From Gautieria morchelliformis (lineage: Eukaryota > Basidiomycota > Agaricomycetes > Gomphales > Gomphaceae): a DNA stretch of 64,000 nt. A program made the position numbers and the translations under genes. This document shows, piece after piece, positions 1 to 64,000 of the stretch. The stretch spans positions 41,924 to 105,923 of the forward strand of contig WHVA01000407.1 in assembly GCA_015179125.1 (NCBI GenBank). The letters are read 5' to 3'. Below the pieces are notes generated by a model, which did no database searches, had not been told where the DNA came from, and saw only the letters and a list, made by a program, of their open reading frames with translations. The first letter of the stretch is position 1. Every line of letters starts with the position of its first letter.

Positions 1-2708
1 TATCCTCTTTGACACCGAAGAGCTCTTGTTGAATTTTCCAGAATTCGACGGGGCTTATCGTGCGCGAGGCCTGCCTGCCCCTGCAGCGATTTGGGGTATG
101 TTGCACGTGCGTTCAGTCATGTTTGGTTCACAATTAAGTGCCACCAGGCTTCCGAACAGGTGATGAGGAGCTGGTTCGCAAGTGGGACCACTCCCTCCCC
201 AACCGATGGCAGACTCTAGCAGATGGGCATAGAGTGTTTGCATGCCCCATATGGCTGTATTGTGATGATACCTCAGGGAACCGCTCTAAGAAATGGAACG
301 AGCACTACAGTTACTTGTTTGCGCTTGCAGGCCTACCACGTGATCAGTGGCAAAGGGACTTCAATGTCCATTTCGCTTGTACGTCGAATGTGGCCGCTCC
401 TTTGGAGATGCTTGAGGGGGTGGTTGAACAACTAGAGTAAGCCCATGGTTTCTGGTCCTCGTGCGTAGCTGAGTGGCCACATTCCAGGAAGATCGGCCTA
501 CACGGCGTGTGGGCCTATGATTGTGTGCTGCAGGAGATGGTCCTGTTCTTTGTTCCGGTACATGGGATGCTAGGTGACAATCCCATGCAAAGTGAGTTTG
601 CTTCTCACATTGGGCTCCGTGGTAAATTTTTTTGCCGCTGTTGCTGGGCCAAGGGTCACGATGTCGAAGATGAACGTCCGACTGACCGAGACAGTGGCGA
701 TGAAGATGGCCCCCGCAATGAGCCGCTTGAGGTTATGACCGAACATGTCAAGAGATTCACGCAGGTGAGCCTAGTTGTATTTTCACCTAGTTGTATTTTC
801 TTGAGCATGGCATGTGTCGCGCTATGGTAGATCGGGCGACAACGGGAGCGCCATGAGACCATGGCTACGACAGGTCAGATATTCCAGAAAATACAGGATA
901 TGGCCCCTCAAAAGGACATCCGCATGCTGACCACGAATACTGGCGTGAAAGATAACTTCTTTGAGCATTTTCGAAAGAGACTCGAAAATGCTCGCAAAGG
1001 CCCATGCTGAACATGCCATGTTACGTGAGCTCGAGGCCATGCCCCATAGGCCATGGAACCCTGTATGGCGTCTTAGAGGTGTGTATTGGTGTACTCGCGT
1101 CCTCTCTTACGCTAACTGCTCGTCGGTAGAATTGGACCCACACAGGGACACACCTGTAGAAATCCTGCATGTCATTCTCTTGGGTGTGGTCAAGTATTTC
1201 TGGCGTGATGCAATTGCTAGGACCAACGATGAGCAGAAGACCATCTTAAAGGCCCGGTTGACATGCCTGGATGTACGCGGGCTTGACCCAGAGCTCACTC
1301 GGGTGCCAGGGCACACATATGTCCAGTATGCTGGATCGTTGGTTGGCAGGGACTTCCGGGCCATTGCCCAGGTAGCTATTTTCGCTTTATATGACATGCT
1401 ACCTCCAGAGATACTGGAGGCATGGGCGGCCCTTGGGACTCTCGTCCCGATGGTGTGGTCCCCATGCATCGCAGACTTGGACAAGTATCTGGTGAGCCCT
1501 TAGAGCTCAAGCATCACGAGACTTGATGTGACACTGTGCACAGCTTATGCTCTCGGACGCCATCAAGCATTTCCTGGCCTGCACGGCATCCTGGACACCA
1601 CGGTGGTTTAATAAACCCAAGTTCCATTTGTTATTGCACCTCCCTGAGCACATACGACGTCTCGGCCCTGCAATTCTCTTCGCCACTGAAACCTTTGAGT
1701 CGTACAATGCCATCATTCGGGCATGGAGTATTCACTCAAATCGCCAGGCCCCGAGTCGTGACATAGCCCAGCGGGCTGCACATTGTCATCGTATCTGCCA
1801 CCTGATGAGCGGTGGGTTTTACAAGGTTGACACTGATCTAGACGTAAATCCAGACACCCCTCCGGAGTGGCGCACCATCGGGCCCGGTCCCGCATCGCTG
1901 GTCCGCCAGCCAAATGTCCTGTGTTGGTACCTTGGCCTGTGGGAGGAATCCAGTCCTGCCCCAGGTAACATGTTATAACCACAATGAACTCCCTGTCACT
2001 TATTGCACACAGGGACAATGAGCCGTGAGGGTCAGGGTGCTCCAATCCCATGGGTGCAATCACAGTCGAGACATTTCCACTTCCCCAGCCAAACTCGAGC
2101 TCCCAAGGTCCGCCTGGGCAGCGCGGTAGAGTCGATCAGTGGCCCACGCATACTGATCGGTGGATATGCCATTCGGCAGCCTCAGCCACCACACGCACTC
2201 ACGATATCTCATGTCATTGAAGCATTCTCCATTTTGGGGTCAGACCGTGACGGCCTTGGCCTTGCAGACTGGGTCCTGGTGCGTGATCACATCCTCGGCC
2301 CTCTGGTACGTCCGTACCAGATGCCCCAATTGGTTCCCACTTCCCAATATGCCCTCATATGCCCCACGGTGCGTCACTCCACATCATCAATTTCCCTTGG
2401 GCGCACTGATCAACTCCCCAGGGCCATAGGAAATGCTCTGCGCCCTCAATGTGCAGCACAACTGTGCTGCACATGCCTTTTCCCTCGACCTCAACCAAGT
2501 CGTCTACCAGGAACGGGAAGCGTCTAGAATGCGCACCAAGGCCGACCGTCACTTAGCCCCAGAGGATATTCTCCTCAATACCGCCAAGATGCGAGACCAG
2601 CAATGGATCAGCACTTTTTCCCGCAGTCTCGCCCACGTGGACATGGACATTTTGCTTGCTCAGGCATGCCGCGATGAGCTCGAGCGAACCTGCACTAACC
2701 CGCACTAA
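1..2708 (+). pseudogene. Plavaka-type (CACTA-like) transposase, 5' end outside window, one frameshift
   Basis: The spliced + strand reading matches the Plavaka transposase layout. About 140-437 encodes a DDTSGN block with SKKWNEH and a CTSN block. An intron follows (about 437-499). About 500-770 has DNPMQSE, SHIG and a CRCCWAKG cysteine cluster. About 1124-1492 has DTPVEILHVILLG and KYFWRD. About 1544-1970 has NKPKFHLLLHLPEHIRR and SNRQAPSRD. 2433-2708 has ALNVQHNC and a terminal QER/LNTAKMR block. Exons join by short GT-AG introns in matching phase except around 996-998, where an extra A in a run of three shifts the frame (LENARK must jump to AHAEHAML). The copy therefore looks recently inactivated, or carries a sequencing error. 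Such transposases cut and paste DNA in the nucleus using a DDE-type fold. The family call is from memory of conserved blocks; Plavaka versus another CMC family is the main uncertainty. Confidence 0.75.
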
Positions 2709-2896
2709 CCTGCACCAATCCGCATCGCTCTCATATAACCCGACACCCTCTCACCCCCCCTCCATGTCGGCATCTCCCACGTCAGCCGCCATTGTCATCA
2801 GGCCTGCATACCATCGGTCATCGCTCAACCCCCGGCCATGCATCCCGCTGAGGCGCTGCACGCAACCGCAGCGCCGCCTTAAAATTTTTCCTACAA

Positions 2897-4717
2897 ATGG
2901 CCGTTCATCTCCCTCCTTGCTTGCAGTTCGTGCCTCCCCTCCTGACCCCAATGGCCTCCCTCTCCCGCCTCATGAATCGGGACGCGCAGCCGACCGACAT
3001 GTTTCGCAATAGCGTGAACACTCCCCCAGCGCGGGAGTCTTTCCTTCACCAATTGCAGAGCGACAGCCCCTTCGTCCCAGGCTTCCCCAGCTCAGATGAC
3101 GCATCTGACTTGACCTACCTCCGAGCCCCCGTGAGTGGACGGGCTGACACTCGCAAGCGCCCTCATCCGATTGCATTCGGTTTTGAAGAATCCCTGGATG
3201 AAAACACCTTCAATGTGCCATCCATGGGAAGCCGCCCCCCAGGACAATTAGCCGTGCGGCCAGGCGCCTCGGGTGGCCTACCCAAACCCGTCACTGCCAA
3301 TGAAGTTGACGCCATCGCCAATGAGCGCAAGCTCACCAAGGTGCTGCGTACGGAGCTCCACTCCTTTGCGAAGGTGCGTGGTATGACACAATTTGCACAT
3401 GGCACTGATAGGTATCAGTGCGGAATGCCTCTGTCACCAGCAGATCTGAGACTTCGACTGGTTCTCTTCGCTGAAGACCTCAGTCAGCGCCAACTGCTGA
3501 ACACCCTCGTCGAGGACCAGAAAGCCATCAAGACGCTCCTCGCTGCAGTGGACAGCAAAATCAAGGCGAAGGCGGTCCTAGAGGGCCATGTCAAGGTATC
3601 TATTGGTTAACTTCAGTTCTATCAACTAACCCCTCTCTCTACCAGGAATGGATTACGTCTCCTGTGCGAGATTGCGTTGTCCGAGGAAGGCCGAACTAAC
3701 TATGTCAACGTGTGGCAGGATGCCATGGTACGTTGGCTCATAGGGAATCGGACGATGCTGACACTTCGTGTTGCAGGTGGCCTTCGAGGCCAAAAGCCCT
3801 GAGCTCAAATACGAGTACTTTTTCAGGGACGTCAACCTCAGGAAGCTCGTCCAAACTGAGATGCGCAAGAGGAGCACCACTCAGCGGGAGCAACTTCGTA
3901 GGCTGGTGCGTTGCCACTTTGTCATGTGTGGCCTTTCATGTTCATAGCATTTTGCCAAAGCTCGTGCGCAGCATCAGCGCTGGTGCCACGGTTTGCTCTC
4001 TGGATGAGTTTGAGCATAATTTATTGTCCCAGTGGTGGATCAGTGGAGTCCCTTTACAGATACCACTCAATGTGCGCGCTCGATGTGTGATACTGGTATG
4101 TATTTGGCCTCAGAACTACAAGAAGCCCACATACGTATGAAACAGAGAACTTATACTATCAAGCACATGGGCGGCGTCCCGACAGGCAACACCACTCAGG
4201 CCCTGGAAGGCACTGCTGATGCTGATGAAGACGCGGACGAAGAAGATTTGGATGTGGATGCGGACCCCGCTCCCAAAGCGAAGAAGGCCAAACCTTCGAA
4301 ACAAGGTGAAACGGTGGATGTGAAGTTCTGGCGGGGAGTAGAAGCCGAGGTGCTGGCGGTCAACCAAAAGTACGCGAAGAATATGGAGGGGTATAAAGCG
4401 TACGCTTGTGGCTTGATCACGCTATGGCTATCTAATAACTCAGTTCCAGCTATATTGAGAAACTCATACATGAAGACCATGGTCAATTCGGGAAGAAGCA
4501 ATCTGCTGCGCATGCTCTTTTGCTGGCGTGCCGTCCCAGCCCACCCCCTGCACCCATCGGGTCCGACGCGCAGTTACCTGAAGGCTCTGCAGCTACGGGT
4601 GTCTTGGAGAACGAGTATGGGGCTAGTGAGTATTATTCATCTTCATACACAGATAGCTATGAGCGAGCGGGCAGTGTGGCAGCCGCGCCCAGGGGGTACA
4701 GAGAATTTCAATCCTAG
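2897..4717 (+). CDS. Multi-exon gene of unknown function downstream of and co-oriented with the Plavaka transposase
   Basis: The gene starts at ATG 2897, about 190 bp after the transposase. Exon 1 has an acidic, Ser/Pro-rich N-terminus, then a basic helical block ending GHVK at 3594. Later coding blocks are GLRLLCEIALSEEGRTNY (about 3648-3726), VAFEAKSPELKYEYFF with RDVNLRKLVQTEMRKR (about 3778-3905), an acidic stretch followed by PAPKAKKAKPSKQGE (about 4170-4312), FWRGVEAEVLAVNQKY (about 4324-4400), and KLIHEDHGQFGKKQ running to stop 4715-4717. Introns are short and GT-AG. At the first splice after GHVK the canonical phase does not reach the obvious downstream frame (one base off), so the copy may be frameshifted. 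The KKAKPSK run could be a nuclear localisation signal. I recognise no domain. Its position suggests a second transposon-borne ORF; a host gene is the alternative. Confidence 0.5.
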
Positions 4718-5009
4718 AATGGTTTAGTGATTAGTCATTGTTCTGGAATATATATATATCTCAATGTGATCAAATGATGACCTCGGGGGCATGCAAATGT
4801 TGAAGACCGACGGGTGGCGAATGGCAACCCAGCTCTCAAAAATCGCGCAAGCGGATGCCGCAAATTTGCCACGCCATCAGCTTTCACTCCCGGGAAAAAC
4901 GGCAGGTTGGTGGACAGGCGATGTCTGCATTCACATATCAGTCGGGAGTAGAAAGGAAGCATATCACGCAAGCTAATTCCTGCCTGTGTAACTGAATCGT
5001 CGCCACACC

Positions 5010-5071
5010 TCAGGACATCTACGCCTCCCACCCGGTGCCACCTCCCTGGATACGGGTCGATTCTCACTGGG
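5010..5071 (+). repeat. Transposon-like right terminus ending CTCACTGGG
   Basis: A 27-bp stretch at 5025-5051 is identical to 54381-54407, and both are followed by a similar sequence ending TTCTCACTGGG. At the distant locus this is the right end of an element with inverted termini and a 7-bp target duplication. The end here probably belongs to the same family. No left end is visible, so it may lie before position 1. Confidence 0.55.
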
Positions 5072-5135
5072 GTTGAGATGTGAGACCTAACACGGCACTT
5101 CGGTGCAATGACGCGTCGTACTCGTAAATACAAAG

Positions 5136-5255
5136 GACAAAGGAATATAAGAAAGGCAAGGAATAAAGGAAAAGGCTATAATTAGTACAGACACTCATAA
5201 GACAAAGGAATCTAAGAAAGACTAGGATTAAAGGAAAAGGCTATAATTAGTACAG
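5136..5255 (+). repeat. Two-copy A/G-rich tandem repeat
   Basis: Two 55-bp copies start at 5136 and 5201, each from GACAAAGGAAT to TAATTAGTACAG, with about four differences and a 10-bp spacer. No coding signal is seen. It lies in the duplicated 3' flank of the DUF6699 gene fragment. Confidence 0.7.
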
Positions 5256-5689
5256 GCGACCTTCGGTCGCTGGAGATCATCGAATTGACTACACTATCAA
5301 GTCTTATATGTGAGCATCTTCGACCTATATACATGATGATAGCTAAGCAAATTATGAACTTGTAGCGGAACTCGGAAAACTTGGAAAGGACTCGGAAAAC
5401 GTGGGAGACGTATATGTTGTGTTGTTTTAACGAGACAGATGAGTGGGTGGGTTTAGTATGCGGCCGGCGGGGCGATGAGGGTAGAGTAGAGTACAATAGG
5501 GTTAAGGGGGGTGGGGGGGAGAGCGTGCACTTGCGGCATGAACGTCCATAGTAGCACATAAGGAAGAAAGAGGCGGAGAAATCGGTCTTGGTCTTGGTCT
5601 CGGCGTCAACGGGTGGTATGGAGGAGCCACGTCGCCCCCGACGCGTCGCTCTGCTTCGGGCGGACGCATTTGAACGCGGTCTCGCCCAG

Positions 5690-5743
5690 CAGGTAGTCGA
5701 CGAGCTGCTCGTCGACTACCTGTGAAGCTCGTGACGAGCTTCA
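5690..5743. repeat. Two adjacent perfect palindromes within the DUF6699 pseudogene
   Basis: Arms 5690-5705 and 5707-5722 are exact 16-bp reverse complements around one base. Arms 5723-5732 and 5734-5743 are exact 10-bp reverse complements around one base. The intact paralog has a single simple sequence here, so the palindromes arose after duplication. Confidence 0.9.
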
Positions 5744-5785
5744 TGTGCGCGGACGGGCCGTAAGGACGCCGGGTCCGGCGGGTGT

Positions 5786-5844
5786 ACGCGGCCTTCATGG
5801 CGTCCCGCTGCGGGCCCCGCAGCGCGAGGCCATGAAGGCCGCGT
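5786..5844. repeat. Third quasi-palindrome within the DUF6699 pseudogene
   Basis: Outer arms 5786-5801 and 5829-5844 are exact 16-bp reverse complements. Inner arms 5806-5814 and 5816-5824 are exact 9-bp reverse complements around 5815. The structure spans 59 bp and could extrude as one long hairpin. The intact copy lacks the second outer arm. Confidence 0.9.
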
Positions 5845-6210
5845 GCACCAGTCCTCCGCGGGGGATCGGGGCTGGTCGAAGAAGCGGTGCAGCACGAGAG
5901 ATCCATGCACGTGATCCCGTGGCCGCCGTGGGCGTGGGCGTGGGCGTGCACGGTGACGATGCGTCCGCTGCTACCACGACGTTATGCGCATGGGGCTTCG
6001 TAGCCAGACTCTCAGGTTATAGACTATAGCTCCTGATCATTAAATCAGAAGTTCCTCTCACACATCGATGGATCCGGACCTGGTAGTATTAATACATTAA
6101 CCCACCATGACTGCCCTCAGGGGTATCCCCTCCACCCTGTCGACTTTTATACCTCTCGAGCTGTGGACGCTATGATTGGTTAACTCTGCGAGGACACGCT
6201 AACTGCTGCG

Positions 6211-9200
6211 ATGGCACCCGCTTCATATGATTTCTCAGGCATCGTATCCACCGCGGACCAGAGCGAGGCAATTTACCTACCGCTGAAATCGCTCAACGTT
6301 CATATCTTTATTGCGGACGTGTCTGCACGAGTCATGCTATCCCAACTGTACCAGTACCACGGATCTGATGCACTGTCCGAGACATACTACGTCTTTCCAG
6401 TACCCGCAAACGCCGCGGTATGCAGCTTTGAGATGAAATCCACCAATGGGGTCCGGCTCAAAGGAGTCGTAAAAGAGCTCTCCCGAGCGAAAGAAGAGTA
6501 TCAGGAGGCTCTCAGCAAAGGATGGTTGACTGGTCTTCTCGAGCAGTTTCGCCAAGACGGTATGAGCCCTTCTCCCAAAATGATAAATTCCACCCATCTC
6601 CGGACATTCTGGACAAATGGCTGACCGTTTTCGTTTCGTCTAGTTTTTGTTGTGTCCATAGGCTCGATGCCACAGAAAACCGACGTTACAGTTTTGCTTT
6701 CAGTGAGCTGCCCTTTTCTTACCCTAACAAGTCGCCTTATGTGTGTTCTATTCAGTATGTTGTAGACCTTTCCAACGATGATCAAATTGACACTGTTCGG
6801 TTCCAGCTCTCAACGCATGTTCGCGCCCGCTATGGTGCACCAGTAAACTCCGCCGTGTATCATGACTCCATCCCCAGCGGGCCCCTGAGCATCACCGTCG
6901 ACATAGAGATGCCCGGTGACATTCTTGATGTCACATCGTGGAACCACAACCCCATTATTGATCTGCCAGTCCCGGGCGCGAGTCACTCTGGCCATTGTGT
7001 CCGTAAACAGTTTGATTCACAAGATTTCGACTTCGCGAAAGATATCTTGCTAACTGTGCATGCCCTCGGACTCGGTAGGGCCCGTTGCTTCGTAGAGCGT
7101 TTGTCTCACGAGGAGAACTCGTTACGTTCCGTTGTTGGTCCGACGACGGCTTTTGCATTGACCATTGTCCCTCAGTTTGACATGAAGGTACGACTGGCAC
7201 AGGAATATATATTTTTGATTGATAGGTCCGGAAGCATGAGTGGATCTAATATCCTCATGGCGAAACAAGCATTGGAACTGCTCTTGAATGAGCTACCACC
7301 CACCGACTCGATGTTCAATATATACAGCTTCGGGTCGTCCTTTCAATCGATATGGCAAGAGAGTATGCCATACACGCCTGCCACTCTCCTTGAGGCGGTA
7401 TGATACCTTATCGCCAGCCTTAGCTTTATGGTCGGCTTGATGTTTACACTTTACAGACGGGTCACATAAATCACATGCGTGCTGACATGGGGTGGACTGA
7501 GTTGGATGCTGCACTAAGTCACATTTTCCTGCACAGGAGACAAAATATGCCCACCTGCATATTTGTGCTTACGGATGGGGAAGTGAGTTCTGAAAAATCA
7601 TGGGCTATACATCTACTGAACCGTCTTTCAAGGTCTATAATCCTGACATGACGATCCAGCATGTCCGCCAAGCTGTCTCGAATGCGTCCCAAACTGGCAT
7701 GGCTCCTCTGCGCGTATTTGCGCTCGGAATCGGCAGTGGTGCATCTACAGCGTTATGTCAGGGACTTGCCATAGCTGGCAATGGATCACACCTCATGACA
7801 GCGGACGGTGAACCCTTGGCAATCAAAGCCAAGCGGTTGGCTAGCTCTATGCAGACCCCCCAAGTGAGCGACATCAGTATTAACTGGGGTGCTCTCAATC
7901 TAGGTAAGTGCATACTGCATCCTGAAATAGTCTTATTCGTGTTTCTTACGGAGCACATTATTATTCCATAAGTTCCATACCGAATTCAACCCCTGTTACC
8001 AGGGATGAGGCTCCTCTACACGAACATTCTTCCTGGTGACCAGGTGCCCACAGAAGTAACCCTCAATTTGCGCATGGTAGACGGAACCCTTTGCGAGTAC
8101 AAAGTGCCTGTCGAACCATTATCGCAGCACATTCCATCAAGTTTAACAGATGCATTAGGGGGGGTTGCAGAGATTCCTCCGCTAATTCATACAATGTACG
8201 CACGCATGATCATCCAGGAGATTGAGGTAGACGAGACGCGATTCCTCGAGGACCGGGGAATGGTTACAGCGAGTCCCGAAGCCAAACGAGACATCGTGAA
8301 GAGACACATCGTCGAGCTTGGTACACGGTATCAGATCGCAAGTTCGCACACAGCGTTCATCGCGGTTGCAGCTCCCAAACCGTCAGTGAAGCCGTCCAGG
8401 CAGAATAGGAGTAGCAATCGTGGGGGTTCACGGTCTGGCAAAAAACCTGATAGCAAAAAATCAGCGACGTCTGCGGCGGGCGCTCACTCGACGCCTACGC
8501 AAGGGAATGGCTCCACGCACGGGAATGGCTCCACGCAAGGGAATGGCCCCACGCAAGGGAATGGCCCCACGCAAGGGAATGGCCCCACGCAAGGGAATGG
8601 CCCCACGCAAGGGAACGGCTCCACGCAAGGGAACGGCTCCACGCAAGGGAACTGCACCCCACGGAATGACACCTCTCACAGCGCGAAGTCACAGGGCGGG
8701 AAGCAGGGCTCTACCCCCGAGACAGGTAGCAAATCCGACGACGACGGCTCAAAGACACCCACCGGAAAGGCCAAGTCGAACGCATCTACGACGCACAAGG
8801 ATAGTCCGGCTCCTCAACACCCGTCGACAGGATCCAGAAATCCTCCAACACACGGCTCCGCGGGCAAAAAGGGGTCATCCAGTGGCACGTCCCAGAGCCC
8901 CGCTAGTGGGATGCCCGGGGCCTTTAATCCCCCAACACATGCCTCCACTGGGAAAAAGGGCTCAAGCAGTGGCACGTCCCAGAGTCCCACTAGCGGGATG
9001 CCCGGGGCCTTTAATCCCCCAACACACGCCTCCTCGGGGAAAAAGGGTTCAAGTAGTGTCACGTCCCAGAGCCCCGCTAGTGGGATGCCCGGGGCCTTTA
9101 GACAGTCCCCTGACGGAGAACCAACAGGGCCCGGGCTGTTCGACTTTTTTGTCCACAAGCCTTCCCCGGAATCGGTGCCCACGGCGGAGGTCGTCTGTGT

Positions 9201-9720
9201 CCCCGACCCTCGGGGGGGCGATCCGGCCGTTTTCATAGCTCCACCTCTACCCCGGTATACCCAAATCAGCACGATCGCCAACTCGTGGCTGAAAACCCTC
9301 AAGTCGTTTATATTCTCAAAAAATCAACCAGGAGCACCGAGACCGCGCTCCAACGGCCCTGCTTCGGCGTTCCAAGCGCAGCATGTACAGTCCGCCCCAG
9401 CAGACGTGTTGGCGGTTTCCAGGTTACAATCACCATTCGACGGCTCCTTCTCTGGAATATCAGGGGAGCTGTCGTCGCTTGTGGGTATCCCCGAGGCGCA
9501 GCTCCGAAGCACGGCGCCCCCGATGGCATATGGCGCAGACAATGACTCCGTATGGGCGACAGCGATCGCAGTTGCGTACTGCAGGAAAAGACTCTCGCGA
9601 CACGTTGCCTTGTGGGAAGATATGGCGGAGAAAGCGCAGGATTTCGGCGCCAGGGTGTGTGGGAGCGGCGATGCGTTCCAAAATATTGTCCAGGCGGCTC
9701 TCAAGCTTTTCCAGTCCTAG
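6211..9720 (+). CDS. VIT domain and von Willebrand factor A domain protein (about 1064 aa)
   Basis: Exons 6211-6559, 6644-6702, 6756-7397, 7457-7582, 7633-7903 and 7973-9720 join in frame (3195 nt). The VIT domain (residues about 1-150) shows [17 protein letters not shown] and, across two introns, [18 protein letters not shown]. The vWA domain has the metal-site motif DRSGSMSG at about 291, the Thr in [10 protein letters not shown] and LTDGE near 389, so the MIDAS residues are present. After a beta-rich block with [17 protein letters not shown], the tail is low complexity with two repeat arrays (residues about 657-711 and 773-860). It ends in a short helical region ([13 protein letters not shown]). 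Domain order resembles fungal and animal ITIH/PARP4-like VIT-vWA proteins, whose role in fungi is not settled. No signal peptide is evident, so a cytosolic protein is likely (inference). Confidence 0.9.
8497..8658 (+). repeat. 18-bp minisatellite encoding TQGNGP/S repeats
   Basis: Eight full units of the ACGCAAGGGAATGGCCCC type plus a decayed ninth lie in frame in the VIT-vWA gene. Several neighbouring units are identical, implying recent slippage. The frame is kept because the unit is six codons. Confidence 0.95.
8845..9105 (+). repeat. 87-bp in-frame tandem repeat, three units
   Basis: Units start at 8845, 8932 and 9019. Each encodes about 29 residues of the form [19 protein letters not shown] followed by SGMPGAF. 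Units differ by only a few bases. They form a Ser/Gly/Lys-rich linker in the VIT-vWA protein. Confidence 0.9.
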
Positions 9721-9754
9721 GTATGCGTAGACACCTCACACACTCTCATAAATA

Positions 9755-10215
9755 TTATTACATACCCCGTTTCGAATTATGGCCTAGACATCCATAACTT
9801 CCCCGCGCTAGCATTTTCTTGCCGATAGGACTGGTTGAGGTAGAGGTCGACAACCTGAAGTGAAGGACCACATATCCCAATGCGATCCAATGTTGACCTA
9901 AACAAGGCAAGCATAGGCCGAAGTAAGAAGGCCATACCTGCCTATAAGTCATTCCGATTCGAAACCAACTGCTAATGATTACCCAGATCCCAGATCCCGA
10001 ATGGCTCGAGTGGTATGCTTCAACGTGCTGGAACGGAAAATTTTACGTGGGTTGGCCGTTTCGAATAGTGTGGTCTGGACGTGCATAAGTCCCCCGCACG
10101 CGCTAGCATTTGATCTTGCCGATAGGACTTGTTGAGGTGAAGGACCACATATCCCAATGGGATCCAATGTGGACATACACAAGGCAAGCATCGGCTGAAG
10201 TAAGAAGGCCATCAA
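9755..10215. repeat. Dispersed non-coding repeat, copies A and B
   Basis: Copy A (about 9755-9955) starts near ATTATTACATACCCCGTTTC. Copy B (about 10065-10215) shares the GATAGGACTTGTTGAGGT and ACCACATATCCCAATG blocks. A third copy lies at about 13787-13945. No long ORF or domain is seen. Confidence 0.7.
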
Positions 10216-10745
10216 GGCGAATTCGACGTGAACTCGGGCACGAAATCAGTGTGAGCTCGAACATGAACTCGGGAGTGTCGGACACGATTTCATGACCGAA
10301 TTCACTAAATTTGTGTCTTTCATGAAACCCCTCTCCGTATCTGTGAAATTTAACAGCAAGCCCATGTACTTGCGCGGCATACCAACGGCATGGCATGTTG
10401 TAGCTGTAATGTTACATTTAGTAATTACATGCCCAATGCTCCCACCGATGTTTCGGGACATCCGCCGTCGGGCTAGGGTGGCAGATGCAGAGGAGGATAT
10501 GTCATCTATCTCTACCATACCATCTCCAGCATCTCATCTCCTGAGGAAGAGACAAGGTACTTGTTGCAAAGGCTGCACACAGTAGTACTGCGAGTGTACC
10601 GCACAAGAGAAAAGAAAAGAAAAGAAAAGAAAGGCAAAGAAAATTGTCTAGTAGTAATTAATTTCCATATTGGACGTCAGCTGTATGTGCCGCAGAGCGG
10701 CATGCTTGGGACCGAGTTGGGGAGCGAGTTCACGGACGAGCTTGC
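10212..10745. repeat. Decayed relative of the 22.5-23.6 kb TIR element
   Basis: GGCGAATTCGACGTGAA, then CCCCTCTCCGTATCTGTG, then the GTAATGTTACATTTAGTAATTAC block and AAAATTGTCTAGTAG occur in the same order as in 22500-23240. The terminal GGGCGTTTCACGAAGG is lost here. An (AAAAG)n run sits near 10607-10635. Confidence 0.75.
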
Positions 10746-12354
10746 GGGTACCCGATTTCACCAATTAACCAGATCCCAGAGGGCTCGAGTGGTATAAGTT
10801 GAACGTGCTGGAGGGGGTTGGGAGGTAGACGCGCAGTAGCAATAGGGCCTATCACAGTAGCGGTTTTGATGGGGATTTGGAGCGGATTTGGATGAGGATT
10901 TGAAACATTTATAAAGCTCCGACAAAGCCCCGAAAACCGGTTTTAACTGTGATAAGCTAGTTTTGAACAGACAATTTGACATGATTTGGACGGGGTTTTG
11001 TAGCTCCTGCCGTCACCGGCCGGAGCGGAGACTCGAGCTTCTTGTTCTCTGCCGCCAACGGCATGACAAAGGCCGATAACATGGAGTCCTTCGATTCTTT
11101 TATATACTGTTGGTGTATACAACTGCTATGAAAGTAGTAAAGGCACACCGGCGCATAGCGAGGTCGCCGCAGCAAAAAAAACTATTGAAGGCCGTGGCCT
11201 AGTAAAAATACATGTACATAGAGCAGAGCAGAAAGCTACTACGGCAGAAGGCATTAAAAAAGCCCCGGAGGGAAAAAAGCATTTGAGCGGTGCAGGGCAT
11301 GATGTGAACAGAGAGAGTATGGGGGGGGGAGGGGGGAGGGGGGAGGACAAAAAAGCTAAAACAAGGCACGAAGTCAGTACGCGTGGGGCAAGCGAGCCCG
11401 ACTGCTCAATACCTATGCGAAGGTGGGAGTGCGACGCAAGACAATCTGTGATTCAAATTCTGACGCATCGAAGTGAGGCTCAGGCCTACAAGCAGATACG
11501 TTCAGCGGAACGAATATTAGCAGTGGCGAAGGGTAAGCACACCCTGACGAGAAAAGACAAAAAGGAAAGAAAAAGGAGCAAAGCCAAGGAAGAGATGCGA
11601 GTGACCCAACAGCGTGTACGGGATCACATGCGGCCTGCAGGGGCAAGGAAGTCGGTGCAGCGACTAAGTAGTACGGTGGTGTGGGGCTGCGTCGCATCTG
11701 CTGAGGTCGTGCCTCTGCCACCTTGCCTCGCCATTCGTGTGTGCCGTGGTGCAGCGCTGTGCCGTATTCTCATTGATCTGCATGGCCGTCTTGCAGGTTC
11801 TCGTTAGGGTGACGTTCGTCTGTGTCACGTTCTCGCGAGTCGCCGCCTTGGGGAGCTGGGTCGTGGCATTGACCCTTAGTACATGTGCCCGAGCTGCTGC
11901 TGCTGTTCCTTAGCCCAACTGGTGGCGACATTAGTAACAGTCTTTCCAGTACAGAAGATAATACTCACAGCGATCGAGGCTTCATCCTCAAAGCAGCAGC
12001 CTTCCCACTGGCTTTCCAAGGCCTTTTGTTTGGGCGGGAGTCAACATTTTTTGCCTTACCTGCATGGAGCAAAGCTTTCAGCTGTGGAACAGAAAATGGG
12101 CCTGCGGTAGTTGTTGTGATAGGATCAGCACGTTGCACTTCTTTGGACTCATACTACAGTCTCAGAAACGATGTAGTAGCCTTTAGAGCTCCGCTAGGTG
12201 TGCCGGCCGAAATCCAAATCCAAAACGACGCGACTTTTCCAAATCGCCTCCAGAGGCGCTTTGGGAATTTGGGTCGGTTTCGGGCACGAAACGCCTTCTC
12301 AAATCCCCATCAAAACCACTCCAAATCCCCATCAAAACCGCTACTGTGATAGGC
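10746..12354. other. Gene-free stretch
   Basis: I find no supported gene. A G-rich run (about 11322-11345) could form a G-quadruplex. The segment near 10860-10950 (GATGGGGATTTGGAG) partly recurs inverted near 12300-12355 (CAAATCCCCATCAAAACC), which hints at a decayed inverted-repeat element of about 1.5 kb. Confidence 0.45.
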
Positions 12355-13790
12355 CCTAATCAATCCATATGCGGCGCAGGGGTACACATGTACACCCTTG
12401 TTGAACGTTGTTGAACTCAGGCCCCTAGTGGGCGCTCTCACACGCCCTGTACCACATGAAACTCGCACAAAAAGCCTTGAAAAAGTAATTAGGCACCTGC
12501 CAGTCAGTGAATCGAAGCACAATATTGGGCGACTAGCCCCAGGCCGGAATTACGCAGCACCGAATAAACGCAGAGTACTAATGGTAAGCACCCTGCCTCG
12601 CTCGTCCCCTCTGGCACTGGAGCGTGGCATCTCCACCTCCACCTCATGCAGTGGGGGATCCAGGAAGCAAGCTCACCAACGCTATGCATCATCCATATCT
12701 TAAAAGGGGGCGCGTGGCAGGCGGCAGGCGCTCAGTGAGAGGAAAGTGAGAAGGAGGGCTCCTCTCTCCTCTCTGGACAGCCCGACTCCGCCTCGCAACT
12801 GCAGCCTGAGAGATTATCCGGAGAGATAAAGTTCCCTTTATATAGTACTAGGAGATAACATAAGCATGGGATCTCCCGAGTCCACTTCTAAGCGGGGGGC
12901 CAAGAATACCTAATTAGGGCGTGTGAAAAAAAGAGGCGCATCGATGAGGGAGGCGCAAAGGTCCCACGCTCGCGGCGCATCATTTGTCATACTTGCCCGT
13001 CGGGCCTCGGGCGGACTTACATACATATGGTTTGGATTCTGCGGACCCGATGCCATGGCGGATAGACGTTGATGGCATTTAGCTAGCGTCCTGACTCGAG
13101 TCACTCGAGTCAGACGGACCAATAGCATATATCTGCTGCGGGGCTCCCGGGGAGTGCCGCGGCTCCGACATATATGGACTCATCCTCGGGTGGAGCGCCC
13201 GCAGTGGGCGTCTGGTCCACAAGTTGTGGGTTATGGGTTGTGGGGACGATGCGCCTCCGTGTGCCTGCCGAGCCCGTGCGCAGTGGGCGTCTGGTCCGGA
13301 TTGGAGGTGGGCTGCGTTGCGTTGACGTGGGCACGTGCGTCGCGCTGACGTGTCCGGCGTGCGGAGGCAAGTCGTGGGTTGTGGGCTGTGGGGGACGACG
13401 GCGCCGGTCATTCGCGCCGGCTTACATTAACATTGACGCAGGCCCGCTCGACGTTCAATAATTCATACGCAATCTCAGGCTATAATTATACAAGACTGTT
13501 GAATAAAACAGCACTTTGGCGTGCTGACATAAGCCGATGCGGAGTAGGGAGGACAAGGAGCGCAGTAAAGAACAAGGAGATCCTTGTTCTTTAAAGACAA
13601 AGGTTATAATTATAAAGTCATAGTTTGCCGGAAAAAGTGGACAGGACTCGAGGCAGGGCGGGGGAGACGGGGCTGTGGGATGGAACAATGGCAAGGGTAG
13701 AATACATTGGTCAGGCGTGTTGTTTTAACGAGACAGCATACTAAACCCATTCAGGGGGCGATGAGGGTAGAGTAGAGTACAAAACAATTA
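12355..13790 (+). repeat. Large direct duplication, copy 1
   Basis: Collinear with 13995-15770. Shared landmarks in order are CCATATGCGGCGCAGGG, GAACGTTGTTGA, AGGAGATAACATAAGCATGG, ATATGGTTTGGATTCTGCGG, TTTAGCTAGCGTCCTGACTC and GTTTTAACGAGACA. It carries only short, overlapping ORFs, which I do not accept as genes. Confidence 0.75.
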
Positions 13791-13945
13791 TTACATACCC
13801 CGTTTCGAAATTATGGCCTGGACATGCGTAAGTCCCCACGCAGTACTTGTTGAGGTAGGGGTCGACAAGCTAGTGAAGGAGCACATATCCCAATGCGATC
13901 CGATGTTGATGTAAACAAGGCAAGTATCGGCCGAAGTAACCATGG
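13787..13945. repeat. Dispersed non-coding repeat, copy C
   Basis: Shares TTACATACCCCGTTTCGAA and CACATATCCCAATGCGATCC with 9755-9955. It separates the two large direct duplicates. Confidence 0.7.
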
Positions 13946-13994
13946 GGTCGAACGTGCTGGAACGGAAACTATTACGTACATGGGTGGGAGACAC

Positions 13995-15770
13995 GCAATC
14001 CATATGCGGCGCAGGGCTAAACATGTGTACATACACTCTTGTTGAACGTTGTTGACTCAGGCCCTACTGTAGCTAGGCGCGCCCACATGAAACCCGGGTC
14101 GGTGTCTGCCAGGATGCCAGGAATCGAAGCACGATATTGGGGTACTCAAGGCCGGAATTACGCAGCACCGAATAGACACAGGGTACTAATGGCAAGCACC
14201 CTCCCTCGTTCCACACTGGCACTGGAGCATGCCACCTCGGCCTCATGCAGTGGAGGATCCAGGAAGCAAGCTCGCCAAAGCTATGCGGCTACATAATGAT
14301 TTGCCACATCCATATCTTAAAAGGGGCGCGTGGCAGGCCGCAGCCGCCCAGCGAGAAGTGAGAAGGAAGGCAGCAGTTGTTCCTCTCTCCCTCAGAGCGG
14401 AGCGGAAATGAGGACAGCCCGACGTGCGCCCGAGAATGGACTGCATGCGCGCCGAGAGTTTAGGTTCGCTTTATATAGCACACATTTATAAGTATCTCGC
14501 GGATCTAGGAGATAACATAAGCATGGGCAGGCCGGGGCTGGGATCTCCCGGGTCCACTTCTAAGCGGACGTGCCAAAGCTAAGAAAGAGGAAAGGTGGGG
14601 GCCTAATTAGGGGTGGGGGGTGCCGACGATTACGCGCGAAAAGTCCCACGCCCGCGGCGCATCACGTCGGGCCTCGGGAGGATTTAATTACTGTAAGCAC
14701 ACACGTACATATGGTTTGGATTCTGCGGACCCGATGCCACGGCGGACAGACGTTGATGGATCTCTGCATTTAGCTAGCGTCCTGACTCGAGTCACTAGCA
14801 TATATTTGCTGCGGGCCCGGGGCACTCCGGGGCGTGCCGCGGCTCCGACGTCCATCCGTGTGCCATGTCGGTTGTGCCCCCGAATTGCCCGAACGCCGCA
14901 GTGGGCGTCTCGTCCGCATCCGCAGGGGGTACCTGACTCGGAGGCAATTATGTAAATTAAAAAAGTGGTGGTTGTGGGTCGTTTGGGACGATGCGCCGGC
15001 CGCCGCTGACAGGGCCGGGCCGGGTCGGTGTGCCTGCCGCCGAGTCACGCCCGTGCGCAGTGGGCGTCCGGTCCCAGAATCCAGATTGGAGGTAGGTGGG
15101 CTGCGTACGCTTGACGTGGGCACTGGGCACTGGGCAGACGGACGTGCGCAGGCTGCGTGCGTCGCGCTGACGTGTCCAGTCCAGAGTGCTGAGACGACGG
15201 CGCCGCTCAGTGGTCGGTGTAAGTACGCGTGTGGGCCTCCGAGTCGGCGCGCAGACGTAATTGCATACCGTATACAGTCGCGCTGACGTGTCCGGGTACG
15301 TACTGACGCACGTTGTGGGTTGTGGGCCGTTGCAGACGACGCGCCGAGCTCGACGCCAAGCACGACGCCAAGCACCTTCGCCCGAGCTCGACGTTCAATA
15401 ATTAATAATTCATATATCGCAATCTGCACAATTATAGACTTTCAATTCGTTTTTATTTTTTTGGTCGACATACGTTCTCTGCATTACATGATCATGGCTA
15501 AGCAAAATTAATGACTTTATAGCAGAACGTGTCGCAGAAGTTGTAGCAGAGTAGCAGAACTCGGAAAACTTGGGAAGGAACTAGTAAAAAAGTGGAACGG
15601 AACTAGTAAAAAAGCGGAAAGGACTCGAGACGGGGGAGACTGCGCTGCGTAGAATACATTGCTGGTGGGAGGCGTATTGTTGTTGTTTTAACGAGACATG
15701 GATGAGTGTTTAGTGTTTAGTATGCGGCGGGGGGCGAGCGATGAGGATAGAGTAGAGTTACAATAAGTAG
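13995..15770 (+). repeat. Large direct duplication, copy 2, abutting the DUF6699 gene
   Basis: Second copy of the 12355-13790 block, with indels. Its end (about 15480-15770) is the 3' flank of the intact DUF6699 gene and also resembles 5300-5560, so this flank exists in three places. Confidence 0.75.
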
Positions 15771-15915
15771 GGTTAGGGGCGGTTTGCGGCATGACATGAA
15801 CGTCCATAGTAGCACATAAGAAGAATAGAGGTGGCGGAATTGAAATTTGAAATGGGTCGTGGGCTTGGGCTTGGGCTTGGGCTTGGGCTTGGGTCCCGGC
15901 GTCGGCGTCGACGGG

Positions 15916-16686
15916 TCACCGGGTGGTTTGGAGGAGCCACGTCGTGCCCGACGCGTCGCTCTGCAGCGGGACGACGCACTTGAACACCGTCTCCCCCAGC
16001 AGATAGTCCACAAGCTTCATGTGGGCGGACGGCCCGTAGGCCCGCCCCGTCCGGCGCGCGTACGCCGCCTTCATCGCCTCCCGCTGCGCCCCGCGCACGC
16101 AGCGCCACTCCTCCGCGGCGATGCGCTGGTCGAAGAACCGGTGCACCTGCACCACAAGATCCATGCACGTGACCCCGGCGTGCGCCTGAGCATGGACGGC
16201 GACGCTGCGCCCGGTGCGCTCGCACCGCACGCGCAGCGCGGGCGCGGGCGGCGCGCACGCGGGGTCGTGCGCGGGGAACGCGGGCAGCGGGGCGGACGAC
16301 GACATGCGCAGCGTGCGCGGGTCCGCGGCGAGGTCGTAGCGCAGCACGGTGGGCCGCGCGCAGAGCACGGGGTGGATCCGGGACGGCGACGCGGGCGGGG
16401 TCAGGAGCCCGGCTGCAGATGAAATGAAGGCGGGGTCAGCGGCGCGCGTGCGGGGACGGCTGGGAGCGTGGGACGTACGAGGTGCGAATGCGCCGGGGTG
16501 GACGTGGTCGTCGCAGGGCGGGAGAGGGATGTAGGGCATGGCGGGGGCCCGTGAGTAATGGACAGCGGGTGGGGAGCCGGTGCTCGAGGACCACGGGGGC
16601 GACAAGGGTTCGTAGTCGTAGCTCGACGATTGACGAGACATGCTGGTGGGCGAGGACAACGTCTGGTACTCGTATCGAGACGACAT
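15916..16686 (-). CDS. DUF6699-domain protein (256 aa)
   Basis: Single-exon minus-strand gene. I place the start at the ATG read from 16686-16684 (MSSRYEYQTLSS). An upstream in-frame start at 16794 would lie only 3 bp from a TATA box and would translate the probable 5' UTR. The N-terminal half is Ser/Pro/Ala-rich and probably disordered. The C-terminal half fits DUF6699: HPVLCARPTVLRYDLAADPR, then PALRVRCERTGRSVAV, GVTCMDLVVQVHRFFDQRI, MKAAYARRTGRAYG and MKLVDYLLGETVFKCVVPL. DUF6699 is common in agaricomycetes and has no known function to my knowledge. GC content is much higher than in the flanks. A broken copy lies at 5560-5960 in the same orientation. Confidence 0.85.
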   Translation of the reverse strand: MSSRYEYQTLSSPTSMSRQSSSYDYEPLSPPWSSSTGSPPAVHYSRAPAMPYIPLPPCDDHVHPGAFAPRTSHAPSRPRTRAADPAFISSAAGLLTPPASPSRIHPVLCARPTVLRYDLAADPRTLRMSSSAPLPAFPAHDPACAPPAPALRVRCERTGRSVAVHAQAHAGVTCMDLVVQVHRFFDQRIAAEEWRCVRGAQREAMKAAYARRTGRAYGPSAHMKLVDYLLGETVFKCVVPLQSDASGTTWLLQTTR

Positions 16687-16796
16687 GCTGGTGGCGGTGG
16701 TGGTGGTGGATGCAGTGTCGTGAAGGTGTGGAGGCAGTGTCGTGAGCGTCGTGGTGGGAGGAGAGAGCGAGTGACTGAGCGAGACGACGCGCAAGC

Positions 16797-16802
16797 TTTA
16801 TA
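16797..16802 (-). promoter_or_regulatory. TATA box of the DUF6699 gene
   Basis: TATAAA on the minus strand, about 110 bp before the chosen ATG. Transcription would start near 16770 and give a CT-rich leader of about 85 nt. Confidence 0.6.
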
Positions 16803-16989
16803 GCATGGTGGGCGTAAGAGAGCGTAACAAGATAAGGAAAGAGCGGAAGCGAGCGAGCGACCAACGAGTCACCGCGGGCACAGCAGTTGACTCGATGGAC
16901 CAGGGAAAGTGGTGGGAAACGCGGCGCTTCTCCCAACGCGGAACGCGCGGCTGTCGCTCGGCGGCATCTGCCGGGCGAGGTTCGTGATG

Positions 16990-17840
16990 TGTCAGCATCC
17001 CGCCGCGCGCCTAGCGAACGTCCGTGGCCACATCAATCATGCCACTCTGCGCCATACAGTGCAGCACCCGCTTTGGGCCAGATCGCTCAATGCGTGATGG
17101 GAGATCGCTCCGTGGCGAGCACCCCGCGGGGGCGGCGCCGAGCGGCCGGGAGCGTGTCCGGCGTCTCGGACAGCTCATAATTAACCCAAAAGGGTCTATA
17201 TTACCCTACCGAGGGCTCGGGACGCGACGGCCAGAAATCACGGAGCCGACCACGTACAGCCAGACAGCCCGTGTTCCTGAGCCACATGGACCCATTCGAG
17301 AAGACCTGCCCTGCCACATTCGCGCACCGCCCTGCTAAGCGCGCCCCGCACAGCAGCACTCTGCCACGGATCAAATCTGAGCACCACGATTGTCGTGATC
17401 CCCAACGTCTCCACAGCATGGTCGAAGATCGTGTCCAGATGGCTGATGCACCGCACGACACTGCATCACCGTTCGCTCCCGTCACACACAATTCATCGCT
17501 ATATCCGCGGACTTGGGGCGTGCATAGGACAAGTGCGCGTCATGCATCGTGGTCGCAGTCCTCAGACCAAGATACAAGCTCGCGGAACAGCCCATGCGTG
17601 CCCATCTATCACAACACGAGCATCAAAAGCCAGCTCGCCTCCGGGAGCCAAAAAAGACTGAATGCAATTTCGCGCGAATGATAGGAGTACAGGAGTGCGA
17701 ATTCCATATAGAACTGGCTTTGGGGGACCGAACCGCTCGGGTGTTTCAGGAGCCAAACGACAAACGACATTAATTTCATGGATCTGGGATGCCTAGGAGA
17801 CCACCCGCGCCCGGGGTGCGTTTCAGCTTGGGCAGGTGGG
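16990..17840. other. Gene-free stretch
   Basis: No family motif or convincing spliced frame is seen. The overlapping short ORFs on both strands look like GC-driven chance frames. Confidence 0.5.
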
Positions 17841-19230
17841 TGGTGGGTGTGTTATGGGCGGCGAAATGTCAGGTACCATCTCGGCGATCCCATCACGCCC
17901 CACCCGCTGGGAAACGCACCCAACAAACAAGCTGTTCGAGCCCAAGAATGACCTCATAATAACCTGCAGCGTAGCTGCGTTTCCAGCTCGCGCAGCGAGG
18001 TATGGGACGTCAAATGTCAGGCACCATCTGCGCGCGATCTCACCAAAGCCCCACTCGCTCCGACTCGGAAGCACACCCGACAAACAAGCTGTTCGAGCCC
18101 CAGAATGACCTCATAGCAACCTGCAGCGTGCACGGACAGGACAGACCCTCGGTTTCTTTTGTTTGCCCGCCGTCCAATTTTTCTACGTCTAGTGACATAG
18201 GGGCAGCTTAGCTATAGTCTTGGAGTCCCCTCGCTAACAGCGTTTTTCGCCCCGGAGAGAGGTACGGACCGTAGCCGATGTGGTCCAGTTTGCCTTGAAT
18301 TCAATCACAGGCGACCCCATCAAAGCCCCACGCGCTCGGACTCGGAAACACACCCAACAAGAAGCCGTCGAGCCCAAGAATGACCGCATAATAATAACCT
18401 GCAGCGTGCCCTCCATGTGGGCGAGCTGCGTTTCAGCTTGTGCAGTGTGTTGTGGGCTGTCAAATGTCAGGCACCATCTACGCGATCTCATCAAAGCCCC
18501 ACTCGCTCAGAAACACGCCACGCCCAACAAGAAGCGGCTGAGCCCAAGAATGACCTCATAGCAACCTGCAGCGTGCGCCTCATGCACAGACCCTCGCTTT
18601 GTTGTGTTTGGCCGCTGTCCAATTTTTCTTCGTCTAGTGACACAGGGGCAGCTTCGCTATAGTCTTGGACTCCCCTCGCTAACAGCATTTTTTCGCCCCG
18701 GAGAGAGGTACGGACCGTGGCCGATGTGGTCCAGTTTGCCTTGAAGTCAATCACAGGCGACCCCATCAAAGCCCCCCTCGCTTGGACTCGGAAACACACC
18801 CAGCAAGAAGCCGTCAAGCCCAAGAATGACCTCACAGTAAGTAACCTGCAGCGTGTTGCCTCCATGTGAGCTGCCAGAGAGCACCCGCGCCCGCGCTGCG
18901 TTTCAGCGTGTGCAGCGAGTGTTATGGGCCGTCAGATGTCAGGTACCATCTCGACGATCCCATCACGCCCCACTCGCTCGTCGGAAACGCACCCAACAAG
19001 AAGCCGTCGAGCCCAAGCAAGAATGACCTCATAATAATAACCTGCAGCGTGCCGCCTCCACGTGTCGTAAGAGACAGATCCTCGGTGTGCTTGTAGTACT
19101 GACACGGACGGACGTGCTATTCATAGGGGCTGCCTAGCTGTAGTCTTGGGGTCCCCTCGCTAACAGCGTTTTCGCGCCGGAAAGATAGATGTACGGATCC
19201 GAGTCGTGGCCGATGTGGTCCAGTTTGCCT
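17840..19230 (+). repeat. Satellite-like array, irregular units up to about 480 bp
   Basis: The block CCCCTCGCTAACAGCGTTTT recurs near 18220, 18670 and 19155. The block CCCAAGAATGACC..TAA..AACCTGCAGCGTG recurs near 17940, 18100, 18375, 18545, 18820 and 19020, and GCCGATGTGGTCCAGTTTGCC near 18275, 18720 and 19210. Units are diverged, and higher-order duplication is visible. No coding capacity is credible. Confidence 0.8.
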
Positions 19231-19622
19231 TCAATCATCTTGCAAAACGTTGGGTCCTCGGGAACGGCCATGCTTTTCTCACCCTGTCCACCCAAGCACC
19301 AGAGCCTAAATCTTGCCTCGAGTCGCTAGCTAGCTCGCGCCCCACGCGGAGACGTCGGACTTTGCTCGGGATGGAGCCCGCGCCGCGGGCGCGGATCCGA
19401 GCGCCCTGGTATCCGTGTCTCCATGTCTAATAACCCAGCTCGTGGGCTTGTGCTTTGTTTCTCGAGAGCCAGTGGCCACTCTCTTCAATGGAGGGCGATT
19501 TGGAACTACCCGAGTGTTCGAGGGGATCCCCCACCCGCGCAGAATGGATGTTTGCTGAGTGTGAATGCTCGGGGTGTGTGTGTGTATTCCTTGAACACCC
19601 CACCCCACCGGTGTGAATGGGG

Positions 19623-19914
19623 CCATCGACCCTAAAGCGGCAGAAAGACTCGTCTCGATTAGGAGCACCAGGTGTGAGCCTTGAAGGCGCCGTCTAGAGA
19701 TATGAAGCGGACGGCGGGGACCATCGACCCTAAAGCGGCAAAAAGACTTGTCTCGATTAGGAGCATCAGGTGTGAGCCTTGAAAGCGCCGTCTAGAGATA
19801 TGAAGAGGACGGCGGGGACCATCAACCCTAAAGTGGCAAAAAGACTCGTCTCGATTAGGAGCACCAGGCGTAAGCCTTGAAAACGCCGTCTAAGATATAA
19901 GATATGGAACGGAC
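19623..19914 (+). repeat. 98-bp tandem repeat, three copies
   Basis: Units start at 19623, 19721 and 19819, each opening CCATCGACCCTAAAG (CCATCAACCCTAAAG in the third) and carrying GACTCGTCTCGATTAGGAGCA or a one-base variant. Only a few substitutions separate them. Confidence 0.9.
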
Positions 19915-20149
19915 GGGGGGGGGGTGATGAAAGCGTCGACTCCACAATCACCGAAGTAAAAAATTGCAGACGCGGTAAAAGGGACATAGTAAACCGCCAG
20001 GGCATTCGTATTCGCTTTCGGAATTTGGAATTTGGAATTTGGGACGAGAAGAGTATCAGGGCCCCCAGAACAAAAGCTTGAGCATGCAAGCAGCCGTCTC
20101 CGAATGCATGGGGAAGTGGGCTCATTCGTCATGATAGTAGCCATCACTT

Positions 20150-20266
20150 GAATAGTGGGATTTTCAGCAATTCCAGCATAGGTGTAATCCGCCGTAAGGA
20201 GGTAAGCCTCTTACCTACTCGCAGCAAATTACACGTACGCTGGAATTGTTCAAAATCCAACTATTC
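20150..20266. repeat. Short foldback element (about 117 bp)
   Basis: The left arm 20150-20190 (GAATAGTGGGATTTTCAGC...) is the near-perfect reverse complement of 20226-20266. The loop contains a further small hairpin, GGTAAGCCTCTTACC. Consistent with a MITE remnant or a structured insertion; no clear target duplication is seen. Confidence 0.8.
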
Positions 20267-20509
20267 TCGCGTTCTCGGAACACAACGGTGGTGCTTGGGG
20301 TACAGGAATGGGAAAGATACGGCCGACCGGATGCGGTTGATGGACTGCAGGGCTGGGAGTGAGCCGTCAGATTAAGGTACCCCATCCTGGGCTGTAGAAA
20401 CCTCCGAGTGGCCAATGAGTTGGGAAATTGATACTCTGCCGTAGCCGACCTGACAAAACGCATCCATTCTCTGCGAGTCCGATAATGCATCCATCAGTGG
20501 GAGAAGTGT

Positions 20510-21050
20510 GACGGGGTGCGACGAGATGCGCCCAAGTTACGGGAAGATGCGGGACAGACACTTCGTGGGCGGAGGGCATCTGCAGGCAGGCGGACGAGGT
20601 ATGCGCTCAAGTTACGGGAAGATGCGGGACACTTCTTTGCGGAGGGAATCTGCAGGAAGGTCGGTGGAGCTGATGATTAGCTGAGAAATGATTACATACT
20701 CTGTGCCACAAATGGGAAACAACCTTGCCGTTCATCAGTCTGTAAGTCCGATAATGCATCCATCAGTGGGAGAAGTGCGACGAGGTATGCGCCCAAGTTA
20801 CGGGAAGATGCGGAACACTTCTTGGGCGGAGGCCATCTGCAGGCAGGTCGACGAAGTATGCGCTTAGGTTACGGGAAGATGCGGGTCACGTCTTGGGCGG
20901 AGGGCATCTGCAGGCAGGTCGACGAGGTATGCGCTCAGTTACGGGAAGATGCGGGACAGACACTTCTTTGGCGGGAGGGCATCTGCAGGCAGGTCGGTGG
21001 AGCTGGCAGTGATCATTAGCTGAGAATGATTACTCTGTGCCACAAATAGG
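20510..21050 (+). repeat. About 70-bp interspersed tandem units
   Basis: TTACGGGAAGATGCGG recurs near 20537, 20613, 20800, 20868 and 20939, each followed by GCGGAGG or GGGAGGG, CATCTGCAGG and often CAGGTCGACGAGGTATGCGC. The CACAAATRGGAAACAACCTTGCCGTT block appears twice (about 20707 and 21040). Confidence 0.8.
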
Positions 21051-21059
21051 AAACAACCT

Positions 21060-22494
21060 TGCCGTTTAGGCACACGTTTAAAACAACCACAAAACAATCA
21101 CAATCATACCCATTTGATACTACCCGTCAGGGGTCAGGGAAAACACGGACAAATCGAGGACGGCTGGGGCTGCTCCACTACGCTGATGTCGGAATATACG
21201 GGGCAGGTGGCCCAAAAGGGTTGCGCACTAAGGGTCCTGGGTGACCAGGGCCCGGATGGATGGCGGCGAAGGCCACAACAGCCAGGTACTCCAGTGGAGC
21301 CAGGAAACCCTGCGTACCTCAACCTCCAGACTCATGTGACGACATGAGCGTGGCATGCGTCCAGCGTTCAAGAGAGTTCAATTATAGAGGAAGGCTTTGA
21401 TAAACAACTCCCTGTTGCATAGGATATAAGCAGTGGCGATTGTTCTCCAGATACGGTGGTAGAAGACACGCCACGCCACGTGCCAGCGCTCAAGCGCTCG
21501 AGAGTCGAGACACCGCCTTGTCAATCCTCCATTTGTTTGTGCATTGCTTGTGTACTGCCTTGTCTCCCGGATTCGATTACAGTTGTAATCGGTTAGAAAG
21601 TTGGCAGTCAAAAATTACGGGTTCGCAAGCACTCGAGTAATGAAGCGTCATGATAGAAACATGCGGAGAGGCCGCAATCAGCTGCATGCTCCACCGGACT
21701 CTACATCGAACATTGGTTTCACGGAGATGTAATTATGCGGCGAGACTCTCAATTCCGGGAGACAGGACAGTGACGTCCACGGCAATGTGCATGTCATACC
21801 CAAGCCACACCTGGCGGTTCATCTAAGCCAGTAGCCTCGCTTCTTTGTGGGGCGCGGGGGAAGACAAAGTTTCGTGTCAGGGTCGGTTCTGTCCATAGCA
21901 TGTGGCAATCACGGGTCAACGGGCGAGATGGATAGGTAAAGATATCATGGGATCGTGTGATTGAGTTACTCTGGGCGACACCGGAATGCGACTGAGCCTG
22001 AGAGGGTAACTGTGTATGATGTTAATTTCCCCCTACTATCGGGTACCTGGAGTTTGAAAATAGTCTCGCATCTGACCGTTGCGGCACCCCAGAATTACCT
22101 CTTGTCAGCTTAATCCCTCATCGTATTCAGCGGTTTAACCACTTTTCATGAAAATTGAGTAATATTTGAGCTCTACAGAAATTTAAACACATCAAGATGT
22201 CAGAAATACTTAGTGGTTGACAAGCCTACTTCTCTGCCACACAAGCACAATTTCTGATTTTTTGGTTTTATAATCTTGTTAAAGAGTGTAAAGTCTTCAT
22301 TTCTAGCTGCTTAGATTTACCTCAGGTGTAGTGTGGCTGCTAGGGAAGGGGGTGTCAAACTCCCGGTAACGTTCATGTGGTACATGTGCTGAAGGGTCAA
22401 TCATTTACGGTCAGAGATATGAAATAGCTTACTCGCGATGAAGTATGTATGCTCAGTGTATATTAAGATGGTCCGTCCGGCCGCGGTTTCATTA
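21060..22494. other. Gene-free stretch
   Basis: I see no gene, RNA gene or clear repeat boundary here. The short ORFs lack motifs. Confidence 0.45.
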
Positions 22495-23641
22495 GGGCGT
22501 TTCACGAAGGTGAATTCGACGTGAATTCGGTCACGAAATCGGTGCGAAATCGAACGTGAACTCCGGAGTTCAAACACGATTTCATCACCGAATTCACTCC
22601 GAATTTGGGTCCTTCGTGAAACCCCTCTCCGTATCTGTGAAATTTAACAGCAAGCCGGCTTGCGCGACATACCAACGGCACAATGGCATGTTGTCGCTGT
22701 AATGTTACATTTAGTAATTACAGGCCCAATGCCCCCACCGATGTTTCGGGACATCCGTCGTCAGGCTGACAAATTAAGATGAGGTGGTTGGGACATTTCC
22801 GGATGGCTCAAGAGGGTCACAGATGGCTCAGAGGAGGATATGTCATCTAGGATATGTCATCTATGGGATATGTCATCTATGGGATATGTCATCTATAGGT
22901 CTCCAGCATCGCAGCATCTCATCTATTCTCTCTTGTAATCAGCTTCCCTGTCATCTCATATGATCAACCAATCGACTTCATTGAACACCACATCGACGTA
23001 CCGGAGGAGGTCAAGCTACCGAAGACTGATACATCTCGCCCCCTCGCAAAAGAGGAAGAGACAAGGTACTTATTTGCAAAGGCTGCGCACAGCACTGCGA
23101 GTGTACCGCGCAAAAGAAAAGGAAAGCAAGGCAGAGAAAATTGTCTAGTAGCTAGTAATTAATTTCCACATTGGACGTCCGACAGCTGTATGTGCCGCAG
23201 AGCGGATGCGCCGAGTTGGGAGCGAGTACATGGACGAGTTTTGACCGCTACTGGGGGACCCTCCGCGGCAAGAGACAGATCCGGAGATGCACCCCATCTT
23301 CAAAAGCGCGACAGGTTTAGAACCATGTCTCCCGCCCCGCATGGGGTCAGGTGCATCTGCGGTGCCAACGCCCCCCTCCATCCACATTTCCTGCTTCATC
23401 CAAGTTTTATTGTGCTACGTTGGGGTAGCTGCCATGTCACGTTGCACCATAAGCGCTTAGCGCTTCAAGCACTATAATTGATTCTCTCTCACGGACGAGT
23501 GCGCGAGCGAGTTTGCTGCGAAAAGAGGGTCGAGGCTGCTTTCGCAAAGTTGCGGAATTCACGAACTCTGCGAGTTTGCGGCGGAGTGCGGGACCGATTT
23601 CAGTACCGATTTCACGTCGAATTCACCTTCGTGAAACGCCC
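22495..23641. mobile_element. Non-autonomous DNA transposon with 31-bp TIRs and TA target duplication
   Basis: The left end GGGCGTTTCACGAAGGTGAA... and the right end ...TTCACCTTCGTGAAACGCCC are exact reverse complements for 31 bp. TA flanks both ends (22493-22494 and 23642-23643), as expected for Tc1/mariner-like insertion. The left 130 bp is itself a hairpin: the same end recurs inverted near 22610-22625 as CCTTCGTGAAACCCC. There is no transposase ORF. A relic lies at 10212-10745. Confidence 0.8.
22836..22897 (+). repeat. Short tandem repeat GGATATGTCATCTATG, about four copies
   Basis: Four consecutive copies of a 16-17 bp unit inside the TIR element. The relic at 10.5 kb has one copy, so the array expanded after divergence. 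Confidence 0.85.
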
Positions 23642-23649
23642 TAATAGAT

Positions 23650-25360
23650 TAAACGTTCTGCTGTCCTAGATCAAGTACATTCTTGAGGGTGCCACTACTC
23701 GCCTGCTACTGAGCCGCAGGGTCTCCACCCGTCTCGACTCGGATATGATCACGCCTGCCCGGAGATAGCGAAAATCCGGATGAAGGTACAACTCCTCAAA
23801 CACAGAAGCACTGGCAGATGCATGGCGGTTCTGAAGCTTGGGCGCAAGGTTCGCGACAAGGTCTCGCTTTAGGCCTTCAAGGACAGCATATGGTGCTCAC
23901 AAATCAGCTTGGACAGTCCAGGGCGGACCAGAGCCCCAATGAGGGAGAAAATATCGGAGCTTCTGTTTCCTAAAAGTATTGCCATACCCAGCTTCGCAAA
24001 GGCAATGGAACCTTATTAAAGTGACGTAAAAGGAAAGCTTGATGGGGAAACGAATGAAGGGGGAAAGTATCGATATGTAGACGGCGACCGATGGTGCCCA
24101 AGGCGAGAGATGTCGCACTAAGTCCGGCGTGGTTCAGAACGCATGTACGCATGTACGACGCGAGCGGTTCGTCATGGTCAAGCTCCAGAAGTAACGCATG
24201 ACAGGAAAATGATTAGATTTTACCGCTCACGGGCGTCATCGGGCGACGCCCGTAGTTGTGCGCCTGAAACTTCCGCTGATGTGCTATATGTAGCCAAAGG
24301 GCGCTCGCACACATAGAAGTATTACTAGCATCCAGCAGCACGAAGTCTCGCCTCTACCTCAGACAGGGGGCAGCTGCGAGTCAGGGGTTTGAATCGTTTC
24401 AGGGATCCTAGATATGTATCATGAAAATCAATGATATATTACAGTAGACTCCCCAGATACCTCAGATAACCCATAGTACTCCCTTATAAGCCATACATTT
24501 TTGCATCCAACGTTGGCTTGCAGGGTCAAAAACCTCTCGAATACCGCATACTCCCTTATAACGAATACTCCCAGGCCTCTCCCGAGGGGTATGCGTTAGG
24601 AGGGAGTCTACTGTAGTACAAAGATTAAAGCGACTACAGGCATAGCCTGGGAAAGAACTTCAAGCTAATAGACATGACATCTTTCGATCCTATGTGAGTG
24701 ATAGGAAACGGTATACTCGTGAGAATACACTCAATATGAAATCAATCCAATTAGGTGCGTTGATGTATCGCAGGCCCAAGCAGCACGAATGACTGGTCGC
24801 GTTCTACCATATTCGGTATATCATGACAGTTCATGCTTCGATGTAGACATGAAACGTTTGACAGGTAAGGGTGCTGTGATTCGGGAAGGATGCTGATCTT
24901 GGGGTGCCGGCATCATTTGACATTCCAAAGCACTTTAGAACCCATGTTGGCGCTCAGGTCACGCAGTGGATAAACAGCAACATACACTCACCTGTGCGAC
25001 AATTTGGATGATCAGCGAGTAGAGGCGTAAGAGATGTTCAAGTCAGGGACATTGAATTGTTGAAGGACTTCTCGCGACCGTGTACTTACTACTTAGACTC
25101 CATCAGGCGCAGCATAATGTTGTATCAAACTCAGAGTCTCAGACGCTGTATGTGTGATATGCATCAGGCGTATTGCATATTGGACGGCCACTCAAGCCAA
25201 CCCACCAGCATACCGAATTTGAGGAAGAGAACAATTGCACTAAGAAAGGCAATGATGTCACGAAGTCACGCGCGGTCATGTGATATTTTCCAAGTTTAGA
25301 ATAATCGACGAAGTAAAGAATCCTTTTCTATTGGGATTGATACCACTCATCGCGCATTGT
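23650..25360. other. Mostly gene-free stretch around a MITE
   Basis: Apart from the MITE at 24442-24613 no supported feature is seen. The sequence is moderately AT-rich with short ORFs only. Confidence 0.45.
24442..24613. mobile_element. pogo/Fot1-like MITE (172 bp) with TA target duplication
   Basis: The ends CAGTAGACTCCC and GGGAGTCTACTG are exact inverted repeats, flanked by TA at 24440-24441 and 24614-24615. A CTCCCTTATAA motif occurs twice inside. The CAGT...ACTG ends with TA duplication fit pogo-type elements. There is no ORF. Confidence 0.8.
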
Positions 25361-25368
25361 GCGGTATC

Positions 25369-26029
25369 ATGAAGCCTGTATTTATCCTGGTCATGGTTGG
25401 TGTTTCTACTGTAACTCATCCGAGAAAGTTCTAAACCAGAACTCGGCGGATACTAGGGTGTGTCTGGCAGCGGAAAGTCTACGCTCGCGGCAGCCCTTTC
25501 AAAGGAGTTCAACATGCCTCTATTTGATGCTGACGATCTTCATCCAAAGTCGAATGTTGAGAAGATGTCTAGTGGCGAGCCTTTGACCGATGCAGATCGA
25601 GAGCCGTGGCTCGAAGTCGTTCGTACTACGGCACAACAAGCATGCGCTGAGCAACAAGTGGATCGGCCCGCAGTGGGGCTTTGTGGAGTTGTTATTGCCT
25701 GCTCTGCCCTCAGGAAATATTACCGCGATATACTCAGAGGCACCCATAAACCAAGCGGTGTTCCATCCCACCTCGAACCTCCAGAGCCTCACACCCTGCC
25801 GACATACATCGTCTTCATATCTGGCTCTCGCGAAACTCTGGTCGAGCGCATGAATGCAAGGAAAGGTCATTTCATGAAGACCGCCCTCCTTGACAGCCAG
25901 CTACAAACACTAGAAAGCCCAGAAGGAGAGGAAAATGTCATCACGGTCGATCTCGAGGCTTCTACAGACTTGCAGGTCAGATGCGTAAAGGAGAGACTTC
26001 ACGAGCTACGAGTCGAAGGCATAAAATAG
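25369..26029 (+). CDS. Gluconokinase (6-phosphogluconate-forming), 199 aa
   Basis: Exon 1 is 25369-25395 (MKPVFILVM), the intron is 25396-25456 (GTTGGT...ACTAG), and exon 2 is 25457-26029. Splicing creates the P-loop VMGVSGSGKST. PLFDADDLHPKSNVEKMSSG and PLTDADREPWL are signature blocks of gluconate kinases. CSALRKYYRDILRG and the C-terminal VFISGSRETLVERMNARKGHFM with LLDSQLQTLE complete the fold. The enzyme phosphorylates gluconate with ATP to 6-phosphogluconate (EC 2.7.1.12), feeding the pentose phosphate pathway, normally in the cytosol. Length is close to the usual 170-200 residues. An insert in the middle (THKPSGVPSHLEPPEPHTLP) is typical of fungal versions. All key residues appear intact. 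Flanks are gene-free on both sides. Confidence 0.95.
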
Positions 26030-26039
26030 TCTTCAGGTA

Positions 26040-26952
26040 CGTCATAGTATTAGATATACCCTAGTTTGTTCACCTCAGAACATCCCAGCGCGGGGTCCAG
26101 TGAGTGGGGACTCTGGGGCGACATGACAACTGTCATGCCGCGGATAAACTGGAAATCAATTATTGTTATTACGACGGATATCTTTTCAGACCACTGCCGA
26201 ATAACCTCTGAGTATAATACCCGGTGGAGGGAAATCCCAAACTTTGACTCCATTTACATCGACGTTGAAGCCTATGTAAGCTTATTATGGCATACTTTCA
26301 ATTGACTTACATAACTGCACTAAGTATGTTGCACCAAACTTTCGGCCTCACGCGTCACGGTTCATGTGCCGGGGTCAAATTACATGGGGAGAATGGAATG
26401 CAAGTGCTTCCATCTATTTATTCGCTTAAAGTATCAGCAACGGCTGTTTTAATAAATGAAACATTAGCGGCCTATCGGTGACACGGGCTTTCCAGGTTAC
26501 CGCAGTCCACTTTCCCGTAGAACGGCCACCTCTTTGAAGTGAATGGGATCTAAACCGAGACGTTTTCTCTTCGGGTCATGAGCGCCGTCGACGAGTCACA
26601 AGTCAACACCCATACATCAAGGTGTCGGCGACGTCGCTGGCAACATATCCTGAATTTCCTGTAACGACGCTTCGTAGGTTGAGGGCTTAGGGAAGTAGGG
26701 TCTTCTTGGGAACTCATTCTGTTGTGCCAAGGTTTCGGTATCACTCTCACATGCAAACCGAGGAAAAGGAGTTCACGTGTCCCAAGCATGCGGCATGCAG
26801 CTCGAATCTCACAGCTTAACTATCTGGTAAGCATGCCTGCCTCGCATATGAATTTGGTATGCTCCCCGTCTTAAAATCCTCCAGAGGTCTACGTTCAGAT
26901 GATGCGAAAGTAGCATGTTTGCGGGATAACGAGAGTAGACGCACAGATATGC
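26040..26952. other. Gene-free stretch
   Basis: No gene or repeat is supported between gluconokinase and paralog A. Confidence 0.45.
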
Positions 26953-27172
26953 AGAGATTGATAAGAATACAAGCAGGACAATTAGGCCTATAGGCTCGAA
27001 CCTATCCAAAGTCTATTCTTTCCTTATCCCAGGAATCGCGGTGACGCCCACAGCAACATCAGCAGAGATTGATAAGAATACAAGCAGGACAATTAGGCCT
27101 ATGGGCTTGATCCTATCCAAAGTCCATTCTGTCCTTATCCCATGGAATCGCGGTGACGCCCACAGCAACATC
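26953..27172. repeat. 110-bp tandem duplication at the 3' end of paralog A
   Basis: Two copies (26953-27062, 27063-27172) begin CAGAGATTGATAAGAATACA and end CACAGCAACATCAG. They differ at about six positions plus an indel. The right-hand copy contains the last codons and stop of paralog A, and the left-hand copy repeats that tail downstream. Confidence 0.85.
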
Positions 27173-27950
27173 AGACATACTACTCTTGTCCTGAGAATGT
27201 TCCTCTCCATCGAGGGGTGTGTCTCTCCCGTTAATGGCGCAAGTATGCTTCCGGGAACGTGACGTTGGCGAAGGCATCGCAATTAGCACGGCGACCTGTA
27301 GATCTACAGGCTCCTCCACCTTGTTGGGTCTCGAAGCTTGAGGTACATCATTACGGGAAGGTGTCCTACGTAGCGGAGAAGCGAAATACCAAACTTCTCG
27401 CCCGAATCTTTGGTATAGGAATTGTTCGGCGTAACTAAGTTCACGTTGACGACGATCGAGAGAAGCAGGTGGAGATGGCGAGGTCGTCCGTAGCTCAACA
27501 GACAACGGCTGAATTCGGCACATGTCAGGGCGAGGCGGGTCCTCGATGGTAGGAATACTCACCATCATGTCCTCCCATTTACCATGCCCCGGCACAGCCC
27601 AAACATCCCACAGGGCAGGTTTACGGCACCTCTGCGTCACCACCAATAGATCTGACTCTGTTGCAAGTCTTTGCCGTCGTCGGTCCCTCACATATCGTGT
27701 GGCGAGTCCACATCCCATTAAAGTCTGATACCCGTGATGTTGGGTGGTGTCCGTACAACCGTAGTAGCATTGTCTCACTCACAATGAAGAGCGCCAAGAA
27801 GCTTATAAGAAAGCCAAAAAGCAAGGAAGACGTGCTTGGTACGTTAGGTGAGTTATTATGAGCGTTCACGATCGTCTGTTGGGGCATTTGGCTCCCTGTC
27901 GAGGTTGGAAGGTCGCTCAGCATTGGGGGGGGCATGGTGAGGAGCGACAT
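27113..27950 (-). CDS. Single-pass membrane protein of an unknown family, paralog A (241 aa)
   Basis: Minus strand, exons 27950-27783, 27724-27563 and 27508-27113 (726 nt). The start is ATG (27950-27948). Intron 1 splits the membrane helix; splicing gives LLFGFLISFLALFITLMGCGLA followed by the basic RYVRDRRRQR. A conserved PALWDVW block and WEDMM come next. Intron 2 (54 nt, GTGAGT...TTCAG) lies exactly where paralogs B and C have theirs, so exon 3 opens PLSVELR. The last exon has VDLQVAVLIAMPSP and ends DVAVGVTAIPWDKD. Because intron 2 is a multiple of three and lacks a stop, unspliced RNA would also read through. I do not know the function. Layout suggests a short outer N-terminus, one helix and a disordered inner tail with two short conserved motifs. 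Confidence 0.75.
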
Positions 27951-28399
27951 GGCCTGCTAGAGTAGGGGGCACTGGCAGGGAGCGAACCCTGCTGCGTATG
28001 CCAACTCTTCCAATCGATTCGGGGCGTGGGATGGTAGCGCTATACCTGAGGAAGCATGGCTAAGATTGGTCCCTGGAACAGCCGCTTCCTGGTACTGCCG
28101 ACAAAACACCGTGGCCTTGAAGCTATACGTGCTTCAAGGAAGGTGCCGGACTGAGTGGCTGCAATTGTTATAACCATCATATGCTATATCCGTGCGCTAT
28201 ATTCCACTCTAAGCTGTAGCCCACTCTGGAAATACTCAGCTTGGATAGGCGGTACTCAGTACCAGTGCTCAAGCGCTTGTGGCTGTGCCAGTGAACCAGA
28301 ACTAAATTTTAATTCCCACAGTGTCGGTCATCGCGACCTTAGCACCGCAATCGCTAACAATATCGCCAGTGACCAGTCGATTGTTACGAGTCGGCTAGA

Positions 28400-29129
28400 T
28401 AACAACTAGCACTCTGAGGCGCTGACGAATATTCAGAGAAGCCCATCGGCTTTCTATTATCGTCATCCGACTGTGTGGTTACGTATTCTCTCACTTTTTC
28501 CAAAGGTAGAGGATACCCAGGGGAAACCCTACCGGCTTCGTGTTTTCTGGCATACCGACAGAGAAGGTGAATTGGCGGGCATTCTGATGCCAGCAAGCCC
28601 AGATTTTGAACCATGTAAGTAGCTCCATATTTCAACTACATCAACTTATCACTTTCCTTGGAATATCCTTGGAATAGTAAAACCGAGCCGCACATCTACC
28701 TGGGGAGGCAGAATGTATGTTACAATAAGCTTGGCCGACAAATGGCAGATGTCAGAAACTCTCATGACATAGGCTGGATGACGGAGACAAAAATGCAGTT
28801 CGGGTGAGACATTATTTGTTTTTTTTTTCCTTACTAAATGCCATTCGAGAACCACCGGCATGTTGTGCCATTGATGACAAAAATATCCTTTGGACAACGT
28901 TGTGACTATCCTGCATGGATCGTGGAGTGGTCCGTAGCTATATGCAATCGTGAAGCTTGAAGAACCCATCTCTGAGGAAGAGGGCCACGAGTTGGCGCTG
29001 GGTACGGAAAATTTGATCCAATGCTTTATGGTAAGGGGGAAGAAACCGCACGCACGTTTCATGAAGAGGCTGCCAGAGCCCGAAAAATCCGCCAAAACGT
29101 ATTCAGTGTGGTGCTACCGGTCCAAAAGT
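28400..29129 (+). CDS. Possible multi-exon gene or gene relic of unknown function
   Basis: Several + strand frames separated by plausible introns read like protein. About 28408-28617: AFYYRHPTVWLRILSLFPKV, then FWHTDREGELAGILMPASPD. About 28676-28806: HIYLGRQNVCYNKLGRQMAD, then GWMTETKMQFG before a GTGAGA donor. About 28850-28965: HVVPLMTKISFGQRCDYPAW with IVEWSV. About 28950-29129: KLEEPISEEEGHELALGT, and in another frame TFHEEAARARKIRQNVFSVV ending at a stop at 29127-29129. The last two blocks need a frame change I cannot place on good splice sites, and no start is clear. I recognise no family. It may be a decayed gene. Confidence 0.35.
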
Positions 29130-29139
29130 AACCTCGTCT

Positions 29140-29910
29140 GAGTTGTGCAATGAGGTCCCTGAGACGAACGCATTACTTGGATGCCAGTTGTTATTAAGCA
29201 TATATTGATCTGGTTTAGACGAAGTTCTCTTGTGAAACGCCTGCTTTTTTGGTATGATTTAAACTCACTTCTGCGCTCTGGTCTTTGATCTGCCCTAGAC
29301 AACAACATACGCTTTCATATTCTATATCCCCCCGTCGACTCCCTCCCCACGTTGGTGACCCGATAGAAGCTATGCGGGAAGACTAAGGGCATAAGCACGT
29401 ACGTGTTTACTGTTAAACTCTAAAGTTGTTCACAGATTCGTTTTTAACAGCTCGAGACTGCTACACACTCACCTGGAAATAAGATAATAAACTGAACGAG
29501 GTGTGGCTTGACCAAACGCATCGCCCTCTTCAACTGACCACAATAACAACCCCCTCCCCGGGATACATATTCTTACAGCACATACCATGTGCCCTAGTGA
29601 CCAACGTCCCATGATGTTGTTGGTCTGGCCTACGATATCAGATTCATAGTGCGCTGCATCGACGGCATTTGTCCGAAGCTTTCTAAAATGACTGGTCACA
29701 CAGAAGGGCTGTGTTCCAGCTCAAATCATCCCGAGGAATATTTCCCTCTTCCGTATATATCAATCTTCCGAGCTGCAATGATGGCCACGCACAACCAGGT
29801 TGACTTTGGGCACAGCTAGTCTAATTTGACTTTATGTAAACACTGAATGAGGAGTAAACCAAGTACTCGCTTCATCAGATCTATCAAGGGACGGACATCC
29901 CTTGGCTTGC
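29140..29910. other. Gene-free stretch
   Basis: I see nothing supportable here between the possible relic and the SRRM1-like partial copy. Confidence 0.4.
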
Positions 29911-29916
29911 TCCCGC

Positions 29917-30722
29917 TGGGCGCTGGACGGTGTCTCAATTGCCCCCGGACGTTCAACAACCATGGCAGACGCAGGTTTCTTCAAAGGCACGTCTACGGAC
30001 CAAGACCATAGTTTCTCGGATAAAGAAACTAAGCTTCTTAAGACGATGGAGTTTCCATCTTGTTTTGATAAAAAGGTGTGTTAGCGCTCGTTTCACCCTA
30101 CTCAAATGTTAACCGAAGAAAAGGTGGATATGCGCAAAGTGAACTTGCAAGTGATCAGGCCGTGGATAATGAACAGGGTTATTGAGCTGGTGGGTTTCGA
30201 AGATGAAGTTGTCGTCGAATACGCGATGGGTTTGTTGGAGGATGAGTCGAACCCCGTGAGTTGCCATTATGCTAATTCACGTTCATTGAACTTACACCAT
30301 CGTAGACTCCTGACCCCAAAAAGATGCAAATTAATCTTACTGGCTTCCTCACGGCATCCACACCCACTTTCATGACAGCCATCTGGACATTATTACTTGA
30401 AGCGCAGGATTCACCTGCAGGTATCCCCCGTAGCTTTGTAGAAGAGAAAAAGGCAGAGATGAGGAATGCAAACAAAGGCGATGAGAAAGTACTCGAAGAA
30501 AGGGAAGGAGACGACTAGATGAGGTTAGAGAGAGAGAACGAGGACAGCGTGATCGAGATGGGGGCTTCGGAGGACGTGGGAGAGGAAGAGGACGCGGACG
30601 GGGTGGATGGGATGGGACAAGGAGGGGTCAGTCAAGTTCAGGTTTATCTCCCAGTTCTCAGCTAACTTGGTGAACCTCAGCGCCCACCCCGACAATCTCG
30701 TACTCCACCATGTCGCGACTAA
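29917..30722 (+). pseudogene. Inverted 5' partial copy of the SRRM1-like gene, with a one-base deletion
   Basis: Exons 29962-30075, 30124-30255 and 30306-30518 reproduce the first exons of the minus-strand gene at 32851-34590 with the same splice sites. They encode MADAGFFKGTSTDQD, KVNLQVIRPWIMNRVIELVG and KKMQINLTGFLTASTPTFM, which is the PWI domain. In the run after GAAGAAAGGGA one A present in the parent is missing, so the frame shifts and stops at 30516-30518 (EEREGDD). The RS-rich part is absent: homology ends near 30722, soon after the third intron. The predicted product would be a 152-aa PWI-only peptide. The intact gene has its homologous segment at about 33800-34645 in inverted orientation. 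Confidence 0.85.
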
Positions 30723-30729
30723 CTAACCC

Positions 30730-31740
30730 ACCCAGTTAACTATGGTTTAAAATCACGGAAAACGGTTACTGGCGGGCACCTTGCGACGGCCTCGATACTC
30801 TTACGCCCTGTGTTTGTGAGCTTCCATGAGAACCGGAACCGAAACATAACCTATGGCAACTCATGGCGAGGAAACCCAACTGCTTCGTCGATCAGGGGCC
30901 TCCCAAGCATTGTCGAAGGTTTTCGAGAGCAACAAACAGTGTGGCTCAGGGTTTGTGCTGAATTCAACAACATACAGGAAAGGACTGCGCGTCACTATGC
31001 TCCACACTCGAACGGCCTGGGCGACGATAAAAGCAAATTGTTATTTATTGTCGCTGTCAGCGCGTGGGTCGCTGACGTGCCTGGGGCAGGAGACATCGTT
31101 ACTAAGATGCATGTGCCCTAAGCAAAATTCCAAGGTGTGTTTGCCATATGAATGAACGCGCCACTCCGGTGGTGGCCACACCTCCTAAACCTAACATATT
31201 GCCAATGGGGGGTCTATCGAGGGAGGATCGGGCTCTCGGTCCGTTCGCATTCCTGGAGGTGTAACCCTGCGGTTGCATAGGATTTCTTCGACACATGGAT
31301 AGAGTTGTTGGAATTACGGACTCGAGGTGTGAAGACGTACGCAAGGCGGTCCGGACCTAGGATGGGGCTCTCAGGGGTAGACGTGATGCGAGGCAATGCA
31401 AGAGGTCGAGGATCTAAAGTGCGTCAAGGCCAAACCATATAGCGTCTGAGACGTGGCTGTTAGAGATTAGTTGTTGAGTAACAGAATATTAATTGAAATG
31501 TAGGTGAAATGGAGGATTGTGGGTACTTGGTGTCTCACCTATAGGCGCGGCTGTGCCACTAATATGTGGGTGAGCACCATTTTCTGGTTTGGGAAACCAG
31601 GCACCAGTTCACTGCTTAGTCACTGCTTCTAGATCTAATTAGCGCTGATGTGATTGGTCACGTGAATACGCAGCAGTCCCACTGTCCCAGTTGAACGGCT
31701 GCAACGACGTCACATAATGATCTTTTGCTCTGTTCCCCTT
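30730..31740. other. Gene-free stretch upstream of paralog B
   Basis: No gene is supported. The short frames at 30810-31155 and 31102-31396 show no motif. Confidence 0.4.
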
Positions 31741-31744
31741 GTCC

Positions 31745-31750
31745 TATAAA
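31745..31750 (+). promoter_or_regulatory. TATA box of paralog B
   Basis: TATAAA lies 52 bp before the ATG at 31802, followed by an (ACTC)n run at about 31751-31768. Confidence 0.5.
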
Positions 31751-31801
31751 CTCACTCACTCACTCACTAAGGCAGTGGAACGGCGCTGAGAGATAGACGC
31801 G

Positions 31802-32564
31802 ATGTCGGATGCACAGTCCGTCCCGCCATTCATCCCAGGGCTCGTTATTGTGACCCTACTCATTGTCATATCTCTTCTCATTGGGTGGAGAAACTATGCT
31901 CGACGAATGAACTCCCATGTTATTCCTGGACTGGAATGGGAATTTTATGAGGGAGAAGTCATGGAAGGAGGGTCCCGCAAGCCAGAGAAGCCAAAGCTGT
32001 GGGAAGTTGGCGTTAGCGGCAGGGCAGTCGCTGAAGAAACATTCAATGGACATGGATGGGAAAGGATAATGGTAGGTAGAACATCTTGACCTATAAAGAA
32101 TACCTTGAGGAATATCGATGATGTAGCCACTCTCCGCCATGTCTCTCAACCCAGAATCTACTGCCGTCGGAACTCCCCAAACTTCCCCATCGCTAGGGAG
32201 TCAGACACCCTCTCATGCACCCTCCCGTTTTCATCGATTAAAATCATTTTCCTCCGGTGCAAAGGCGCCACCTACCAGTTTGGTGCCGCCTCCACACGAT
32301 CCCCTACATCGTCTCCAAGTATCCGTTCTTATATCCATGCCTTCTATTTCTTCACGAATTGTGCCATCACGAGATTCACCAGCGCAGCTTCCAGTCCCAC
32401 CCAACCCTGACCACAGCGAAGAGCAGCATACTGAGGACAACCACGTAACCGTCGAAGAGGAGGAAGAGGGTGCGCCGGATGTAGCATTCGGTGTTGTTGT
32501 CCTACCATGGCGGAAAGAAGAGGATGATGGTGAGATTGGGCAGACGACCATTTCAGTAATATGA
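31802..32564 (+). CDS. Single-pass membrane protein of an unknown family, paralog B (235 aa)
   Basis: Exon 1 is 31802-32071, the intron 32072-32126 (GTAGGT...TGTAG), and exon 2 32127-32564. The N-terminal helix is IPGLVIVTLLIVISLLIGW, followed by RNYARR. KPKLWEVGV and GWERIM precede the intron, and exon 2 opens PLSAMSLNPES. The tail is Ser/Pro-rich, then LHRLQVSVLISMPS, an acidic run, and PDVAFGVVVLPWRKE near the C-terminus. Motifs, length and the phase-0 intron position match paralogs A and C. This copy lies between the two inverted SRRM1-like segments. Function unknown; I infer a plasma- or endomembrane protein from the helix and basic stop-transfer residues. Confidence 0.75.
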
Positions 32565-32850
32565 CGAGTAGCCATGATATGTAACCTTATTATTTTCCTT
32601 CGAACCTTTGGAGACTTAATCTAATGCTTTATATACATACCTGTCCCACAATGCCGATGGCGAGGTCACTTCGATGTCGGTCGACCAAGTGGGCAAAAGA
32701 CACTTTTCAATGCTCAATGGGGTCCTGACCCGAGCTAAAATATCAAATGGCATGGGTTGCAAACCTAATGTTACTACATTCACGATCAGTCGAAATTGCA
32801 TAGCCATGAATGATAGAGGAATATGAATACACGACAGCGTCGTCTTGATT

Positions 32851-34590
32851 TTAGGATTGGTCACGATCAGGCTCTCCGGCGGTGCTGTCCCTCCGATCGC
32901 GCGTGCGCACCACCTTTTGCCTCAATGCCTTCTCCCTGAGTTCACTTTCGATTTTTGTCAGGTCTTGTGTTGAATTTGAGCCGTGCTGGCACAAGAAAGA
33001 TTGTCAGAAGGCACAAGCAGAGAGGAACACGAGGAAAAGAGAACCTCACGTCATCATCACGACCCTCCCATCGGCTCTGCCTTCCGCCCGGTGCATTCCT
33101 CCCAACGTCTACTTCCATCCGATCAATGAGCCGCTTCGAACCCCCGCCTCGATCTCGGCCGCTGACATTCGATGCCACGCTCGGACTCCGTTTCATTCGC
33201 TTCATAGGACGTTCTTTGACCTCAGAGTCTGACGAACGAGATGGAGAACGACCACGTCTGCGGTAAGGCGACGAACGGCGGCGAACCCGACGACGAGCCC
33301 GATGCCGCGGCGGCGGCGAGCGAGAGCGGCGCATTTCAGGAGTGGGACTTCTGGCTCTTTCACGGGCCCGGTCCCAATCGCGATCTCTCGGAGGAGGCGA
33401 GCGGCTGCGACTCCGACTTATAGTTGGATTGCGGGCGCGTCCTCTTGCACGAGCGGGGGGCGTATAGCTTCGGGCACGAGCACGAGCACGGTCACGACGT
33501 GATAGAGAGTCTCTGCGAGGTGGGGTATCTCTTGGTCCTCTATGAGTATCTCTTGCTCCTCGGTGAGGTGGAGAATCTCTTAGTCCTCTGTGGGGTGGAG
33601 AATCTCTTGGCCCTCTATAAGGCGGAGTGTCTCTTGCTCTAGGGGGTGTCGGAGTCATGCTTGGCGTACGTCTTCTGCGTGGGGGTGGGGGCGGTGAGGC
33701 GCGTGTCATGGATCTACTGCGTGAACGCGAAGACCGAATCGGAGTATAGGAGCGGCGTCGGCGGGGAAGAGGGCTTCGGGAGTAGGATGGGGAGTGCTCG
33801 CGACGACGTGGTGGAGTACGAGATGGTCGGGGTGGGCGCTGAGGTTCACCAAGTTAGCTAAGAACTGGGAGATAAACCTGAACTTGACTGACTCCGCCTC
33901 TTCCACCCCAACCATTATCCCTTCCTCTTCTGTTTTCATCCCACCCACCCCGTCCGCGCCCTCTTCCTCTCCCACGTCCTCCGAAGCCCCCATCTCGATC
34001 ACGCTGTCCTCGTTCTCGCTCTCTAATCTCATCTAATCGTCTCCTTTCCCTTTCTTCGAGTACTTTCTCATCGCCTTTGTTTGCATTCCTCATCTCTGCT
34101 TTTTTCTCTTCTACAAAGCTACGGGGGATACCTGCAGGTGAATCCTGCGCTTCAAGTAATAATGTCCAGAGGGCTGTCATGAAAGTGGGTGTGGATGCCG
34201 TGAGGAAGCCAGTAAGATTAATTTGCATCTTTTTGGGGTCAGGGGTCTACGATGGTGTAAGTTCAATAAACGTGGATTAGCATAGTGGCAACTCACGGGC
34301 TTCGACTCATCCTCCAACAAACCCATCGCGTATTCGACGACAACTTCGTCTTCAAAACCCACCAGCTCAACAACCTTGTTCGTTATCCACGGCCTGATCA
34401 CTTGCAAGTTCACTTTGCGCATATCCACCTTTTCTTCGGTTAACATTTGAGTAGAGTGAAACGAGCCCTAACATACCTTCTTATCAAAAGTAGATGGAAA
34501 CTTCATCGTCTTAAGAAGCTTAGTTTCCTTATCCGAGAACCTGCGGTCTTGGTCCGTAGACGTGCCTTTGAAGAAACCTGCGTCTGCCAT
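32851..34590 (-). CDS. PWI-domain SR-related matrix protein, SRRM1/SRm160-like (512 aa)
   Basis: Minus-strand exons 34590-34477, 34428-34297, 34246-33878, 33838-33050 and 32985-32851, all phase 0, total 1539 nt. The N-terminus MADAGFFKGTSTDQD and the PWI domain (residues about 27-125: KVNLQVIRPWITNKVVELVG, MQINLTGFLTASTPTFM) match SRm160. Then come a charged REREREG-like stretch, Gly/Arg-rich GRGRGRGRGG, and a long RS/RP-rich region with degenerate RDTPPYRGP/RDSPPHRG repeats. The last exon gives DLTKIESELREKALRQKVVR. In other eukaryotes this family binds RNA and acts as a co-activator of splicing and 3'-end processing in nuclear speckles. Intron 3 is very short (39 nt) with a weak GTTTAT donor, yet it keeps the frame. 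It is divergent from the p24 gene with 71 bp between start codons. Confidence 0.92.
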
Positions 34591-34661
34591 GGTTGTTGAA
34601 CGTTGAACGTCGAACCGGGGGCAATTGAGACGCCGCTCATATCCAGCGCCCAAATCAAGTT
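34591..34661. promoter_or_regulatory. 71-bp divergent intergenic region between SRRM1-like and ERV25-like genes
   Basis: Only 71 bp separate the two start codons (34590 on minus, 34662 on plus). Both promoters must therefore overlap each other or the neighbouring coding sequence. No TATA box is seen. Confidence 0.6.
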
Positions 34662-35501
34662 ATGCGTCCACGACCAGGGCATGCCCTACGTTTACTGTTC
34701 CGCCTGTTGATCACCTCCCTCTTACTTCTTCCAGCTTCGGCAATAAAATTTACTCTCCAATCATATCGCTATCCTCCCGCAAAATGCATATGGAACACAG
34801 CCCACGACAACGCCCTCGTCATTGTTACAGCCATAGTTGGACCAGGTGATGACCAACGGGTCGACATAGATATTGTCGACTCGAGTCCACAGAAAAACAA
34901 ATATTTAAGCAAGAAAAACATCAAGGACGAGACTAGACTTGCCATTACCACTCACGCTGAAGGCGAGGTTGGCGTGTGCTTCAAGAATTATCTGGGAAAT
35001 CGTACGTGGCAGGAACTGACAATGTGGCACAGGGTATACGGGGCACTAATATGAAAGTTTAGATGTACCATCGCAGGACGCGCCAAATAAGAGCCGTGTC
35101 ATAGACCTTGATGTTGACATTGGAGCCGATGCTGTAGACTATAAGTCCGTCTTGCTTTATATCACACGACAAATATACAGACATCTAAGTAACTCTCAGT
35201 GCCATAGCCAACCAGGAGTCTCTCTCTGGGCTCGAGACGGAGATGCGCAAGCTTGAAGGGCTAGTGACGGAGATTGTTGGCGAGATGACCTATCTTAAGA
35301 AGCGTGAGGAGAAATTCACGAATACTAATGGTACTTCTTCTGTCTGCCTTCCCATCCTATTGCTGACGGTTGTCTGCAGAGTCGACACGGGACCGTGTGC
35401 AGTCTTTTGCATTATTTACTATATTCGCCCTGGTTGCACTTGGTGTCTGGCAGATCCTTCATTTACGTTCATTCTTCAAACGTAAATATCTCATCGATTG
35501 A
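34662..35501 (+). CDS. ERV25: p24-family cargo receptor, ERV25-like (224 aa)
   Basis: Exons 34662-35001, 35063-35144, 35200-35330 and 35380-35501 (675 nt). There is a signal peptide (LLFRLLITSLLLLPASA), then a GOLD domain starting IKFTLQSYRYPPAKCIW with the paired cysteine in GVCFKNYLGN. DYNAIANQESLSGLETEMRK begins the coiled coil, which runs to KKREEKFTNTN. The membrane helix is FALFTIFALVALGVWQIL, and the cytosolic tail LRSFFKRKYLID has the FF and basic signals used for COPII and COPI binding. These proteins cycle between ER and Golgi and help sort secretory cargo, in heteromers with other p24 members. YNAIANQESLSGLE resembles fungal Erv25 (p24-delta). The second intron uses a non-consensus GTCCGT donor, but frame and motif demand it. 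Confidence 0.92.
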
Positions 35502-35612
35502 ATGGATTGCAAATATCATTGCATGCCACATCAAAGAAGGATTCACGTTCTTGCGTTGGAGAAGTCGTCTGGATAACAAAGACGACTATTCACTTCTGGC
35601 TACCAGTCGAGT

Positions 35613-36631
35613 TCAATGGACGCGTTTTCTGCTTTCAGTTCGGATAATTGTATCCTGTCTACTCCAGTCTGCCAACTTCAGGAACTCAGCGAAGAGTAGT
35701 CCACGGGTCTGTCGAATTCTAGAAAATGGGTCTCGACGAGCTCCTTGACCAGTGGATCTAAGGCGACATGAAGGCGTCCCCATTTTGAATTCATGTCTGT
35801 GATACTGGTTGGGCTCACCTTTGCGATACACCAGTCCGTCTTCGTAGCCCCCTGCCCGCGCGTACGTGGCTCCATCTTGAAACTGTGTCCAAGTTCCATT
35901 CCAATTACGGTCAAGCGGCTTCATGAGCCTGCATCTGATTGTTTCCCTAACCAGGCCGTACTTTCTTAGATCCTCAGTGGTTAGTTGGCGAGCTTCCTCG
36001 ATCGGGAGATACTCTGGAAGCAGACATAGGTTCGTAAATCCTTCAAGAACCCATGCTGGGTTGTCATATTTTCTGCCGAATACGACCTTCTCAATCGGGG
36101 TAAGAGTTTTAGACAGATTTTGAATGGCCAGGCTTCGTGCCTGGGCCATGTCCCACATGGTAGCAAGTCGCAAAATGGACTGCCATTCAGCAGTTTCCCA
36201 TTTGTCTGTGAAGGTCTTATATTCCAAGGTTCTAGGTTTAAATAATTAGAAGAGGGCGACTCGGAGATGGATACTTGCAGCCTCACAATGGATAGAGAAG
36301 TGCAAGCAGCCGTTCAAAATCGATGCTCTTCACTTGTGGTATAATGATTGGGTCGGCATCTGTATATCCGTCTGTCTGCCTGGAACCAGGTGGCAGGGAA
36401 AACAACCCGCTAAAGAAAGGAGAATCGAGCTCGAACTTATATCGAGGTATCTTGAAGAGCACGTTTTCAACCTAGATCAAGCCACCGGGCCAAGTTGGGG
36501 TAAGTTTGGATTGAAAAATAAACTCAGATGCCCACCAAGAAAATGAGGCCGTCTTGAAGATAATAAACTTTATGGTGATTTGGAATCGCACCAGCATCAA
36601 TGTTGAATGGGCCTGCAGTTGCGCTGGCCAT
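35613..36631 (-). CDS. BTB/POZ-domain protein (about 299 aa)
   Basis: Minus-strand exons 36631-36536, 36471-36287 and 36231-35613 (900 nt). Exon 1 is MASATAGPFNIDAGAI to YYLQDGLIFL. Exon 2 carries the BTB core: VENVLFKIPRYKFELDSPFF, SGLFSLPPG, DADPIIIPQVKSIDFERLLA and LLYP. Exon 3 continues TLEYKTFTDKWETAEW, then SILRLATMWDMAQARSLAIQ and WVLEGFTNLCLLPEYLPIEE. This order is typical of the large agaricomycete BTB family, whose members are thought to mediate protein-protein contacts. The last about 60 residues are uncertain. The alternative frame KWGRLHVALDPLVKELVETH, ending near 35678, looks more protein-like, and a frameshift or unrecognised intron near 35810 may separate them. Confidence 0.82.
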
Positions 36632-36803
36632 ACTTGACGACGAAGGACGAGGAAGAGACAGATGGAGCCTAAGGCTCAAGGCTTATAGGGGTGCTGAATT
36701 CTCAGTTCGGTGCTCTCGAGCGGGCTTCTGCTGCTGCTGCAACACTTCAAGTGCACGTGCCACCCGAAGGGCACTGGCGCTAGGTCACGCATACCGAGCG
36801 CCC

Positions 36804-37661
36804 ATGTCCAAGTTAGTAACAATGACATTTCACATCCGTGCTGCCACTCCTAATGACATTGTAGGTCAAGCTTCAAGCTTCATTCCCTGTAAGACAAAAG
36901 GCTTACTTGTATTGCACTAGGATACGATTATACACTTGATCAAAGACTTGGTTAGTTGTGAGATACGTACGTGCTGCTCACATCACAATTGAGTTGTGAA
37001 TCAGGCTACATACGAAAGAGAACCTGATTCGGCAAGGGCCACTCCAGAACTCGTGAGTTTCTGTGCGGAGGATCTGCGCGATTTCTATTCACGTCGGTTG
37101 GTTTGTAGCTGCAGAAAAATCTCTTCGACACCCCGTATGCCCATGCGTTGCTGGCCGTGAGCGGTTCCTTAGCCCAGCCCGGAGAACCGGTTGCATTGGC
37201 TCTATACTTCTTTAATTTCTCAACATGGACGGGCAAGCCGGGACTTTTTGTGAGTACTTGAAGTCTTTATCACGGACCGCCTGGCACATCTACGTGTGAT
37301 AGTTGGAGGATCTCTATGTCACAGAGAGGTGTCGTAACCAGGGAATCGGTAAGGCTATGTTTGGAGAATTGGCCCATATTGCGCAGCAGAAGGTGAAATT
37401 ATTTCGAATGTTTGTGACAAGTCGTTGCTGATGTTGACCTGGAGCAGAATTGTGCCCGCTTAGATTGGGCTGTTCTCAAGGTGGGTCTACCTTCCATCAT
37501 AGGAGAGGCCAGGCTGACACCTAGGATCGTAGTGGAATGCGCCAAGCATTGCCTTCTACGAAGAGGTGCTGGGTGCAAAAGGCATGTCAGAGTGGCAGGG
37601 GATGCGCCTTGAAGGGGAGGGCATTTCGGCACTATCCAAGTTTCGAATGACAGCTAGCTAG
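36804..37661 (+). CDS. GNAT-family N-acetyltransferase, diamine acetyltransferase-like (173 aa)
   Basis: Seven small exons close in frame: 36804-36860, 36921-36950, 37005-37052, 37115-37249, 37303-37392, 37448-37480 and 37533-37661 (522 nt). FHIRAATPNDIDTIIHLIKD followed by LATYEREPDSARATPEL opens the fold. ALALYFFNFSTWTGKPGLFL and EDLYVTERCRNQGIGKAMFG give the acetyl-CoA loop (RxxGIGK). RLDWAVLKWNAPSIAFYEEV and LGA form the C-terminal strand, with the conserved WN..I.FYE pattern of spermidine/spermine and thialysine acetyltransferases. The likely reaction is acetyl transfer from acetyl-CoA to a small amine; the substrate is not determinable. The last splice must use the second AG (CGTAG at 37532) to keep WN in frame. 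It lies divergent from the BTB gene, with 172 bp between start codons. An upstream Met (36804) or Met7 (36822) could be used. Confidence 0.9.
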
Positions 37662-37829
37662 TCAGGCATAATACCATTAGAGTAGTGGGCAATAAACCAA
37701 CATGGCTGGTGGTGACTATACAGTTATGGCGGTTTTCAAAGTCCGCCCTTCCTCTACTGCTCACGGTACTAAAAAGTGCCTCAAAACTCACGAATACAGT
37801 AAGGACATCGGTGCCATATCATTACCTCC

Positions 37830-38477
37830 ATGGACCCGGCAAAGCTCGCAAAGCTCCAGGCGCAAGCAGCGAGCAACCGGATTGGTGCGTGGTTTGGCCA
37901 CTCGCAAGTTCTGGGAGTGTCGACCCGTGATTGTTTGCAGGCGGTAAAGGAACGGTTCGGCGTAAGATTGTTCGAAAAGCGAAGCCGTCGAATGCTCAGG
38001 ACGACAAGAAATTGCAGAGCTCTTTGAAAAAGCTTAATGTGCAGCCGATTCCTGGTGTCGAGGAGGTGAACATGTTCCGGGAAGACGGCAATGTACTGCA
38101 TTTTACTGCACCTAAAGGTACGTTATGCGTTTGAAGAGTAATGGTATCTGGGGACGAGCCACTGATTTGACGTGCCACTAGTGCATGCGGCGGTCCCTGC
38201 CAACACATTCGCCATCTACGGCACAGGGCATGTGAAGGAGCTGACCGAGCTTGTTCCCGGAATTCTGAACCAGCTTGGTCCTGACTCCCTAGCATCTCTT
38301 CGTAAGCTTGCGGAGAGCTACCAGGCCATCCAGCAGGGCCAACAGAGGCCAGGAGGGCCCAATGCCGGCACAACGGGTGGCGAGGATGATGACGATGACG
38401 ACGACGTGCCCGATTTAGTGGAAAACTTTGACGTGGAGGATGCTGCTGCCAAGGGAAAGCTTGAGGAGCTTAACTAG
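37830..38477 (+). CDS. EGD1: Nascent polypeptide-associated complex subunit beta (175 aa)
   Basis: Exons 37830-37884, 37941-38117 and 38182-38477 (528 nt). [20 protein letters not shown] is followed by [16 protein letters not shown], the ribosome-binding basic motif of NAC-beta. The NAC domain follows: [40 protein letters not shown] and [20 protein letters not shown]. An acidic tail ([20 protein letters not shown]) ends the protein. NAC-beta pairs with NAC-alpha at the ribosome exit tunnel and shields new chains from mistargeting. Length and order match fungal EGD1/BTF3. It lies 168 bp after the GNAT gene, in the same orientation. Confidence 0.96.
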
Positions 38478-38867
38478 TGGAGGAAATCTTTATCAGGGGT
38501 GAGATTGTGCTCGATGTGGGTTCATCATATTTATTGCAAAGAGTCCAGACTAAAAGCATTAACTTTATCATCTACGATCTTCGATCTTCGTTTCCTGCTG
38601 CAGTTTGTGTTATCTCTCTGTCTCCCACTGATCAACATGCCGTTTTCGCTTCCGCATTGCACTTGCAAAAAGACGATACATCAAAACATTATCGCTCGCT
38701 AGTACCGGTTGTATCGTCGAATATTTGTCATGTACCGGACTACAGCGTACCAGACAAGATGGAGTATTTTATACACCGACAAGCTACATGCAGATATTCC
38801 ATGGCAAAACTTCGTGAAAATAGGAAGTGAGTACATAAAACGAACAAGGGCGACGTCGTGGCGCAAG

Positions 38868-41800
38868 CTATACCTCGTTCCTGATGATGAGACTGAAGCA
38901 TGGCTCGCAGTAAGGTTTCTGGTCTCGCTGGAAAAATGCTGGATCGTCAAAAGGTTTCTGGCAGCCCTGTACCCGTCACAGATCAGGGTTGAATGTAATG
39001 AGTGGCGAATTCAGGTCACTCACCGCACACAAGAAGCATTCCCAGCACCACTTCCCACCGAGAGCTTCAACAGCTTGCATACCGTCCCTGATGCTCTTCT
39101 TACATCGTTTACATTTGGGATAGCGCAAACGCACATGGCACGCCTCGCAATACGGGTGGCCCTGGTACACAGTGAAGCCAACGTCGTCGTCCTGTGAGAC
39201 AACATCCGCTTCATAATTTATTCCTCCGTCCCTGCTGGGAATAGTTGGTGAGAGAAACGGATCACCACACTCGGCACAAAAAAAGTGTTGCTCGTGATAT
39301 GTCCGCTTCCCTAGCGCGGGGTCATCGAGCGTGATGAAACGCTCGTCAATAATAGGCGTCCGACAGTGGTAGCACTGCGGCGCAAATTTCTAAGAAAGGA
39401 ACGTGTTACAACGCGTCTTTGCGCAAACAGAAGAGATAAAGACCTCGTGGTAGTCAAGATGACAGTATGGCCTTCCGTCGTGTTCATAACTGCTAACGTG
39501 CTCAAGCAACTCGCCGCACACAGTGCACCTAGAAGCCAACAGCGCGGTTAGATTTATCGGAGTGAAAGCGACCAGCGTATGACTGCGCACTTGAAGCAGG
39601 CGGGATGCCACCGGCCTCCCATGGCACTGACAATTCTGCCAATGATACCTTTACTACATCCGTAACATATAAGACCCCTCCGTTTCTGGGGTGACGTATT
39701 AACTGAAGTTTGAAGCGTTCCCTCAAGGTCCGCGACGATGATGCCAGGTATAGAAGATGAAGATGAAGAAGAAGCCGATGAAAGTGCTGGCAACTCGGAA
39801 ACCGTGATAGTTGGTGTCGCTTCCGAGAATATTATGGAAGGTGCCTGAGGTGTATTTTCGATTGGTGATTCGGTCACATAGACTGAAGGCGCTGCAGAAA
39901 CAGCGATAGCTATCTCGGAGATGTTTATGGAAGATGGAGCAGTGATGGATATGGAAGGACCTGTAGCCATAGAACGCTGTGACATTTCGATATCGTCTTC
40001 GTCGTCATCGTCATCGTCATCGTCGTCGTCGTCCTCTTCGTCCTCGTCTTCGTCTGGGAAAATGATGGTGGGCACAGACTGTTTAGGAGGAAACTTTGAA
40101 GCCCTCGAGTCGAAAGGTGGTCGTTGAATTGAGGAGGCAGGTGGCGTATCGTCTAAGTCGATAATTGAGTGTGCTGGGGGGCGCACAACTGGAGACCTTG
40201 AACTCGGTCTGAATGGTGCCCGATTTCCACGTGGATCCACGCGTTCTGGAGGTTGTTTTGTTGTCACTTCTTCCTGCAATGACAGCGAGGCAAGCCTAAA
40301 GGCAAGAGACTGTGTCTGTCTTTGTCGAGGGGGACGTGAGAAGGAAGTCGATGGAGCTGGATGCGTAGGTCCCGAAGACGTGGGCTCCGACGGCTGTGGG
40401 TGTGAAGTCGTGGGGGGGTTTGTCCGGTCGATTTCGTGAACTACATGAAACTCCGAGACATTATTGCTCCCATTACTGTTCCAGCTGCTGCTCTGTGTCT
40501 GTCTTTGTCGAGGGGGGCGTGAGAAGGAAGTCGACGGAGCTGTATGCGTAGGTCCCGAAGATGTGGGCTCCGACGGCTGTGGGTGTGAAGTCGTGGGGGG
40601 GGTTGTCCGGTCGATTTCGTGAACTACATGAAGCTCTGAGACATTATTGCTCTCAATACCGTTCCAGCTGCTGCTCTGTGTCTGTCTTTGTCGAGGGGGG
40701 CGTGAGAAGGAAGTCGATGGAGCTGGATGCGTAGGTCCCAAAGATGTGGGCTCCGACGGCTGTGGGTGTGAGGTCGTGGGGGGGTTTGTGCGGTCAATTT
40801 CGTGAACTACATGAAGCTCCGAGACATTATTGCTCCCATTACCGTTCCAGCTGTTGCTCTGTATCTGTCTTTGTCGAGGAGGGGGTGCGAAGGAAGGCGA
40901 TGGTGCTGGATGCGTAGGTCCCGAAGACGTGGGCTCCGACGGCTGTGGGTGTGAAGTCGTGGGGGGGTTTGTCCGGTCGATTTCGTGAACTATATGAAGC
41001 TCCGAGACATTATTGCTTCCATTACTGTTCCAGCTGCTGCTCGGGGTGGGAAGCGTGGAACTTCGTTGTGGTGATGGTAGTCTATTTAATCCAGACTTTA
41101 TATCTTCAACATTGGGAGACTGAGTCGGCGAAAAGGGCAATGTGCGACGCGGCGTAGGGGGCGTGGCGGCAGGTGGTGAGCCTATGGAGTGACCTGGAGC
41201 AGGCGGTTGTGAGGAACGAGGAGATGCTTCACTAGGTGGTGAAGGAAGAGGTCTTTTGGAGGCAGTTGAGTCAGCCGTAAAAGTGGGAGAGGACTGTGCA
41301 CGGTACGAGCTATTGGGGATGGTCTCGGTGTATAGGACCGGCTTATGAGGCTGATGCTGAGTACTCGGAGGGTGGTGTTGCGGCTGGGCTTGGAATAAGC
41401 GTGTCTGAGACGATTGTGATATTTGGGTCACCGAGGACGAAGGCACGTGCGGGGCACTGGCTGGGTATGCAGGCTGGGACTCGACTCGTGGTCCATGAAC
41501 AGCTATCGAGGTCGGGGGCACTGAAGTTGCTCTCCGCCTTGCCAATCCTGTTTCCGGCCTAGGTTCTGGCAAGGGTCGGCTCGTCTTGTCAGGGGACTGG
41601 GAGCTTGCCCGTAAAGGGGGTACTACCGGACCAGCACCAGGTCGAGCTTGGGGGTATGATGGTGACGTGGTATATGAATAACCCTGGAGTGGAGGCCGAG
41701 GCTGATTGTATAACTGACTAGGCTGGGGAGCCGGTGCCGCTGCTGGTGCTGTGCGCGCAAATGTTGGGTGTGGCTGAGGAGCATATTGCAGATGAGGGGC

Positions 41801-42010
41801 GGCGGGTGGTTGGCTGAAATATTCTGGACGCGGCTGCCGATATTGGAAATGGCTTGGATATTGCTGGGAGAAACCACCAGACGTTTGGGGTTGGCCTGTC
41901 TGCGAATAGGGTGGCTGTTGAGGAGGATTCGGCTGGGGTGGCTGAAATCCTCGACTGTGTTGCAGTGGGTACTGATTCCGCGTTCCCTGCTGCTGATAAT
42001 AAGGGTTCAT
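38868..42010 (-). CDS. LIM-domain protein, paxillin-like (989 aa)
   Basis: Minus-strand exons 42010-39591, 39528-39444, 39389-39024 and 38966-38868 (2970 nt). The start is the ATG at 42010 (MNPYYQQQGTRNQYPL). About 780 residues of Pro/Ser/Gln-rich disordered sequence include a four-unit 61-aa repeat and an Asp/Glu run (about 40000-40055). Then come three LIM zinc fingers. LIM1 is CYGCSKGIIGRIVSAMGGRW, HPACFKCTVCGELLEHV and YCHLDYH. LIM2 is CYHCRTPIIDERF, FFCAECGDPF and PYCEACH. LIM3 is CKRCKKSIRDG, WCWECFLCAGCQKPF and YCEPC. The first splice uses donor GTGCGC inside LIM1, giving CFKCTVC; unspliced reading breaks the finger. The layout resembles yeast and fission-yeast paxillin-like Pxl1, which acts at polarity sites and the cytokinetic ring (role by analogy). 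Confidence 0.9.
40310..41041 (-). repeat. 183-bp in-frame tandem repeat, four units
   Basis: The CGAGACATTATTGCT-type block recurs at exact 183-bp steps (for example about 40458 and 40641). It encodes a 61-aa unit with WNxNGSNNVSELHVVHEIDR and TSHPQPSEPTSSGPTHPAPS. Copies are almost identical in DNA, so the array is young or homogenised. Confidence 0.92.
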
Positions 42011-42019
42011 CAATGGATA

Positions 42020-42515
42020 AGCTCACCGTCCTTGGCGTACTAATAAGTGGCAAGTACTGCGGCGTCGTAGGTACGACGAAACAAATACCACCAGGTCACG
42101 TGGGTTGCATTTCCATATGATACTCCACTTCGCTTACGCTAGATATAGAAATGCAACCAGTTATATCACCACTACTAAACTGGATGGACTACGCTAATAA
42201 GTATCTTCCTTGACGCACTCCTATACGTGGTTCCGAGTCTGCTCGAATGTTTTGGTATGTGAGCCGCTGACGAGCATCCTGTAAACTAATGCCGGGTAGT
42301 AGGATAAGTACTATAACAATGGGACCATGCATGTTCTTCAAGGAGCGGAAGTAGTGAGGTGTATTGCACACACATGACCGTGCACCATAATGCATATCCT
42401 TCAAAGTTCTTGACGGGCAATTAAATAACCAGGAAGGCTGAATGGCAATTTAATCAGAAAACAGCGCAGCATGGTGAAATGAAGAGCGTACCATCAGCCC
42501 AGACATCTGTCATCA
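42020..42515. other. Intergenic, no feature seen
   Basis: This is the LIM gene upstream region, ending at the 3' end of paralog C. I see no ORF worth keeping. Confidence 0.45.
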
Positions 42516-43420
42516 TCACCATTCCTGTTCCACAAAGGGAACAACCACGCTACCAAATGCCACTTCTAACGGGCCTTCGTCATCGTAGTGCTCATCATAC
42601 GCTTTGGATTCGTATCCATGGGATTGTGGGGTCTCGAAGCTTGGCTTCTTCCCCTTGTAAGACGCAGCGTCTCCCGCGTCCGATCCTTCCTCAACGCCTT
42701 TCGAATCGCTGTTCTCTGGTGGTGGCGGTTGGATATCAGTGTCAGTGCTCTCTCTGATCTTCTCCGGTGTATATGGGGTATGCCGTACACGTCGTGGACA
42801 CGGAAGTGATATTAACACAGCGACTTGGAGTCGGTCTATAGGTTCCTCGTCATCATGATCGTCTGGGGGCTGAACACCTGACAGCGCCTGTGTCGGAGCA
42901 AGCACTGAAATAGGCGGTTGCCCTGGCCGTGGTGGTCTGCGCTCGCCACCAAACATACGCGTGAAGAATGTAACTGGTCTATCTGAAGGTACAAGATACC
43001 GGGGGCGACTTGGTTTGGGTGTTGCACGTAATGCAGTTGCAGAAAGCGGCTGCAGCGCTGTCATTTCATCGCTGAACATGATTCCTGAATGTGACTCGCC
43101 ATGATGTCGCCCCACGTCCCTCCTTCGCTCTCGCTCAATACCTTCAAATCCCACAGCTTTGGTTTTGGACCTTTGGGACCGCCGCCGCCGCTACTGATTA
43201 TACCTTCTATGGGCCATGTAGGGTCATCATCTCCCTGGCTGTTGCGTCGCTCGAGAATATGTCGCCATACGATAATGCACACGATTACGGCCAGGAGCAG
43301 ACCCGTGATCAAGAATGCAGGAAGCAGCGGGGGCGTCGCTACTGGGGCTGGTATTGGGCTTGTTTGTTGCGCAAAGTTCGCATTCGTGGTCTCCGTTGCA
43401 GACGTAGATGATTCGGACAT
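42516..43420 (-). CDS. Single-pass membrane protein of an unknown family, paralog C (284 aa)
   Basis: Minus-strand exons 43420-43100 and 43049-42516 (855 nt). The Thr/Ser/Pro N-terminus is followed by helix LLPAFLITGLLLAVIVCIIV and WRHILERR. Then PKPKLWDLKV and GTWGDIM end exon 1. The intron 43050-43099 (50 nt) begins GCGAGT and ends CTGCAG, a GC-AG intron at the same codon and phase as the GT-AG introns of A and B. Exon 2 opens PLSATALRATPKP. The C-terminal region has IDRLQVAVLISLPCP and ends PLEVAFGSVVVPFVE. Without splicing the frame stops soon after exon 1 (AMK then stop), so the intron is needed. Function unknown. The three paralogs lie within 16.3 kb in orientations minus, plus, minus. 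Confidence 0.75.
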
Positions 43421-43785
43421 AATGTCGGATGGCTCCCGGCCTCTGCGTCTGTGTAGGAGGGAGGCTATGTCCTATACGCCGCTGCGCTCGTCACCAGCTC
43501 ATGGGAAAGAGGATGCGGATTGGTGAATGAGACATGGTCATCCAGCACCCCGGGGCTAATCTTGGCACTAGCCCACGGGTGAGAATAGAACTCGGTCGTG
43601 GCAATCATTAGCCTATCATCGCCATATGACAGCCAGCGCAATTCACAGGTCGGCTAGGGTCGGCCAAATCCGAGAAGGTCCTTCCGGCTGGCTGTTCACA
43701 CGCCGATCACAGTATATACGGATATTTATGGGGTAGTACACCTAATTTACATTTAAACGGACAGAAAGTACAAGGTTTATGCACT

Positions 43786-45632
43786 TTACAGGGCGCTGCG
43801 CCGCTTCATACCAACCCGTGTGGATAAAGGTTTTCTCAGAAAACCCTCTTGAGTATGGAACTAATGAGACATCAGTAAGGAATAACGTGCTGCATAGAGA
43901 CAGACGCACAGGCTGCTGGGGGTCTTCCAGGACAAACTCGTAGCGTTTGAACACGGTTGCGATGATGATGAACAGCTCCATCGTGGCGAGATTCTTACCA
44001 ACACAGGCTCTGCGCGAACGTCGTGGTAAGTAGTGATTGCAATGCGAGGCCTTCACTCACCTGGGTCCAAAAGAAAATGGGTTGAACGTTTTCTGGATGT
44101 TGGCAGGGTCTTGTTCAAACCAGCGCTCTGGTCTGAAAACATCCACGTCCTCACCCCAGACAGCGGGATCTCTATGAATAGTATAACTGGGAACACTGAG
44201 CACCGTGCCTTCCTTGAAAAACGTTCCACAGACTTCCAAGCCGCCTTCAGGAACCAGACGTGGTAGACCTATAGACGACGTAGAATGCAGGCGCAGGCTT
44301 TCATTGATGCATGCATCCAGATATTTGAGTTTCTTGACACTGTCATATGGTATCACACCTTCTTCGAGTCCCAGAGCGGCGTCAAGCTCCGCTTGCAGTT
44401 TTCGCTGAGTGTTAGGGTACCGTGCAAGGTGGTATGTGATACCACTGGATGAACTGAATTGATATGGATCCGCTGGCCAAATATAAAATAAGAGACATGC
44501 AGTGCGTACTTGGATGTCGTATCGCTGCCCGCAATCAATTGAGTGAGCGCCTCAGCTATCAGCTCCTCTTTCCCCATAGGGTTTCCCTCTTCATCCTTAC
44601 CCTCTTGAAGTTTGGCTAGGAGATCCCCGCGTTCGGATGCACTGGGGTCGGCCAAACGCCGTTCTACAGCAGCTATGGCGATGCCAGCCAAGTGCTTCAC
44701 GGCCTGTTGGCCCCGGGCGTACCACGGAATACGTTTGACCAATGGTCTGACCCATGGAGGGAGGACTCCCATCGACGCAGAGAAGTCTCCGCGTGAATTA
44801 AGAATCTGGACGGCCGGAATGTGGATCGTTTTAAGAGGGGAGCCGGGTTCGGTAATGGCTACAGGCGCAATGTCCATGCCAGCATCGAGCATACCAAACG
44901 GAGCACCAAACGCCAAGTCGCCGATGATGTCAAAGGCTAGGTAGTTGTACCATGGAAGAGCATCAAACCATACTCTGCCATCCCTGCCGAACCAACCGCC
45001 CTCTCCCTCCCTGCCTGAGAGGTTTTTAATGCCGCCATCACTGAGTTTGTCCCATTGGACCACTAGCTTTGAAAGGGCCATGCGGGCATTAGCCTCGAAA
45101 GCGAGTACATTCTTCTGGGAAAATATATGTGAGACGATCTTGCGCTTCCTAGTGTGCTCGGAACGAGAACGTGTGTTGAAGAGGCCACGACGGATTGAAA
45201 CAAATGCATCATAAAAATTAGACTTGGGAAGGTTGTTAGGATCTAGAGACATATTCTCGGCCACTTGCGTACCTTGGTTGTTCCGTTTCCGTGTGCGTAG
45301 ACTATCTGGAGGGCGTCGGGGTCGCTAATCGATACATGGTCAGGCGCGATGCGTACAAGTTTCCCTGCCGATGCAATGAGAGCCTGAACCATAGCACGGT
45401 TATGACACGCACCATATTTCTTATGCATCTCGTGTACATGCACAGAACGACAACCCTGAGCGGCCCAGTAGCCCAGCCAAGCATCCGACATCGCAGCCAG
45501 CGTGGGTCCTGGAATTGCACGTATACCATGTTCATCAAGTAGCCAAGCAACCAAGTGATACACTGGCACAACAAGGAATACTGCGACTAGGGCTTGAACG
45601 GGGTGTTCAATGGCATATGAAAGAATCGCCAT
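43786..45632 (-). CDS. Cytochrome P450 monooxygenase (530 aa)
   Basis: Minus-strand exons 45632-45413, 45364-45273, 45222-44510, 44453-44061, 44009-43910 and 43860-43786 (1593 nt). There is an N-terminal membrane anchor (VQALVAVFLVVPVYHLVAWL) and Pro-rich hinge IRAIPGPTLAAMS. GKLVRIAPDHVSISDPDALQ follows. The I-helix motif AGSDTTS is at about 335-341, the K-helix ESLR at about 394-397, PERW before the heme loop, and FSFGPRACVGKNLA carries the heme-ligand Cys at about 475. The C-terminus EGFLRKPLSTRVGMKRR is typical of the fungal pisatin-demethylase/benzoate-hydroxylase-like clan. It would be ER-bound, using electrons from cytochrome P450 reductase. The substrate cannot be inferred. No biosynthetic cluster partners lie beside it. 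Confidence 0.93.
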
Positions 45633-45799
45633 ATTGACGAATAGGAAAAATGACCGTGAGACGGTTCTTGTTCTCTTTTATGCGAAAGCCTTGAAAGAGA
45701 TGACCATAGGTGCTTGACACGTTCTCCAGGCACAGACCTAGAAAGTGCCTTGATTTTGCATACGCGTTGAAACTGCCTTTCCAGGCTATGTCGGAATCA

Positions 45800-46070
45800 A
45801 ATTGACTTGAAATGCCCGTAAGTCTCCGGAACCCGGCTGGCTTACGTGAGCGGTCGCGTTCGTCGGGTTTCTCCAGCACCGACCGCGCTGGCGAAGTCGA
45901 CGCCGGCCCACCAACCTGGGGGGTCCCCCCCGCCGCTGAAGGCGCACCTTCAGCCGCGCGAGGGACCCGTTTCCCCGCACTGGCTTTGTGTGAGGCCGCG
46001 CGCTCCCCCGTAGCCGCCCCGAGCGCGTTTTTAGCGCATGGGGCGGCATTGCCCATCAAGGTTTAGCGCA
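45800..46070. other. GC-rich island of unknown nature
   Basis: It starts and ends abruptly between AT-richer sequence, and contains the palindrome GAAGGCGCACCTTC and an interrupted G/C run. A + strand frame of 84 codons has no motif. It could be a fragment of an unidentified element. Confidence 0.4.
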
Positions 46071-46199
46071 TTGCGAGGCACTCACTGTGCGGTAGGGGCC
46101 ATGTCCCGCAAAAACGCCAAGTCTGGTCATTCTACGTGACATGGTTGAGCTAATACGGTTTATTTTTCTAAGGCGTCTCATTCCGCACTTCACAGCCCA

Positions 46200-46580
46200 C
46201 TCTCCCCCTGCACCCGCACGGCTACCACCACCGCACGTGACGCTGCCACCACCACCACCACCCCCACCGACCTCCACGCGCCCCTGCGTGCGCACGCGAC
46301 GACGACGCGTACCTCCACGCGTACCACCTCCACGTGCACTACCTTCCCGCGCCCTCTGTGTGCGCACGCGACGACGACGACGCCGCCTCCCTTCGCGTGC
46401 ACCGCCTCCAAGCGCACCACCTCCGCGGCGCACTACCTCCAAGCGGCGCACTACCTCCACGCGGCGCACTACCTCCACGCGGCGCACTACCTCCACGCAG
46501 CGCACTACCTCCACGCGGCGCACCACCTCCACGCGGACTACCTCCACGCGCCCTCTGTGTGCGCACGCGATGACGACGCC
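46200..46580 (+). repeat. 18-bp minisatellite within a roughly 200-bp higher-order repeat
   Basis: About six units of CTACCTCCACGCGGCGCA lie at 46433-46545. A flanking block CGCGCCCTCTGTGTGCGCAC recurs near 46350 and 46548, and GCGCACGCGACGACGACG occurs three times. The Pro/Arg- or Val/Gly-rich frames on both strands are repeat artefacts. Confidence 0.85.
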
Positions 46581-46639
46581 GCCGCAGCCACCTAATAAAA
46601 GATCCACTAATAATGAATTAAAATTTAATTACTTATTTT

Positions 46640-47320
46640 TTTTTTATGAAAATTAGCCTGTCCCACCTCCACCTCCACGGATCTCCACTCTCAGCCACGC
46701 ACGTCCGTGCGCTACAAGCTGCGACTGTGGAAATATCCAATCCTATTAAAGAGCTGGCTTGTTTAGCTGCTGAAAACATCACGCTTGAATTAAACATGTT
46801 ACCCCCGTGTAATGAGTTAGACGACGCACCAGATGCCTTAGATTTCCCACAGAGCTTCTGGGATACAATCAGTCGATGCCTGTCCAAAGGCACGAGCACG
46901 GCTCACGGTCTTGTACCTCCGGATTGTCCTAGAATGAATTGCTTTACAACGATACCTGTATCAACAAATACGGTATTAATCAATGATAGGTTATTCACTG
47001 GACATTGCGGTACTGCTAGACAACGACTTTGATTGCGTCGACTGGATAGAGTTTGAAAACACCTGGAGGAGACAGGAAATTCCATCTGCAATAGAAAGAT
47101 TTTCTGAAGACATGTGGGTGGACAGCCGGTGAACACTATGTACATTCCCGAAGTTAGGTTCCAAGTGGGATGGTGAAGATTGGATAAACATATCTAATAA
47201 CCCACGATGCCTCAATGAGCAACAGCTAGCCACACAGCCAATAATGGTGGCTACAGGAGCTGGAGGAGGGCCAGGACACTGCGAACAGTGATGAAGAATA
47301 TTTCTTATCATCAGGTATAT
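46640..47320. other. No supported feature
   Basis: The frame 46646-47032 on plus has no recognised motif and no partner exons. I leave it unannotated. Confidence 0.35.
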
Positions 47321-47450
47321 AGGTAGCATGCTGGCAGTGGGGATCCACAGCTTTGCCTCTTTGGGTCTTCCTTTGCCAGGTGAGTCACATGTCATGTCGC
47401 TAGATATTATTCACACTTTGGATCCTCCTCTGCCAGACCATATGATTTCC
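47320..47450 (+). repeat. Dispersed repeat shared with 56717-56840
   Basis: The order GTATGCTGGC/GCATGCTGGC, GGATCC, TTGCCAGG, TATTCACTTTGGATCC-like and CCAGAYCATRTG is kept in both places, with substitutions. It is probably part of one decayed retroelement family. Confidence 0.5.
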
Positions 47451-47879
47451 ACTGTCCAGGGAGAGTTGCCCTTACAGCTACATGGCTGTTTGAGTTTCAC
47501 TTGCTGAAAGGTAGTGGTTGTTACGTTTCCGATGCCCTTACAGTATAGGTGTTAGATATGTCCGCTCAAGGTATGGCTGGTGTAGTTTCAAATATGTAAG
47601 CAAAACCTATGGGTCGACAACTGGAACACCTTGTCCTGACCTTGGTAAGACCTGTGCACAGAAGTCTTGTGAATGCATCTGTGGCACATCCTTATGCTGT
47701 TTTTGCTAGTCATCTGCAAGCTGGGACTTTGAGACATGGTATGTCTTCCCACCAGCTGTTCCCTGCCTTTGTGACACTCTATAGTACTGAGTATCTCACA
47801 TCTACTGATAGTGTTGTTGCCGATGTTCAAGAGTCACATGAGTCATGGGGGCACATAATATAAATGCACTTGTTGATTG

Positions 47880-48212
47880 GTCTCCTGCCTATGATTTTTT
47901 TTATGAGTTTCTTTGCAAAAAAAAAAACAAAAAAATCTCATAAAAAACCCCATAAAAAACTTAAATTTCAGAGTTTCTTGATCCATAAAAGTCTGAGAAA
48001 ACTTTGAAATTTTCTGTTTTTCATTAAAGTTTTTTGCACTTTTTTTTTTTTTTTTACAATTTTATCACACTTTTTGGGGATTGAGAAAGCTTTAAAAAAC
48101 CTGAAATTTTATTGAAGTTTTTATAACATAAAAATCACTAATTTTTTTTGGAAAATATTTACAGTTTTTTGAATAGTTTTCCAGACCAAAAAACCTTACT
48201 ATGCCTCCAGTG
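47880..48212. repeat. Decayed copy of the CACTA-like foldback MITE
   Basis: The right end CTATGCCTCCAGTG (48199-48212) is the reverse complement of the CACTGGAGGCATA terminus of the element at 49352. Adjoining blocks (TTTTTTGAATAGTTTTCCAG, AAATCACTAATTTTTTTTGG) also match. The left end is degraded. Confidence 0.65.
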
Positions 48213-48889
48213 TGTATAGTTCTTGCATGGGACCCAACCCACAGTTCCCTATCTTACCCTTACCTTACCCTGTCACTACATAGCACACAGAATAACTACA
48301 TATTGGTCAAGTTCTGCTTGCCCTTGTGACACAAGGTCTTAAGATCAATACCTTTATATAATGCAGGTGAATGTGAGCACAGTGGCGTACCAGTGTGTTA
48401 GCACAAGTGTGAGCTTTATTAGCACACTGGATGTATGAATTGCACGCAGAGCCAGCCACCCCCCACAGGCAGCCACAAGATGATCCAACAGATCATCAGA
48501 GGGCTGGTCATCTCAGAAGTAGACTCTGAGACCATGACTGTGAGCCTAGAGGGCACTGGCAGCGGAAAGAAGCTGCTGCTGTGTGCTGCCACATGTTGAC
48601 CCTTGAGCTACTAGCAAGGAATGCTTAGGAAGTGGTGGCCCAGAGCCAGGTTGACCAGCAGCCCAATGAACAGCTGGAGCATACCATGCAAGAAGCACAA
48701 CAAACCCACACAGCCTACAATAGTAGGATATAGGTCCACAACACAGGGCTGAACACCAATACCTGGTACAGGCCGCTGCCTGGCACCCACACCCCAGATG
48801 CCATGGCACCTGTGCATGACCCAGGCCCAATACAAATCAGATTGGGCAATGATCTGCAGCGTGCCGCCTCACAGCTACATGAATGGTTG

Positions 48890-49880
48890 ATGGCCCCACC
48901 TGAAGGTCAGGCACTTGAAGCAGCCTGCCTGTTCCTTGTGCATGCCTGGAAGCTATGTGGACTTCCAAAACAATCTCCAATTGGGGTCAGCAGTTCATAA
49001 CAGAACAGACGTGGGAGTTCTATCACCTGCTTGGAATAAAGCTAGCAGCCACTATGGCCTACCATCACGACCACCACATACCACCCACCCACAGGGAGAC
49101 AGCCAGACAGAACATGTCAACCGAGAGATCAAGCAGTACCTTCATCTCTTTGTGAACAAGAGATAGGATGTCTGGGATGAACTCCTCCCACTTGCAGAGT
49201 TTCAGTACAACAACCATGTCCACTCCATGACACAAGAGACCCCATTCATGCTTGACACTGGCTGGCACCCTCAGATGGGCCTCAAACCAGACCAGCTGGA
49301 CTTCTGGATGGAATCCATGAACAAGTTCTGAGACTGAATGGAAGCCTCACTCACTGGAGGCATATAAAAATTTTCTGGCCTGAAGAACTGTTCAAAAAAC
49401 TGTAAAGATATTCCAAATATTTTTAGTGTTTTTAATGTAAAAAAACTTAAATGTTTGTGTTTTTGTTAGAATTTGTTGAGCAAGAAAATTGTAAAAAAAG
49501 TTTAAAGTTTTTTGCAGGGTTTTTTATGTCTTTGTATAAGTTTCTTTGTGAAAACAAAAAGAAACCCATAAAAAACCCTGAAAAAAACTTTGATTTTTTT
49601 TGTACAATTTTCTTGCTCAACAAATTCTAATAAAAGCACAAAATTTTATTATAGTTTTTTTTACATAAAAATCACTAAAAATATTTGGAATATCTTTAGA
49701 GTTTTTTGAACAGTTTTTCAGCCAAGAAAACTTTTATATGCCTGCAATGACTCTCGGAAGCATGATCGGCACTCATTAAGGCCAAGGATGACATGGCATG
49801 ATATTACAACTGATGCTGAATCCCACCCCCAAGTACAGTGTCAGTCACTGTGTCTTCCTCAATGCTGAGCCTCAGATAAT
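48890..49880 (+). pseudogene. Heavily mutated Ty3/gypsy integrase fragment, interrupted by a MITE
   Basis: 48925-49345 aligns in order with the integrase of the 57-63 kb element: WKLxGLPKQ, LLGIKLA, HPQGDxQTEHVNxEIKQYLH, LFVNxRxDVWDELLPLxEFQ, YNNHVHSxTQ and TPFMLDxGxHPxMG. Stops and frame changes are frequent. After the MITE (49352-49749) the match resumes with a sequence equivalent to SEAxSALxKAKDDMAxYY at about 49756-49815. Orientation is plus, opposite to the younger element. Confidence 0.8.
49352..49749. mobile_element. Palindromic CACTA-like MITE with 3-bp target duplication, nested in gypsy pol
   Basis: The left end CACTGGAGGCATATAAAA and the right end (reverse complement) CATTGCAGGCATATAAAA define TIRs. 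Almost the whole 398 bp is one long imperfect hairpin. The trinucleotide ACT flanks both ends (49349-49351, 49750-49752), as in CACTA/CMC transposition. It interrupts the old integrase relic, so it inserted later. No ORF. Confidence 0.82.
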
Positions 49881-52495
49881 GATGGCCTTTGATTTCTCAC
49901 TCATCCTTGCCTTGGGCTTGTAGGGCAGATTTTATTTTTGGCCCTCCTCCTTTTATATAATTTTCCCTTTTCTCCTTTTTCTGCTGTGTAAATCTCATCT
50001 CTTCCACCATCTATCTCATATCCACCTCCCTAATGTAAGTTTTCCAGGTGTGATCTTATCATTGTACATGTTCGCTGATGATGTCATCCTTTCATATATT
50101 TATCCTAGTCTTCTTTTTCTGCTGCATACTTGTCATCTCTTCCACCAGATATGACATGTCCACCACCCTAAGGTATGTCGTAGGCACTTGTTGATGTCCT
50201 TCTGCACCTTTGCTAACATCATGCTGCATTTCCTTCCTTGTTCTTCTGTGTCATGCAGTGTCCATATTTTTCCTGTCTGTTATGACACGATCCTTCACAG
50301 AGAGGTTGACCAAGTTTGGGGGCAAGACCTGAGGTGAGGTCCAAGGCTATGGAGTGAGGTTCAAAGAGGGAAGTTGGAGAGGGACTTTGGATTTAGGTTA
50401 TGTGCTGTGCCTGCCCTATGTACAAGTCCCAACTTCTTAGATAAATGAATAAGAGGTGAGGTTCAGTTTAAGCGGTGAGTGCTTAGAATCTAGCTAAGGA
50501 TCAAAGGGTGTATGAGAGTTGATATTCAGACTGAAGAATAAGGCATACAGGTGGGTTTATATATGGGCAAGAGTAAGGGTCAGGGGCAAGCATATATGGG
50601 GATAAGGGTGAGGTAAATATAACTAAGTGATGCGTGATGGAACAGAGCAGATAGATAAGGGGATTGGACCATATGCTTAAGCCCAGATATGGGCTTGGGC
50701 CTAGTATCACAAGGCTTGGGGCCTGGTAAAAGGGTAGTACTGGTAAGTAATCAGCCAAAGGCCAGGTTCTTATAGTATTCCCCCCTTATGGCCAAGACCC
50801 TTGATGCCGCAATATGAACAAGGTTTGCCTATCCAGGGATATAGGTCCACTGCCTGATGTTAAGTTGACAGAAAGGTGAAGCTTAGCTTGTAGCTGAGGT
50901 TAGATAAAAGGAGGTTGGATTGAGGCAGCAGCCTAAGTGCCAGATACCATGGTGCATCCCCAGGCCCTCTTTAACTCTGCATTGACATGGACAGCATTGA
51001 CAACATCTTTGACCAAACACACCTCTTGCAGGATGCAAGGCCCTAGGGTGAAGTTCAGCCCGAGATTCCCCTGAAGGATATTGTGAGCTTGAGCAATGTT
51101 GACTATATCAACATGAAGATGCTGTGGGTAGAAGGGCTGAAGTCGGGGAAACTGGTGAGTTCGCCTTTGGATTGTCTTGTGTAACCTCACTGACTGAGCT
51201 AGTATAAATGCCTCAAACTCACCTATCACCCTACTGAGGGGCTGATGCTGAGCTATAGGTTGGCTGACAGAGGGCTGCACGAGTGGCAACTCATGAGGCT
51301 GTCTGAGTGTTAGAATAAATGGGATAATTATATCACACTATTCTAAGGTCTAACAAATGTCTAACTGCACTTACTATCTGGAAGAAATCATCCATGCATC
51401 AGTAGCAGTGTCTGCCCTGGAAAGCAGGCACCTGGGCCCTGGTCAGTAGAATAAATTGCTATGGGACTTATAGTGCCATACAGGGACATCAGACACGATG
51501 AAAATCACAATACATAATCCCATCTATTGACGTACTGAATAGCTACCTCAGGAGAGAGGTACAGAGATAGCAAATGCCTTGCCAAGGGTGCTGTAGCCAT
51601 ACAACACAGGACACACAAGATCTTTTTCTATTCTATTCCCCTGACTAGCCCCACTGATTATGAACTATATTTCATGTTGATAGGAGCTTTGTATGCTACT
51701 CCAAGGTCCCAGCTTAGATACTTGTCAGTAGGACAAGTATCCCCATCTCTGTTCCTGCTCCACAGCTGTATGCAGCCTGTGGAGCATTTCCCATGTCAAA
51801 GGACATTATTCCGACCCATTCTCTTACTATCTTGAACACTGGTAGTCACTACTATTATAGTATAAGTAGCTACCATAAATGTACGAACAAAACATCCAGA
51901 AAAACACTGTTTCAACCCCTGAAGTATCTGTAGACTTGTTTGATAGCTACAGAGCTTAATTCTTGATAGTTTTCTCTAAGTCTTTGTTGGGAGTCTACTA
52001 TAACTGGTTACACTATACTATTCCAAAAGCGGAAGCTTCGGACCCCTTGTTCCTCTCTTCTCACCTATTTACTCCTCCACTTGGTCACTTGATCTACTCC
52101 AAGTGGTGATGTGCTCACTCCACCGAGCTTAGTCAGCTCACGCATACATCGCGCACAGGGGTGCATGAAGGATACCCACTCCCTGAGCAATCAGAATTCA
52201 GTTATTCTGATTTATCTGATATTAATTCTAAAACTGAGGTCTCCTGCAATCATTGCCAAGATCACAAGTACACTTGCATGCATACTGTGATTGAAGACTA
52301 CGGCATTGGCAATATTGACCTTGGAGCATGTGTGTGGTGCAAGGTTCGCACAAGGTTGCTAAGGTGGTATGGGCAAAGGCAAGGGCAAAGAGAGTGAGGG
52401 GGAGGTGAGGAAGTGGAAGTGAGGTGAGGGTGAAAGTGAGGGGTTAAAGATGACTCATTATTGTCTCCATGAGTCATGCTTGATTTACCAGTATT
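49880..52495. other. Decayed retroelement sequence, no intact gene
   Basis: CT-rich blocks at 49940-50030 and 50095-50170 are partial duplicates (ATCTCTTCCACCA...ATATCCACC). The rest holds no motif I can name. A 118-codon minus frame (50933-51289) lacks an ATG and homology. TGACTCA and its reverse appear at 52451 and 52471. Confidence 0.45.
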
Positions 52496-52892
52496 CCTCA
52501 TGCCCAGTGAGAAATGACCCGGGTCCGAGCGGTTCAGGTCGGTGAAAACTGTGGTCTCAGTCTGATCATGCTGGATCTGAGTTTTGCAACCACTTTTATC
52601 AGTTCATATATGTTCAGGCCGGATGAATACAATTTTTTATATATGATGCTATCAGTTCTGAGAAGTTCAGATCGGATGATTGCACAAATCGGTTCAAATC
52701 GGTTTCATAATATTTTCAATCTGACAATACAGCTAGGCACCGACCCCTGCAGCCCTCGACCGACCCCTGCAGATTCTTCTTCCTCACCGATCCCTGCAGA
52801 TTCCCCGTTCTCCACCGATCCCACCCGTTGTACCACTCCTATTGAATATCAGAATGTTAACAGAGAGAAAAAAAGAAAAAGAACTCACGAGT

Positions 52893-53183
52893 TTAGCTGA
52901 GAGTGGATGACGCCAAGCCTTTCATATCCAGTTTGAGGGAGCTAGCCTTGTTGTGGAGACTCAGCTTCACATAGAACTGTAAAGTACCATCCATAAGTGA
53001 CGCGACAAAAACATAGTGAAATAGCGGCTCACTGCTTTCTTTTCTGGGTCCCCTTCCAACGATCTTCCACACATTCTCGAAATCTCCTTTGGTCGTTTTG
53101 GCATGGTCACGGCAGTAATTAATGGCGAACAAGTTCCTGTGGATTGAACAAGTCACGATGGTTGATGCAAATGCACGGTACAT
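52893..53183 (-). CDS. Hypothetical protein fragment inside the TIR element (96 aa)
   Basis: The minus-strand frame from MYRAFASTIVTC reads FENVWKIVGRGPRKESSEPL, FHYVFVASLMDGTLQFYVKL and stop, and looks protein-like. An upstream frame (about 53190-53260, RRSLFLSKQVKQLG) is continuous with it. I recognise no domain. It could be a captured host exon or the element's own gene. Confidence 0.35.
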   Translation of the reverse strand: MYRAFASTIVTCSIHRNLFAINYCRDHAKTTKGDFENVWKIVGRGPRKESSEPLFHYVFVASLMDGTLQFYVKLSLHNKASSLKLDMKGLASSTLS

Positions 53184-53611
53184 GCCGAGTTGCTTGACTT
53201 GTTTGGATAAAAAAAGGCTCCGTCGCCAGTCTTGGTCATGCTCTTCCTCGTTGCAACAGAGGTGGGAGGCACGAATGGGCTAGGTCCCGGAGTTGAGTGT
53301 GAGGATAAACCCGGTTTTCTATTTGCGCTTGTAATTGGCGTTAGCTTCACGAAAAAAAAATATGGAGATAGTTCAAAGCACTCACAAGGGATTAATAATC
53401 TGCTAAGAGCAGTTATATGCGCGTGACTTATTATATAAATGTGAAGAAAAACCTTATCACTTACAATAGACGCAGATGGCACAGTGGTGGGAGGACGAAG
53501 AACTAAGGGTTATGTAATCAAACATGTCGAAGGGGAATATGGATCATGCAGAGCAACTCACACAGTTTGTTCTCTGTCTGTCCACAAACAGCAGTTCAGT
53601 GGGCGTGGAGC

Positions 53612-53900
53612 TAATCGACAATAGAGCAGGAGAAGACAGAAGCGAGGATGGGACAGGAGCAGACAGAAGTGCGGATGGAGCAGGAGCAGGCAATGAAGGA
53701 GCATGAGCGGATGGAAGCGAGGATGGCCCACATGCAGCCATGGGCGATGAAGGACCAGGAGCAGACAGAAGTGAGGATGGCGCAGGTGCAGCAGTAGGCA
53801 ATGGCGATGAAGGAGCCAGAGCGGATGGAAGCGAGGATCGCGCAGGTGCAGCAGCAGGCGATGGAGGAGCAAAGTGGGAGGAGAAGGCTGAGAGGAAAAG
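53612..53900 (+). pseudogene. Repeat-rich coiled-coil fragment inside the TIR element
   Basis: One + frame reads repeated EQEQTEVRMAQVQQ and EHERMEARMAHMQ units in heptad-like order, about 27 to 36 bp apart. It carries an internal TAG near 53792 and an upstream TAA. It may be a decayed coiled-coil segment of a captured or element-encoded protein. Confidence 0.45.
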
Positions 53901-54430
53901 GGGGCGGATGCATGGGTGGCTTTTGTACTTTTTTCTTTATGAAATCACATGTTTTGATGCATGTCCGATTGCTGAAGTTAAAATGCACAAGTGCTTGGAA
54001 GCCCAGTGTGAGGCAAGACGAGAGGAGATGGGAGCGGATGTTTTTTAAGGGTTTTAGTTTTATGAAAAGTGTGCGTTTGTTGAAATAAAAACTCACGGGT
54101 TTTGAAAGTTTTGAAAAGATTATGTTATGTAACTCAGGAATTTATGAAAAGTCCTCGCATTTTTGCAAAGTGAGTCGTTGACGCGACGCGTCAACGGACC
54201 TTCAAAATTTTCGGTTCGTGTTTTTTTACGCCTGGAGATGGTGTGGTCATATCTGGTCAGTTTAGATTCCATTTCTCAAAACAATTCTAGAAAATCGAGC
54301 TCTATAAAAATAGAACATCCCGCGCATCATCTGGGGACCGATATCTACCAATCCTAACCGACACGTCACCACATCTACTGCTCCCACCCGGTGCCACCTC
54401 CCTGGATCTGGGGCATTTCTCACTGGGCCT

Positions 54431-54660
54431 CATGACTCACTCTTCTTGTTTTTATTGACTCATTATGACCCAGTTCCCCTATTGTGTAACATATCAGCCT
54501 TATTTTTCTGACTCCTCTTCATGACTCATTCTGACTCATTGTGACTCATGCCTCTTATTGTTCTAACTGCTTCTTATAACTCGCCTGGCTCACTCTGACT
54601 CACTCAGTCTGACTCAGTCTAACTCATGGTGACTCATCCCTCCTATTGTCTGTTGACTCA
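54431..54660 (+). promoter_or_regulatory. Cluster of nine TGACTCA motifs
   Basis: TGACTCA occurs at 54433, 54456, 54522, 54532, 54542, 54596, 54610, 54630 and 54654, all on the plus strand, with several one-base variants between. This is the site bound by GCN4/CPC1- and AP-1-type bZIP factors. A TATA-like AGATAAATACC follows at about 54677, so this may be the U3 part of an LTR or a promoter. It could also be a decayed simple repeat. Confidence 0.55.
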
Positions 54661-55048
54661 TCCACCTTTTCCAAAGTAGATAAATACCAGAGCTTGATCC
54701 ATGTATTTTGCTAGTTTGGTTATCATATATGTTACACCATCTCCTCTGCCCTTAAGCACTTGAGGATACCTTGCTCACTCTATTGTCTCTTCTCTCAATC
54801 TCTCACTTCAAAGCTTGTCTACTTCAGACTTGTCCTTCTTCTTATCTCTTTTGACCAACCAGAACAGGCACACCTTAGTGCAGGGTCTTCAACATTGGGA
54901 TCTTACACTTAGTGTGGGTGGTTCTGACAGGATGCTGTAACAAGGCTATGTGCTGCAGGTGCAGACACAAGCCTAACGAGAGGGAGGGGAAAGCTCCATC
55001 TAATTCCTTGTAAAATATTTACAAGGGATTTATAGTGAAAATAGAACA

Positions 55049-55615
55049 ATGGGCCTAGAACAATGGGGTGGCACTAAGCTGATGACATGTGGGTGCTTGT
55101 GGACATTGCTGACTCTAAAATTACTGTGCAGGGAGTGTAACTCCCTTACAGTGCAGACTGAGGATTGGATGGCAGAAAATTTGGAGGTGAGGGCAGAAAG
55201 GATGGGAGTGAGAGAGAGCAAGGTTAGGGGTGATCAGGGGAAGGGAAGCAAGGTGGAGGAACCCAGGAAACAGAAGAAGGACAAGAAAATGAAAAGGTTG
55301 GAGCAAAGTGTGGAGATGAGGGAGCTGATAGATGTGGTAAGGGATGTTGGGAAGAAGGTTGGCAAGGTTGGGGAGAAGGTGTGCAAGTTTTTGGGGGTGT
55401 TTAGGGCAGTGAATCACAGGATGAATAGGTCATATGTGGAGTTCATGAGGATCAGGAGGATGAGGAATTACGTGAAATGGAAGCAGGATGCCTGGGACTT
55501 GGAGGAGTTCAGGACAGTGGGGGCTTTAGTGGATGAGAGTAGTAGTAGTAACAAGGAGATGATAAGCAAGGGTAGTGAGGAGGAAAGCAAGGCAGGCATG
55601 AGATTGAGGGAGTAG
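55049..55615 (+). CDS. Hypothetical charged protein (188 aa)
   Basis: ATG at 55049, stop at 55613-55615. Short hydrophobic/Cys N-terminus (LWTLLTLKLLC), then a Lys/Glu-rich helical middle (EEPRKQKKDKKMKRLEQSVE, VRDVGKKVGKVGEKVCKFLG) and a Ser/Glu tail. No domain is recognised. It lies about 370 bp after the TGACTCA/TATA-like region, so it could be the first ORF of a decayed retroelement. G-rich composition alone could also keep the frame open. Confidence 0.4.
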   Translation: MGLEQWGGTKLMTCGCLWTLLTLKLLCRECNSLTVQTEDWMAENLEVRAERMGVRESKVRGDQGKGSKVEEPRKQKKDKKMKRLEQSVEMRELIDVVRDVGKKVGKVGEKVCKFLGVFRAVNHRMNRSYVEFMRIRRMRNYVKWKQDAWDLEEFRTVGALVDESSSSNKEMISKGSEEESKAGMRLRE

Positions 55616-55639
55616 CTATACTATTGTGATGGGAGTAAT

Positions 55640-57110
55640 GGAATTTTCATGGAATTTCTTGAAAAAAACTTTTTTCACTGTTTTTGTTATTGGGATTGTG
55701 ATGATTTTTGTGATCTAACTACTAAGAGTCATGGGGATTAAACAAGGAAAATCATAGAGAGGCTAAAGGTCCTGGCTTGCCAGGGTAAGACTTGTGAAAG
55801 TCTTTGGCCAGTTCTGAGGCATAGTCAAGCTTGGAAGCAAGGATCCATGAGGTTTCTTTGTCGGTAGCCTTGTAACCAGTCTGCCTAGGCAGATATTTAT
55901 AACTGTCATATATATGTATATATAGTTAATCTATCTATAGTTCATAAAATATATCACAATTGAGACAGTGGCCAGAACCTGTGAGGCATGCTTAATCCTA
56001 ACCCTAAAGTTCTTTCTCATAGTCTGCAGCTCCCCCAGGAAAAGGGGTATAACCTATTGTCCAAACATCAATAGTTATATATCTTGGTACTATACATGCA
56101 TATTATTTTAACATATCTTCTAATCAGGTCTATCAAACTTATATAATAATATAGTAGAGTTATTGTATATACTTGCTTCTACATTTTATTATTGTACATC
56201 TAAAAAATTTCATACTTTGAACATATAGTTATCCAAATCCTATCTGAAATTGTTCTGTTATCTCAATACACACTATGTTTCAGCACATACAAACATATTT
56301 TAAAATTCAGCACATTCAAAAATTTTAGGATATCTACACTATACAAATTGCTCAAAACGATGGACTAAGAATTTGGTTAGGGTTGATATTTGAAAATATA
56401 ACCAATATATCCTAGAAGAATGTACATTATAGTCAATCTGAACATCCTACTAGCGGTGTCTAGCCTTATTTTGATGTCTGATGTAGTCCTCTATGCATTC
56501 CCTTGTATCAAAATCTTCCTCATTTTGCCAACTAGGTTCATCATAGTCTGTGCTTGGCCCCAGTCACTGTCTGAGCACATCTTGAGTCACTAAGTCATCC
56601 CCACACTTCACTTAGTCCTGGGACTGAGTTACCAAGCCTTCGGCTTTGGCACCCATTCCAGAATGCCATCAGGGTTGATGTTGGTTGTCAATGTCTTTGC
56701 GATGTATATAGTTAGTATGCTGGCTGAGAGGATCCTTAGCTTTTCTTCTTTGGATTGCTCGTTGCCAGGCAAGACCCACTTCTGTACTTTGACTTATATT
56801 CACTTTGGATCCCTCTCTTCCAGATCATGTGACCTTCTGCTATATTACTTGGGCATTTGATTTTGACAAAGAAAACAGGAGTGTTCTTCTTCATGATTAT
56901 GGTTACAGCTGTGAGGTCTACTGCATCCTGTGCACCTGGTTGAGTGTTTGATTGAGGGATAACAATAATGTAAAGGATGTTGATCTTAGGACCTTGTATC
57001 ACAAGGGCACAACAGAACTTGACCAATGAGTGGTATTCTGAATGCTACGTAGTGACAGGTAAGAGTAAGATGTGATGGGGACCGCTGGCCGGTTCCCATG
57101 CATAAACTAT
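55640..57110. other. AT-rich gene-free stretch
   Basis: 55900-56450 is very AT-rich and holds no ORF. 56717-56840 is the partner of the repeat at 47320-47450. No LTR pair is found. Confidence 0.45.
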
Positions 57111-57115
57111 ACAGT

Positions 57116-57605
57116 TGTAAGGGCAACCCTAGCTGGTTGTGGAGATCACACTACCACACAACTGACAAGGGGAAATCCAAAGTATGTATAAATGAACAGA
57201 GCATACAAGAGAGGGGATTCTCACCTGACAAGGGGAAATCCAAAGAGAAAAGTCTAAGGACCCCCAATGTCAGCAAGCCCGTATTATACTACGCTGCGCA
57301 GCCAGGGACAACACTTGGCACCCGCCATCAACCCTGCATCTCCCTGACCACCCTGACCCTTGATCGACCCTTGATGCCACCTATTACGCGAGTCGCTTGA
57401 TTTCCGACACTGTTCCGAGAGTGGAAGTCGGAAATTGGAGTGGAACTGGCGAGGCGAACAGAACTGGTGGAAGTTCTCCCAGAAGCGGAATCATTTCCAA
57501 AAGCGGAGGCGGAGATGGAATCGGAACAGGAAGCGGAGTCGGAAATGGAGTTGGAACTGGGTGTGGTGTCGGAACTGGAAATGGAAAACAGGGTGTCCCC
57601 TGACA
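57116..57605 (-). repeat. 3' LTR of the gypsy element
   Basis: 490 bp, TG...CA ends on either strand (TGTAAGGGCAACC ... CCCCTGACA on plus). It contains two ACAAGGGGAAATCCAAAG repeats and a run of short GGAAN-type repeats, and it overlaps the 3' end of the integrase frame. Confidence 0.92.
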
Positions 57606-60600
57606 TCACCCCCCCTCTAGCGTGCTGCGTCCTCGAAGCATGGGACACGAGGGATTGAAATGCCAGCGAGCGGATTCGGCGAGGGGCACCGGGGTGTGTC
57701 CTATAGAACTCACGGAGTTTGTCTGGAGTGGAAACATCTGGCTCCGGGACCCACGAATTCTCCTCGTACCCATACCCTTCCCATTTCACGAGGAATTGGA
57801 GTTGTCCTCGCACAAACCGGCTGCCCAGGATCCGTTCCACCACATAGTGCTCTTCCCCATCTACAATTTCCGGTGGAGGTGGCGGACGAGCCTTCCGACC
57901 TGGAATTGGGTCCTCAAGCATAGGGAGTAACTTCACCACGTTGAAGACGGGGTGGAGGCGGGACATGAACATCGGAAGTCGGAGGTGGTATGCATTCCGT
58001 CCAACCCTCCGCGTCACCGTGAAGGGCCCAAGGTAGCGGTGGGCAAGCTTCTGCGAAGGGCGTGTGGTGCGGATGTCACTTGCATCTAGATACACCTTGT
58101 CTCCAACTTGGTACTCTGGGGCAGGAGCCCGGCGTTGGTTGTAGTACCTTGCCATGTCATCCTTGGCCTTCGCAAGGGCCGACTTGGCTTCCGAAAGGGT
58201 GGAGTCCATGCGGTCCTGGAACTCATTGACCGTCTCGAGTCGGGAGTCAGTCTGGCGTGGCTCGAAGCCCATCCGCGGGTGTCGTCCGGAGTCAAGCATG
58301 AAGGGAGTCTGTTGTGTGGCGGAATGTACATGGTTGTTATATTGGAATTCCACCAGTGGAAGTAACTCATCCCAGTCATCCTGCCTCTCATTGACAAAGA
58401 GGCGGAGATATTGCTCCAACTCCTGATTGACCCGTTCCGTCTGTCTGTCACCCTGCGGATGGTATGCTGTGGTGGTAGCCAGCTTTATGCCGAGCAGGCG
58501 GTAGAGCTCCCGAGTCAGTTCCGCGACAAACTGCGGACCTCGGTCGGAAACAACTTGCTTCGGGAGCCCATGCAACTTCCAGACATGTGCAAGGAACAGG
58601 CGGGCCGCTCCGAGGGCTGTGATCGTCGTGTGCATCGGAATGAAGTGGGACACCTTGCTTACCGAATCCACGACGTTCATGATCGCGTCGTAGCCATGAG
58701 ACTCTGGGAGCTCAACGATGAAGTCGACACTGATGGTGTCCCAGCGGGATTCGGGAATCGGGAGCGGAACAAGTTCTCCGACGGGCGGATGTCGTTGTGC
58801 TTTAGTTCGGAGACAAAGGTCACATGTCTTCACGTACTGTCCAATGTAGCGGGACATCTGGGGCCACCAGTAATTCCGAGCCACTAACTCCAGCATCTTC
58901 CACCTGCCAGCATGCCCAGCGACCCATGTGTCATGGTGCTGGGACACGATGCGGCGACGGAGGTCCGCCCCACCTGGAACATAGACCTTGCCTCTGAAGT
59001 GGAGCAGTCCATCACGTTCCGACCATTCCGCTGCCCGTACAGACCGTGAGTGCCCTTTCCGAAGTTCCTCCACCGCCTTCACCACCGACTCCTCCTTCTC
59101 TCCATTCCGGTACTGCCTCTGGATATCCCGGAGCATTTCCGCTTCCACCCCAACTGCAGTCACTCCCTCTAGGGCACGGATTGCAAAGAGACTTGGGCGG
59201 AGCAGTGTCATATCTGCGTTGTCTCCACTTCCGCTTCCATGATCCGCACGGCGGGATAGGGCATTGGGCTTGCCCATGGTGCGGCCGGGCCGGTGGTGGA
59301 GCATGAAGTCGAACCGGGACAGGTGTAGGGACCACCGTGCTTGTCGTCGGTTCAACTTCTTAGACGTGTGGAAATACTCGAGGTTCTTGTGGTCTGTCCA
59401 GATCTCAAATGGGCATAGAGCACCCTCGAGGAAGTGTCACCACTCCTCCAGCGCTCGGATGATTGCCAGCATCTCCTTGTCATGGATCTCATAGTTCCGC
59501 TCGACCGGACTAAGGCTCTTAGAGAAGAAGGCAATCGGATGCCACCCCCCACCATCTTCCGGTGACTGTTGTGACAAGACTGCTCCGGTAGCTGTGTCGG
59601 AAGAATCGCCTCAACTCGGTAAGGGCGAGAGTCGTCGGGAAAGATCAGGACCGGGGCAGAAGTGATCAGCTCTTTGAGTTTGTCAAAGGAGGCCTGTTCC
59701 GGCTCTCCCCACCGCCATCCAACCTCCTTCTTGGTGAGGTCAAAGAGGGCACGGGCATGGCAGGAGAAGTCCTTGATGAACCGCCGGTAGAAATTGACAA
59801 ACCCAATGAAGGACTGGACCTCCTTCTTGTTCCGCGGAACGGGCCAATCTGACACACCGGAAACTTTGACTGGGTCCATTTCCACCTTTCCTCTGACACA
59901 ATCACCCCAAGATACTCTATCGGCGTCCACTCAAATTCGCACTTTTCCGGCTTGAGACACAGGTTGTACTCCCGGAGCCATTCCAGCACTCTCCGCACAA
60001 CTTCCCAATGTTCGGACATTGTTTTTGTGAAGATGAGGATGTTATCGAGGTAGACGCAGACAACCCCTTCTGCTATCATGTCACGGAAAATGTCATTCAT
60101 CATCGTCTGGAATGTGGCGGGACTGTTGGTGAGGCCGAAGAACATGACCTGCGGCTCAAAGAGTCCTCGGTTGGTGCGGAATGCGGCCTTCCACTCGTCT
60201 CCCTCTCGGATCCGAACATTATTGAAGCCCCAGCGGACATCCAGCTTAGTGAAGTACCTTGCCCGCGGAGTTGTGTGATTAGTTCGGAAATGAGTGGAAT
60301 GGGGTACGGTTCTTGATTGTGATCGCATTCAAGGCCCGGTAATCCTGCACAAGTCTGAGCGAGCCGTCCTTCTTCTTGATGAAGAACACCGGAGATGCCA
60401 TGGGTGACTTGGAGGGGCGGATCCTCCCTGTACGGAGGTTTTCTGCAAGGAATGCATCGAGCTCTACCTGCTCCTTGGGTGACAGCGGGTAGACTTTGCA
60501 GTTGGTGGGCTTTGACCCAGGCTCCAACTCGATGGCGTGGTCCCACAGCTTCCGTGGAGGCAGGGCATCAAACGACTCCTTGGAAAGACGTCCTCGAACT

Positions 60601-61296
60601 CCCGCAGGTACTCCGAATTTCCGCCTCCACTCTATCATGCTTCTTGGAGGCTTCAGCAAGGCGTTGCGAAATATTTCCGGTGGCGCGGATGTGTTCCGCT
60701 TCTGGCGGAAGGTTTACGTACAGCAAGCGCTCCCCTTCCGCCAGAGTGTCTTCCGGACGAGTCGGATGACGTCGGAGTCGGAATCGGAATCGGAATTGGG
60801 AGTGGGATCCGGTTCAAATTCCGCTTCCGAGTCTTCTTCTGCAAGCAGTGGATGGGGGCCAGAACGACATGTCTGTATGAGCCGTTCGGTCTTCCGCTGC
60901 TCCTGGCGTTCCTTCCGCACTTCCGACCGGCACATGTGACACTTGGCTGGACATCGACTCATCAGTACCTTCCGAGTCTGCCAATTGATCTCCGGGTTGT
61001 GCTCCTGAAGCCAGGTAACCCGAGGATGATGTCTTGCTTCCCCAGGCTGGTGACTGCAAAGGAAGTGCGTTCTGAATGCCCATCGTAGCGGAGAATGTGT
61101 CTACTATCTCCGTGATGGACCCTGCCTCATTGGGGCTTCCATCCACATTGAACACCGGGATTGCACGTTGCAACTTCCGCGTGGTCAGTCGGTTCCGTTC
61201 CACATAGTCCCGGTCTATAAACTGACCAGTGGCCCCGCAATCGACAAGGGCGGGTCCGGATTTGACTTCCGCCGTATCTGTCGTCTGGATCTCCAC
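57328..61296 (-). pseudogene. Pol of the gypsy element: protease, RT, RNase H, chromodomain integrase, with frameshifts
   Basis: The protease has ALVDCGATGQFID (about 61230-61270). The RT is split: [20 protein letters not shown] is in the 60279-60659 frame, then a shift, then FTKLDVRWGFNNVRI and VCVYLDNILIF (about 60040-60070), where the catalytic pair expected as DD reads DN. RNase H (59350-59650) changes frame again near 59590. The integrase frame 57328-59355 has the HHCC region (HxxxxAGHAG...CDLCLRTK), DDE residues in ISVDFIVELP, VSDRGPQF and QTERVNQELEQYL, and a C-terminal chromodomain (EEHYVVERILGSRF, FLVKWEGYGYEENSWVPE). The frame continues 278 bp into the 3' LTR. As read, this copy should be non-autonomous. 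Confidence 0.9.
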
Positions 61297-61559
61297 CTTA
61301 ATGACTAGTGACTTGGGGCCAGGGGTGGCAGCGACAACATAGCGCTTCGGAAGGCGTTTCTCCCAAGGGCGGATGCGGGATGGACGGGGTGTCGGATTTG
61401 GTTTTTGTGTGACTTTATCCGGTGGGTCTGTACGAAGTGAGGGGAGTGGGGGCTTTTCATTCTCTACTTCAAGACAGGCAAACGGTTATGTACAGGCAGC
61501 AGGGGCACACATCTCACCCGCTGCGCGTCACAAAATCCGACACATCCTCCGCTTCCGGT

Positions 61560-62813
61560 GGATCATGTTCCGCATTTTCGGAAACTTCTTCCGCAGAGGG
61601 CACTCCGCTTATGTCGCAAGTGCGAGGAACTCTGGAAGGAGCTCGAGTTTCTCCTCTGTGGTCATAAGCCGGATATCAAAGGCTTGGGGGCACTCGCGAG
61701 CATAGTGGCCTGGTTGTCGACATCGGAAGCAGGTGATAGTTCCGCGGCCTTTTCCGCGCATGCGGTCAACATCCATCGGGGCAGGGCCACTCTTCGAGGG
61801 AGGAGGGCTAGGGTTCCTAATAGGAGCAGGCGAGCAAGCGTCGGAAATAATTTCCGGGTGGGAATGAATGCGCTTCCGGGTTTTGGCGCAGGTGGAGTAG
61901 GACGAGTGGAACTGCGTGTCATGTTCTGGCTCGTCTCCACGAAGGCCTCATTTGCTTCCCTGTTCCGGGACACCCTCTGCGCAGCTTGGTACCACCCTTC
62001 CGGGTCATCAAAATCCGGAGCTCCATCCCCAAGCAGCGCGACTTGGTTCTGGAGTGTCGGATCAAGTCCTCGTCGGAATTTGATGACGATCGTCTTGTCG
62101 TCATCATACTCCGCAAGGTCGATGAGCTCCTGGAAGCGATCAATGTAGTCATCGACCGGATCCTTGGCCTGGTACCAGCTGGTCCCCTCGAGCTTCGTAA
62201 GGGCTGTGAGCTGCTCGTTTTTCGGGCAGAACTGGTCGGAAAATGTTTTCTCGAAGGCGTCCCAGTCCTGGAAGTAGTTCCCCTTGCCCTTTGCTTCATG
62301 TCGGATCACCTTGTTTGCAAAACGGGCTGCGCGGTCCGACTTGAAAAAGGACAATGCCCAGTGAATCCGAGCCTGGTCGTTCGGAAAGAGGTCTCCGACA
62401 ATTGCGAAGTAGATGCTGCATGTGTTGAAGAATGCGCGTCCCTTCTCCCGATCTCCATCAAAGTCCGCCGGAGTTGCGGGTTTGACCTTTGCTAACTTCG
62501 CGGAGACCCTCTCTTCCGCTACTTCAGCTTTTCCGAAATCCGGATCGTCCAGCATTTCATTTCCACCACCTTGTGGAATATCTAACTTAGCCAAAATCGC
62601 TTGTAAGGCTGTTTCAATCGCGTCGGTCTTCATCCGGTTCCGCGTCAGTTCCTCCTCCATATTCCGAAGACGATCGTCCGGATCCATGTTGGAAGGAGAA
62701 ATATGGGATGGGATTTCCGGGGTTGGGAGCTCGACGTAAGAAGAGGGGCTGTTGTACGCTGTGTGTGCGGAAGAGGTCGCGATCTCCGAGTCGCTGTCTC
62801 CGATTCGAAGCAC
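61560..62813 (-). pseudogene. Gag of the gypsy element, frame-broken at the zinc knuckle
   Basis: The frame runs from 62813; the first ATG-started reading is near 62687 (MDPDDRLRNMEEEL). It contains the retroviral-type capsid block (RAFFNTCSIYFAIVGDLF, WALSFFKSDRAARFANKVI, FEKTFSDQFCPKNEQ, DYIDRFQELIDLAEYDD). The CCHC knuckle CFRCRQPGHYAREC (about 61690-61732) lies in another frame, preceded by MDVDRMRGKGRGTI, so a frame change lies near 61780-61860. After it, EEKLELLPEFLA runs to a stop at about 61612. Confidence 0.85.
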
Positions 62814-62872
62814 CTATGGCGAATGCAACGCGCAGAACGACCGCCGGTCCTCTAGGGGAGAGACTTTTCTGC

Positions 62873-63361
62873 TGTAAGGGCAACCCTAGCTGGTTGTGGA
62901 GATCACACTACCACACAACTGACAAGGGGAAATCCAAAGTATGTATAAATGAACAGAGCATACAAGAGAGGGGATTCTCACCTGACAAGGGGAAATCCAA
63001 AGAGAAAAGTCTAAGGACCCCCAATGTCAGCGAGCCTGTATTATACTACGCTGCGCAGCCAGGGACAACACTTGGCACCCGCCATCAACCCTGCATCTCC
63101 CTGACCACCCTGACCCTTGATCGACCCTTGATGCCACCTATTACGCGAGTCGCTTGATTTCCGACACTGTTCTGAGGTGGAAGTCGGAAATTGGAGTGGA
63201 ACTGGCGAGGCGAACAGAACTGGTGGAAGTTCTCCCAGAAGCGGAATCATTTCCGAAAGCGGAGGCGGAGATGGAATCGGAACAGGAAGCGGAGTCGGAA
63301 ATGGAGTTGGAACTGGGTGTGGTGTCGGAACTGGAAATGGAAAACAGGGTGTCCCCTGACA
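62873..63361 (-). repeat. 5' LTR of the gypsy element
   Basis: 489 bp, collinear with 57116-57605. I noted substitutions at the AGCAAGCCC/AGCGAGCCT and TTTCCAAAAG/TTTCCGAAAG sites, and a change with a one-base indel at CCGAGAGTGG/CTGAGGTGG. Confidence 0.92.
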
Positions 63362-64000
63362 GTCTGGGAGCATGGTTGAAAGACGCTCACAGTTGGGTAA
63401 GATATGTAGTTCGTGATTCGATAATTTTCAGCGACGCAAGTCGCTGCCTTACATACATGGGTACTATTCTAATTATAATTAGATCCCTTTGTCTTGTAGA
63501 GAACCAGAAGGCTCTGGTTTTCCTGGTCCGCTCCTTGTCCTCCCGGGGCCGGACGCTCATGGCAATGGGAATCTTTGGCTCACTGAGTATGCACTCAGGG
63601 ATGGAGGCCCGGACGAATCCAGGGGCGGGATTGCGCATGTGGGATTGGGCTGCCCGACGATGGACAGGATCCACAACACCGCCTTCTGCATCTGGCTTTG
63701 TGCGGTATGGGGCTGCACGTAATATTATAATTCACAGTGTTTTTGTTAGTGGTTTCTCACTAGCAGGCACATCGCTACATTTGCACTTCCACCTAACACT
63801 GAGCACAGCCTAACAGGCTGATTGTGGTTCATCATCAGGCATCCTAATCCGTAGTCTGTTAGAGCCACTTGATTTCGCGCAACTGTAGCATTGCTTCCTT
63901 CGTGTTTTACGCCTCGGGGTAAGTTCTCTTCGACCTGCCTTGCACCAAAACTTATAATGTCCTAGTTATTAGGTGGCAACACCATTACAAAAACGCCATG
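63362..64000. other. Flank right of the gypsy element, possible minus-strand exon
   Basis: A minus frame (63387-63674 and upstream) reads NPAPGFVRASIPECILSEPK, IPIAMSVRPRE and ends near RKTRAFWFST before a possible donor. It is protein-like but unrecognised and cut by the window edge. No other feature is seen to 64000. Confidence 0.3.

What the first reader, a model, noticed from the sequence alone, without database searches (positions are those of the whole stretch)
27113..43420. Three dispersed paralogs of an unnamed single-pass membrane protein family
Genes at 27.1-27.95 kb (-), 31.8-32.56 kb (+) and 42.5-43.4 kb (-) share one layout: short N-terminus, one helix, basic residues, a KP.LW[DE]V block, W..IM just before a phase-0 intron, PLS just after it, a proline-rich tail, [DR]LQVxVLIxMP/LP, and a C-terminal [DE]VAxGVxxxP[WF]. 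I know no named domain for this. Conservation of two short motifs in an otherwise free tail suggests binding sites for a partner. Local expansion in three orientations suggests selection for copy number or diversity.
Basis: partly seen in the sequence, partly recalled or inferred. Interest (0 to 1): 0.75.

Follow-up and report, generated by a model that had tools for sequence, protein, structure and literature searches.

The report
Unnamed mushroom single-pass membrane protein family
Three genes in this false-truffle genome belong to a real, unnamed family of small membrane proteins found across mushroom-forming fungi; they are old relatives of one another rather than a recent local expansion, and their conserved pieces probably fold together into one small domain inside the cell.

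Summary
Genes A (27950..27113, -), B (31802..32564, +) and C (43420..42516, -) give intact spliced proteins of 241, 235 and 284 aa. A and C equal public Gautieria morchelliformis models letter for letter; no model of B was found. They share one membrane segment, four short tail blocks and a phase-0 intron inside block 2. An HMM built without window sequences finds the three tails, membrane part removed, at E 1e-13 to 1e-18; no shuffled tail (2000) matched. Relatives come from nine orders of Agaricomycetes; no Pfam model or solved structure explains the tail. The genome holds at least five members, three of them here.

A+B+C as one clade is rejected (AU p 2e-7), and A- and C-type relatives occur in two other orders, so this is not a recent local expansion. 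AlphaFold2 models from two subfamilies put three of the blocks into beta-strands, so they look like parts of one mini-domain rather than separate binding motifs (moderate confidence; covariation did not confirm it). Best reading: N-outside, C-inside single-pass adaptors with a membrane-tethered mini beta-domain; partner and role unknown. A new family of an ordinary kind.

The parts
27113..27950 (-). Gene A, 241 aa, subfamily II; introns 27782-27725 and 27562-27509, both phase 0
   Evidence: identical to P0002; tree
27710..27824 (-). Gene A membrane segment (residues 43-61, split by the first intron)
   Evidence: hydropathy; helix 40-82 in the AF2 model
27599..27622 (-). Gene A block 1 KPALWDVW
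27488..27577 (-). Gene A block 2 WEDMM, intron, PLSVELR (strand 113-118 in model)
27272..27304 (-). Gene A block 3 DLQVAVLIAMP (strand 178-187 in model)
27140..27172 (-). Gene A block 4 DVAVGVTAIPW (strand 224-233 in model)
31802..32564 (+). Gene B, 235 aa, nearest to subfamily III (placement weak, long branch); intron 32072-32126 phase 0
   Evidence: HMM tests; tree
31829..31885 (+). Gene B membrane segment (residues 10-28)
31988..32011 (+). Gene B block 1 KPKLWEVG
32057..32147 (+). Gene B block 2 WERIM, intron, PLSAMSL
32310..32342 (+). Gene B block 3 RLQVSVLISMP
32478..32510 (+). Gene B block 4 DVAFGVVVLPW
42516..43420 (-). Gene C, 284 aa, subfamily III; GC-AG intron 43099-43050, phase 0
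   Evidence: identical to P0001; tree
43268..43324 (-). Gene C membrane segment (residues 33-51)
43142..43165 (-). Gene C block 1 KPKLWDLK
43029..43114 (-). Gene C block 2 WGDIM, intron, PLSATAL
42801..42833 (-). Gene C block 3 RLQVAVLISLP
42534..42566 (-). Gene C block 4 EVAFGSVVVPF

Best explanation
The three genes are old paralogs of an unnamed family of small single-pass membrane proteins found across Agaricomycetes. Shown: homology, four conserved blocks, one hydrophobic segment, a shared intron position in the window genes, and a split between A and C older than the divergence of three orders. Inferred from the positive-inside rule: the short Ser/Thr/Asn-rich N-terminus is outside (or lumenal) and the tail is cytosolic. 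Predicted by AlphaFold2, not shown: the stretch after W..IM, the LQVAVLIxMP block and the DVxFGVxxxPW block are three beta-strands of one mini-domain, whose connecting loops are free to vary in length. Inferred, with no direct evidence: the protein is a membrane-tethered adaptor in which the mini-domain holds a cytosolic partner (or another family member) at a membrane, and the Ser/Pro-rich loops are regulated, for example by proline-directed phosphorylation.
For: Homology: 35 proteins at E<=1 from the 3-protein profile; HMM of subfamily I without any Gautieria protein hits the tails of A, B, C at 1.2e-18, 1.3e-18, 1.1e-13; 0 of 2000 shuffles. Layout: 89 members have all four blocks by regular expression; gaps 46-194 residues between blocks 2 and 3, 2-84 between 3 and 4; information per column 1.87-3.06 in blocks, 0.70-0.77 in linkers. 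Topology: (exactly one hydrophobic segment in 86 of 93; flank after it more positive than the one before in 86 of 89). Mini-domain: models of P0002 and P0048 (different subfamilies) give the same three strands; ten-residue mean pLDDT over them 71-87; DSSP assigns strands only where backbone pairing is present (general knowledge). Loops: 411 SP/TP against 323.3 (sd 13.7) in shuffled linkers (kinship of the rows inflates this).
Against: Whole-model pTM is only 0.38 and 0.39, and the rest of each model outside helix and strands is of low confidence; the two alignments (85 and 83 of the 149 proteins, picked by hand) share many rows, so the models are not independent. Covariation with 56 and 46 effective sequences shows no significant strand diagonal. 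No fold match. In C the 20 residues after the membrane segment have net charge -1 against 0 before it, so its topology rests on the family. Nothing here shows a partner, a location or a phenotype.
Confidence: 0.5

Rival explanations
1. One reading: a disordered tail with independent short linear motifs that each bind a partner.
For: Blocks are short and separated by linkers of very variable length, 0.74 of whose residues are disorder-promoting; linkers have low conservation; model confidence in linkers is low; covariation gives no support for pairing.
Against: Two AlphaFold2 models put the end of block 2, block 3 and block 4 into strands; blocks are kept in one order in the 89 members in which all were found, as co-folding would need.
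Confidence: 0.22
2. A self-assembling membrane scaffold: strands complete a sheet between two family members, so that paralogs such as A, B and C pair with one another.
For: Three strands alone make a thin sheet with open edges (inference); the Gautieria genome keeps at least five divergent members.
Confidence: 0.15
3. A cell-wall or surface sensor of the Mid2/Wsc sort (recalled families), with a Ser/Thr-rich stalk outside and a signalling tail.
For: The N-terminal segment has 44% Ser/Thr/Asn on average, and 43 of 89 members with a membrane segment carry an N-glycosylation sequon there.
Against: The segment is short (median 40, minimum 7, 9 in B); no WSC or other extracellular domain among Pfam matches of 85 members.
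Confidence: 0.08
4. An autophagy-type receptor: W..[ILV] of block 2 is an Atg8-binding motif (motif recalled).
For: 73 of 89 members have W..[ILV] at block 2 (60 of 64, 7 of 18, 6 of 7 in subfamilies I, II, III).
Against: Only 7 of 18 in subfamily II; gene A has WEDM; in both models the stretch is a helical turn leading into a strand.
Confidence: 0.05

Closest known systems
FAM174-like membrane proteins (Pfam DUF1180)
   Same: Weak match of 4 of 85 members, best E 0.0041; single-pass with arginines after the helix (recalled).
   Different: Weak and in few members; the four tail blocks are not part of FAM174 as I recall it. Probably only helix plus arginines.
EGFR transmembrane and juxtamembrane segment (PDB 2m20)
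   Same: Best match of the family profile among PDB sequences, E 0.024: helix and basic residues.
   Different: Only profile positions 33-71 align; nothing of the tail blocks.
Snowball (SNB1, DUF6533), an agaricomycete membrane family
   Same: Conserved agaricomycete membrane protein of unknown mechanism (PMC10949477, passages seen).
   Different: Seven membrane helices predicted in that paper; one hydrophobic segment here.
Fungal wall sensors Mid2/Wsc (recalled)
   Same: Ser/Thr-rich N-terminus, one helix, cytosolic tail.
   Different: Very short N-terminus here, no WSC domain, other tail.

Membership tests
Recent local expansion (A, B, C each other's nearest kin) | A+B+C form one clade | tested here: not met
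   rejected, lnL 176.1 lower, AU p 2.35e-7 (59-row quick tree); A nearest to Ramaria/Hysterangium/Clathrus rows, C to Hysterangium/Clathrus and metagenome rows
The unnamed family itself | Tail found by a profile without Gautieria sequences | tested here: met
   subfamily I HMM (67 rows) hits tails A 1.2e-18, B 1.3e-18, C 1.1e-13; weakest of the cross-tests: subfamily III HMM on tail A, 2.1e-6
The unnamed family itself | Phase-0 intron directly after W..xx | tested here: met
   3 of 3 window genes. Elsewhere by inference: of 42 members with block 1 but no spliced block 2, the script flagged 37 that run from W..xx into V or A[SRG], read as an unspliced donor; one (P0126) set aside by eye leaves 36
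FAM174-like (DUF1180) | Match over Pfam's cut-off | tested here: inconclusive
   4 of 85 members at E<=0.1, best E 0.0041; the table gives no cut-off for that row
Snowball / SNB1 | Seven membrane helices | tested here: not met
   exactly one hydrophobic segment in 86 of 93, two in 3, none in 4
Wsc-type sensor | WSC domain | tested here: not met
   not among the 13 Pfam families matched at E<=0.1 by 85 members
Atg8-binding receptor | W..[ILV] core kept across the family | tested here: not met
   73 of 89, 7 of 18 in subfamily II; gene A has WEDM
Atg8-binding receptor | Binds Atg8 | not testable with these tools
   needs a binding assay
Any known fold | Match of the tail to a solved structure | tested here: inconclusive

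The most novel reading that the evidence does not exclude
The tail is a new kind of split mini-domain: a membrane-tethered three-stranded sheet whose strands are stitched together across disordered loops of freely changing length, kept through the radiation of mushroom-forming fungi as a class-specific membrane adaptor, with A- and C-type genes held near one another as an ancestral cluster (they seem to share one contig in Clathrus columnatus too, though not in Hysterangium).
Probability: 0.15. Interest if true: 0.6.

Novelty: new variant of a known kind. Interest (0 to 1): 0.38.

Why it matters
It defines a protein family found in nine orders of mushroom-forming fungi that Pfam does not hold, with several members in one genome, a shared intron and a testable structural prediction. 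Such class-wide unnamed membrane families are candidates for poorly understood biology of this group. In itself it is no great surprise: many fungal families lack a name.

Tried and rejected
Recent local expansion: rejected by tree and AU test. Against a too clean story: A-group plus C-group held together gave p 0.09, so a duplication inside Phallomycetidae is not excluded; the wide subfamily III set of 11 rows has support of only 37; B sits on a long branch, B with the C-group has support 69, and B with the A-group is not rejected (p 0.31).

Chance similarity or pseudogenes: rejected (open frames, public models for A and C).

The inverted repeat as source of the gene copies: its arms (29949-30715 and 33804-34603) flank gene B and are 90-96% alike, while A is 33% identical to B and 32% to C (24 and 26% in the wider alignment). 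The repeat is a later, separate event that copied part of a PWI gene.

Covariation: that part of the first script failed by division; the repeat gave no significant pairing.

Distribution outside Agaricomycetes is not settled: each of the three protein searches scored only 7994 candidates. Most listed relatives are unnamed metagenome proteins; ten named species were looked up and lie in nine orders of Agaricomycetes; for the other names the class is recalled.

Rows left out: the tree used 58 of the 149 listed proteins plus B; structure alignments used 85 and 83 of 149; topology used 92 of 149 plus B; subfamily I was defined as whatever of the 92 was not assigned to II or III. The count of family members in the genome is a lower bound: searches with A, B and C did not find the two distant members, which came from the protein searches.

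Full report
Where it is. The window is a contig of Gautieria morchelliformis (Basidiomycota, Agaricomycetes, Phallomycetidae, Gomphales), named through identical public proteins. The own genome has 122 Mb in 1113 contigs and the window is C457:41924-105923.

The three genes. Splicing gives A: 27950..27113, minus, introns 27782-27725 and 27562-27509, 241 aa; B: 31802..32564, plus, intron 32072-32126, 235 aa; C: 43420..42516, minus, intron 43099-43050 with GC-AG borders, 284 aa. All four introns are phase 0; frames, blocks and borders were re-checked. A and C are letter-identical to public models P0002 and P0001. B shares no 12-letter word with any of the 149 listed proteins, although its words were in the first query; it may be unannotated, or annotated at a length outside the search range.

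Is the similarity real. The alignment of the three shows A 33% identical to B and 32% to C, with identical columns bunched in the blocks. A profile of the three lists 35 proteins at E<=1; two wider profiles, at E<=0.1, bring the list to 149 proteins, fragments and weak hits included. The stricter test is: an HMM of subfamily I (67 rows, no Gautieria protein) hits full A, B and C at 1.5e-17, 2.2e-18 and 5.6e-16 and, with N-terminus and helix cut off, at 1.2e-18, 1.3e-18 and 1.1e-13 (database size set to 20000). HMMs of subfamily II without A and its four nearest relatives, and of subfamily III without B, C and P0003, find the others too; the weakest tail match is A by subfamily III, 2.1e-6. In the five searches none of 2000 shuffled tails was listed at E<=10, and of 510 window ORFs only exons of these three genes.

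Family anatomy. For topology 93 members were scanned (92 of the 149 with blocks 1-3 in order, plus B): 86 have exactly one hydrophobic segment, 3 have two, 4 none at the threshold; the flank after the segment is more positive than the one before in 86 of 89, but not in gene C; the N-terminal part has a median of 40 residues (7-127) and 44% Ser/Thr/Asn. 89 members have all four blocks by regular expression; gaps between blocks vary widely. Information per column on alignment A4 is 3.06, 2.26, 2.51 and 1.87 in blocks 1-4 against 0.77 and 0.70 in the two linkers. Of 42 listed proteins with block 1 but no spliced block 2, the script flagged 37 that run from W..xx into V or A[SRG]; setting P0126 aside by eye leaves 36 that look like proteins read into an intron at the place where the window genes have theirs. 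By their membrane-segment letters they come from all three subfamilies, so the intron is probably older than the split. Three of them (P0108, P0135, P0141) read AS, which would fit a GC donor as in gene C; this is inference from protein letters.

History. A tree of 59 rows (58 of 149 plus B, quick method, SH-aLRT) shows subfamily I (32 rows, 99*), a subfamily II set (16 rows, 89) with gene A among one metagenome row, Ramaria, Hysterangium and Clathrus (5 rows, 98*), and a C-group (6 rows, 93) of gene C with metagenome, Hysterangium and Clathrus rows. The wider subfamily III set of 11 rows has a support of only 37. Gene B is a long branch beside the C-group (69). A+B+C as one clade is rejected (p 2.35e-7); A-group plus C-group is not rejected (p 0.09), nor B with the A-group (p 0.31). 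Since A-type and C-type genes both occur in Hysterangium (Hysterangiales) and Clathrus (Phallales), the duplication that separates A from C predates the split of these orders from Gomphales. In Clathrus columnatus the A-type (Clacol_009469) and C-type (Clacol_009407) proteins are listed with contigs of the same length, 2,758,758, so probably one contig, while the subfamily I member has another; in Hysterangium the two have different contigs. Ancestral linkage is possible, not shown. The Gautieria genome has two further members, at C366:31079-32424 (P0043) and C184:135462-136235 (P0022), which the tree puts with subfamily I. Searches with A, B and C gave nothing outside the window's contig below E 0.05 and missed those two, so five is a lower bound.

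Meaning. I take the family as N-outside, C-inside single-pass proteins with a cytosolic mini-domain, most simply membrane adaptors. The loops carry more SP/TP than shuffled loops (411 against 323.3, sd 13.7), which fits phosphorylation but is inflated by kinship among rows. What the partner is, where the protein sits and what it does are unknown.

Neighbourhood. Pfam scans of 20 chosen ORFs show an AAA/shikimate-kinase-like kinase at 25.5-26.0 kb, PWI at 33.9-34.5 kb with a partial inverted copy at 30-30.7 kb, LIM domains at 39-42 kb, a P450 at 44.4-45.3 kb and Ty3-type retroelement parts at 57.3-62.8 kb. None gives a functional link that I could test.

Noticed in passing
29949-30715 and 33804-34603: Inverted repeat, 90-96% alike in three stretches, on both sides of gene B: a partial, inverted copy of a PWI-domain gene (PWI match in an ORF of each arm).
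   Followed up: partly
26951-27062 and 27062-27174: Direct repeat of about 111 bases at the 3' end of gene A; the outer copy, beyond the stop codon, repeats the codons of block 4 in altered form.
   Followed up: partly
43099-43050: GC-AG intron in gene C; three metagenome relatives (P0108, P0135, P0141) read AS at the same place, which would fit a GC donor there too.
   Followed up: partly
57328-62813: Ty3-type retroelement parts on the minus strand: integrase, RNase H, chromodomain and gag matches.
   Followed up: no
40310-41158: Tandem repeat with a period of 183 bases inside the long ORF that ends in a LIM domain.
   Followed up: no
38166-38477: Plus-strand ORF that looks like the end of a nascent-polypeptide-associated complex beta subunit (recalled; Pfam gave no match).
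   Followed up: no
15916-16797: Minus-strand ORF with a DUF6699 match, E 1.7e-19.
   Followed up: no
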